From Marchantia polymorpha subsp. ruderalis (Eukaryota; Streptophyta; Marchantiopsida; Marchantiales; Marchantiaceae), in the NCBI GenBank assembly GCA_037833965.1, contig AP031351.1, forward strand, positions 11,296,501-11,360,500: 64,000 nucleotides of DNA, given 5' to 3'. A model generated the notes under the pieces. The model worked only from the letters and a program-made list of their open reading frames with translations, did not search any database and was not told where the DNA came from. The translations under genes were made by a program, and so were the position numbers. Within the stretch, counting starts at the first letter, position 1. Each line of letters opens with the position of its first letter. Below, one piece after another: positions 1-64,000 of this stretch.

Positions 1-2600
1 AATTGTAGCTTGTTCTAAATTTTCATTATCTTTCAAAATTTGTGATCAATTTCATCTTTAATTAGAAAAATAATTTATGTGAACTATATTTGTTTATGAA
101 GATTGAAAGTACATCATGATAGAAATTAGTGAAAGCAAGTATTGTTGAAAAAAAATTAATTCATAATTTTAAAATATAAAAATTCATAAGTAGAGAAATA
201 AGATACTCATCTATAGATTAGTTGAAAAATATTCAATGATGAAAATTGCTTTTATCAATAAAAATTACATATTGAATGACAAAATTATTTCACAAGACTC
301 ATACGCAACAAAAATGGCTTAATGAAAATCATCACAAATCGTTTTATTAGATGGAATTTACCTCACATCTTATGTCACTCAAAATCTAATTTCGACTCAC
401 GGTGCAAAAGTATGAAAGAGCAAGAGCGGAGCGGAGCTAAGTGAATGTTGCGGATGGGTGAAACATTTTTTTTTAATACAAAGAAATATGTGTTGAAAAA
501 ACTTTAAATCATAATATTAATTCGTGATATACTGCACATTGTTTTAAAGTTTTTCTAAACATTAATATGTTCAAAAGGTAAATTCATTGAAAATATAGAT
601 CGATTGGTTGCAATATCTGGCTAAGATACAAAGCTCGTGCAAAGCATCATCTAATCCTCATAAAAATTTGATTTAGCACTTGTTAGTCAACGTGACACGA
701 TTTTTTTGCATGTTTTGTTTGACTACTACACTACTCCATTTGTAGTCACATCGTCAGCGGCAAAATCATAACGTGACAATTCACCTATGCCAAACAAGCG
801 TTTTTTCACATCTTCTTCACACTCATACATGATTGTCATAGTTTGTATTGCGTTGGAAAAACTTGCAACAATCAGGACTTCACTCTCTAGTAAGCAGAAT
901 TTTGTTTGAAACTTGACGACCATGTGTCGTGAGTGAAATTTAACTAGATAAAACAATACTTGATGGATTTCAACAAGCTATGTATGTTCCATAGTGATTC
1001 CATCAAATAAAAAGTCTTGTATTGAAAAGTATATTAAATAATATTGTTTGCCGTTATGATGGAAATGAGTAAAATATTTGTATAAAAGTAGTAAATAATT
1101 GATAGATTTTTAAAACTATATTGTTCATAAATTCATCATATAATTTCAAAAATTCATTAAAATTAATTTTGAATAAATTTGTATCAGAATTAATTAAAAT
1201 CATAAAATTTCTAATTAAAATTTTTAAAACTAAATTAACATGTATTGTGATTTTTCAAACATAAATAGTAATACAAAATAGGTAAGAATTACTATTTTTT
1301 ATAATGAATTTGAAAAAAATAAAATAATATTAAAATAAAATAAACTATGTCAAAAACATTTTAAAACTCGCAATCATTAAACTGTTATTTTGTAGATAGA
1401 ATAGCTACTATTTATGCTTTTAAATATGCAATTAAAGTTCATGAAGTTTTATATTTGTTCTATTAAATTTACCAGAAATTATTTTCAAATTTTAAAAAGG
1501 TTTAATTTTGTTTTTTTATAAAATACTTCATATTTTCATATATCATACATTTTATTTTGTACATGTATTCATTTGCAACATTGAAGTAGTAAATTCTAGA
1601 ATTAGAGTTGTGAGTTTTTCAAAATTTATGTACTTAATAGGGGAAAAATTATTTGGTTCACATGAATCTAAAGAGAATCTAACATGTTGATTGCATTATT
1701 TTATCACATGAAATATGTAAAAAAAATTTAACAAGTACAATAAATAAAATCTTTGCTTTCAATATATTTAATATCTTTACAACATAAAATTAACACATAA
1801 ACATTAGGTTCATATTGATATTTAGGTTACTTGATTGATTGTGTTAATGATTAAAACATACATTGAAAAACCAAAATAATTAGATATTATGTCTTATAAG
1901 TGTTATTTATAAAAAAAATACAATTGATGCAAAAAAATATATATTATGCATTAATCTCTTTTTCCATTGAAGAGTTTTGATGATGTGAGACAAAATATTT
2001 TTTTATGAAAGTATCTAAATACATACAAACATTTGATTTTTTATGTAATTGGAAAAAAATTGATAATTAATTGTGTTATAATGCATCAGAACAAAAAATT
2101 CTTAGTTTATTTTCATTCAAATTTACATGTGACGATTTGTTTATAGCTTTTCATAAAATTTATAAATATAATTATTTTAAAATATTTTGAAAAATAATCT
2201 ATCGTATTTGTTTACTTTTAAATCAACATAGCATTCATCAAAAATATTTTTTCATTAAATTACACATTATTAGTAATAAGACTGATTTTAATTTTACATC
2301 TTTTAAAAAATTTGCTTTCAAGACATTATACGATGATTTTATTTCTTTCAATTAATTTTTTCAAAATAATTATTTGAATTTTATGTAGACACAAAACATG
2401 CAAATGTCACTAAACACTTGACACAAAGACAAGCCAGCAACACTAGAGAAAACACCTCATTCATTCATTCATTCATTCTCAAGTACTACATCCACGAAAT
2501 AATACATGTGAATGACTTTACTGCTTAGGTGAAAACACAACAATGCATGCAGCAGAGAAACATCAAGATATATATAAACCCAACATAGACGATCAATCTC
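1..2600. other. AT-rich intergenic desert
   Basis: No credible gene is seen. The sequence is strongly AT-rich with frequent stops in all frames, and the few open frames are short and of low complexity. A short ATTC microsatellite lies at about 2459-2478. It may contain decayed transposon sequence, but no domain is recognisable. Confidence 0.6.
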
Positions 2601-2879
2601 ATGTGAAATTCTCTATAAAAAACTACATGTGAGGTTATTCCTTAACCAGAGTTGATTTCCACAATCTCTACTTTAACTCGTGTAAAAGAATCTCAATAAC
2701 TTTTCTAACCTATATTATTACTCTACAATAAATTTTAGACGGAAACTAACACAATGACTCTCTTTAAACAAAAGTTAATTCAAACTAAGCCGTAGTCATG
2801 ACAAGATAAAGAAATAATCTGCATAGGTAATTAAAAACATATCTACCTTTAATTTGTGTTAAGGAATCTCAGTAACCTC

Positions 2880-3287
2880 TCTAACTTATATTATTATTCT
2901 TATAACATGATAGAATAATAATATATAGAGGTAACTCAATAATGTACCCCTTAGTTCGTGTTAAAGAATCTCAGTAACCTCTCTAACTTTTATTATTATT
3001 CATATAACATAATAGAATAATAACATATAAAGGTAACTCAATAATCTACCCCTTAGTTCGTGTTAAAGAATATGAGTTAACTCTCTAACTTATATTATTA
3101 TTCCTATAACATGATAGAATAATAACATATAGTGGTAACTCAATAATGTACCCCGTAGTTCGTGTTAAAGAATATGAGTTAACTCTCTAACTTATACTAT
3201 TATTCCTATAACATGATAGAATAATAACATATAGTGGTAACTCAATAATGTACCCCTTAATTTGTGTTAAAGAATTTCAGTAAACTC
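2880..3287. repeat. 102-bp tandem repeat, four full copies
   Basis: Four direct copies start at 2880, 2982, 3084 and 3186, each 102 bp after the last, and a fifth partial copy begins at 3288. Each copy opens with tctaacttatattattatt, carries ggtaactcaataat in the middle and ends with a cgtgttaaagaat stretch. Copies differ at only a few positions. More diverged relatives of the unit flank it (about 2640-2880 and 3290-3560), with extra sequence inserted, so the array probably grew from an older, longer unit. The unit is AT-rich and shows no sign of coding. It lies directly next to the 3' side of a copia remnant, so it may come from that element's end region; this is an inference. Confidence 0.85.
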
Positions 3288-3659
3288 TCTAACCTATATT
3301 ATTACTCCGCAAAAGTTTTTAGACAAAAATCTAACACAAGATTACTCTTTGAACTGGAATTAACTATAACTAAACCATAATCATAACAAAATAGAGTAAT
3401 AATATACAAAGTTAACTACAACCTCATAGGATAGATGGAACAAAAATCTCTTAACCTACATAATTACTTCGTGGTAAGTTTTAGGAAGAAACCTAACACA
3501 ATGTTACTCTTTAACTAAGAGTTAACTAGAACTAAACCGTAGTCATCACAGGATAAAGTAAATATGTTAAGAGATGATCAAAGATATTATGTTAACAAAA
3601 ATCTCTTGTGCTCCCTATGTACAACCTACATAGTAGCATAGTGTCATCTGAAACTCTCC

Positions 3660-5000
3660 AAAGTAAAGACTTTGATCAAAGTATTAATTGGATTGAGTTT
3701 ATCGTTGATATTAACTATCTCAATCGTTTTTTCAAACATTGCTTATGATATCTATGAAATCTTATGCCAATATGCTTCACTTTATTATCCATGATTTGGC
3801 TTGCAACTATATGTAAAGCACTCTGGCTATCGCAATGAAAATTTATCACACGTTGTGTAAATCTTATTTCCATGATAAAACTATCTAACCAAATAGCTTC
3901 ATTTACCGCTTCTATTATTGCCACATACTCGATTTTCGTTATTGACTGAATTATGCACTTCTACAAGGTAGATCTCAAACTAATAATTTCATCATCAAAT
4001 GTAAACACAAATCCAGTCAAATATAAACTTTTGTCTAAATCTTGTCCGTAGACAACATCAATATAATCAAACAAGAACTTAGCATTGTCTAATAATTCAT
4101 CAAACAACAAATTATAATCCACAATACTCTTCAGATATCTTAGAATCCATTTCACTGCTTCATAGTGAATTTTTCTTGGATTCAACATGTATTTGCTCAC
4201 CATACCCATTGCAAGATTGTTATCATGCCTAATGCACATCATCAAATACATGAGACTGTTTACAGTTTGTTCATAGAAAATACATGACATTCTTTCTTTC
4301 TCCATAACATCTGTAGAACATTGACTTGCGAAGAGTTTAAAATGTGTTGGCAGAGGAGTTCATCTTACTTTCAAATCACCATGTTGAAACTGTCAGATAT
4401 ATGGCAAACATACTTGTTCCAATTCAATCAGAGCTTCTTCTATTCATAATACTTATAAATAATTATGATTGATATCATCTTCGACTCTCCCATAATCTTT
4501 ATCTTAAATGTAGACTTCAACTAATTCTTATGCTAATCGACATCAAATTGATTTATAGTCAAGATGAACATATTGTCAATGTAGAATATTAAAACGAGAA
4601 GATTGAATGTCTTATCATTAAACTTCTTTATGTACACACAAAGTTCGTACATGTTTCATACAAAATTTTGTGTTTTCATAAACTTACACAATTGAAAAGT
4701 TTATTTCAGTCCATACAATGATTTTATTCATTTAAAAATTAAAATTTTTTGAATTTTGAACTCAAAATCAACTTCTGTCTTCACGTAAATCTCATATTCT
4801 AAAATCCATAAAGAAATATTGCAGCCACATTCATTTGACATATAATAAGTCTGATTATTGCGACTAGTGCACATCCCAGATATAATCATAACATACTTTA
4901 TTATATACCAAAAGATTTAGTTTTAATCTACAATGTTCTCTAGCCACCCATCTTGCTTTGAAAATTCTCAGACTCATTTCTTTTCTTTTCTATATTTTCA
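3660..5000 (-). mobile_element. Ty1/copia retrotransposon remnant (pol: reverse transcriptase to RNase H)
   Basis: On the minus strand the order is reverse transcriptase then RNase H, as in Ty1/copia pol. Visible pieces include an FYIDNMFIL stretch near 4560-4600 that corresponds to the YVDD box. A segment with SLMYLMMCIRHD and AVKWILRYLKS (about 4305-3961) corresponds to the RT-RNase H connection, and FHCDSQSALHIV plus KHIGIRFH (about 3924-3715) to RNase H. The element is old and broken, with several breaks. I could not define intact LTRs. Gag, protease and integrase were not recognised, so this is a 3' fragment. Confidence 0.8.
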
Positions 5001-5289
5001 AAACTTTGGAAAAAATAACTTAAAACTTAGTATTCATGTGTTGGAATTACATACCCACCTATCTCCGTAGGTTGACAATGTTCTTTCCGTGTGTTGACCT
5101 GTACATACCAGAAGTTTTGAAATGGCACGAGTTACGAACTAAATATTTTGATATTATGTTGGGTTGGAACACAAGTTGTTAACTTCGTTGTACTGCTAGA
5201 TGCCGACAACATACTTTCGAGTGAGTAGTGAGTGGTTAGTAATGATAAATTGGTTGAATTAAGGCCACAAATAAATTGTTGGTCCATTA

Positions 5290-5790
5290 CAAATGGATCT
5301 GAAGCCTGTCAATTCCATCTCTTTCCTGACGTCGACGTTCTTCATAAGTCTTTAGATACGAAGACTTCTCACGCGGCTCGGATAGTGTACGTACATTTAA
5401 AAGATCGTTTTCGGTTGGAACTCACTTCGTCAGCATCTGTAGATCGCTGGATGTTGGCAATACAGCGAGGGATAGTTGAAACGTAATTCGATTAAGACAA
5501 TCAACGAATAACTAAAGTATGTGAAATTCATATTGTTCCTAACGTCGACAGTCAATATCAAGCTTTAGGACACAAAGACTTTACGCCCAGCTCAGATCCT
5601 AGACTACAATTTCGAAACTGTAACACTATGTATGTAAACCCATCTCTTTCCTTTCCGGCTGATAGTTTACATCATGCCTTCAGATTCAAAGACTTTTCAC
5701 TATGCTAGGTTGATACATCTATAATTTGGGAACTGATTTCAGCTTGAAGCATACCTTGACAGATTAGTCAGATTGCTAAGTGATAACTGT
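5290..5790 (+). repeat. three diverged copies of an unclassified repeat
   Basis: Three related blocks share a tttcct..gac..tt..cat..tc.tta.ga.ac.aagactt..c.c..gct.gg pattern. The shared aagact core lies at about 5361, 5575 and 5689. Spacing is unequal (about 214 and 114 bp), so later insertion or deletion has occurred. The first copy lies in an open frame with no ATG (GTG at 5232 to stop at 5486). It encodes FHLFPDVDVLHKSLDTKTSH and RFRLELTSSASVDRWMLAIQ; I do not recognise this product. It may be a decayed gene or transposon fragment. Confidence 0.45.
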
Positions 5791-5830
5791 ACACTTTGAG
5801 GTGATTAGTGTAATAAAAGACTTATGTAAG

Positions 5831-6751
5831 TATATGAGACGTTAGTCGACATTTAATCAAGATAAAGAAGTTGTTTCGCATAGTGCAGGCTAAGACGACC
5901 ACCCATTTCCACCAGACAAGTTTAGTCTTCGATAACTAAGGTCCACGGACTTACGCGGTCACTACTGGGACTGACGCCCCAAAGTATTCCGTTAAGACTC
6001 ACGAGCGCATATTAGCATTCTCTGTGACAAGTTGGACTTTACACTACGGCCGTAAAAGCATGCAAAGAGGCAGAGGCCTTAGTGTAGATCAGAGAACATA
6101 GGCAAGTGAAAATGGAATGCAACAGTGAGGAAAGGAGGCCAAGTAGATAGAAACAACGCTGCAGTGAAATTGCTAACCCAAGAAGGCATACACAGACACA
6201 AACACTGGGAATAGCTGATCCTCGACAGCGACATACAAAAAGAAACTGTGCTGGAATTGAAGCACAGTCCAAAATAGGTAACAGCATCAGATTGATTTTC
6301 TTAGAAACTGTTCCTGGTCCCTAAGAGCTTCTGGCAAAGTCTTAACGATGTCAGTAGCTGAGAGGAAGCGGAGATAAAAGCCTCTCCATTTGCAGAGTAC
6401 AAAACTATAATCTCTCATCAGACCTCGGGACGATGTCAGACAGCTCAAAACTGCCGAAAAAGGTGTCCATTCAAGGGTCTCTCTATGTCATACCTATGAC
6501 GACTGCCACATAATTTCTTTTCTCAAACCCGGCTCCTCCGCGTGCGTGGTTCGGGAAGACCTAACCTTAGACGCATCATTCAATCTCAAGCCTCCTTCGT
6601 TCGCAAATTAGTGTCAGAACGGGAGCGAGATTCGCAATCAAAAGGTCTGCAGCTTCTTCAAATCCTTCAAACCAAATCATCCAGCAGTAAGATGAACCAC
6701 GCACTTCAAACGGGGAACCAGAGTATGAAACTTGAAATAACGGACAACGTT
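5831..6751. other. intergenic / probable 3' UTR of the minus-strand gene at 7033
   Basis: Base composition becomes more balanced here than in the desert. Open frames on both strands are short and low-complexity or lack an ATG. The part nearest 6750 is probably the 3' untranslated region of the minus-strand gene that ends at 6752. Nothing else is recognised. Confidence 0.4.
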
Positions 6752-7033
6752 CTACTTTCTCTTCTTCGGAAGAACTAACCTAGCATCTGATTTTTCTTCC
6801 TCCTCCTCCTCCTCCTCCTCTTCACTCAGTGATTCCTCCAAAACTTCATCTGGCTCCTCCAACGGAGTATTTCGCCGTAGCAAATACTCTCCAAGAAACT
6901 TCATACACTCTCCTTTCAGTTGCACCAAGGCAGCCGATAACACGAGCCCTTGCTGCTCTCCCACGGAAATGAAATGCTGGTCGTCTGGGCCTAACGCAAT
7001 GCTCGCTGTCGCCAGAGCGCCCTCCTGATCCAT
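6752..7033 (-). CDS. small protein with acidic tail and basic C-terminus, unknown function
   Basis: A 93-residue frame starts with ATG at 7033 and ends with a stop at 6752. Residues 1-50 look like a folded, partly helical domain (ALATASIALGPDDQHF, then GLVLSAALVQLKGECMKFLG). Residues about 58-80 are almost pure Glu, and the end is VLPKKRK, which resembles a nuclear localisation signal. I do not recognise the family. The split between a structured head and an acid-plus-basic tail suggests a small nuclear or nucleic-acid-associated protein, but that is inference. A possible splice donor (AG/GTTAGT) just before the C-terminus means the last 9 residues could instead be intron, with further exons downstream. 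Confidence 0.55.
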   Translation of the reverse strand: MDQEGALATASIALGPDDQHFISVGEQQGLVLSAALVQLKGECMKFLGEYLLRRNTPLEEPDEVLEESLSEEEEEEEEEEKSDARLVLPKKRK

Positions 7034-8090
7034 TATGTCGCTCTGTCACACGAAAGAAAATCCCGAAACCCCGATTTCTTTTGAGTTCCTAAACCCAGGA
7101 AACCCTCGAAGCTGGGAAGGCAAGGCAAAAATCTACATTCCATTTTCATACCGGCTCTGCGAACAGCACTCCAAGTAACCCTTTCATCTCTACTGCGGCG
7201 ACAGTCCACTAATCGAATATCGACTTCACTCACCATGAGAGTCCGAATTCTCCGATCAGGTGCACGCTCCTGGTCGCGTCGAGCGAGTACAAATCGATTC
7301 ACTTCGCCGTCAGTTGTCACTTGAGTCTCTTCCTTCTCCTCCCTTTTTTGAACTTGGAAGAACCTTTGGATTCGTCATTCGGTAGGCACATGCGACAAGA
7401 GATCCTCAGACTCGGACTCTTGGTCGCAGCGCTATGGGCTTTCCGCCGTGTCCCTACGACCTTCATTCGCTTTGAGGAAAATCATGACGGTGACAATTTT
7501 CAGTGTGGCCCTTCAACAGCTCAAACATAGCCAACCTTCAGGTTTGCTATTAGTTCATCTCACACAAAACCAACATTCCAGTAAGAAACTCGCTGGATTT
7601 TTACTGGTACTCCGCTATAATGTCGGAAATAGCAGGAGATTATTGTCTTGGCCTCATACACGTCAGCAATTCAAAATTGAGGCGGAGAATTACATTGTTT
7701 CGACTTGAATTTCGTACACGTAAGGGGAAGCAAGAGTCAATGCATCAATCTTCAGGATAAATGAATGTATGACAGTCATGTACTTTGATTTTGTATAAGT
7801 TATACATGAACTCAGACCGGAAAAGAACTTCGTGAAGTAATGAAAGAGATTGGTACCGCAGCAATATGTGAGCATCTAATGGCCAACAACATTTTGGTGA
7901 GCTTTGCAAACAATGAAGAACTTTGTGTATACCACACTACTAGTAATCCTAATTTCAAACTTCCTATATTGTTAGATACACAAAGCAAAAGATATGTGAA
8001 AGAAAGTAGATTAAGCTGTATAAATTTACTATATTGTATCCTAAGATTTATCATTGTTAAGTCAGGATTATAGCACATAGATTTTCACAT
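7034..8090. promoter_or_regulatory. GC-richer promoter/leader region, then unassigned sequence
   Basis: 7034-7450 is clearly GC-richer than the desert and lies immediately upstream of the minus-strand gene. It probably holds that gene's promoter and leader, and could be bidirectional. Plus-strand frames at 7321-7708 overlap each other and mostly lack ATG starts, so I do not call a gene. At 7812-8078 frames are open on both strands, with no recognisable domain. Confidence 0.35.
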
Positions 8091-11000
8091 AATACTACCA
8101 ATGTATCGCAGTAATTTATATGATTCTCAAAACATTGAAAAATATATAACTTTACTAAAAATGATAAGAAGCAGAATTTCAATGAGGTAGATTAACACTT
8201 TGATAGAAGTTATATCACATATACTTCAATTCATTTTCAGCATTCTTCATACTACAAACTATTTTTCAATCAATTCTAATTTCATTTCTTTTCTTGAAAC
8301 ATATATTTCACCATGCTCAATCACACAGTACACAGATATGTAAAGCAATATATGTATATATATATGAAATTTAATAAATTAATATATTTTTTCAATGCAT
8401 TAATTTGACTACAAAAATCATAGATTTTGATTACTATAAATTTTTAATAACAAATTTAATTTTGGAGAAAATGTTATGTGATGTACATGTTTTTTAGCAT
8501 GTTTTCTATCATTTATTCAAGATATAATACACTATGATTATCGAAACAAATATTGATAATATGTATATTCAATTTCAGTTCATTAATAAATTTTTTGTAA
8601 CATGTTCTTGCTTTACGCATGCATCTTTCTGACATGATAACAAAAGCACATATACTTCTATATGTGATCATTTTTTAGTTTATACACTTACATATGATCA
8701 ATCTATGATCATTTTTTTGCAAATTGAACTAGCTTAGAATAAAGATTTTTGTGAATCAAAAAAATATCTATGTTCATGTTTCATAATCATATTTTTTTTA
8801 AACTTATTGACAACAAATTTCTTTAAAACAAATGGATCATATTTTCCAATATTTACTCATTGTCATTATCGTATTCAATTTTCATATCATATTTACAAAT
8901 GTATTAGCTTATAAAATATATATTGGATAATACATATAAATAAAAATTGATGATCTTAAAATATAGCAATTTATTGGTGTTAATTTTTTTGTGCATACAT
9001 TTTTAAGCTCTTAAAAAATATACTTGCTTAACTAATTATTGTCTAGAAGAGTTTATTTCATCTATAATAAATTTCTTCTTATGTCACATAATTAAAGTAA
9101 TTTTGATCAATGTGTACCTCGACAACTTGAATGAGTAGAAATGTGTGTTTATAACAATCATACTTCTAAATACGGTAACATTTTTTCAATGATAATTGTT
9201 CAATAAATTGAACATACATACTAACAATCATCTTACAATCTTCATAATTCAATATTTGTATATCATTCATTCTACTTTCATTTAATCCATGATATATGTT
9301 GCATATGTGATAAAAATTTGGCTTAATTTCTTTCAGACATGAATTTTTAATTTATCAACTATAATAATTTAAAATAATTTTAATAAATCATATTTTTGAT
9401 TAATTTGAACTGTTGATATTGATATATTGAGTGATTATTTTATGTATTTGTAAATTGCACTTATGAATTTTATAGATTATATTATTTTTTAAATAGACAC
9501 ACTCAAATCTTGAGTACACCTCAATTATAATATATGTTTATTTCGAAATAATTTTTTAAAAAATCCCCACATTTCATTGTTTTTTTATTATTATCCAAAT
9601 TTAAATTTTTTGACTTGTGTATAAACACATTTTTCATCCAAATCAGTAAATTATATTTATCAAAAATTATTTGATATTCAAGCATGTACGTATTTCAATG
9701 TTTCTGATACAAAACTTGTAATAATATTCTTATTTACAATTACTTCAAGCACTATTTCATTCAAAAGTTTGAAATCTAGCTTTTAAAATTGTTTACAAAA
9801 TTCTGTTGTTTGACATTTCAATATTCTGTGAATTTATTCACATTTATATTCTTTCACAAAATATTTAAATATATATAGTATTTCTAATCATTATTGATTA
9901 TTTTTCATATAAAGTAAACTGTTTTGTTGAAAAAAATTTACAACATTCTTTAATTTAGAAATATGAATAAAACAGGCATAATCTAAAATTCATATATCAT
10001 CAGATGAAGTAAATGAGATGCATATGTCATATATCTAGCTTTATAATAGAAAAATTAGCAACTTTAATTTTTTGCATATCAAATTTTTGAATCATCTTCC
10101 TTCATTTAAAAGAATTTTGCTTTAAATATAAACTTCTTTTTCCAGTATCAAATAAACTTTTTTAAATGTGCAAAGGCAATAAGTTCACATGTGCAAAGGC
10201 ATAAGTTTTTTATTTCAAACTTCGTTGAGTAGTTTTAATAAAATTTTGTAAAACTTGATCATTCTAGCGGCAATAAAAATCATGGCAATTGCAAAACTAA
10301 TATGAACATTTTCAACATTAGAAATAAGTGGTAAAATCAAAACAAGATCAACAACAATAAACACAATATTGGTCTAATATACGTTTTAATCTATGCAGTA
10401 AGTATCATGAAATATGAAATGATATTCAAAGTAAAATTTCATAATGAAAAATGAAAAATATATCAGAGCAAGATTTACACTGCAGTTTTTATGCAACTGC
10501 AGTTATTTGTCATTTGATGAATATTGTTAATCAATCAAAGCTTCAACTTATACATCTTTAGAAAATGTTTTTATTATTCAATATTACATATTGTTCTTAC
10601 GTATTAATAATCTTCAAAATCTATCAACATGCTTTAAATTGGGAAAAGATACAAAATATTTTAAAATATTTTATACCGAAATATTAAAGTAAGGAAATGA
10701 TTACAATTGTATTAAATTTTATATAATTTCTTTTAATGTCATAAATTTATTTTAAAACTTTAAAAAAATGTAGGTTCTAAATATTTGCAATTTTTATCAT
10801 GTATAATCTTGATTACGAATTTTTCTTCATATTTATTTCTGAATTTAAAAACTAATATAGAGATATGAATGTCAATTTAAATATACTATTAAAGAACTAA
10901 TGTTACATCAAAAAGTATATATTTGGATATATTACTAAAGTAAAAAAAATAAAAATAAAAGAGTACGTTGGCTTTAGGCACTTGCAGCGCTGAATTGTCA

Positions 11001-11260
11001 TGCAGTTTTGTTGAGTGAAAACTCCTAGTAGGTCCATGGGACTAGTCACAACATAATGATATTGATGGTTGTGTAATTTTGGGTTGGAATGTTTTTTCCA
11101 TTAAAAAAATGTTGATTTTATAAATTTATGCTACTCTTGTCTTGGATGAAATAATGAACATGTTATATTGAGAACGCAAAATTAAATAACATGTACAGCA
11201 AGATCAAGATATCCATGATAACATGAAGTTATCATCATATGTTTGTATTTGTAGTTTGAT
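8091..11260. other. AT-rich intergenic desert
   Basis: No gene is seen. AT content is very high and the stretch is dense with stops. A small imperfect direct duplication of atgtgcaaaggca(a)taagtt occurs at about 10166-10210. There is no recognisable transposon domain. Confidence 0.6.
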
Positions 11261-11387
11261 GAATAATTTAACTGCCCAGAAACACCTTTAGGTTTTGCAA
11301 AGAATTCGGATCTCTTGGAGGAGCATGTGACAATATGTTAGTTATAACATTTGAAAAGTTGAGAATACATCTGATCACACATAGTAC

Positions 11388-11424
11388 TATGTATGTCCAC
11401 TTGGTAGTGAAGTGGACATACATA
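11388..11424. repeat. perfect 15-bp inverted repeat with 7-nt loop
   Basis: tatgtatgtccactt (11388-11402) is followed by ggtagtg and then its exact reverse complement (11410-11424). It sits at the edge where the AT-rich desert meets the GC-richer NDPK upstream region. It could be a foldback remnant, a hairpin in a transcript or a protein-binding palindrome; the sequence alone does not decide. Confidence 0.85.
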
Positions 11425-12195
11425 TCGCATATTTCACCATGTAAACAATCAATGGATGTCATAAGAGTCAAGCCCGTCATCGTGCAATCTTCGGCTCTTA
11501 TTAGAGTCATGCTAACATGTGCACATCGCGCACGACAGTGCATAAGCATTCCTGTGGGCGTTTTGAGAGATGTGTGGGTAGCGAAGAGGCCAAGGGAGAG
11601 AGGAGAAGGAGTCGCTTGACTGTAGTAAGAGAAGAAGGGTTGGGTTTGACTGCCGTGGGAAGTCGATGTCGTAGCAGCAAGGAAAGGAAAGGCCAAAATG
11701 CACCCACCGTGTGACTGACTGCCCTACGTAATCATAGGCAGAAGATTCGCGGGATCTAGAGGCCGACCTCACACTTCCCGTCAATCATCACCTGCAAGAC
11801 GGAGTGGGTGAAACGGGCAGCAAATGCACAAACGTCAGCTCGGTCAAGCAGGAGTCCGAACTCACCGGACGGACGGACAGCGTGTAGACATGGGAAGGAA
11901 ACTTCGACGGAAGGACGGAAGCACGGAAGGAAAGAAGGAGAGAGGCCTGGTCAGCAGTGGTTGCAACGTGCGGCAATCTCCGGGCGAGGGGAGGGGATTC
12001 ATGAGATCGATTGACTCGGGAGGCTGGAGCTCGAGCGAGGACACGGCGATGATCAAAAGGGAGGCAGCCCCTCAGGCCTGACGCTCAGACAGATTCCTGT
12101 TTTGCTCGTTTCTCGTCTCGCCTCGCCTCGCCTTCAGCTGCGCTTCCCCTCTGCTGCTGCTGCTGCCTGTCGATCGATCGCTGCAACCATCCATC
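11425..12195 (+). promoter_or_regulatory. GC-rich upstream region and leader of the NDPK gene
   Basis: Composition switches to GC-rich with CpG-containing simple motifs. From about 12100 the plus strand is CT-rich (repeated ctcgc), typical of plant 5' UTRs, and leads to the NDPK ATG at 12196. Open frames exist on both strands here, but they are products of base composition and none shows a domain. Confidence 0.5.
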
Positions 12196-15145
12196 ATGAG
12201 GTCTCGCGTTGCTTCTTCTGTGATCCGGGCCTTCCGTGCCGCCTCGTCGCGGTCTGCCTCATCTCTTGCTGGAGGTCAGTTTCCTCTCTCTCTCTCTCTC
12301 GTCCGAGGCCGCCGCTGTAAAGGGTTTATGACGGCGGATTTTACGAACTAGAAGTTCTGGGGGAGATCTTAATTTTGGTGAGGGCCTCGCATTTTGATTG
12401 CGGCCGTCGTTGGGTTCTCAAAATGGTAGAAATGAAGAATCTCACTGTCGGTCGGAACGCAATTATATAACTTGGAACGATTATGGGACGAGTGCGTATA
12501 GATCTCTGCAGCGAGCGAGCGAGCGAGTGCCGAGTTCAGGGGAGGCTGTTGCGTGGAATGCAGCGTATATACCGATGATGATGCTGTCTTCGGTACTCCT
12601 GAAAGGCACCCAAAGAGGCTGGAGTCGTTTTGATTAAATAAAGTAGCGAACTTTGCAGAGATTCAAGCAGCAGCAGCCTCGTTTGATTCACTTTTTTCGT
12701 GCTCTTGCTCTTTTCGAGCTTGACAGAAACTGGCAACTCCCGCTCCACATCACATGTCTCGGTGGGTGCTAGCTCTTGGATCTGACGTTCCAGCTTACAT
12801 GTCTTGGGCTCATTCGACATGACGAGCGGGTGTTACATCTCACTATTTCGAGTGCTTGAGGCACGCACTATCAGGCACATCTAATATCTGTAACTATCCG
12901 TAGGAAGCATCGAAAAAGTCGGTTTAGTCTCGAGTGGACCAACATGAAGGCGACGGCATTAGCGGAGCGTAAATCATGCATTCATTCATGCATGCAATCT
13001 TAATCTCTGGTCACTTTTCTTTTTCCTATTTCATCACTACTGTTGTTTTAAGATTTTTTTCTTGTCGTCTGTCGGAGCGAGGTCCCACTAGTTCTCGTCC
13101 ATTGAGGTCGACTTGAACGGACAGGACAGACAGTGAGGTTCAGACCTGTCTGCCCGCCCATTGTGGAGGAGAAAGGAGAATGCATGCAGGAGTGATTCGA
13201 TTCCGTGTTCTGTTCCTAGTATTCTGGTTCTACCGTTCAAAGCAGTGTCCCCACCAATGATGGAATGATGGTTTTACGCTCAGTTCGAGTTGCCTGATCA
13301 ATTGCGGACCGCAGATGGTGGTTAACGATTTATCGATGCTAAATGTTTTGCTCGAGAGTGGGGTTGGTCTTTGATGGATGGATGGATCGTGTTTGTTCCT
13401 TGAGCCGCAGATGGAAGAGCAGTGATGTCTGCTGCCGCCTGCAGGCACTCTGCCGTGGCACCTGCCGTGACCGCGGGCAAAGCATGGACGAACTCTTCAT
13501 ACGGAACTGTGTTGTCGACTGCTGCGTTTTTGTCGGCCTCTGGTACGATCCACTCACTCCGCTTTTGACACCCCCAGGAAAGAAGGGTTTTGATTTCTTT
13601 CTTTCGGATGATGACGATGACTTAGTAGAAGTCAGGTCTTTTACTGGCCTTAGACTGCTAGCAAGCAAGCTCACTCTTCCAAAACGATGAGAACAGCGAG
13701 AGAGATCGAGGCTCAATTGATAGATCTTGACGGATGCAAACTTCTGTGGAATGTTTCAGTGTACACTTTCGTCGACCAGGAGCTGTCAGCTGCGGAGGTA
13801 GGGCAGAGGCAGAGGGCCGCACTGTGTTAATAGCAGCAGGCGATTTTGAATTCATGTTTGTAGTCTTTCCATGTTCCACTTATCTCGTTCCCTGCCGGCG
13901 CAAATGGGCAGCGCACATTGTAGAGTATCCGGTCCGCTGAAGTGTTGTTGTCGTTGTCGTCTGGTTACAACAGCTGGAGCGAACTTTCATCGCAATCAAG
14001 CCTGATGGTGTCCAACGAGGCCTGGTAATCAATCCCCACCATCTTGCGTCTTCCAGATCTTCCTCTCGTGATCATCCTTTTTGGCAATTCTCTCCACTTC
14101 ATTCGACAGGTGCGATCCGACTTAACATGGATCGAAATTGAGGTGGAATCGAAATGGCATGGTAGAGTCAGTCTTCTCATTTTGCATTGTCCAACGCCCG
14201 CTCGCGCAGATCTCCGACATCATTGCACGATTCGAGAAGAAGGGTTACAAGTTGGTGGCCATCAAGCTGGTGCACCCCACGAAGGATTTCGCCGAGAAGC
14301 ACTATGACGATCTCAAGGGTCGCCCCTTCTTCAACGGACTGACTGACTTCCTCAGTTCCGGCCCAGTGGTTGCCATGGTACCTCCACCTCCCCCTTCTCA
14401 AAGCATGTCGAATCACACAGCAGATCCACAAGTATCGCGGCTGCATTATAGACGAGGAAGAATGAGAAACTTCAAGCGTCCGAATTGATATCCTCTGAAG
14501 ACTCGGCTCCACACTGCCAGCACGGATTTTAAACATCGATGAGACAGTTGACGAGACGGGGCTTGGGCTTCTCGCCCACTCACCGGTTCCTGCGAGAGTG
14601 GAACAGATTGTAACCTGAGAGCTCAGACAATTCAGGAATTCATTTTGCTTCCGTTTGGCTGTGAGCGACCCATCGTCAGTGTCTTGGCTGACAGGACTAG
14701 ATCCGGAGTCTGATATGTGCTCGCTCGTTGTAGGTCTGGGAGGGTCAAGGAGTGATCAAGTACGGACGAAAGTTCATCGGAGCCACCGCTCCCCTTGCGT
14801 CCGAGCCCGGAACAATTCGTGGAGATTTCGCCATCTCGGTCGGAAGGTACGGGGCCCTACTATTCCCTTTGGACCGAAACAGGATGGGCATTTCGTCGAG
14901 CATCCTCGGTCCCCTCAAACTTCCGTGAGCTGCTGCTGTGTGCTTGATGACGTTCTCTTGGTGAGATAAGAGTGAGGGAGGATGAGGAGCTGCCTCTGCT
15001 GACGCTGTGGACACCATTGCATTGCAGGAACATTATCCATGGCAGCGATGGACCGGAGACTGCCAAGGATGAGATCGCTCTGTGGTTCAAGCCGGAAGAG
15101 ATTCTGTCTTACAAGAAGGAGACCGATAAGTGGCTGTACGAGTAG
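12196..15145 (+). CDS. NDPK: nucleoside diphosphate kinase, mitochondrial/organellar type
   Basis: This enzyme transfers the gamma-phosphate from ATP to other nucleoside diphosphates through a phospho-histidine. Seven exons close in frame: 12196-12274, 13411-13542, 13760-13797, 13974-14024, 14210-14377, 14734-14846 and 15028-15145, giving 232 residues. The first ~80 residues are rich in Arg, Ser and Ala ([18 protein letters not shown]...) and look like an organellar presequence plus a hydrophobic stretch, as in plant NDPK3/4. The kinase domain runs from [16 protein letters not shown] to the end. Active-site His is residue 198 in [20 protein letters not shown] and GTIRGDF are also conserved. 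One oddity is GATAP where most family members have GATDP or GATNP. Intron 1 begins with a CT microsatellite. The gene converges on the HAK gene. Confidence 0.93.
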
Positions 15146-15936
15146 ATTCTAGACCTATTTATTCTGGTGCCAGAGTTTTGGGCTTTGGCCTTCTGGTACG
15201 GTACACACAAGTAGACCTCGATTAGATGATCTTTGAGTGCAGAGAGGCGCAACCAACCAACCAAATGGTACTCTCTCAGCTTCCCCGCGGTGTCGAAGTA
15301 CAATGTCAAAAAGACGAGATAGAATGACCTCTCATTTACGGATGATACGGGAGCCGCCGCCTCTGGCTGTCTATCTCAGAGGCTGCACTTTCAGACCCTC
15401 CCTATGAGATCGATGTGAGTGACTGGTTTTGGGGACCCACACATTTTCCAAATAATGGAGGCATGCCAATGCCCAAGTTTACTTTTACAACATCTGACTT
15501 GAGACCACTTTTCCTGACTCTGAAGGGCTCGAATCCAGACCATCTAGTTTCCTGTATTTGTTTTGTCGAGAATGGCATTTGGCTGTCACCTAGTCAGTTT
15601 ATAAGCTAGAAATTGCGCCTCCCACGTATTTCTCCTCCTGGACCGGGCCTCTCTGCCGTCCCGCTGGAATCTCAGGCAATCACCATAGTTACAACATAAT
15701 TAAATAGTAGATAGGTCAGCTAGCTAGTAACTTTGCGTGACCAGATTTACCCACCTTCGCCATTTCGTAAGATAATGCATCACATGCAAGCTCAAACGAA
15801 AGTACATTGTTTACTTGCTAGCTTGCTCAGGCCTGTAAATCGGGGGCTTCTTCTTCATGACAGCGAGTGAGCAAAAAACTGCCATGGAAAATAATGCAGC
15901 GCTTCGTTCGAGGACAATCAAGCTTGAAATAATACT
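15146..15936. other. convergent 3' region between NDPK and HAK
   Basis: This 791-bp gap separates two stop codons on opposite strands, so it holds both 3' UTRs and polyadenylation signals. AATAA-like motifs occur on the minus strand near the HAK stop. No coding frame of note. Confidence 0.5.
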
Positions 15937-18900
15937 TCAAATTATATCGTATAACATGCCCAGCTCCAGATATTGAGCATAAGGAATGTCCATAGTAGAA
16001 ACTTCAGATCTGCAATTGGCCTCCAAAAATCTGTAGAACACACCTACGAAAATCCGTGTTGCCATCCTTGTTTTCCTACTTACTGTCAATTCGCTTCTTC
16101 CTAGAACGTAAACGGGGCCGTCGGTCTTAGCCTGGTTCAAATCTGCAATCTCAGAGGCGATGGTGAGAGGAGATAGCGTGTTGTCTTGAAGTGACTGAGG
16201 AAGTGCTGCATGATTTGTTTGTTCCGTGGCCATGATATACTCACTTAACGTTGCCACAAACTGGTCGACAAATTCGTCGTTCTGCATTTGTAGCACATCT
16301 CTGTACCCGTATCGAGCCACACATCGGTAAACTCCAGAAAAGCCAACTCTTCCCACGAGGAATCGTTCGGCTGGCAACACTCTCCTCACGGGCATCCAAC
16401 GTATGGTGGTGAACACCAGCACGCGATGTAAGGAGCGCACGTTTCTCACGTAGTGACCAATTATCGGAGGCACTCCATGCAGTAAATTTGTGTAGAAGAA
16501 ACAAATACCTGGTACTCGCGCACTACCTCCGTGAGCTAGTAGCTCTCCTAATTTTTCTTTGGTAATCTTATTTCTCATCTCGTAGTGGACCTTTGTTTGG
16601 CAGCCCATATTCCACGAAAACATGATGAGGGTGACAATGAGTGAGACCGCAAATGGGAGCCAGCCACCTTGTGGTACCTTCGTCACAACAGCACTCATGT
16701 ACGTACCTTCTACAACGATGAAGAGCAGAAAAAAGGGGAGTACTAAGAACACTGGAGTTTGCCATATTACGAGCATCACCAAACTTATGAGGCAGGTCGT
16801 TATCAACATCACCGCCACAACAGCCACACCTGTTCCACATTGAGAGTCATCCTGCAGGATTAGAAATGCTAGAATCAGGAGACATTGAAACTAGTCCAAC
16901 ACTCTAAATCGTTGCAGAAGACGCGCTGAAAGGATGGGAGGAAAAGGAACACTCACCGAACGCATTACCAATATCACCTGATTTACGAAATCCGAATACC
17001 ACAGCAAGGCATAAAACCATGAGAACATAGTTGACCTCAGGTGAATAAATCTGGCCCTCTTTATTTTCTGATGTGTGCACCAACTTCACTCGGGGGAAAT
17101 AATGCAAAGCCGTAGATTGCTTTATGATAGAGAAAGTAGCGGAGATGAGTCCTTGGCTGGCCACGATAGCCGCGAGGGTTGCAACCACAAAAACAGGCCA
17201 GTACACCTTCTTTGGGACCATTTTGAAAAATCCCTCGCGATGATCCTCTGGATGCTTAATGAGATAAGCAGTCTGGCCAGCATATGTTACCAGAACGGAT
17301 GGGTACACCATCGTCGTAAATGCCAACTGCCAACATTAAGCTAGTTAGACTTCTTACTTTTAGCTTATCTCGCGTAAAATAGCAACCTCATTTATTAATT
17401 GGCGTGCACGAATTGAACACTTGCAGATTTTGATCACAAAAGTCGTTTCTCACTTCTTGAGCAATATATCTTTCACGCTCAAGTACGAGTCTATAGGGCC
17501 CTTCTCAGATATTCGATATTTCGCTACCCAGATAGCGTGCCTAGACATATTTTCAGTACATATTTCCTCATCTTTCATAAGAAAAGTGTAGAGGTTGCAG
17601 GATTTGCTCACTTGAATTGAACGTTTATCGAAATGACCCATGTCCGCATACATGGCCTCCGCTCCTGTATACCGTCACAGCCGTTCGTACTTTAGAGTGA
17701 GTCACAGGGAGAAATGCACCGCAGGACCTACCTATGTTCCAAATGATCGTTGATCCACCACACCACTCAACGACCCCCAAAAAAGAAATTGATTTCCTGA
17801 GATTTAAAATCACCCAATGTCACATCTCAAGAGCTTTTTCTGTGCACCTCCTAGCACAAGAATGTAATGATTTTCACTCTGACCTGTAATACACAGTATC
17901 GTGCCACCGAGCATCAACCAAGCATTTTTCTTGTTCTGCTTGAAAAAGTAGTAGATGTGAGCAGGCGAGAAGGCTTTGAAAATCCCCGGATAGTAGATTG
18001 CGATGTTGTATGCAGCAACAATAGGAGTTGTTATCAGCCAAAGGGCCATTATGGGTGAGAACACCGAGCTAACTCGATGTGTGCCAAATCTTTGGCAGGC
18101 AAACAGCACAACAAGGATAACTGCAGATACAACCACAACCACAGCTGGATTCGCAACCTTACGTCAGTACGAATGGATCTTAGTGAATAAAGAAGAAGGC
18201 TGTGGAAAAGCTGACAACGAAAATTCGTGAGGCTTCTTAGCTATGTCTACTGTCCATAATCTAAGTCCCTGATAGCTCTTCCTGAGTATGAACACAATCA
18301 TCGAAGACTAATAGACAAAAGTTCCTTTTTCGGCAGCCAAACAAGGTTCCCTCGAATAATTTTCACTTGAACGCACTCTAAAACACAATCTCAGTCTTCA
18401 AGGTAACAATGCACATATCCTCACTGATGTTACTATTCACGAACTTAGCACCTTTGATCAGCCTCAAGAGTTTGGGAAACCTTTATAGCGACTCACTGAT
18501 CTCTTTGCTCGAAGCGAAAATTTAGCACGGTCATCGTTTTGCCTTGCGTTCAACAAGAAGTCAGAAACACGAAGACTGAAGTAGACGAGTTACCTCTGTT
18601 GAGGCTCGGAGCAGCTGTTTGAATCCCTTCAATGGCTGACAACACTGCAGACAAAGTCATGAACTAAGTACTGTACCTTGACATGGAGAGGCCATATCTC
18701 AGCGAATATGAAAATGTCTATCATCGTTTTTGGTGTCTGTTGGCATAAGATGGACCAGATTGCGCGTTCCAGTACTATGCGCCTACTTGTTAGTGTTGGA
18801 ACGTGCCGGTTGTGACAGATAATGCTCTGAAACGAGTTCAAATTTTTCGTCATCCTATCTTTATTTTCTGTGGATTTAAGCATTATCCCGTCTTTCATGA

Positions 18901-20323
18901 GTTGGACTCAACGCAGTACCAGATATGGCAGGGGTTAAAATGCCGTCGCCCACTAACATGCAGGTCCCCATCATGACCACGAAGAGTAAAACTCTTTGAG
19001 CTGCCACGCTGCCTTCAAGAAAACGTTTGGTACGGTTCTGCTTTGTTGAAGCCGCATGTTCGGAAAGTTGAGAACGTCTTGGGCCAGACATTTCTTGGTT
19101 GTCATCACCGGCATCCTGACCTATATTGGCATGCTGGCATAGCAGCGAGTAAACGGCAAATGTGCCACCTGAGCGAAGCATAATGAAGTAGTAGGAAAAC
19201 AATTGTCAGATTTCTGCTACGTCTGGAATTTCCTGCTTTGACATCTGAAGCACTGCGCAAGTTCTCTAAACGACTTCGATGTGTCCCGGCAAGTTAACAA
19301 ATTTATACCTCTGTGGGATATGGGAATATCAGCTACTACAGAATGAATCAATCCAGCACTGGGCTTGAGAGTCATATTAGAGAAATAGAACCTTCTCCAT
19401 GATCGTCAGCCCGGAGAACAATCAAGGTGTATTTCAGAATTCCGATCAAGGTAAGAGTCCAGAATATGAGGCTTAAGATCCCTAAAAAATCCGATTCAGT
19501 CGGGTTCGTCACATTGATTGTTGGGTAAACATACAGAGGCGATGTGCCGAGGTCACCGTATACAACTCCCAGCGTTCGGAATGCTAAAAACAAGGTTTCC
19601 CGAAAAGTGTTTGCCTGGATTTTCACACCAAGGAATAAGCTCAAATGAGTACCAAATCCAGATGTGTCCAGGATGAAAAGCAGACTACAAAACTCCTTCC
19701 AGCTGTTTACCACTGTGCATGAACCATATCTTATTAAGCCACTAGTACACAAGAAACGATAGTCACGGGAAGGCTGGTCCAGATACAATTTCTTTCATCC
19801 GCAGAGTGGACCTTAAGCAAGTCCATTTAAGAGGTTGAGCCCAATTCAGAAAAGTGACGAAGCGAATACTGTAGACCATAAATTGCGCAGAAGCCCCTTA
19901 TGGATTGAATTTCACGCTGACGGCAATTCAACGTTAGCATCCATCACGTCTTCTGAGTTATAAGATAGCTTCCTGGATCCACCTTGCAAGGAACAGATCT
20001 CTGATTTCATGGGATGATGTTGATGAATATTAGTCCGACCGACCTGATTCCAATCGCATCTACGGAGCACAGGTTCTAGCCTGGTTGAACGTACCTTCGG
20101 TGATTCTGGAAAAGCCTTCTTGAAGAATCTGGAGGACAGTGATCTGAACCGTGAAACTGCTCTACTCTCTATGTCGCTTTCTGCTCCTGCAGAGTGTCGT
20201 TCACCACAGCATGCTTCGGAGGCATTTCTCTCATTAGCTAATAATATCTCCTCAGAAACAAACTTGAAGCCAACCGCGGCAACTCTGCTCGTCGATATCA
20301 AAGCTTTTGTTAAAAGCCATCAT
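15937..20323 (-). CDS. HAK: HAK/KUP/KT family potassium transporter
   Basis: High-affinity K+ (H+-coupled) transporter of plasma or internal membranes. Nine exons on the minus strand: 20323-20275, 20186-20095, 19614-19392, 19168-18920, 18644-18594, 18144-17884, 17664-17612, 17326-16957 and 16829-15937, about 746 residues, within the usual 700-850. Family signatures are in order: [14 protein letters not shown] (about residue 63), [81 protein letters not shown], and a long cytosolic C-terminal domain after the last helices. All phases match. The start is the weak point. I prefer ATG at 20323 with an 88-bp first intron (weak GTTGGC donor). Without that intron the frame stays open to about 20301 but has no ATG. 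Exon 2 ends at an ideal AAG/GTACGT donor. Confidence 0.92.
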
Positions 20324-20629
20324 TTGCAGATGCTAGCTGAACACACTAGAGATAATTTCGAAAGTTTCATCGTCCACTAGCTTTTCTTACACGGAGAATT
20401 TGTCAAGTCATACCTGTTCAGAGATTCATGCACATAGCCTTTGCTAGTTAGGGGCCATATGTGTTGCATATAAACCGTGTTGCCTCCTCTGTTCGTTTTG
20501 TTTGTTTACCATAACCCTTCTGTGTTTTGTGATGACATTTACTCTTAAACCCAAGCAGTAGTGTGTTATCTGGTTGTTGCAGTATTTCTAGATATATCCA
20601 ATCCCGACTTGAACCTTAAAGATGTTATG
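20324..20629. promoter_or_regulatory. HAK upstream region
   Basis: About 300 bp between the HAK start (minus strand) and the stop of the repeat-containing frame further upstream. It must hold the HAK promoter and leader unless the upstream frame belongs to the same transcript. No clear motif is picked out. Confidence 0.35.
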
Positions 20630-21337
20630 TCATGTTACCGATACCTTGGCGCGGCTGTAAATTGAAAGACGGGGGCCTTGATGAGTCAACCTGTGATGGT
20701 GCAGATTTGTCTGAGCCAAGCTCGTCTCGTCTGGTGAACTGGAAATGGATCGTCGTGACTTTCTGCGTGTAGATTCCGAAATAGGAGATGAGAGTTCAGC
20801 ATTTCGGCTGCACTGTCCTGAGGTTTCCGCCTCAGAGACGCTTGTTTCGGAAGGTTCTCCGGAAACAATTGGAATGGGGTTTTCATTTGTGCTTGCTGTG
20901 ACACTCCTTGCTGTTATCTGAGTCGCGATTGTGCTATCGAGCATCACATTACAACTTGGAAGTCCTGAGAGTTTCGCTCCCGAGATGCTTGTTTCGTCAG
21001 GTTGTCCAGTTGGAGCGGAATTATCATCTGTGGTTGCTGTAACACTTGCTGCTCCTGTCTGAGCTGCGGTTGTGCTTTCGATGACCACGTTACCACTTGG
21101 CTGTCCTGAGAGTTCCGCCTCAGATAAGACTGGTTCGGAGGGTTCTCCAGAAACATTTGGGGTAGAATATTCATCTGGGGTTGGTGTGACACCTCCAGCT
21201 CGTGATTGAGTTGCAAGTATGCTTTCGAGCACCACATCCTCTGACTTGTCCTTGTCTTCATCCTGCGTGGTGACATTGAATATTCCACTAGAATTAGCTA
21301 CTTCACAACTGGACTGAGTATGTTGTACCAACTTCCC
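20630..21337 (-). CDS. open frame with three ~48-residue repeats, Ser/Thr/Glu-rich, unknown function
   Basis: An uninterrupted frame of about 235 codons has no ATG near its start, the first Met being in the third repeat, so it is probably an internal or terminal exon of a gene reaching above 21337. Numbering from the TTG at 21331, repeats are residues 33-81, 82-128 and 129-177, nucleotides about 21235-20801. They share a pattern V(V/M)(L/I)(E/D)S..A.Q..A..VT.(T/S)...., then E(P/T)S, then E.(E/K).SG.(P/C)S.N. The tail has a basic RRKSRRS segment, then His-rich sequence. No known domain is recognised. It looks disordered and acidic, then basic. It lies upstream of HAK on the same strand. Possible acceptors are near 21338-21345. 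Confidence 0.45.
   Translation of the reverse strand, partial: GKLVQHTQSSCEVANSSGIFNVTTQDEDKDKSEDVVLESILATQSRAGGVTPTPDEYSTPNVSGEPSEPVLSEAELSGQPSGNVVIESTTAAQTGAASVTATTDDNSAPTGQPDETSISGAKLSGLPSCNVMLDSTIATQITARSVTASTNENPIPIVSGEPSETSVSEAETSGQCSRNAELSSPISESTRRKSRRSISSSPDETSLAQTNLHHHRLTHQGPRLSIYSRAKVSVT
20801..21235 (-). repeat. tandem coding repeat, three units of about 147 bp
   Basis: Three head-to-tail units of 147, 141 and 147 bp, all multiples of three, within one frame. Many differences are conservative (E/D, S/T, L/I). The middle unit lacks two codons. Keeping frame length through duplication and later change suggests the region was coding while the repeats diverged. Confidence 0.75.
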
Positions 21338-22700
21338 TTACAGTGACAACAAAATAAAGTCAGTGAGAGCCATGCGTGCATACAGTCTTTCTTTTATTGA
21401 TATTAGGGATAAGGATGAGGCTTATTAATGCACACTTCAAAGAATTGCGTTAAAACGAGAAAAGGTGTGGCATTAGGCATCCGCAGATTGCAGCCTTCAC
21501 TTTGGCAGAATATGAAGCCACTGTTTCTGTATGATTTTATCTCGAAACAATTCAGTGAATATGCGTATATCTCTACTGCGGTAGTCAGCACTACATGCAA
21601 GTACTGTACCAGTTGTAGTGCAAGGCTCTGCCACGAAAAGCGTGCTGGGTTTACGTTGTGCGAAAATTAGGTTTCCTAACTTGTCCATGTTGCTCGGCAC
21701 TAACACACGATTCATATCTTGACAGAATGTGTCTGTAATGTCAAGGAAAAGTTTCGAACGAGGAGACTAATCAACGAATTATCCTTTTGGTGGATGATGG
21801 CACAGTCCAATGTCAAGTTTGAGAAGATGAAACGCGCCTAATGAACGTAAAACATCTCCTGAAGGACAAAACCCGAGAGAAGTACGCAGAGTCTTTTGAA
21901 GCATCCGTCCAGATGCGGCTTGCCTGGAGAGATACGGAGCTTTAGAGGAAAATCTACCGAAGATAACCGCTAGCTTCGGACAACTGCATGTGTGCTAAAA
22001 AGCGGGAAACTTGGACAGTGCCGAATGTGTAGGAGTGCAGCTAGTGCTGCGACTTACGGGCATCATTGAGAAAGGCCAGCCTGATGCGAGTGCTCACAAG
22101 TAAACTGGAACACAGTTTGTCGTTCAATATTTGATTTCGACCTCAACATTGCCCCGAAATTGCCTGGGAAATGTTCTGCAAAGTTCACTTCACGGTACAA
22201 TCTCTACAGCCACGTTGACCTCCTCCTGCAGGCATCAGTTTGCGGAAATGGGTAGGGCAGGATCGCAGGAATGAGCGAAAGTGTGCACTTGCGACGAGGG
22301 CGAATATCTGCCAAACCACTCGCGGTTGACATTCGGCACATTTTCGCGAAGATGGGTGCTCCACATGTTAGGGCATTTGTCTAGGGCATTGCTCCGGCGC
22401 TCCAGGCGAGGCAAGCTTCGGCGGTTGGATAATCCGGCATTCCCATCCCATCGGCGAGTACATTCCATCGGACACGTTACAAGAAGCAATGGCGGGAAAT
22501 GTCGCGTACCACAACCATCGAAGATTCTAGAGTCGAGTGGAAAAGCTTTTGCGGACACGACGGTGGTGGACATTTATAGGGAACTCACTCTCTAAGTGAG
22601 AACTGGATGCAGATAGAATCAAGACAATCAAATTAACAACGCTGGGCCATGGAAGCACATGTATCTCTGTCTATCGCATGCATGTATAAGAATGTAGAAG
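21338..22700. other. intergenic, unassigned
   Basis: Composition is balanced, not desert-like. Frames near 22235-22595 are open on both strands, but neither shows a domain or codon structure I trust. Upstream exons of the repeat-containing minus-strand frame may lie here; I could not identify them. Confidence 0.35.
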
Positions 22701-22776
22701 CCAAATGCTTTGATTATCGCAGTAATTATTCTATTAAATGTTTGTGCTTATATTGCAAGCAACCGTGCTGTCCTAA

Positions 22777-22884
22777 CATTTGACTCAAAGCTTAATGCAT
22801 ACCAAAAGATTAGACACGCAAATTCTTGGCCATCTGACTCAAACAGTAATGTGTACCAAAAGGTTAGAACGCTAATTCTTGCCC
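22777..22884. repeat. two-copy tandem duplication, 54 bp
   Basis: cat(t/c)tgactcaaa..taatg..taccaaaag.ttagac....aattcttg.cc is present at 22777-22830 and again at 22831-22884 with about a dozen differences. An old simple duplication. Confidence 0.7.
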
Positions 22885-24600
22885 AGCACGTGAACGGGAG
22901 CAAATGTTATTGTGAGGCAATCCAGCGGTTCCATGCATCTTCCAACTCTTGCTTATAATTAAGGCGGTGAAGGTAAATGTACATATGATCACAATCTCAT
23001 ATCTATTGCTCATGTTCTTTACGTTCACCGATTGTTGGTGATGAGCTCAAGAGATTGTGATCTACTGCATTCAAAGAGCAAATTTGCTTTGCTTTTAAGT
23101 CTCAGAAAGTAGTACACTCTCGATGTTAGACTCACAATGATTACGCATCTTGTGATAGTGAAATACAAAGTGTGCTTAAATCAACTTCAGTAGACTCAGA
23201 TATTTCAAGTACTGAGACTTCCACCATACTGCTCATTTTTTGTAGTTAGATAACTGCGATATATTATCTTCTCCATACATAAAGAGCATCGATTTTTAAG
23301 AGGGAGTCAAATTCAATGAATAGAATCATAGATCCATTGTAATTTTTCTGATGTCAGTCTATTGTGATTATTTACAGAATGCTAAATATAATAAAATAAC
23401 ATATTATAATTTGCAAATATATTTTATTAAAAATTTTAATCATTTAAAAAAATTATTCTAAAAAATTTATCTCAATATAAAATAGCTTGATATCAAAAAT
23501 TCAGATGAATCGCACGCTCATTTTTTTTCAAATTAAAAAATTAATAGAATATCACTATGAGAGTTTTTTCATCAAGTTTATCCCATTGAGATTCGATTGA
23601 ATTTATCTTTATAAATAATATAGGTACTCATTACAAACGTGAAATTCCACCCATTATCTATAATCTTGAAAATTTAACTACATATCAATTTTCCTATGGC
23701 TCATTTTCCAATAGAAAGGGTTGTGACAATGCTAGGTGAATAATTATATATCTAGCCTTGTCATATATACTAAAGGATATCATTTTGAAGATGAAACTCT
23801 ATTCACAAAAGAATCTGGGAAAGAATCCTATTGAGAGATATAATTTCTAGCAGAAGCCGATGCATAATTTCAATGATTTACGAATTATGATTATATAATG
23901 TGTGATTGTTAAAGAGAAAAAAATGCATGTTTTTGTAAGATTTACTCTAATGTCAATTGATCCAATCATATATCAAGTGGATTCTTTCATATAGGCTCTC
24001 AAATACACTAAGATGTTTCATCTATAGCATAAAAAAACACTGTAGATCACAGTAAATATTAACTTCATGATTAGTAATGATGGTTCTGTTTTCATTTCCA
24101 GATCCACAATGTCAACTTAACATCTACATGATCATATATTTGATTACAACTATAAAAGTTGGTATTTTCATTAATTTGTATATCATGTCAGCTTCATTCA
24201 CATAGGATACGAAATCTTAATAATCATCATAATCTCTATATCACATGTTGCATTATGAACATTATAAAAATTTAAGAAAATCACAGATAGTAAAGATTTT
24301 TGTTATGTTTTTTTATTTGAAAAAATTTTAGTATCCTTCATCACATTTGTAAAATATGATTTCCAAATATTCATCATGAAACATAGAATTCATAAATATT
24401 TAATATTTAAAAATAAAGAAATTAATTCAAAATTCAAAAATTATATCAAAGGAAAAAAATTGCAAAAAATAATGATAGTAAACATAAACAGAAACATATT
24501 TTTAGATTTTAGATATCATATTAGAAGGAACTCTTCTCTTCTCTTTCCCCTTCTCCCGTGTGCCATTCTTTCTACGACAGATGATGAAAAACCTTAAATT
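22885..24600. other. AT-rich intergenic stretch
   Basis: No gene is seen. gatcacaatctc (22987-22998) and its exact reverse complement gagattgtgatc (23051-23062) form a 12-bp inverted repeat with a 52-nt spacer. From 23380 the sequence is very AT-rich, with no recognisable domain. Confidence 0.5.
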
Positions 24601-26246
24601 ATGTCTCTACTTTGTACCAAAGGGTTAAATAATTGGGACGAGGAAAATTTCAGAACATTCATGTTCTGCCCAAACTTGGCGATGGATTTGCTTGGGTGGT
24701 AGAGGTGGGTGTGTGACAACATTAGCGTAGGTAAGAAGTGTTCCCCTAGTGCCGTACCCACTAAAGAGATTCGTCATCCGGTCAGTGACCGTCTGCCTAC
24801 ACGTCACCAACACGATGCAAGAACGGTACATGACGGAACCTACCATGGTCCGTCAAACTGCTCTTTAAGATCGAGCTCCGCTCCTAATGAGCTGCATCAA
24901 GAGGCTGGAAGACATTAGTGTCAATTTTAGGTTGAACATGACTCGCATTCAACAAGCACAATTTCGGTGGAAGATGAAGAAGGGCTGAGAAACGCTGCCG
25001 CACTAAGAATTTCCAACTTGCCGGAGGACAGACAGTTGTCGTCTTAGAAGGGTTACGTAGGGATTGCGGAGGTTCAGTGTCTGCTCAAGTGGTCGATCGT
25101 TCTCTCTTATAGAGCAAATTTTGCAGAGTCAAGGCCGTTCCCAAGGCTCCCCCCTTCCCTCCTTCATTCCCAGCTGACTTTTCTTCCAAAGTTTTGCCGT
25201 CCCACGTTTGTGGCGAGATCGGGAAGACACGTTTGATGTTCCTGGTTAGAAAGAATAATTGTTTCGGATGAGAGATGCTTTGCGGCAAGAAAAAATTGCG
25301 ATTGAGACAACAGAAGGAGATAATAATTCGAAATCTGCTGGAAGAGTTTGTTACGCATTCATCTTGAGATCGCAGCAGAGAGTTCACGCCCATACCCCGT
25401 TTGCAGAGAAAGTAAGTAAAGAGAGCTCCTTGTCGGTGGATTTGGTACACTCCGTCTGTCGAAATCGGATGTATATATGATAATTTCACTTCATAAGAGC
25501 CAGGGCATCCTAAAGAGCGACTATGGCTGTCAACACAATCGCGATAACGCAAAATGCGTTCCCGCGAAGTTTTCAGGGAGCTTCAAACCAATGAGAGGCG
25601 TGAGAATTACAAGCTCAGATATCAGGAAAAAGGTCGTTGACCTTCCAAGGTCTGCCGTGACATACGATCAATATATATATCCAAAAATGTAATGCTGGAG
25701 GAGGTATAAACGAGATGGCGCGTCAGAGGCGGGATGATATTTGGTGAGATTGTCACACTAAATGGAGGATTCATCTTACTTTCTTCACACCGGTTGTGCT
25801 GTTGAATGCCGTGTATGGTCGTTTCCAGAGTCGTTTCGAAAGCTAGCAACGACAGATCGATCAAATAAATGACGTTGTACCAACCTCTGAACAACGTCAC
25901 AACCTGTTGATGACGAAAGTTTTAGAGTGTCTCTGAGGTTGGAACTGCTAGAATTACCTTTGTGACCATGGATCCCTGAAGGCTGACAACAGTTTCCTTA
26001 TTGTGATACAGGCATCTTCGACTTCTAATCATTGGAGGATGACCTCATTCCAAGCACAAGCCTTGTGGCGAGGACCGGTTTTCGTCGTGAAGGCTTTATA
26101 ATAGACTCAAGAGAGAGAACATTCTCGTACGCGACAACCACTAATCGAAAAAGATGTGACGAAACATATTATTGTACAACTTCGCTCGTGCATATAACCC
26201 GCAAGATTGTTGACGGACTGATTGTCCGGTCCATCAACGGCAAACA
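24601..26246 (+). promoter_or_regulatory. upstream region of the ABCG gene
   Basis: Composition rises to gene-island level. Frames on both strands are open for 60-155 codons, but they overlap and show no domain. It probably holds the ABCG promoter and leader, possibly with leader introns. One plus frame (26032-26412) overlaps the true start in a different frame and is rejected as a gene. Confidence 0.35.
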
Positions 26247-27368
26247 ATGGAAACTAAAACAGAGGATGAGGAGAAGAAGCCACCAAGCGATCCTTTTGGC
26301 ATCATACCTTCTCAATCTATTCCCCAGGAGAGTCGGCGGCCCCCGAGACCTAGCGCGAGCAACTTACGGACATTGCGAAGAGCGAGCCTTGATAGCGCAC
26401 AAGCGTTGGTAAATCGAGGCCAAGCCGGGCGATCCAACAGTGATGCTGCTGCAGACGAAGCCCATTACTTCGCCCACAAATTGCAGGAGTGGTATGACCG
26501 CAACCAGTCTGTAGACTTTGACAGCAACCCTGCAGCTAAACAAAAGTGGTTACAAACTATTAAACCTACCGATGAAAAGGGGAAGAGTCCCGCACTCGAG
26601 GCAATATCTGCTCAAGAGACGACCTCGCCTGCAGCTACCAGTAGCCCACCACACACAGAAGTATCTGACATGAAAGAAAAGGTGTCCGCATTAAGTAAGG
26701 AGGAGCTAGTAGACCTTGTCCTGCTGTATTATCATGAGTTGGTAGGCCTTGGCCGTACTCAAGATGCGACCAGAGTACTTCAATCGGTAATCCACCGCTG
26801 CTCTTTCCGAAACTGTTCTCAAACTACGTTCTGAATTTCCCACCAGGCTCGCCATATGAGCTTTTACATCAGATCTTTAAGCCTCAAAACCCTGTGCTAC
26901 GAATCGAGAAGAACGTAAATCAGGTTTCATTTAAATGACCACCAGACTAATACTAAGAATACAATTTTTTTGTTGGAAACAAACTAAAGTTAGCGAGCTA
27001 TCGAGTCCTCCCAAAACTAAACGAAACGAGGCGTTTAGATCTAGTTTAACATGGAGAACTGATGAACAGAAAGCAGAAAAAGTTCATAGCATTGAGTAAA
27101 ATGAGCCAAGCACTTCTGAGTGACCGAGGAACTATGTCCAGACATAAGAGCTACTTGGGTAGACAGCTGGACGACATACAAGTATGAACGAAGAAATGAT
27201 TTACTGCATGTTGAGATGCTTTGATAGGCTATCGAGCACGTAAGCATACAGCGGCCAGTGGTGGAGGGACAAAAAACGGGAGAAACTGGAATCGACAAGC
27301 TACTGAACGATGGACTGCTGAAGTTTCTCCTAAAGCTCAACAAGTATCTACCGCCGCTACCTGCTCAG
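26247..27368 (+). other. ABCG N-terminal extension (exons 1-2)
   Basis: About 219 residues precede the first ATP-binding domain. The start is rich in Pro, Ser and Arg ([20 protein letters not shown]) and probably disordered. It then has two helical patches: [19 protein letters not shown], and [20 protein letters not shown] with a following hydrophobic helix. Exon 2 adds [20 protein letters not shown], which leads into the usual pre-NBD strand ([12 protein letters not shown]). I recognise no named domain in the extension. Exon 1 ends at a TCG/GTAATC donor in phase 0. Confidence 0.7.
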
Positions 27369-30300
27369 GTAACTTCGTTCGTCGGTTTGAACCCTCTTCG
27401 CGAATTACAAACATACAGTGGAATAGGAAAGTCACTTTAACCTCAACATAGAGCCGTTTCTCTGACGAGCAAATTATCACTTTATGATTCTTGGTGTATT
27501 TGACTAATTTTGAGAGCAGTACCTGTAAATGCTGCAGTTTGAAAGTAGAGGCACACTCAGAATCTAGTCTTGTTAAGCTGCTGAAACCAGCGCACTTTTA
27601 TGTTTACATGTTGTTCCTTTGATTGGTTTTCAATCGAAGGAAAAACTGGTTCATAAGCACAAGTAAACGTATCTGATTGTGGCTGTAAGGCAAGTCTACT
27701 CTTCAAGTCAAATCTAATTTTGTAGTAGTGTTGTGCACCACTAAAATGAAATGTTCGAAATCAACGTGCAGGTTATCAAATTCAAAGATGTCTCGTATTT
27801 TACAAATGTCAATGAAGCAAAAGAAGGATATGAGACAGTGGGATCCATGTCCCTCAAGTTGTTCTTACCTTGCATAGGCAACAGAGCACCACCATCGAAG
27901 TTTTCCATTCTCCAGGACTGCACTGGATACCTGATGCCCGGAACATTGACATTAGTATGCGGCCCACCAGGGTGCGGTGAGTTGCATAACCGCCACACCT
28001 TACGTATTGTCAAGATCCAGCATCGCCCTGTTTGCATGAACTAAGTACATTGCATGCTTTGTGTGGAGAAACAGACGGTTAATGATTTTGTGCTCTGCCC
28101 TTTGTAAGCCCCATGGCCGTCGGGATTTTTGTATAGTTTCATTTACTCGTCTCCAGGTTTCACGTCCCTTTGCTCTTCTATCTGCACTTCATCAAGAGCA
28201 AGGCCGATAGACCTACATAGCAAAAAGAACAACTCGAACTGCATGCCATATGAGTTGCAATCACATGGACAGTGCAAAATGTGCACAACGGACCTCACCT
28301 CATGCACCCGTCATTGTTCTTGTTTCTGTGCCAGGAAAGAGCAGTTTGCATAAAGCAATAGCTGGCAGACTTCAAGTAGATAAACGAACTTTCCTTAATG
28401 GAAGAGTCACGTACAATGGGAAAGGTCTTGAAGAGATCCAACCGCGACGTGTGGCCGCTTATATAGCCCAAACTGACAGACATCTTCCAACTCTCTCAGT
28501 TCGAGAGACAGTCGATTTCGCCTACAAATGCACAAGTTTATTTCCCCAAGAATCTGCTAAAAACAGTGAAGCTGTGAAGGTGATTTTGATTAGGTGATTC
28601 TGTTAAATGTTTTCTCCGTTCAAGCACATTTCAAATTCCCAATATCCAACTTAATCAGTTCCTATACTGTTGAAGCACATGCAATTTACTCCCTTATTGT
28701 ACTGAAAACCTGCCCTCGGCAGATAGTGAAAGAGCTTGGAGGTGCAGATCTACCCTTGGAGCTAATCTTACATCTACTTGGACTGCGAGCTGTTGCGGAT
28801 TCTGCTGTGGGTAGCGCGACTGTCCGCGGAGTTAGTGGTGGCGAACGGCACCGCGTAACCACGGCAGAGATGGTTGTAGGTACCTCCCTGAATCGTGATT
28901 GTTCATCCTGTCCACCGGGATGAACGTTACTCGGTAGTTTACTCAGTATGTTCATGTTGGACATGAAGCTTAAGAGTTTGGACGTATTAATATCCCCAAC
29001 TAGAAAGAGATTTATAGATTTTTCTGTGCTCATACAGAGGCCTTCTTGTCAAGCAGGAACGTTTGCCGTCTTACTACTGGATGAAATTAGCACTGGACTG
29101 GACAGTTCAGCAACCTTTGACATTGTTTCTGCCCTTCGAACAATGGCGCGAGTACGGCAGATTACCTGCCTTCTATCCCTTCTTCAACCCTCACCAGAAG
29201 TATTTGACATGTTTGACAGGTACCTTCGCCAAAACTCCGCGGAGAAAAGCAGTCCAGCTTCACGTTTCTGGAACGTAACAGCATGTGGATCTAGTGCTTA
29301 GTGTATGTAACCTGTCTTATGCGTGGGATGACTTTGAATTTGATGTATGGTCCAGGGTCATCGTTCTGAATGAAGGATGCATCATTTACCAAGGACCGAA
29401 AGAAGACGTTATTCCCTACTTTGCTGAACTTGGGTAAGAAAAACAAGGAACAAATTCTACGCACTGAATAGGTGATCGAAGCCATTGCCGATGCTTTGTA
29501 AGTGGAAGGCAACATCACGCTTCTTGTCATCTGTCTATATACAGATATGCGAAACCGAAGCACGTGGATGTAGCAGATTTTCTGCAGGAGATAACCACAA
29601 GCGATGGTGTTCATTTTGTTCAACCCGGTTTTCTTCCACTGACCCATGAAGAGTTCCATGCAGCTTATTTGAGGTCAGAGATGCACGCGGACGTAGAGCG
29701 CATAGTCAACAATCCCAAGGTACTTACCGTAGACATTAAGTTCTGCACTCGATGAATTCCCGTGCTCGACTCGTTCATGCTACTAGAATGGACTGCTATC
29801 ATGCATCGTTTGTGAAGCTCATGATCATCCCTCATCAATCGTAATATATTTATCTACTAGCTTGAATCGTGCACAGTTTTAACCTTGCGTATGATTCTCA
29901 GTCGTAAGTATGTTTTAAGCGGGAAAGACATGAATATTAAAAGTACGCCAAAAAATAACATAAAGTAACATCCTATCAAAATCCTGAAAGGACGAAGCCA
30001 AATGGGTAACATAGCACTCAATGTATCCCATTTATCTGGAAAATAATTATTTCGTTCGTAATTCTTGATTCAATAAGTGCTTTGTTTAGAATTATGAAAA
30101 CAGGTTCTTAAAATAATTTACACATGACATGAATAATACTTCAGGAGTTAAAAAGTTCATGAACAAAGTTCATCTTTAAATTTTGGATAAAGTTGAGCCT
30201 TGCGGAACCCTCGCAAAAATAAGTTGTACTTTGAACTTTGTCATTGTTTTACTTCCATATCTTGTATGGTAAAGAGTTGAAAAGGATATTCATATATATA

Positions 30301-32090
30301 TATGAAAAGGATATTCATTCATAAAGAGTTGAAAGGATTTACACCCCACAGAAAACCGAAAATAGTCATAACTAGTTAACGTCATTCTCTCGATTTTGAA
30401 ACCCTCAATGTTTTGTATGAACTCCAGACAATTCAAGAGTTGTGGGTACAATCAGAGAAACCGTTGGGTTTGAAACTTCACGATCAATTTGGTGCGAGGC
30501 CAGGTAAGAGGACCACCTAGTTTTCTATTAATTGGTATTCCAAACTCCGTTGTTTGTTTATCAAATCGAATGATGTAGCCTTCTGGGAGGGGGTTGTAAT
30601 AATTGGTCTTATGAAACCTTTCCAGGGTTGTGAAATTTATTTGATATATTGTGTAATCCTCTATGTTGATGTTCATTTTGAAAGCTGTATCTTCGTCACT
30701 GGATCAGAATCTGGAAAATTAACGACACTTTTTTACTGATATCACACAGGTGAGAAAAACGCAGTAGAGGTTTTCGAGGTAGAACCGACTGGTACCGTGG
30801 CAACTGCTGACATTCAGCAAACCTCTCGAGTAAAGGCAGGAGATGTCATAACGGGTGTTGTCGGTCCCAACGGTAAACTTGAATATGTATCAGGCTCGGC
30901 AGAAGAGTTTGTCGCTGAAGATGTAGTTCAGAAAGTGATGGACACGCAGGGAACTGTTCGTTTGCAGCTCGAGCGAGTTCTAGAGGAGGTACGGCATCTT
31001 ATGACTCCAAATCTTTGTTTTTCCAGACTCATTGCTCATGAACAAAAGTGATGAACTTGTGCTGACCATATTTTTCTAAATAAAGCTTCCCTACGAAGCC
31101 GGGTTAAACTTACTTGCCCGATTTTTCCTTCTCTCTTCCTCGGCATTTTGGGAATGGCCTACCCTCTTGCACCGAGAGCTCCGTTCATGGACATCGAGAG
31201 CGAAGTCCCGTCTTTGAGACGAACCCTACATGAACTTCAGCAAAGTGGTCCACACAAAATTGAACCGAGTTCCACTCTGGCACACTGGGAAGTCGGATTA
31301 ATGTCAGACAAACGTACAAATGTACTATTTATCAATACCACCGTATTGATGTTAATATGCTTTATAACTACGCGTTAGCACTGATAAAAATATAACCTTC
31401 CTAGTCATCACTTCGAATTTGAAAATATAAGGTACCCCAAGGCTCGCTCTTTGAATGCTTATCTGCCTATGATCGTAGTCAGATCTATAACTTGATCTTA
31501 CACAAGAGATTTCAAATTCCGCTGCCTTAAAATAAAATCTTCAAACAAGTACTATCTTGTGTAAACTTAATTTCGTAATCCTTTTGTTTTGCACCTAATG
31601 TTAAATAAAGTGGAAATTTTTCTTTCATATCTGGAAAATAAAATACATATATATTTTTGAATGTATCGAGAAGCAACTCTATTGATATATGTTGCAATAA
31701 AAATCATTAGTCAAAGATAATTAGAAGGGATTTCAGTGAAAACATGGATGATGAATTAATATTTTGGAAAGTATAAAAAATTATTATTTTTACATATTTC
31801 ATGAGAAGCATGCTCAACCTAGTGATTGTCATGTATATTTTCAATGATTCAGTAAACTGATAATTTTGTATTGCAAGCATATTCAAAACACTAAAAAAAA
31901 AAAAAAAACAAGAGAATATATAGCTATAAAATGGTAAAAGACCAAGCCCGGGGACCCAAAGGGTCAAAAGATTGAAAAACACAATACAAGCAACAACCAC
32001 AAACAAGGGAAAATACCCCAAATGCCAATCCCTAGGTAGTGCCAAGAGCACTAGAACGGTAACTAATAATGTCCCTAATGTTGGGCTCTG

Positions 32091-32124
<34 letters not shown>

Positions 32125-35100
32125 CAGAGCCCAACATGGATGGGCATGGGCACCCAATGCCCATGGATTTTGGGTGACATTATTTTTCCATGGGTGGACA
32201 CAAGCAATCCTAAGGGCAATGTTTGTGAAGATCCAACCAAGAATTGGTTTGACCGGTTAAAACATTTAGCACAATTGGCGCAATTTGAATAGCATTGGCG
32301 GGCTTAGGTCGCTGCTGATAGTTATGGTCTGGTCTAGGTGCAGATTTGAAGTAGAATGTTGTCCTCTACTATATAGTAAAATATATTTAAAAGTTTCTAA
32401 AGTTTCTACTAGTTCTGTTTGAAGTGCGAAATTTACTATCTAGAATGATCAATGCAGTTTTCAAACTTTCATATAATCTTCTGAAATTTATTTTCCATTA
32501 CTTTTGTGATTGCTATCTTTCTATATGAGCTAATGCATGTGTATGTAAAAAGGTGCATTATCTAAAATCTTTAATACATGTATCGTATATCAATGTATTC
32601 CACATTTCAACCTACTAGATCCATCAAACCTAATAGATTGACCGTTCCTCTTCAAAGTATGCATATTGCTATATTTATTAATTGAATCTAGATAGTCATC
32701 TTTTTCATTTTAGTGTCCAGTAGTCACCCTAAAAAAAGTAATCTTTGAGTACATCATTATGCGATGTTATTAATCAATTTCATTTACCTTTACAAATGAT
32801 GTTCTTTAACAACTTCATGCAAATTATTATTATTTTATGAACCAATCTTCTCTCTTTTTCTAGTATTTTATGTTCAATTAATAAATTATAAAGTCTATAT
32901 GAAAAGTATGTTTTATAGTGGAAAACTTGCGCAAGTTGTTCATCATTAGCATCATGTCCCTCAGTTACAACGTACTGACTACATGTTACACTTTGTAACA
33001 TACTAGTATCTTATAATTGCATACTTCAACCTTCAAGAATGAGATACAATATACGCAGCATGCACGGCAGGAGACCATACATATGTCGCATTAGCTACAG
33101 TATTTGAGCAGGATATTCCGTTTGTTTGTGCATAATTTTATGAATTACATTACGCAGTGCATCTCACTTGGTCTCTTTCTCTATGGAACAGCAAAACAAC
33201 GCTAGAACACTTTTCCAAAGTGAATATGTTCAAGACTGGAAAACATCCGCCAAAACTGTTTTCAAGAGGCAGAGCAAGTTAGCGATTCGAAATACGATTT
33301 TCGTGATTGCTCGCAACGTTCAGGTGGAGCTACGTTTGTGAATATAGCTAAAAAGATAGAAACCAGAAGTTAGTTGGCATGGGGCTCCTATGTGGAAATC
33401 AGATGCCACGATATGTAAAGGGAACAATGCAGAGAATCGTGACTATCTGCTAAAACTTTTTATGTTCGCTCCGCACTCAGATGTATTCAATTTTAGTGGA
33501 TATCTGAAGTTTCAATTTGAATCTTTCTACACCGTAACATGAACAGGTGTCTTTGGTTTAACTTATATGATATCTTTCTGTACTCGAATTGTAATTTCGG
33601 AATGGGCTTGAAGAACTCATAATGTTTTGGTGAACTACAGGTGCTCATTATTGCGATCTTTACTGGGACGCTTTTCTTTAAGGTCTCAAGCTCTCATCAA
33701 CAAACTGCTATGGATCTTAAGAAGTCGCTTGCATTTTTAGCATGCATGGCGCTCTCCCTGAATACTGTATCCCAAATTCCCGCACAGCTAGATGAACGAC
33801 AGGTGAAATATTGGAACCTGAAATCAAATCATTGTAAATCTGCACTTACTGATTACTTTCTCGGAAGATTGCTAACATCAGGGATGCTAGTTTGAGATCC
33901 TAGTGGGACATAAACTTAGAGAAACTTAGAGAAACAGCAAGAGAGATTGAGTGTATGATGGGGAAATTGTTTAGCCCTCTCTTTTTTCTCGAGTTTTAAC
34001 TGGACTTGGCTTTGTATTCTCTTTGAATTGTTTTCTGGCATCATTTTTCTTGTTCAAGAATAATGTTGCAGAATATGAACAAAGAAAAAAATGCGTCCGT
34101 TTACCTTTTTTTGAGTACAGTTCACACTTTTAGCTATTTTTGAAAAGTCCACCACTGTTAAGCAGTCTTCATCTTCAGCTTGTTGCTGTAGGTGTTTGAG
34201 AAGCAATACGCTGCAAGGTTTTTTCGCCCACAGTCTTATGTTCTTGCCGGATCTCTGAGTGGTATTCCATACACCATCTTAGAGGTATTCAAACTCTCCC
34301 CTGCATGTCAGGCTCTTTTTGTATCTATTAGCAAATATAATTGAATCTTTTGATGTTACGACCGTTTGTATTTTGTTTTGCCATTGTCTTCGAAAGCGAA
34401 GCTAGTGGATTTTTAGCTACTTAGTTCGGGAATAAACAATCTCCTCAGTTCGAAGACTCGCTATCTTCGCACTTATTCACTTTCACGAGTTTTAAGGTTT
34501 ATTCAACAAGAACAACGAAAGGTCCAGGGAATAACAGAATAAATCAGAGACGGATGGAAAAAGAAACCAACTGTAGTACAGGTCAGGAAGGAATGAACTC
34601 ACACGAGGAACTAATCAAATGACATGTGAGCTATGTGGTCAAATAACTTTGCTAATCTTTGGTCAGCTGAGCTACATAGTTACCCACATAGCTCACAAAG
34701 CTAAGTGAGTTCATGACTCCCTAAGTACCACACAAAGGTAAGACGAGAGCAGAATATTCATTATATGTTGACCACGCCATTCCACCGCCATTGTTTAGAC
34801 TCCAGAACAGTTGACCGATGTGGAGTCATTGAAATTATACTCCCCGCTGATTCTTCAGAACTTGCTGATTGCCAAACTTGCTCCCGGAGGAGTACATGGC
34901 TCCACGATTTGACCTTTCTACATTAGATATTCTCAAGGTATCTGCATACCTTAAGAATCAGAACCGAAAGCCATTCAGGTGACGAGAATGAGATCTGATC
35001 GAAATGGCTGAGAGCATACAACTCTCAGGCATCTCAGACAATGTTTTATTAACTACTTTTTGAAAGAGTAAACTTCACAAGCAGTTTTTGATGGAATCTT

Positions 35101-38100
35101 ACCATCCTTTTTGCTATATTAGTTGGTCCTAATATCCGTATTGAAACTTTGCATATTTAGAGGTCCAAGCTTGGCTTCTACCATTATTGTTAAGATGAAG
35201 ATATTGGCATAAAGCTTGACTTTGTTGACCGGATCGTTTGTTTACGTGCAGACCATCATCTACTGTCCATTACTTTATTGGCTGACAGGACTAAGTGGAG
35301 CGCAACAGGGGAGGCATTTCATTCTATACGTTCTAATTGTGTTTGTTTCAGCTCTTGCTGGAGCGGCATTAGTGCGCTTGATTGTCTCTGTGAGTGGGAC
35401 GCGTGAAGGTGCAACTGGTCTAGCAGGTCAGATTTTAGTTACTTTTTGCTCACTTCAGGGATGACAAATGTTCTTGGACTTTCTTGCAGGCGTGCGATGC
35501 AGAGAATTCGAAAATGTAACATTGAAATTTACGGATATGTAGGCTTCTGCAAACTGGAAACGAAGAGTTAGAGTGAAAGATTTTTCTGGTGCATGTATGT
35601 TGTGTCGTGATGTGTAAGGCTCGAAATTGTAATCAAGATATCAAGTCCTAAAAGTCATGTCTGAAAACTCAAGAATAAACTGAGAGCACCTTTACTAAAG
35701 ACTTGTGAATCTTCACTCACAAGTCCTGAAGAACGTAATGCTTAGCTGAACCTTTTGACGACGGGTGAAAGAGGTGTTCTCCTCAAGTTTTTTGCCACAG
35801 AGGCTCTACAGGGGATTTATGGTTGGCAAATTAAACCCGATCTACAAACTTACTTTGTGCAGTTTGCAAATGAACAGTAGGGTTGCCTGTACCAATGAAA
35901 TGAAGAACTGCTGTTGCTGTAAGACAGATGAAGTGCTATTCTCTAATAGGATGTATTCAACAGCATACTCGCTCATAATAATTATATTTTCTCTCATAAC
36001 AAGGTATTCTGGTTTTCTTCAGGTCTCAGCATTGTCTTGTTCCTGCTGTTTGCGGGGTTCTTGATCACCGTGAACAAAGTTCCTGATTGGTGGATCTGGA
36101 TGTACTACTTAAGTCCACTCCAATGGGGAGTTACGGCATTGATATGCAATGAGTTTCTCTCAGGAAAGTACGATATGGTACGTAAATTCTTGTCGTGGAT
36201 TATAATCTACTGACATCTATAAACCTGCCCTTCGACTTTGCCGACATATCGCAATAAGCTATATCCGGATTCAAGTGTACTACTGTTTAACAGGTATCCT
36301 TGTACTGCATAGGATGTAAAATGGATACAAGAAATTCACTCCCTGAGTTTCATCCAGAAATATTTTGAAAGCTAAAGTATTCACAAGCTAAATCTTTACT
36401 TCGTGTAGCCTTGCAGTGCAGAACTGGATTACTGCTTGCCAAGGATGCATTTAAAAGTTGGGCAGGCATACTTGGACCTTTATGGATTTCCTACAGCTTT
36501 CTTGCGCGGTGTTTGGATTCCTGTGATTATTCTTGCCGGTTACTATGTCTTCTTCACCTGTCTGACATTCGTCACCGTCTCAATGTTGCGCTTCGAAGAG
36601 GTAGATTCCACGACTGTTTCAAGCATCTAGAAAACATTTTGAAAGTAGTTCTCGTGGGAGCTTGTGACTACGTAGACCTGTGAATGCACTTTTGTAATAA
36701 AGACTTTCGCCTTGCGAAAGTCTTTCTTACAATACTCACTGATGATCGATATAACTGAGGACTAGTTTTGGGACTGTACTTACCGTACGGGCTGAATGTC
36801 ATCAAAAATGCCTCCAGACAAGGATTGTGTCTAGATACAAAGTTTAGAGACAGACCAGCGTACACCTGTATTGTGTTTGACCACTCGAGAGTGCCCATAG
36901 GACTGCAGCTTTGCCGTGTTGCCCGAGTGTTGGATGTTCATTCTATTACTCAAATGACACAGGTTAAGCTCCCGTCTGCTGCTAGACTGCGTGCTGCCAA
37001 GATGAAGGCCTTGAGATTAGCTGCATTGCAAAAGGACCCTCAGGCACCGCCTAGTGATCCCCAGATGCATCTTAAGAGTGGAGCTGCAAAAGAGGCTATT
37101 ACTATGGACTCTGCCGTTAAATTTGTGCCGATGATACTGTCATTTCACAAGATAACGTATGAGGTGAAAATCTAATTCTGGAAAGGAGCTAGTACAGTTA
37201 TGCGTTTCATTTGCGGACTACTGATTGATTATCTGCTTGAAATTCCATGCTCTGACAGCTGGGAAGAATTGACAACAGACCGTTCAAATGGACATCACCG
37301 TTCCAATGATGCCAAATTTTATATCAACCCCAGGCTGCCTTCTCAAGGGCTTTCTTGTTGATACATGAAAAATGAATGAATTCTGCTAAATATGTGCTCA
37401 ACGAAGATGTTATTTTACACAAATCTTGTTGCTGGAAGGAGTCCCAGAGAATTTAATGTTTCATGACATTTTATGACATAATTCAGCCTTGATGTGTACG
37501 TCCAGGTAAACGTGCCGGGAGCACGAGATCCCAGACTTCTACTTGCCGGTGTTTCTGGTTATGCCAGGCCGGGCACGTTGACAGCATTGATGGGCAGCAG
37601 TGGTGCAGGAAAGACAACACTTCTTGATGTTCTAGCTGGTCGCAAGACCATGGGACGGATCACGGGTGAAATACTACTGAATGGTTACCCCAAAGTACCA
37701 GATACCTTTGCCCGCATAGCAGGGTAGGTTAAAATGCAGCGTTCTTTGTTTCATGTACTTTTTAACATCATAGTTCAATGAAGCTTCTGCCACAAATTTT
37801 TCAACCCACATCTTATTTGAAATTTCGAGTACAGGTATGTTGAACAGAATGATATACACACACCGTTTATATCCGTGAGGGAGTCCCTGGTATTCAGCGC
37901 CTCTCTGAGATTGCCCTCCACTGCTAACCGACTTCAATTCGTGAAAGAGGTAAACTAACAAACTTCGTAACATTATTGGACAAGGGGACAGAAAATTAAC
38001 CATCCACACCAAACGCTATCAACTATCTGTTAGCCACAATATTTGCTGCAATTAGCCTTGAATCTCCTAACCTGTCTCGTAGATGTCTCTCCCAGTGTAA

Positions 38101-41100
38101 GAGCCGATCATTTAGTCATGTAACATGTTAATAAGGGCGAGTAGTGAGACTGCGTACCTTAAAGTCCTCAAAATGGCCCTACTGACACAGGTGATGGACG
38201 TTCTTGAGCTTGGAGAAATATCTGATAAGCTTGTAGGTGTTATTGGAGACAGTGGACTTTCAGTGGAGGAAGCCAAACGCCTCACTATAGGGGTAGAGCT
38301 TGTAAGTTTTCGGATATGTAACTAGGCACAGAAGAGCCTAATTGTCTTTACATTTGCTTTGCAGACGAATACTATAGTCTTTCAACACAGCGTTAGTGCT
38401 GCTATTATAGACAGTTAAATTTCGTCCGAAAAAGCTAAAATACTGAGCCCCTGCTGACCATAAGGGAAAACCGTCTTTTCTCGGTAACCATCTAGTCTTT
38501 TAACAGTATTCAGCAGGACAGTTATTGCTTGATCGAATTCATGTTACACTGGCGCCTTTCGATACTCACGTCTAAGATTCATGTGCAAAGCACAACTTCG
38601 CTGCTTCGAGTGTTCTAACAAGCTGTGTCAATAAGAAAGTTTCGCTTTGCCGGTATTGTGAACCAGGTTTCGAATCCAAGTATTTTATTTCTCGATGAGC
38701 CCACAAGTGGTCTAGACAGTAGAGCAGCGCAAATCGTGATGCGCAGCATTACAAGCATTGTAAAGACAGGGCGAACAGTAATCTGCACCATTCATCAACC
38801 GAGCCGCCGTTTGTTTCTGGCCTTCGACCATCTTCTCCTTTTGAAGCGTGGGGGACGTACTGTATACTTCGGGCCCATAGGAAAAGATGCAGAAGACCTT
38901 TTGGTAAATTCTTCCTACTACTTGGATTAGCTATCTGTGATATTCTTGGCTGCACATGTTCTCGAATGTACACGAGTGACTAGTCAACAAAGTCATGGCC
39001 CTCACATGAAATTTGTACCTGATGACATCTGTTGTGAGGGGCTGGAAACCAGGCCTATTTCCAGTCTCTCCCAGGAGTGCACGAATGCGGAGAAAACCAG
39101 AACCCAGCATCGTATATGCTAGAAATCATTGGAGCAGGCATTGGACACTCTGCCAATCGAGACTTTGCCATAGATTACTCTATGTCCTCTCTCAACCAGG
39201 TCAATGGTGAGACAAACCAACCTTCATGCTCAGATGAACTTTGCAAATCATGTACTGTACCTAGTTAATGTCTGGACTCCTTGCGCAATTAGTCTAAAAC
39301 CAGTCACGAGGGGATTCAACCGTTGACATCTTTTGTTTCTCTAACCTTTGGGCACATAAAAACTTTGAAAGGGAAGGAGAGAAGGTTCACCGCGGTAGAG
39401 GACAGCCCGAATGAAGTAGCAGACCTCGCTGAGACCACTGACTGGACTTTATTGCTTTCTGTACAGCCTTCTCACGAGGCGAAAATATTGTGAATAGATA
39501 GCCATCATCCAGTCGGTAGGTTAAGCGCCTTCTATCATGTTAGGTGTCCCGTTTTGCCATGCGTTAATACCATGGATGGTAGCATGCACTCTTTGCTGTC
39601 AGCAAGAGGCACCAAAGAATGCATCCATCAAAAAACCAGTCGCTATTCCTCGCAAGGCTGAGGAAACTTCTCAGCAGAAGGATCCGGTTGACATCGCCTC
39701 ATGATCATGAGATCGATGCTCTGTCATTCTGAATCAAATTCCCTGGGCCGGGTTGGTGGCTGCGTACCTGGAGAACAGTGGAGCTGCTGGAAACCTACAG
39801 ATTCGGTAAAGGCAATCTGGGGCCCGAGCCCAGCGTCAAGGGCTACGCCGCGACATTTTGGCTCATGTTTGTAACTGTAACTACACGCCAGTTCAAGACC
39901 TACTGGCGTAACATCGCGTACAGGTTCGTTCTGCTCCCTTTTGCACAACTGTCACTTCACCGACCTGCGAAAGCACCACACATTGTCGTTTCGTCTCGTT
40001 AGCAGCAGCAGCCGCAGAACGAACTCATTGCTAACTTTGTTGTGTAGTTAGTGTTCTCCTGAACATCAAATTGGCCTGTTTAGTCGAACATGTTCAAGGG
40101 CTGCTGCTGAGCTTAGAGAAGGAACAGAGTTGTTTGTTGGAGGTCTGCCTGCAAGGCCCCCAAACTCTTGATGGTTTCTCACTTTTCTGAATCGATTTTT
40201 TCAAGTTGTACCAACATGACCTGACAATCTTTTAACTTGCTTCACAGTTTTGGAAGAATGATGTTGTCTGTTATCCTCGCACTACTGCTAGGAAGTGCGT
40301 TTTGGCAGGTGCTGTTCAGAATCATCCTTTGGTAGTTATTAAGGTCAGTCGTGATACATACTGAAGAATGTGTTGTAATCATGGAGACGTCTGGGTCATG
40401 CTTAGACTATCTCTTCCTTTAGAGAGAACTGCATAATGCGTACCCTACGACTTCTTCCATAGACTCGAATCCTGTACATTTCCGTGATCTTCATCTCGTA
40501 GATCCGAGTTAAATGAACAAGAAACGAAGGGAAAGAATTTCTCGTATACACCTTTTGCAGCCCTTCGCCCTCCGTAGTTAGTAAGTTACATTCTACAACG
40601 TTAATATGACTTATGTATCAGCTCAAAACCATGACAATCTCGTTGTTGTGAACGGACCAGATCAAGTACGACACAACTCCTGGGATGATCTCCAGGCTGG
40701 GTCTTATCTATTTATCCATAGTGTTCGTTGCCATCACAAATGCTAACAACGTCATTCCCCAGGTTTGTAGCCCCAGAACTTCTCCGTAGTGAAATCTGAA
40801 AGTCTTTTGCATGCCTTGCTTTGTAGTATGGCTATCAGACAACCACCACTAGTCTTATAAGACCCAGGTTGCTTTGAGAAATAGCCAGCTCTGACAGTAA
40901 CTGAGCTTCCTCGTATTTAATTCTAGTAGAAAGAAAGCATTCTTCAAAAAAAAAACTAAGAGAGCCGAGGGTGCTCGTACTTGTAGGTAAATGCGGAGCG
41001 GCCCGTGTATTACAGAGAACGGGCATCTAATATGTACTCTCTACTGTTATATAACTTCTCTTGGACTCTGGCTGAGGTACCTTCTTGCTTTAAACTGAAG

Positions 41101-42161
41101 TTAAATATTGCCACATAACGCTAAAATTCAGCCCAGAGATGTGTCCCCTTGAAATCACGTGGTGCATCTTCTTATTCTTACATCGAACAAATCCGACCGT
41201 CCCATACACAAATGATGACCTGTAGCATACGGCAAATTGTGGCAGATACCATATCTGTGTATATCAACTCTCATATTCTGTGCTATTTGCTTCTCGATGG
41301 CCGGAGTAGCGACCACATCAGCAAAAGTTTTTTTCGAATACTGGTTCATCTTCTTTGAGTATGCCGCGAGCATTACATTTTTCGGCATATTTGTGGCTAT
41401 GCTCACACCAAATGCCGAGGTACATCTGAGTCAATTCACTCCTAGCCACAGTTTCACCTCAACCATTGTCTCTGAGCCAATATATTGCAACAAGAATAAT
41501 CTGCTCAAAATTTGATGATATTACGGCCATGTCGTTCATGTGTCTGGTGGTAGTATTCTTTCCAGACGGTAACTCGCTCTGTTGATTGCCATGATTCCAG
41601 ACTGCGACTATTATTATTCCCATCATCATCAATTTCTGGTGAGTTGCTGCATCCAAATAAAATGACCGATGCAGACTTCTCACTAATATGTGCACACTCT
41701 CCTGACTGATCATTCTCATACACGTTTTCAAAGTATAGCACTTTGAGAAAGTTCCTGTGATTTAGCCATTGCGGTTCTTAACATGTGCGTTTGTAACATG
41801 CAGGAACATGACTTCCGGCTTCATGATCCCGAAAAGCGAAATTCCCAATTTTTGGATATGGCTGTACTGGATAAATCCCACCATGTACGCACTCAACTCC
41901 TTGAACTCCATCGCTTTCTACTGCGATACATCCAGCCCTCCGTGCAATTCCTGCACGACTGATCCGACCAGCTGCCCAAATTGTGACTGTGTGCGTGTAA
42001 CCGACCAACACAATCTTCTGGCGTGGACACTACTATCTGTTGGTAGGTCCTTAAATTACTCTTATCGCACGAGGGATAAATGGGTTCTCTTCGCCTTCGT
42101 TATAGGATTTTGTATCTTGGGCGTGTTCGCTTTGAAATTTATGCGCTTTGATAGAAGGTGA
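26247..42161 (+). CDS. ABCG: full-size ABCG (PDR-like) transporter with an internal PDZ domain
   Basis: ATP-driven membrane exporter with the reverse full-size layout NBD1-TMD1-NBD2-TMD2, about 1,640 residues compared with about 1,450 for typical plant PDRs. Coding exons that phase-match: 26247-26786, 27252-27368, 27772-27976, 28335-28579, 28723-28879, 29057-29219, 29356-29433, 29545-29719, 30428-30503, 30750-30988, 33192-33323, 33641-33802, 34192-34284, 35252-35426, 36023-36177, 36409-36600, 36963-37163, 37506-37723, 37835-37949, 38191-38301, 38667-38903, 39053-39199, (39603-39686), (~39770)-39923, 40248-40308, 40661-40762, 40987-41076, 41246-41419, (one unresolved short piece), 41804-42161. 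Stop follows FMRFDRR, a normal PDR-style end. The extra length is an N-terminal extension and a PDZ insert. Substrate unknown. Overall similarity is to algal/oomycete-type full-size ABCG proteins (inference from memory of the family). Confidence 0.88.
27772..29719 (+). other. ABCG nucleotide-binding domain 1 (exons 3-8)
   Basis: In order: Walker A GPPGCGKSS (split by the intron after 27976), Q-loop region [18 protein letters not shown], signature [14 protein letters not shown], Walker B AVLLLDE with D-loop [12 protein letters not shown], and [14 protein letters not shown], where Gln takes the switch-His place as is usual for the first NBD of full-size ABCG proteins. [20 protein letters not shown] follows. 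All catalytic landmarks expected for this half are present. Seed-plant PDRs usually read VSGGQ at the signature and SQHDLH in the Q-loop, so this domain is of a different subtype. Confidence 0.88.
30428..30988 (+). other. PDZ domain inserted between NBD1 and TMD1 (exons 9-10)
   Basis: Exon 9 (30428-30503) encodes [20 protein letters not shown]..., and exon 10 (30750-30988) continues through [45 protein letters not shown] and [10 protein letters not shown]. This gives the PDZ order: the carboxylate-binding loop PLGLKL, a strand ending in the P-G-T-A turn, the highly typical V-K-A-G-D-V-I strand, helix B (EDVVQKVM) and a closing strand GTVRLQLER. Phases agree: exon 8 ends phase 0, exon 9 ends phase 1 and exon 10 ends phase 0. 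PDZ domains bind C-terminal peptides and organise membrane proteins, so a trafficking, scaffolding or regulatory role is likely but inferred. Confidence 0.72.
31199..31300 (+). other. possible extra ABCG exon, undecided
   Basis: A plus-strand frame reads [17 protein letters not shown] and [15 protein letters not shown] and could be a linker exon between the PDZ and TMD1 segments. Exons 10 and 12 both meet in phase 0, so splicing works with or without it. The candidate acceptor (31197-31198) has a poor pyrimidine tract and donors nearby are weak. Transcript reads would decide. Confidence 0.25.
32078..32137. repeat. perfect 60-bp palindrome with (TA)n core, in ABCG intron
   Basis: The arm atgttgggctctgc leads into an uninterrupted TA run and then gcagagcccaacat, perfectly symmetrical over 60 bp with no loop. 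A second small hairpin, catgggca (32145-32152) / tgcccatg (32158-32165), follows at once. A poly-A run lies near 31893-31910. The flanks (about 31,890-32,290) differ in composition from the rest of this 2.2-kb intron and may be an inserted element. Confidence 0.9.
33192..36600 (+). other. ABCG transmembrane domain 1 (exons 12-17)
   Basis: Begins with the amphipathic connecting region [20 protein letters not shown] and [18 protein letters not shown], then helices [111 protein letters not shown], a [17 protein letters not shown] segment, an external loop with CSAELDYC (two Cys) and a last helix [17 protein letters not shown]. This matches the ABC2 membrane fold of the family. Phases are consistent at every junction. 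Confidence 0.88.
34593..34714. repeat. foldback sequence in ABCG intron
   Basis: Nested inverted repeats: atgaactcac (34593-34602) pairs with gtgagttcat (34705-34714), and gtgagctatgtgg (34626-34638) pairs with ccacatagctcac (34684-34696). The whole is about 122 bp and looks like a small MITE-like foldback, lying in the 967-bp intron between two TMD1 exons. No clear target-site duplication was identified. Confidence 0.6.
36963..39199 (+). other. ABCG linker and nucleotide-binding domain 2 (exons 18-23)
   Basis: The linker ([20 protein letters not shown]...) leads to [15 protein letters not shown], the strand that opens the second NBD. In order: [18 protein letters not shown], Walker [21 protein letters not shown]-loop [18 protein letters not shown], signature-like [17 protein letters not shown], Walker [19 protein letters not shown]-loop [11 protein letters not shown], then [13 protein letters not shown] and the family's NPASYMLEI. 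The signature has SVEEA where plant PDRs usually read STEQR. The switch His and Walker B Glu are intact, so this half looks catalytically competent. Confidence 0.9.
39603..42161 (+). other. ABCG transmembrane domain 2 (exons 24 to end)
   Basis: The linker [20 protein letters not shown] (39603-39686, acceptor and donor provisional) precedes [18 protein letters not shown] and [20 protein letters not shown]. Helices follow: [34 protein letters not shown], the [18 protein letters not shown] turn, [40 protein letters not shown], then [20 protein letters not shown], a Cys-rich external loop ([20 protein letters not shown]) and final helix [19 protein letters not shown]. Two junctions are unresolved: the start of the exon ending at 39923, and the piece joining 41419 to 41804, where a short helix of about 10-20 residues should lie. 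A candidate is the frame [16 protein letters not shown] near 41511-41560. Confidence 0.82.
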
Positions 42162-42578
42162 TCAGGATCAAGACCTTGGCGCCATTCAAATAAAAGCTGC
42201 AACTTCTACGCAGACCTCTGATATAATCATAAGTCCATACTCCGCAATGCAGTACTTCCAGGTTCAAAAAGAATTCTATATATATAAGAGTACACTCCCA
42301 CACAAATGGGATGATGAACCTTTGTTCAAAGCCACCTACCTATACCTCAACTTTCGCGGACAGTCAAGCTCCACAAAAGAAAGCGTCTCGTGAGAGTCCA
42401 GGCATGAACAGCCGCAAGACATCCACGCAAGACAACGACTACTTCGCTGTATTCACATCAACCGAGGTCAAAATTGCCTGCCGTGGGCCGAAGTCCTGAA
42501 CCTAAACAGACTTGACCACCCTAAATCTATCAACGCTCAAATGAACACATACGCATGCGTATCGAGAATTCGTGTTGG
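42162..42578. other. convergent 3' region between ABCG and the L1-domain gene
   Basis: 417 bp between the ABCG stop (plus) and the L1-domain stop (minus). It holds both 3' UTRs. A plus frame reading on after the ABCG stop has no domain and is not called. Confidence 0.5.
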
Positions 42579-43337
42579 CTAAAATCCGTCCAATTTCAAT
42601 GGTTGTTCAGGAATAGCCTGATATATTGGAAGAGCTACAGAGTCAACAGATTTCAGATATAGTGCCTGGATGCCACCCCACTTCCTCGGTGTATGTGCAG
42701 CGACTCCCTCAATGATCGCCTTCAAGTTGGACATAATTTCGTCCTTAGACTGAGAAACCCTAGCTGCTTTAACTACGCTACACGAGCCTCTCCCTAATTC
42801 GAACTCCGAAGAATTGCAAGCGGCGGTAATTTGCCCCTTCCACTCCTTCCTCGTTAATTTCACTGAGAGAGGCCATTTCTTTTTCTTCCAGAATATCTTC
42901 CCGAGATACTTGGGCATTTTTGCAAAAATTCGATCATCGCAGAGAAACAGATCGTACGAGCCACAAAGCTTCCTCCTGCCCTCGTGAGTGTTATAGTTTT
43001 TCGACAGCTTCTCGGCGTCGATCACCTTCGTCACATTGGACAGACCTTCAGCAAGGAGCTTTGCTTTCACCTCTGTCTTCGATAATCCCCCAAGACGACC
43101 ATCTTTGACGAACAGACAGATCTCCTGTGCGCCATCTAAAGGATGAAGGGAATGTGGAAGAGGAATCCTGTGACGAGTAATATTGGCCTGGTCCGGAACT
43201 TTATCCAGAGTCACCACCACGTACAGGAGCTGGTCGTCCTCCAACAACCGAGCCTTGTCGCGCCCATTCTGCGATTTGACCCATGTCAACAGCGAATCCA
43301 CAGCCTTTCCGACCTGTTTCTCGTCCACAAACTTCAT
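42579..43337 (-). CDS. ribosomal L1-domain protein (RSL1D1/Utp30-like), intronless
   Basis: A 252-residue single-exon frame from ATG at 43337. Matches the plant ribosomal L1p/L10e family related to human RSL1D1 and yeast Utp30, which act in the nucleolus around pre-rRNA processing. Visible family landmarks: an N-terminal AVDSLLTWVKSQ helix, LYVVVTLDKVP, RIPLPHSLHPLDG, EICLFVKD, the GRRKLCGSYDLFLCDDRI segment, MPKYLGKIFWKKKKWPLSV, GSCSVVKAARVSQSKDEI and a C-terminal half of the L1 fold ending in SVALPIYQAIPE. Length matches the conserved domain alone, without the long basic C-terminal tail of the animal protein. It converges on ABCG. Direct role in this organism is inferred from the family. 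Confidence 0.87.
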   Translation of the reverse strand: MKFVDEKQVGKAVDSLLTWVKSQNGRDKARLLEDDQLLYVVVTLDKVPDQANITRHRIPLPHSLHPLDGAQEICLFVKDGRLGGLSKTEVKAKLLAEGLSNVTKVIDAEKLSKNYNTHEGRRKLCGSYDLFLCDDRIFAKMPKYLGKIFWKKKKWPLSVKLTRKEWKGQITAACNSSEFELGRGSCSVVKAARVSQSKDEIMSNLKAIIEGVAAHTPRKWGGIQALYLKSVDSVALPIYQAIPEQPLKLDGF

Positions 43338-44900
43338 ATCGCTCCCTCACTCGCCTCGCCTTCTGTCCGGAACCGAACAGATCTCTCAAAATTACGAGCA
43401 CAGACTACGATCCTGCTCGACAGCCCAAAACCACATTGACAGCCTCTTCCGTGCTGGCTTCTCGTTCTTCCCGTTTCCTCTGATTACTCTACGCTTCCTC
43501 CTTTCCCCCTCGCCCCGGCACTGCTGCACGTACCTGGAGTGCTGGGCGGCCGGCGAGGGGCCACGCCCTTAATAACATTAGGGTTCGTGCTTAGGGCAGA
43601 CGTGGCTACGCTTTGGCAGAGAGAAGGCGAAACTATATTTGATGCTAGTACACTTGATACAGTGTTGATACAGAACAATATTTAGCGTTGAATACAGTTT
43701 TGTAAAGCCTCAAAACTGTACTCGATGCTAAATATTTTTCTCCTCTACTGTATCGCGTGTGCTGGCGAAATCTCCCATTTTTCCATTGGATGGTTTTCCA
43801 GGAACATTTAATATACTCTAGGTACTTACAGAGGACATCGGATATTTTACGAACGGTTGGACTTGTTTACCGTTTTGATATCATTGTGGCTAGCTTATCT
43901 TGCACCTTCGGTCTCATCCATTGAGTACCGGGGCCTTTCCATCTTTTCCAATACGTATTTCATCTTTCCTCGTGCTTCTAATGCTTACCAGAAATGCCAC
44001 AGTGACGCAGTCAACCACCGATGGTCAATGCGACATAATGTATTACACCATTTGATAATTTGATGCCAAAAACATGTATTCCTACCTCTGACCGGAGCAT
44101 GCCATATGCTATGGTCGAGAGGCGAAACGTTTTTATATTTGATGTTTGTTTGTCAGAAAGTTATGAACTAGATTCATAACTACCATGTGCATCAAAATTA
44201 ACAAATTCTATCAAATTGAGAAATTGAGGTTAAGACCGAGAGCAATGGTGAGTAGATGACAACCTCCCTAGTTTTTTTGTACTCTATTTTCTAAGCTAAT
44301 TCTAGGTTTATTTTCTTGAGATATTTGCTCGATAGAACCCATCAAGTTTTGTTTTACCCGATAGAACTCCAACTATGGTACACCATCGCCAAGTTCTAAT
44401 ATGTGTTACTGCAAACATATGATGGAATTTTTTATGGAGCTCTGTTATCGCAAATCGTTACTACCTCTCAAATTGTTAGTACAAGTCTTGACATGAATGG
44501 CAAATGAAACAGTAGGAAGAAATACTCGAAGGAGACCGAGACTAGTTCCTTTGATCTTCTTGCTTCCATTGTCCCATATCAGTCAATCTACTAGAATCTG
44601 GATGTCTCTCAGCACAGCCCCCATTGACGTGTTACAAAAAGTCAGTCAATTTTTTATCATCAACATCCAATTTCATGCGCGATTGGAAACTGTCATGTGA
44701 TTCAGTAGAACATGCTACTCACTTGCTCCTTGTGCATGCATGGATGGATTTCTCTCAGTGCATTAACGGTTGCAATCGAAGACATCAGGTTCCTCCATCC
44801 CCAAGATTCTTACACATTCTCAGCCCAGTTTGAGAATTTTGATCGACGGAGTTTCACTGCCTGTACCGTTTGTTGATACTATACATGACGTGGCCCGTCA
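43338..44900. other. promoter region of the L1-domain gene, then intergenic
   Basis: 43338-43570 is GC- and CT-rich on the plus strand and lies directly upstream of the minus-strand L1-domain gene, so it probably holds its promoter and leader. Beyond 43700 no gene is recognised. Plus frames at 43857-44063 and 44497-44833 are short and show no domain. Confidence 0.45.
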
Positions 44901-47900
44901 ACGGAATCTCATCGGGTAAAATGAAACGTAAAGTGTACTAGCAATTTATGTTTTACATGGATCCCATCAAGTAAAGAACTCTTCTTTTCTTCCACCTTGA
45001 TAATGAATTCTGATTGAAATCATGTATATCTCTTGTATTCCATACGTAAGCTTTGATGTGAAGTGTGAATATAGTTGGCTTGATTTGTGTGTGTGACGGC
45101 TAGTTTCTCCATGTGATATGATATCATGTTTGTTTTACATCTTGCTTTACTTCAATTTTAATGCTTTATCTCGCCCATACTTCAATTTTTAATTTCTACA
45201 TCTTATCTATTAACATACTACTTGTGAAACTAATCCCTCGCCTTTATCTTTTTCTGTTTGTCTACCCTGCTTTGATTCATAATGAGCTAAGAATCCAGTC
45301 CAAAACAAGCATGAATGAATTAAAATGATAGATAGTAAATCACACTTTTGTCATGAAACACAAACTTAAAAAAAAAAACCATTATTTTAAATAAAGTGAA
45401 TATAATTAAGATCATTTTTGCACATAATGAAAATCATATGCCAAAATATACTTGATACATACATTTGCAGAAATTCAACCATGGATTTGATTTGCTTTTA
45501 TCATTAACTTTTCTTGTTTAGGGTAAAATGTATGAATATTTGGTTGCAGATGAGATATTTATAAATCTTGTTAGGCCAAAATTTGAACTCACACTCCACA
45601 AAATCAACTTGGAAAATTGAACACACATGCTAAGTCTTTGATACATATAAATGGTTCACCTTTGCAAACTACAATGATAAAAATACCTCATGCTTTATTA
45701 AATAAAATCAAAATATTATCACTCATAGTTTCTTTGAGTACAATATACCCATGCTAACAAACTAGAATGAAGCAACAATGAATTAGTTCAAGAATTCAAT
45801 GAACTCATAACATACATTTTAAACAAAATTGTATTCATTTACATCTATCAAAGATTTATATGTTTAAAGTTTTGATTTGTCAAAGGTGCATTAGTAAGAT
45901 TTCTAGTTGATTTTCAAGTTGAAACTAATTATTTACATCATTTTTATTGAATCAAATACACCAATTTTTAAAATTTTGAATTCAAATGTGTTTTCTAAGT
46001 ATTTTGTCTAATTCAAATTTATTGTGATAAGTTATCAAGGTTGAAAAATAAGATGATACTAGTTGATTGATGAATTATTTTGGCTATATTACATGCTTTT
46101 ACAGTCTTCATGCATGAATACACGATGTAATTTCGAATGTGAAAGAGTTGCAACTTGTATGATACTTCACCAACACGTTTTACCAAAAAAATCAATAAAT
46201 TTAGCTTTACATTTTTATGTTACTACAATACATGAATTTGTTATAAAGATCAATTATTTACAGTTATAAACATTTGCATGTTGTCATTATGATTTTTAAG
46301 CTATCATCAACTTCTTATTGGTTTGATCAGTCTATGAATATGCACCTCATGCAAAATTATGCAAGGTGATTATCGACAAACGGTTGATGATTGATGATGT
46401 AAATCTTGTAAACTTAGTTTTGTGCATGCTGATCCATCATGATGAAGTAAAATCATGATCAACTCATTAAATTAAACTTGATGTTCTTTCATAAATTTTG
46501 AACAAATACATCATTTGACTGTGTCACATGTTTGATTGTCATCATCCAAGGCTAGATTATTTGTCCAATTTTTTTTATATGTTATCATGTTTTCAAAGTA
46601 ATTATGTAAAGTGAATTGATGGGAACCATCCGGCCGACAAGACAAATTCATGTCTTGGACCTAAAGTTATCGAAATTGCTTGAGATAAATTCATCTTGAG
46701 CTCAAAAATCCACAAAATGCGATGAATGTGCATAGATTTTTCTACTCCTTGTTAAATTTCATTTGTTTATTAAAAGCAATTAATGAACAATTCATGTCAT
46801 TTTTAATGTTAGTTGAATTTTTTTGATCTACTCCTTAATTTCTTGTAAAAGTAGTGACGATTATTGACTATGGATATTTTGATCTAAATCTACTATCATT
46901 TAGAAAGCATCATCAAACCTGACAAAAATGTGAAATAAGCATTGCAAACAAGTAAAGATGTAAATACCTGTGTAAAAACACCAGCAGATTGTTGTAGTCA
47001 AATTTCACAAAAGTATATAAAAAAGCATACTTCTGTTGCGCATGTATTATGAATGCACATAAAATATACTCTAAAATTTTATTCACTATCATTTTGAAGA
47101 TGAGAGTTAGTTGACATTGTTACTTTTATAAAAAAAAGTTTAACCAACTAGTAAAATGATTAAAAATTAATTTAAACCATAATTTATAAAAATTGCATTT
47201 TAAAACATCTGAGCAAATTGTAGAATTGTCACTTTTTTGTTGTTTGATGATTGGTGTGATATGAATCATCTTGCTCAATATGTTCACAAGAACAACAACC
47301 AAATCATTTTTTAACAATTTTTTTTTCTCATACACCAAGCAAAAGATCAAATAATTCAGAAAATCAAGAGTATTACAAACAAGTGAAGAATAATATGATC
47401 ATTCTTTAAAAAAAAACTGTATTTTCAAATCTTAGAAGAACGTTATGACTAACATAAGACAGAAGAAAGTTGAATATGAGATAATCAAATACAATGAATA
47501 TGATGACTATTTGCTCTTAGAAAGACAAATTCAAGATCATGCTAGACTATATGCTACGTTCAAAATTGTCCATCTACAACGATTGGAATAAATAAATCAT
47601 AGACTATGAGTATTCTTAAATTAAATCTACAACCTTACTTTTGAAGCAAGTGGATAAGTATGACAGTTATATTTTGATATGTAATGCTTTTGAACAAAAG
47701 TTTCATTGCAAAAAGTTATCAAACATGATGTATGACTCTTTGAAATCAATGAATTTCAAGATTACAGATTTTGACCCATAATCAAAAAACATATTGTTAA
47801 GTTTGATGATTTTAGAAATCTTGAAGAATAAATAAATTACAATAAAAAGTTTGTTATCTATTGAGATTATTAGCTTGAGCTTTATATTCATCATTTTCAT

Positions 47901-50900
47901 GTGTGTTGCTTCGTTGTCATAGGCAGACAATCATTTAACAAAAAGTTGTAAGTGTATTGAATGCATGAATGATGATGTTTTTACATCTTTTTATACGATT
48001 ATGAATGTGAGTTGAGGTTGATCATATTGACAAAGTGATAAAAATGATATGTAATTTGTATACATGAAAGAGTCCAAATATAAATCTACTCTTTTTTTTT
48101 TAAAATACAAGAATTTACTGAAGATGTGGGTAGAGTGATAGTGTCAAGAAGAACCATTGTGTAAAGAATATAAGTTTTCATTCTTTTTTAACGATATAGT
48201 TCAAGAGTTTGGTACTTATGATAACAATTTAATTAATGATGATCTATAATGTCATAAAAATGTCATATGCAACACATAAAAATATATTGATGAAGTATGA
48301 ATTTTAAACGGTGCTTGATCTTATCATATTTGTTACATAATTGATTTTCTTTGTATTTTCTAAATATCAACTAATTCAATTTATATGTAACATGATCAGT
48401 CTTGTAGTTTTGAAAATATTGAATCTATTCGGATCCATATGTTTTATGTAATATGGATCCGAGTAAGTATATTGACTCAAATCATATTTCTACTTTATAT
48501 GAAAAATATATATCACTTTCATAATATTAAATTCAAAATGTCTTGAGTGAAGCTTTAAAAAGTGAGTGCTCAAGGTGATAATAGATGATAAAATCATGTT
48601 AAGAGTTTACAAGTACAATAATATATAACTGTTAGAAATGATTATTATTTGTGATGAAATTAATATTAAATCTCAAATAAATAGAAATTAATATATATAA
48701 TCTCATGCATGACATTTCAGACTATGACATAATAATAATAGATACTTGAAACTTCTTGATGATATGAATGTGTTATACAACATGGATAAAGTTGAGTTGG
48801 AGTTTTGTGACAATTTTATTATAGACAATCATCATAAGCAATAATTTAATGTTAGAACTTAAAGTTCTAAGTAGTCTTTTGAGTATGTATATAGTAACAT
48901 ACAACATCTTTCCAAAAGCTTCATTTACTAACAAAATCAACTGCATCTTTCTTATCAATAATCTCACAACAATTCACACAAAAGTTTAAGATCTTTAAAA
49001 TATTTAAAGTTTGAAGAAGTCAAAATTGAGATTCATAGTGTACAAAATATGAAATATTTACATACTCACAATGAAGTGAAATATATTTTTGAAAATATAT
49101 TTAAGATGTCATAAAAATTTTGAAGTTTCAATCAAATTATGTTGAAAAATGTGTGTAGTATGTTGAATCAACATGTTTTTTCATATGAATTTGGTGTTGA
49201 GGTTGTCCATATTGTGATATTTAGTATAAATCTTTCTCCTTTCAGTGCAATCCATATTTTGACATTGTCTAAACTAAGATGCAAATTGATGAATGATTAT
49301 ATTCATTTAAGAATTTTGTTGTTTTACGGCTTGTACTTTTATATAAAAAAAGAAGAAGATCAATGTAGACTTGATAGCATATCAAAGAATCCATATCTTT
49401 AAAAACAATGTTTTTAAATTTGTTTTACTCACAAAAATAAACCTTCATTTACTAATGTTGTTGCAATGAAAAATGATTATTATACAATTGATGATATAAA
49501 TAAAGCAAATTTGTAGATAAAAAAAACCTCAAGAAGCATATTTAATTAAATTAAATTAATCTCAACTATTTGCATAAAATAATAAAAATCAACCAAAATA
49601 ATCTATTAAAATATCATGTTTTGATATATTATGTGTAGATAGATAAGTTTTTGATTAATTCATACTGAAAGATTATGATTATTGATTCAATGATATTATT
49701 GAATCTATTGAATGCATCATCATTATTTTCAAAATAACGATTCTTTAAATTTCAGGTCAAATCTAATTGGTTTAACCATAATCAAGTTTTAATGTACAGA
49801 TATTACTATAGAGTATAAAGTAGTGCAAGAAATAACTATTTTATTAACATTTTGTATATTTTAATATAATCTTATTGTTCTCATGGACGTAGTACAACAA
49901 AGCTGAACGACATATATGTCAACTTGACGTTGGGTGTGTGTCTAATTGTGTGTTATGAGATTCTATGTTTGTGGATTTTGTATGAAAAGACCTATGGCAC
50001 ATGGACATGCAAAACAAAAACACACACGCAATGATTTTAAATTTACATACACATGTAAATGTTTATCATTGAGTGCTATGTTGAGATAACACCTTGAACT
50101 TTACTTAGAATACCAATGGATCATCACATGATCATCTCTTACTCTACTTAAAAAATCTAAATCTTTTTCTAGCTCTTTCATGTAATCACAATATTATAAC
50201 ATTTTATGCTTCAGCATTTATATAATTTCTTAACATAAAGCCTAATCTAGTTAATCTTGATAACCACAAGATTGAAATTGAATACTTACAAAGTGTAATT
50301 CAAAATCTAAGTGTCAAGAGATAATATTAAGTTCATTGTCTAATGAAATCTTATTTGGAATATAATTCATGAAATTTGACTACATTGAAAATTAAAATTA
50401 AAATTTGCTATATAGTACACGTATAATGTATTTTTTCAAAACATACTCCTTCAATATATAAATACTTATAAGAAAATTATCTTCAATAAACATGTGAATA
50501 CATAATTCATAACACATGAAAAAATATAAGGTACAAATGTTTTTTTTTTAACTATAGAGTCCATGTCAGATCATAATTTTTTTCATTTGAATTTTTACTT
50601 CATAAAATATGGAATAAAAATTTGATTTGGATAACAAATTTTGATTTAATGAAGATAGATGAAGAGATTAGAGTGGAACAATGTATATATACCATTCAAA
50701 TAACTAACCAACATTATTTGAAAAATAGTGTTGTATTTTTCATTTTAATGAAATGTTTCAAGAGTTTATCATTTTAGTAGTTACATGATTATATTAGAAA
50801 TTAATATACTCAATCAGTTTAAAATACATAAAAAATAATTTAAAAGTCAATGTTAACATTTTGTAAATATCGTGAGAAAAAAATATATAAAAATGCTTTT

Positions 50901-53900
50901 TTATGTTTGCAACAATTATGGAATAAATTTTAATTATTGAGTCAACTTTTAAAACTTATAATATAAATTATAGAAATAAAGAATCAAATAATTGTAAAAC
51001 ATACAAATTAAAGAAAAAACCATAATTAACATTACATGATGTTATCTTTTAATGATAAATATCGATTGGATAATATTTAATAAAAAACATATGTGTAACA
51101 ATAATTTCAATTAATCAAATAATTTTTATTTGTGTAAATAGAAAAAGTTACAGAATTACGAAAAATCCATGTTGTTAATTATGATTAGATTATAAGATTT
51201 TACTTATAATTTTATAATAATTTTATTCATATATTTATAAAAATATTTCAAATTATTATTTTATTTGATATTAACAATTTCGTTGAAGTAGAGTTTTTTA
51301 TTCATTTTTTCCATGTGTTGTAGTAATTTATGAATATATAAATATGTTATGCATATTTGGAAGCCATAAATACAATAAATTCTTTGAAATGATTGCATGA
51401 TTTTCAAATATTTGTAATCTATAAAGTTTATTATAGATAAAAAACGTAACAACCGAAGTATTTTATTTTTTAATACTACGCTACGTTTTAGGGGAAATAT
51501 GATATGTTTTTCTTTTAAGATTTGTTATTTACTATTTTATTTTAAATTTTTTATTTGATATATATTAAAAAAACTATACTTGGCAAAATTATTGGATTCA
51601 TTAGATGAAAAATCTGTGAAATATATAGGTTAACTATTCTAAAATAACATAATTAACCTATTTTAATAGTAAAGATTAAAATTCAATCTATACCTTTATT
51701 ATTATTGCTTACAATTATTTAGATTGCTTTTAATATTTTATTTTTTGATGTTCGAATTTTATTAGAAATATGCGTCATAAATCACATTATAATATGGTTT
51801 ATGATTTGATGTTACATATTTTGATAAACAAATTGATATTATGAAATTTCATTTTTGTTGATTTAATGTTGAACATATTGAGTACTATTGAAATTTTTTT
51901 TTGGATGCAACTATGTATTTGATATGTGATTTATGAATTAAATAAATTTTGTGAAGTTTCAAATCAAATTTCATAACTTGTTATAGTTGTTTGTATATCC
52001 TTATTTTTAATGAATTAATAATATTTTTATGTATGACAGCTCAATTGTTTATAATTTATTTAAATGTTTGTAATTTATTTTACTAAAATTTTCCATTATG
52101 CATATATTTGCAAGTTTAAAAAATAGTCTTATGATCATATTCATTAATAGACTAACATCCTTGTCTTTACAAATCATTTTTTTGTAAATGTCAATAATGA
52201 CAGTCAAGTATCTTGATAGAAGTAAAACTAATGGAATGTGTGACAATAATGAATACATTTTTTTGCAAAAATTTGTATATTTGATCTGTTTTCTAAATGA
52301 GTTTCATCTACAAAGCAATTTTTTGAACTTTAAGTAAATTAATCTAGTGATCAACTAATACAATTGGTGGAATACATTCCACGAAGTATATACATGTTTG
52401 TGATAATAAACATATATTCATGTTGTGATCAAATGATGGCTTATTTTTTAATAATATTTTATCAACATAGATCATAACTAAAATATAAAAAATACAAATA
52501 AAATAATTAAGTCTTGATTATCATCATTAAAAGTATATTAGTCGTAAAAGAAAACTTGTATGCAATAAGTTAACATACTCATAAAAAAATAACGTTGGGT
52601 CAAAAAAGTTCCATAAATTTTGTGCATGAATGGATTTTTTTTTTTCAAAAAAAATATTCTATTCAAAATAATTGTTAGAAGTATTTTTCTTTTCCGTTTT
52701 ATTCAGTAACAAGTACCTCCACAAAATTATGTGATATAGATTCAACTCCGGCACAATCATAAGCATTATTTTTATCACAAACTTTCATTAGAGTTCACTT
52801 CTGTGTCCAATTCGAAAATTGTTAAACTTTATATAATTTCATGCTAAATATATAAATATGGAAATATTTTCAAAAAAATAAATTAATATTACAAGTAGAA
52901 TTTTTAGAAATGACTTTGATTTGTAATGATTATTTCTATTTTATTTCAGTGTTTTCAAATATTAAATTTTGAATTTATGATTATTTAAAATAAATAACAC
53001 ATTGAAAATGAAAAATAATCTGTATTAAATATATTTTTATACTTTTTATTTCAAATAATCATGGCATTGAATAAATTCCAAGAAATTGACTTTAATTAAT
53101 AAAAGCCTAAGTCAAAATAATTTGAGCTTATAAAGATTGAATACATTGAATTATACTGAAAACACAAAAATCATGATCTCATGTATGACAAGAAAATATT
53201 TTAGCCAAACATAAATAATTTGGAAAAAAAAATTCATTTTGCTATTAATGTTAAACATGTACATATTGGAGTAAAACATTATATCATGAACGGAATATCT
53301 AAATTAAAAAAAACTACATTGGCTATAGTATTTAAAAATAAATGAGGCACAAATTTACTGCACACATTTTTGTTTTACCAACATGAATTTAATTTTAATT
53401 TTTAAAAATTTTATTTATTTATAATTCGAATTTTATAATTTTATTTCAATTAAAACCATGGAAATTACTATTCACACAAATTTATGACTATGCAAGTATA
53501 TCAGAATAAAATAAAATTTCTATTGTTCAATTTATTGTAATTCAAATATCTTTGAGAACATGAACTTAACGAAAAATATATATAATAAAATTACTTCATG
53601 TTAAATACATATATAAAGCTAAAGATTAAATCTGTTAAAATTTCTAAAATTTCATATAGTATTCGTACGTTTGTGTTACTTTTTATAATTATATGCTTAA
53701 ATTTTAATACATTGACTGTATTTTTTTATTATAAATGTTAGCTTTTTTTACAAAGTTTGTTATTAATATGAAATATTCCGATTTCTGGTTTTATTAATTC
53801 CAGGTCAATCTACATTTAAATATAAAATAACTTATAATTTAACTCATTTAAAAAATGTGAATTATAAGCTTGACTTGAATCTTTTTGCATGTCAATATTT

Positions 53901-55900
53901 ATACTTTGAGAATAAGTATAAAATTTTCTTGATTCAAATAATATTTCTCAATATAAATATTCAATTTAATTATTAATATATATTCAATTTAATTATTAAT
54001 ATATTATAAAATTAATTATTATAAAATTTAAAAAATCACATTATTTTGATGAATAAGAATATAAAATTTTATATCGAAACAATTTTAATAAGTTTTTCTT
54101 CTTATCGTATTTTAATAAATTGTTCATTAAAACATCATATAACTTGTTTTCTAAATTTATTTTAATAATTTCTACTTTAATTTCTTACTTAACAGAGATG
54201 AATAAGATTTCAACTGATATTGATAGTGCACATGCATAATGATACTATTGGTTTGTTGTTGTTTTCAATTTACATATAATTTAATATTTAAAAACTGAAT
54301 ATCATACTTTATATAATAATGATTGTAAGACAATTTTATTGAAAATTAGAAATTAAAATTAGACAAATAAAAATCAATTTTAAATATGTAGAATGTTAAC
54401 AATGCATGCATAGTATCAATATATTATTTATAATGCTAAATTTCCTAACTATGTGATATATGTGTGACATATATCATTGATGGGTATTTTGATACATTTT
54501 TTAATGAAGTTGTTGTTAAGATGACATCAATAAAAAGTTTTATACCTTGCCAATTTTTTAATCAAGATAGAAATTTTATAAAACATGATAACATTTATAA
54601 ATATTCTGTATTGAAATTCGTTTATTTATTTATTCAAATTTAAAAGTCAATTGAGCACATGATTTTTTATTACAAAATGAAGCTTACATTTTAATTATTA
54701 TATATATGTAATAAAATTCAATTCAAATGAATGAAGTTCAGATTTTAATGTAGTTCAAAAGTTGGAATCAAATTTTGTAAGATTAATTTTTTAATAATAA
54801 TATTTGAAGAATAATCATAAAATTCTAGAGCAACATTCATCTTCATTAAAAGTATATTAAATAATACTTAATAAATCAGTATTATTAATATTATCCAAAT
54901 TCATTATTTGTGCATCTGAATAAAAGAATTGAAAATATGCATTGCATATTAATTCTTCTGTATGATAAAATTGATTGATAGTTGCAGTAGTTTAAACAAT
55001 TTATGAATTTGGTGATGATTTTGACATAAATTTATTTTTTTGGTTGCTTATAACATTTCCTACTGATCTTTCATCCGTAATATAGAGAAATTGTGTTTTA
55101 ATGAAAAAATTTTGATAGAAATTACAACACATTTTTTTTTTTCCTATCTTTAATATTTATTCATCAATAATTTATTATAACTTTTCTATTAACTAAACAT
55201 AAATTAGATACATATTTGTTCAAAGTTTAAGAATAAGATTAGAATTGAAAAGCCTGAGTATCTACATTTCATAATTTATTTTTATATTATAAATATATAA
55301 ATCAAAATTATCAATTAGTTCTCTTTATATATATATATATATAATTTTTTCATTTCAATCTCATGAAGCCGGCAGAGAGATCGTGCTCATAAAATAAAAA
55401 ATTCAGTTATCATACATCTTATTATGCAAATTTTAGATTATATTTTCTACATATATGTCTTCAAGCTTTGATATTTTTGTTTGTTACAAAATTGTTACAT
55501 TTGTGTATATACCACTATAATTTGTTAAAACTATTTGCTAGTTATACTTCTCAAATGCTAGGTATGTATGTATGTATGTATGCAAATATATACAGTATTC
55601 ATTTACCAAGTTATCAATTGAAATCCTCATTTCTATTGAATATCATGAAAATTCATAGTCCAAATATCAGTTTGGGATTTTAATGATAATTCAGCATGCA
55701 CGATTTATGAGATAACACTTTAATTTATAACTTACTAATACAAATTGTAGAAAATCGTTGATTACTTCTTTGCTGGAAATTTACAAATAAACAGACTAAA
55801 ATTTGGACTTATTGTGTATTTCAAAGCATTTGAGAACTTTATTTCCTTAGTTGCAAGTTCTGATTCATTCTTGAGATTCAATATAACACTCTTTTGGATT
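44901..55900. other. 11-kb AT-rich intergenic desert
   Basis: No gene or recognisable transposon domain is seen. A perfect 12-bp inverted repeat with a 10-nt loop, tcggatccatat / atatggatccga, lies at 48429-48462. Simple repeats: (TA)n at about 55326-55343 and (GTAT)n at about 55562-55582. Long stretches are near-pure A/T with stops in every frame. The desert is probably built from decayed mobile elements, but I cannot assign any. Confidence 0.6.
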
Positions 55901-56340
55901 TGACGTTATTTAACTTGATTGGAGATGAACTCCGAAGAAACACCATTGTTGGTTTGTGAAGTGTATAATAATGGAAAAGCATTCGAAATCCTCATGTTTC
56001 TACCGTAATCATCACTACCTATCGATATTCATCGAGGGGCATTTGGGGGTTGGTTGTTTAGAAATTTTGTATGTTATGCTATCGATGTTTAAATTTTCAT
56101 CAACTTGGCATCCATTATTCCGAGAAAACAACTGCATGTGTAGGGATTGTGGCGCTAAATATGTAGTAAACATCTCTTTTACATACTCCGGGCCAATGAG
56201 AGCCCGGAGCTACTTCCGAGAAAAGAAACTTTGGGTCCATGATATTACACGAGTTAAATGATTTCTCCTTCTACCGAAGAAGTGTACCAAAGTAATGTAT
56301 TGAAATGTACGAGATGTAGCAAGTAGCCGGTCAGACTTCC
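55901..56340. other. desert-to-island boundary with a GC hairpin
   Basis: A 101-codon plus frame (GTG at 55956 to 56261) is unrecognised. A perfect 8-bp GC-rich inverted repeat, ctccgggc (56186-56193) / gcccggag (56202-56209), with an 8-nt loop sits within it. The composition shifts from AT-rich to GC-rich over this stretch. Confidence 0.4.
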
Positions 56341-58255
56341 CTCTACATGCAAACCGTGTATATTAATGAAACATCGTTTACACCATCGCCTTGTCCGGTA
56401 TGGATCGGAACCGCAGTGAGCACAGCAGTATATTTCCGTACCGCACAGGCACCACGATCACCGTAGCTCGAATCATCATCCGCGCGGCCTGGACTGGGCA
56501 GGATTGGAAAACCGCCTGCAGAGTCCGAACCCACCCGGGGCTTCCGAGACCCGTAGTCAACCCACTTGCTGTCAGAGAGTCGCTCGCAGAGCTAGTCGCC
56601 CGCGGTTAGGAGCCGGAGTGCCGCGCGGGTTTGCTGGGGTCAAATCTCGGACGTGGTGTGCTGGACATGCTCTTTGCAATCCGCACGGCGCAGTCAGAAC
56701 TCAACCCGTGGCCGAGGCCGTGGTCCGGTCGGGACGGGACGGGACTCAGGTTCGGTTAGCTGAAGCAGCGGGGCGCGGTCGCGCGGTCGCGCTCTTCGTG
56801 CTCGGGGCGAGTCGGTTTTGGTTTTGGTTCAGTCTGAGCGTTTGCTCGGAGAAGAGCGAGCGCAGCGCGAGACAGAGAGCAGAGCAGCGGAGATGGTGCA
56901 CGAGTGCGCGAGAGACGGGGGGAGAGGTGACAGAACGCGATGACTCACTGAGTGCCTCAGCGAGCGAGCGAGCGAGCGCCCGCGCGAGCGTGCGTGGTGT
57001 TGTTGTTTTGGGAGGCGCGACGAGACGAGCCGAGCCGAGACGCCAAGGCTGATGCGCAAGTGGAGTAATGACGTACGTCTTTTGAATGTCCCCGGTTTCT
57101 TTCGTTGCCTTTCCGGCTGATGGTGGGCGTGAGGGTGCGAGAGAGCTTGAGCTTGGGCACTTTTCGTCAGCATCACCAGCATTGGTTTAGGGTGGGAGTG
57201 CGTCCCAGGCCGTTGATGGCTGGGTTGGAATCACCAAACACCATTCTGAGAAGGATGCTCCGTTCGGATCGATTTTATGTTCTCATTCTCCTTAATTTGG
57301 CCCTTTAGTGTTCTCCCCTCGTCTCTGCAAGCGATTAATTGTTGGAGTTTTGCCTCATTTCCTTCTCTGCCTCCTTGGCTCCCAGAAGTTTAAAACCCAG
57401 ACCCACGGTGTGTTGCTTATTCCCCCAGTTGTCCATACTTTCAGAAATGTCTCCACCTCTTTCTCGCACCTAATTCTGGTAGGGAGCAGTGCTCACTTCA
57501 TTTCGGTGGTTTGTCACCGAGGAAGCTAGTAAATTAAGACGAGGACTCTGCAAACGAAAATTTCGTCTACAACACCTTCGGATGCAATGTCGTAGATGCG
57601 GGAAGGCCTGGAGCTGTTCCGCCTTCCTTGCAGGACACGCCCTTTATTTCAGTCTTGGAAACTTGATGTGACGAGTCGTCTTGCACCGTCTGGCACTGTC
57701 TTTGGACTCCGGCCTTACAATTGTAGGTGTAAGCGTCGCGGAACCATGCGTTTTATTGGTCTCGGCCATTGAGACGAATCCAGGCTGGAGCTACTCAAGT
57801 TCAAATGGGAAATTGGCTCATGAGTTTCTTATGACTTTTGTTGTTTCTCCAGAAGTCATGGTCCTTCTGTTAGTTTTCAACTCCGAATAAGCTGGAGCAA
57901 GGCCTTCCTCTATTTTTATCCTCGTGTGTGCATCTGTCTGAAGTCCAGAACGAGTTTCTACCTGCGGCAGAACCAAGGCAGCCAGAGGATTGAATTGTGG
58001 AGGTGTAGGTAATCACAAACAAGCCAGTCTGGAAAGGAAGGGAGGAGATATTGGTCATTTTTCAGGAAATTAGGGTTGAATTATCAAATTGTCCGAGGAT
58101 AGCTGCAGCGAGTAGCAGTTTATTACAATTTACGCTTACAGAGTCAGACCTCAAAACTCTGAGAATTAGACGCCCTAGATGTGTTCTGCCTGCGATTTTC
58201 ACGCTGCGAAGGTGCTGGCTGAGAGGAAGTGAAGCGTTGATAGTAACGGGGAGCG
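56341..58255 (+). promoter_or_regulatory. GC-rich island and probable long leader of the WAPL gene
   Basis: 56380-57060 is by far the most GC- and CpG-rich stretch in the window, with (GCGA)n at about 56960-56978. It is followed by a more balanced 1.2-kb stretch that leads to the WAPL ATG at 58256. I read it as promoter plus a long 5' UTR, perhaps with leader introns. The 182-codon open frame in the GC block lacks an ATG at its start and is rich in Arg and Ala, as expected from composition alone. Confidence 0.5.
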
Positions 58256-61200
58256 ATGATAGTCAGAACTTACCAACGGCGGAACAGGCCCAGTCGTAGC
58301 CTGTCAGAGGGTGGAAATGCGTTTGGCGATGGCGTGGGAAGCTCTGGCTCCCAAGAATCTATTTGGGGTGGGGCTCAAGAACCCCAACCTTTCTCCTTCC
58401 CTTCTTCGCAGGAGTCGTGTTGGTCTCAGTCGGACCATAGAAGTACTAGCCGTTTACCTCTGAACTCAAGAAGGTTTTCTCAAGATGATGATCTCAGCGC
58501 AGATGCGCTCTCAAGTCTTGGTTCTAGACCACCTCTTTCTCGGTCATACAGTGAAAGGCCAAAGAAGGGTGATGAAGGAAAGCCCAGTAGAAGCAAACTG
58601 AAGAAATCACAGAGTGATCTTCCAGGATCGCTTATTAGTGAAACGAGGAATGGCTTCAGTCGAGGTGCTGAACGGAGACGTTCTTCGGACCTCCATGGGA
58701 AGGATAGTCAGGAAAATGGAGGAGGAAGTTCGAGTGGAAAGAGAGAGTCAGTTTGGGTCGATGCTTTGAACAACACAAGTGCTTGGGGGCTTAGTGCCCC
58801 ACCTACATCGACATTAATGGAGGCACAGGAGTCTGGTGAGATGATGGAGCACGTCGACGAAGCAAACTTTGCTTTGGATGGACTTAAACCTGAGCAGCCG
58901 TTGCGCGTTCAGCGAGCTAGCCTCACATCTCTTCTCACGCTGTGCGGTTCAATGCATCAGCGGAGATTGCTGCGAACTCAAGGGTAAGTGTTCGAGAACC
59001 TTTGTATTTCTTGTCTTCGCTTTGAGATTCTAGTAACCCTTTCTTTTCTTGAAGGAACTTCTATGGACAAGAGGCCCGTTTTGCCGTCTTTTGTTTTTTT
59101 CATCCCTCTGGCCCTATTATACGCGAATTATGACTCAGCATATTGTTCTACCATTGGTACCTTGTTTGCTGATTATCTAAACAGACAGATGGCCTCTGAG
59201 CACTTACGTCAATAGACCTTACTCATATGTAGTTCTTTCCGCTTTTTTCGTATTTTTGTTTCTGGTCTAGCTGCTACAGTGACTACTATATGATCAAACA
59301 ACACGTTTTTCGTTGAGCAGGACCTTTTCCAGAAGCAGATTCGTCAAAGTAGTTCTGCTGTTTGTTAGTTGATTAATTTATGTTGTAGTTTGCAGGACAT
59401 TTGGCAAAAAAAATTTCTGTTTTTATGGAACCTTGTATCGTGAAACAATAAAATATTTTGATAACCCTGTACTAGATGTAGGCACGAAGTAAATTATTCT
59501 ATGGGTCGTTTGAGGAGTCAGAGTAACGTTTTGGTAGCTTTGCTGCAAGCTTTTAATGGAAATGAGCGAGGTTGTGAGCAGACGTTGTTGTTGGTGACAC
59601 AAAGTGTAGATTTGCGCATGCATTGTTTGTAGGTTCCTGGACTTATGCTTGATATTTACAAAGTTGGCAATCCACTGTTTTACTGTAAATTGGCTTTAAA
59701 ATAAAAACCACTATCAAACCAGTATGTGGTAATATTGGTTACCACATTTGCTTTTTTGTTATTAGTCTGACTGCTTCATTTTTTTTCTCTGTTAACCTGA
59801 CATGTACTTTTAAAATACTCCATATAATCGCTCATGTTGAGAAGAGTTGATTAATGCAGGAGCGTTCACATTATTCAGTCACATGTTTCTTAAAAACTGA
59901 TAAACCGGAAGATGGAATAATCCAACTACTTTCTGGTTCCATCTTCCATCCTTCTTCTGCTCTTTCTGTTATCTCTTCATCTTTCTTATCATTTTAGTAG
60001 TCTTCCAATTTATAGAAATTTGGCGCTTCTGGCTCTCTGTGTACAATCTGTAGCGTGGAATCTTATTATGTTCTCTGCTTCTCATGATTGATCCTCACAG
60101 ATTATTTTCTTTTCAATCTGACTGAGGCTGATATCCTTTTTCTAAGCAATTACTACTTTTTTACGGGTTTCTCATTGCACCAGTGTACTGACATACTGGG
60201 GTTTTGAATGTAGAGCATGGACTGCTGATAATATTCTGTTCAAAGTGTGCACTGTCTCTGGTTTGAAAATTGAAAATGGTTTGAAAACGGATTTTTTCTG
60301 CGTTTATCGGTTGGTGCTCACATGATGTGTTCCTTATATGTTTTGTTTTCGCTAATCTCTTCGTTGTAAGCAAATGATCTCCTCAACACGGTTTTTGTTG
60401 GTTTCATTTTTTGGGTTTTGCGCAATAGCGGTTTGTTTTGTGAACCCCGGACGTATGTAGAACTATCGTTTTGTCTACAAGGTACAGGTAGCGTACCAAG
60501 CCCAGTAGCCCCTAGGCAAGGGGCTGGCCCATGGGTTAGAACAGTACACTGGGTCCATAACTTGCTGTTGTGCATCTTAGCAGGTCTTTTCAACCGGTCA
60601 TTGCAGGGATTGGGGTTAAAGTACCAGAATTGTCACCAATTTTAGGATATACTTTGTTTGTTTCGTAGTAGCATGGTTTGGAGACTAATACGTTCCTTCT
60701 TTGTCTTAACCAGGATGGCTAAGCCTCTTGTCGATGCAATTGTTGCACTACCCACTGACGATGCAGCTCTGTCTCTCGCTGCCGCAGCCGTGTTATATTT
60801 CCTAGCAAGTGATGTAAGTGTCTGGTCCGGACCACCATTTTTTTCGAACGAACAGCACAGAGTTAAAGACTATGATATGATAGCAATTTCTTATGTTGAA
60901 TCGAACTGTTCGATATAAGGTTTTTCGAATGTCGACTATGATGTGCTCATCCGTCTATGCTCCTCTGACTGCTTACTCTTTACTCTTTGCAGAGTCAGGA
61001 TGAAGATCTCCTGGATTCTCCTTCCTGTGTCCGTTTTCTTATGAAATTGTTGGGCACACGCCCTTCTGAGCCAGTCGTGAAGAAGGGCTTGACTGCGATA
61101 GGCAGCAGATTGGCTGCACTGTCAAAGTCCAGTCTTCTAAAAAGTAACACAACTTTTAGCGCTGATCGTGGAGGGGGAGCAGTTGTGACCAAAATTCGTG

Positions 61201-64000
61201 CTCTGTTCAAGAGCCTCCCAGAGCATGGTGCTGGATTAGGCAACACGAGTGAAGAAAATGGAATGCTTCCAGGTGAAGAGATTAATTCCAAATGGTTGGC
61301 TTTATTGACACTCGAGAAGGCGTGCCTTTCAACTGTGGTCCTTGAAGGTACACATTCTTATATAAGGTCGCAAAGCATCTATCTGGATTTGAGATATGGA
61401 TTATGCTTGAATTCAATTTACTGTAAGCATCTAACATTTAAAACCAGGCAGAGTCATTTGAATTAGATCAATGTAAGTACTGGAACTTCAACATAACATA
61501 CTTTTCATATTTGCACTAAGCACAATCTCCGGGTTTATGCAAGTGATAGAATTCTTCCCTTTGTCTTCGTAGTTGTCACAAGGTCGTATCATTCGTTTGT
61601 TTATCTTTTATTTTGTAGAGTAATGAAAATCGTGTTGCAGATAGCACAGCCGAAACTGTCAGAAAAGTTGGGGGCCAATTCAAGGAACGGTTAAGAGAAC
61701 TTGGAGGCCTGGATGCTGTATGTGAGCTTGCGGCCGGTTGCCTGGTGAATGTCACGGTGAGTAAAAGGGTGATTTATGAAGCTTCTTTCTTTGCAGTATC
61801 AGTCGTCGATCCTTAAGTTTGAACTTTTTTTCTGGTCTACCCATGGATTAGCTTCAAAATCGAATCGTATTTATTGAGTACGAATTCAGGTTTGAAGACT
61901 TTCTGTATCACAAAGTAATTATGACGAAGAATATATTGGTTGGTTTCCACAAATCCATCTATTTCTTTTTGAAAGGAGTGGGTTAATATCTCTTGATCAG
62001 TAACACCTTGCTGATATGATATTTTGGGCATCCATTTCTGATCAGTGCCCTCACCGGGAGTGTGAAGTAAACACACCTCCATAAATATAGTAGCAATTCA
62101 ACAAATTTCACGAATTCTGATAATTGGATGAGTCTGTTGGACATGTGCAGGAGGCCTTGAAATTGAAAGATGCGGAGACCTTGAAACATGTTGACCTCGT
62201 CGCTTTGGAGAGGAGTGAGAAATCGGGTGGTGTTGGTGTGCTTCTGAGGTGCTTGCGAGTGATGGAGAACGTGACTTTTCTTAGTGAGCAAAATCAGGTA
62301 GTTATTTCACTCGACGTTTATTTTTCTGAGTTTGTTTGGCTCAAAAAGATATCTAGAACTTTCTGCCCGAGCCTATCCGTAACCATTTGGTTTCATATCT
62401 CACCACGTGGAGGCAGAGCGATAGGATTGCCTAGTACTGTGGCGGTGAGCCTTAGGGCTCTTGATGAACATTGTCTTCTTTGCAGTCCTAACCAGATGGT
62501 TCTTGCTTTCACATTCATGAGCGTTCCAAAAAAACGTCTCTAAAACCTACGATGCTCTGTGTTATTATGTTTTCAGAAGCATTTGTTGGAGCTGAAGCTG
62601 CCTAAAGGGAAAGCTAATGAGGGAGAATCATTCATTGGGCTAACAATGAATGTCATCAACACTCTTTCAGGTGACTCTTTCTCGCTTTTTTCGTTTTCGG
62701 TTAAATTTTTTTGGACTAACTTTCTTGTACAGAAATGAGTATTTCTTCATTGATAAACAGCAGATGCACATAAAACTTGTTGTGACTACGTGTACCCTTT
62801 TTGGATACAGTTCAAGAATTTGTTTTAATCTCGAAAGCTAAGCGCGTGCTGCTACAAGTGACCATTTGATTTGTGGAAGTCCTTTGAAGCTATCTTAGGT
62901 GTTGTTTGTCCATGTTGAACAATGTCTTCATTTTCTTGTGATATTCAGTTTACTGATTCTTTCATTCTTTTGGCAAGCAGAACTATCTCAAAGGCAGAAA
63001 CAAACTCAGAACGTGGATCCTTCCTCATATCCACACTGCGATGGCAGTGGAATAGGAAAAGAGATTTCTCATTTATCTCAAAAGTCTGAAGGCATAGAGT
63101 CTTCTACTGTTTGCAAAGGTAAATTGAGCAAGAAAGCTGATTGAAAACGAAGATTATCCCTGATGTCCTTTTTACGAACAGTATCTACAATATGATGATA
63201 GTGTACATACTTCTGTACTTTTTTCCAGTAATTATATTTCCCATCCGGGGATGGATGCCAATGAAGTCAGCCTTGTATTCTTCTTCTCTGTAATTAGTTT
63301 TTCGCCGTCAAGGATAGATACCGATGAGTTCAGTCGTTTTCTGTTTTGACACACAATAAATACTGACTCCAATGTCTCGGGCCGAAAGTCGACCTGATCG
63401 TAGCCTCTATGTGAATTGTGCAATCACATGCAATTCACAAAAAAGTTAAGAGCGTAGTCTTCTATCATACTGTTCTTTGCTTCACCAGGGAATCAGCTAA
63501 TAAAGGCTTCCTTTATTAGAAGCTCCTTACTAGCCTCATCATTGGGAGTAGGTGCTTGCTTCCCTTTCTAACTTATGCGAGTTTTTTTGCAGGAAGCATG
63601 CAAACCCTTGATGCTGACCTCTGTGAAACTAAAGACACGCCTCCATGGCAGGAACATAAAGAAGACACACAACGATCTGAACCATCTGCTTTAGGCAAAA
63701 GTACCTCATCTGTGATTACCTTTCAGAGGCGCAAGTCGTTGAAGGCCCATTCGTCACTGCAGGTTTTGGATGATTCTGAAAAAAGTCAAGAAACGTCACT
63801 GTTATCAGTGGACTCTCTACTAGGAGAGCAGTCCCGAGAACCTCCAACTGTGGGGAGTGTTGACCGCAGCAGTGAGAAGGTATCAAAAATTTTTTACAAG
63901 CGGAAAGCATCACATGTGAAATCTGAACTTCATCATAAATCAACAAGCGGGACGGAAGAGGTTGAAATTTCAGTACAGTCTGACGTTGGCGTAGAGTCGA
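58256..64000 (+). CDS. WAPL: WAPL (wings apart-like) cohesin-release factor, 3' end beyond window
   Basis: WAPL removes cohesin from chromosomes by opening the ring together with PDS5. Exons that phase-match: 58256-58983, 60714-60813, 60993-61347, 61641-61756, 62151-62297, 62577-62670, 62981-63118 and 63593 to the window end. Protein begins MIVRTYQRRNR, the conserved plant WAPL start, followed by a Ser-rich disordered region. Then comes the conserved block TLMEAQESGEMMEHVDEANF, ALDGLKPEQPLRVQRASLTS, QRRLLRTQGMAKPLVDAIVA and the WAPL helical repeats (SCVRFLMKLLGT, SKWLALLTLEKACLSTVVLE, VRKVGGQFKERLRELGGLDA, LLRCLRVMENVTFLSEQN). Exons 7-8 encode a polar Ser-rich insert inside the domain, as in plant homologues. 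About 550 residues are visible; plant WAPL proteins are about 850-900, so the C-terminal part is missing because of the window edge, not truncation. Confidence 0.92.
59724..59747. repeat. 9-bp inverted repeat in WAPL intron 1
   Basis: atgtggtaa (59724-59732) and ttaccacat (59739-59747) flank a 6-nt loop. A short perfect hairpin; probably chance or a small foldback scrap. Confidence 0.5.
60484..60550. other. GC-rich hairpin-forming block in WAPL intron 1
   Basis: Inside the 1.7-kb AT-rich first intron is a block with agcccct (60507-60513) / aggggct (60519-60525), a 7-bp stem with a 5-nt loop, bordered by further short complementary pieces. It could be an intron-encoded small RNA or a transposon scrap. 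No snoRNA boxes or tRNA arms were recognised. Confidence 0.3.

Follow-up and report, generated by a model that had tools for sequence, protein, structure and literature searches.

RESULTS

A full-size ABCG gene in the Marchantia window

The window, that is, the whole 64,000-nucleotide stretch of Marchantia polymorpha subsp. ruderalis DNA analyzed here, corresponds to 11.30–11.36 Mb of contig C2 in a genome of 241 Mb and nine contigs. Its central feature is a complete full-size ABCG (PDR-type) transporter gene, predicted by splicing from DNA. All introns of this gene are of the GT-AG type, and with the acceptor of exon 6 placed at 29057 the spliced frame remains open for 1622 codons as far as the stop codon. 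Pfam identified two ABC_tran and two ABC2_membrane domains in the protein, and the gene model arranges them in the reverse order (NBD-TMD) twice in one chain, as is typical of full-size ABCG/PDR transporters. Among the best 60 of 454 PDB matches, the closest sequences were Pdr5 from yeast and CDR1 from Candida. The gene is organized as follows:

26247–42161, plus strand: full-size ABCG (PDR-type) gene, 30 exons, 1622 aa (spliced frame, Pfam, PDB matches)
26247–27368, plus strand: exons 1–2, N-terminal region (gene model; partly homologous to the paralog on contig C8)
27772–29719, plus strand: exons 3–8, NBD1 with Walker A GPPGCGKS, signature VSGGE and Walker B LLLDE, all intact, ending in the NBD1-TMD1 linker (translation, motifs by eye)
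30428–30503, plus strand: exon 9, first part of the PDZ-like insert, including the PLGLKL loop (gene model, Pfam, profile comparison, coding score)
30750–30988, plus strand: exon 10, remainder of the PDZ-like insert, comprising the GD motif strand, helix EDVVQKVM and strand GTVRLQLER (gene model, Pfam, profile comparison, coding score)
33192–36600, plus strand: exons 11–16, presumed connecting helix and TMD1 (gene model, Pfam)
36963–39206, plus strand: exons 17–22, linker and NBD2 with Walker A GSSGAGKT, degenerate signature LSVEE, Walker B LFLDE and the H-loop His (gene model, Pfam; motifs by eye)
39779–42161, plus strand: exons 23–30, TMD2 through the stop codon (gene model, Pfam)

When the translation was inspected by eye, the motifs of the catalytic ATP site, namely the NBD1 signature together with the Walker A, Walker B and H-loop of NBD2, were found to be complete. 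One ATP site of the pump should therefore be catalytic, as in Pdr5, and judging from these motifs the pump is probably ATPase-competent.

The other features of the window were assigned from the likeness of their open reading frames (ORFs) to known proteins. Exons at 15940–19794 (minus strand) presumably belong to a HAK/KUP-type potassium transporter, and we take an intronless 255-aa ORF at 42582–43346 (minus strand) to encode a ribosomal L1 domain protein; this ORF lies directly downstream of the ABCG gene on the opposite strand. An ORF from 58247 onwards (plus strand) looks like the first part of a WAPL-type plant cohesin regulator, a stretch at 14126–14485 (plus strand) appears to resemble nucleoside diphosphate kinase, and a fragment at 3964–4359 (minus strand) was taken as part of a copia-type retrotransposon polyprotein.

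Exons 9 and 10 enlarge the NBD1-TMD1 linker

An earlier note on this DNA had placed two phase-matched exons between NBD1 and TMD1. Its coordinates for them (30428–30988) proved exact: exons 9 (30428–30503) and 10 (30750–30988) together comprise 315 nt (residues 569–673), the pair is in phase 0 at both its entry and its exit, and the intron between them is in phase 1. The sequence motifs named in that note are all present in the translation, in the order given there. Its exon numbering (8-9-10-12), on the other hand, had implied one more exon in the 2.2-kb intron 10 (30989–33191). Such an exon was considered and dropped because the paralogous gene on contig C8 joins the corresponding exons directly, and the gene model contains none. 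Within the same intron, at 32078–32138, we noticed by eye a perfect-looking inverted repeat, atgttgggctctgcta / tagcagagcccaacat, flanking a TA run, which may be a small transposon or a hairpin.

The length of the linker was counted between two anchors, the TS..DQ.QYW motif and the (K/R)RN or (K/R)RS motif ahead of TM1 (by eye for one locus, L037). By this count, the linker of the window gene has 181 residues. Of the 11 canonical PDR loci of this genome that were examined, nine have 83 residues and two have 84, and the window gene lies outside the 83–84 residues taken here as the mark of the canonical land-plant PDR clade. The 11 loci are those whose NBD1 exon matches the window protein at 42%–51% identity, and the count left out the weaker ABCG matches of roughly 28%–40% identity, some of which are probably half-size ABCGs. 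The genome search with residues 1–912 of the window protein gave at least 54 matches, with 50 of the 172 candidates scored. Exons 9 and 10 account for about 97 additional residues between NBD1 and TMD1, and the insert that had been proposed at this position indeed has no counterpart in any of the 11 canonical loci.

A second gene of the genome carries a diverged copy of the insert

A second insert-bearing gene was found on contig C8 (L023, G000:C8:20127500-20137400, from 686 onwards). Its model has 17 exons and 1710 open codons, with the 3′ end lying outside the DNA modeled, and the protein shares 37% identity with the window protein over 1571 aligned residues. Between the anchor motifs, the C8 linker measures 179 residues. 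The C8 insert, which is encoded by one 279-nt phase-0 exon, is homologous to the window insert, with 26% identity (27/105) and a blastp E value of 3e-9 in a single comparison; when the core without the flanking WVQ was compared, the z score was 6.5 and none of 5000 shuffles scored as high. Both inserts have WVQ, P-x-G in the loop, G-x-LEYV and RLQLER in common, and the C8 insert is about five residues shorter in the helix region. As aligned by eye, the intron downstream of the insert has the same phase and the same place within 1–2 residues in the two genes, the upstream introns are eight codons apart, and an additional intron interrupts the domain in the window gene. When the genome was searched with the C8 region and all 22 candidates were scored, parts of the window and C8 genes and other ABCG loci were recovered, and nothing else.

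The catalytic motifs of the C8 gene, read by eye, are altered, with TLTANE as the NBD1 signature, YVYDH as Walker B and VQNPS at the NBD2 H-loop, and the frame is still open. Because the signature glycines and the Walker B glutamate of NBD1 and the H-loop histidine of NBD2 are changed, the C8 protein may not be an active pump, and its sequence is compatible with a possibly inactive or regulatory one.

The insert resembles a PDZ domain

The earlier note had read the insert as a PDZ domain, and this reading was upheld in part. PF00595 (PDZ), the sole Pfam family reported for the window segment, matched the translation of exons 9 and 10 nearly from end to end (profile positions 9–80 of 81), but with a score of 14.6 bits (E 0.045) against a curated cut-off of 23.2 bits, for which reason we refer to the insert as PDZ-like. 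The trimmed core of the insert scored 14.1 bits against the Pfam PDZ family. A second profile was built from 11 PDZ domains, 10 of which were verified by Pfam (hereafter the 11-domain PDZ profile). On the window segment it scored 10.2 bits, with an alignment that starts at the PLGL loop and extends to the GD strand, and the best of 5000 shuffles reached 8.9 bits. Upon comparing the profile of the two inserts with the 11-domain PDZ profile by hhalign, we obtained a probability of 77.6% and a score of 32.2 over residues 15–105 of 108, while none of 300 column shuffles of this pair scored as high (best 21.0). In a scan along the transporter pair, the top four of 57 scanning positions overlapped the insert (60.9% at best), and the next position elsewhere gave 6.7%. 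The similarity of the window insert to PDZ is thus significant at the level of the whole domain, with the elements in PDZ order. The C8 insert taken alone lacks such similarity: when scored against the 11-domain PDZ profile, it was equaled or exceeded by 3879 of 5000 shuffled window segments, and Pfam gave no match for it.

The 11-domain PDZ profile was also run on 1196 sequences, made up of 1194 window ORFs and the window and C8 proteins; here, the spliced protein reached E 3.2 and ranked below an unrelated ORF (7.2 bits, E 0.33). The frame of exon 10 alone had no Pfam match, and PDZ was absent among the 25 of 32 families listed in the whole-protein Pfam scan. NCBIfam gave no match for the window segment; for the C8 insert, its one match, to IPP isomerase, was weak (13.6 bits, E 0.024; cut-off 281.3) and was rejected.

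A genome-wide search with the Pfam PDZ family returned six matches, three of them above the cut-off, and the window gene, with its domain divided between two exons, was not among them. Judged by eye, the three matches above the cut-off look like a C-terminal processing protease, a site-2 protease and a Deg protease; as all three would be proteases, a PDZ domain inside a pump stands out. The PDZ identity of the insert is based on profiles, and from these we consider it likely that the insert has the PDZ fold.

The window gene branches outside the canonical PDR genes

The NBD1 tree was computed from 18 rows and about 103 columns; in it, all 11 canonical rows grouped together (94/97), with the window and C8 genes outside. 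The NBD2 tree (11 rows) likewise grouped its four canonical rows (100/100), again with both insert-bearing genes outside; it omits seven of the 11 canonical loci, in which the matching exon fell short of 110 residues. The window gene did not group with canonical PDR rows in either tree. Only the NBD1 tree joined the window and C8 genes to each other (79/54; 80% of 200 bootstraps); the NBD2 tree did not (14%), and in it C8 forms a long branch. From these sequence comparisons, one old insertion common to the two genes would fit best, though it is not strongly resolved.

As a second pump gene of the genome has a diverged copy of the insert, the window gene looks like a member of an old special pump class rather than a misread gene. 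We tentatively suggest that this might be an ancient, separate class of full-size ABCGs that predates the radiation of canonical land-plant PDR genes, and in which transport or placement depends on a partner protein bound by a PDZ domain built in next to the connecting helix. Three pattern searches of a viral contig collection (3, 84, and 51 matches) and one of a prokaryotic genome contig collection (27 matches) confirmed no relative; relatives in algae or other bryophytes may already be in databases. Among the literature matches listed, we found no description of an ABC pump with an internal PDZ domain.

DISCUSSION

A proposed docking or regulatory domain ahead of the connecting helix

Several ABC transporters are organized by separate PDZ scaffolds that bind their tails. 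The best explanation for the window gene, which we hold with moderate confidence, is a probably ATPase-competent full-size ABCG pump with a PDZ-like docking or regulatory domain of its own ahead of the connecting helix. The domain, of about 95 residues, follows NBD1 and precedes the presumed amphipathic connecting helix of TMD1, and it would face the cytosol and bind a peptide of a partner protein. The bound partner would then place or cluster the pump or, alternatively, would alter the transmission of NBD1 movements to TMD1 via the connecting helix. As read by eye, the insert of the window protein ends roughly ten residues ahead of the presumed TH1a; for Pdr5, the connecting helices TH1a and TH7a are described as the main contact between TMD and NBD (PMC8421411). 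If this explanation is true, a PDZ-like module of the pump itself, at the hinge between the ATPase and the membrane domain, would be a compact means to place or gate it.

The main rival to partner binding is a purely structural role, in which a PDZ-derived fold that binds no peptide would act as a spacer or brace packed on NBD1 and the connecting helix. Class I PDZ domains have a histidine at the alpha-B1 position. In the profile alignment, the window insert has an alanine at the corresponding position; by this rule, the predicted ligand is probably not a C-terminus of the classical class I type. This alanine is consistent with a spacer, as are the C8 insert, which is short in the helix region and not recognizable as PDZ by itself, and the location of the best-conserved stretches (G-x-LEYV, RLQLER), which are not those of the ligand loop alone. 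However, the P-x-G of the loop is retained in both inserts and the PDZ-like profile scores of the window gene are clear, and we regard a mere brace as unlikely.

It is rather improbable that the insert is some other small beta-rich domain with a chance resemblance to PDZ. Such a domain would be compatible with the Pfam score below the cut-off, with the uninformative AlphaFold2 prediction for exon 10 alone, without exon 9 (mean pLDDT 46, pTM 0.26), and with the outcome of PDB sequence searches with the window segment and with the pair profile, which found no PDZ chain. The shuffle controls, the scan along the transporter and the PDZ-like order of the elements argue against a chance resemblance.

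Whether or not the fold binds a partner, exons 9 and 10 might form a regulated cassette whose splicing yields pumps with and without the insert. Skipping the two exons together would preserve the frame, as they amount to 315 nt and are in phase 0 in and out, and would leave a linker of 76 residues, near the canonical 83–84; the C8 insert, a single phase-0 exon, points in the same direction. We give such a cassette a low probability; it is compatible with a docking or regulatory domain, not opposed to it.

The coding status of the two exons was assessed with codon log-odds scores, for which the remaining 28 exons of the ABCG gene served as the coding training set and its introns as the noncoding one. 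Exons 9 and 10 scored +0.26 per codon in frame 0, compared with −0.31 and −0.33 in the other frames. None of 2000 intron 315-mers scored as high, the introns also being training data, and the remaining 14 chunks of coding sequence, which were training data as well, scored from +0.12 to +0.32. This coding signal, together with the intact splice sites and frame and the homologous in-frame insert in the C8 gene, makes it highly implausible that exons 9 and 10 are a misread intron that is absent from the protein.

Comparison with known systems

The window gene shares with plant full-size ABCG/PDR transporters the order NBD1-TMD1-NBD2-TMD2, an intact NBD1 signature and intact NBD2 Walker motifs, and a degenerate NBD2 signature, but differs from them in the approximately 97 extra residues between NBD1 and TMD1, and it branches outside the canonical PDR rows of its own genome. 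Its protein finds Pdr5 and CDR1 as its best PDB matches (best 60 of 454). Pdr5 has one catalytic and one degenerate ATP site (PMC8421411), an arrangement that we also read by eye in the window protein, whereas the window insert has no counterpart in Pdr5 in the whole-protein alignment. The same article describes an LD2 motif, MQKGEIL, for the PDR subfamily, which was not seen by eye in the window linker.

With PDZ domains of the PSD-95/PICK1 type, the window insert shares the order of loop, strand, GD motif, helix and strand and a full-length profile alignment; unlike them, it scores weakly, has an alanine at alpha-B1 and a longer stretch after the GD strand, and lies within a membrane pump. 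A functional parallel may be drawn with NHERF, a PDZ scaffold that binds the tail of a transporter, CFTR. The window insert would also organize a transporter via a PDZ interaction, but the PDZ domain that resides in a separate scaffold in the NHERF/CFTR system would here be part of the pump itself.
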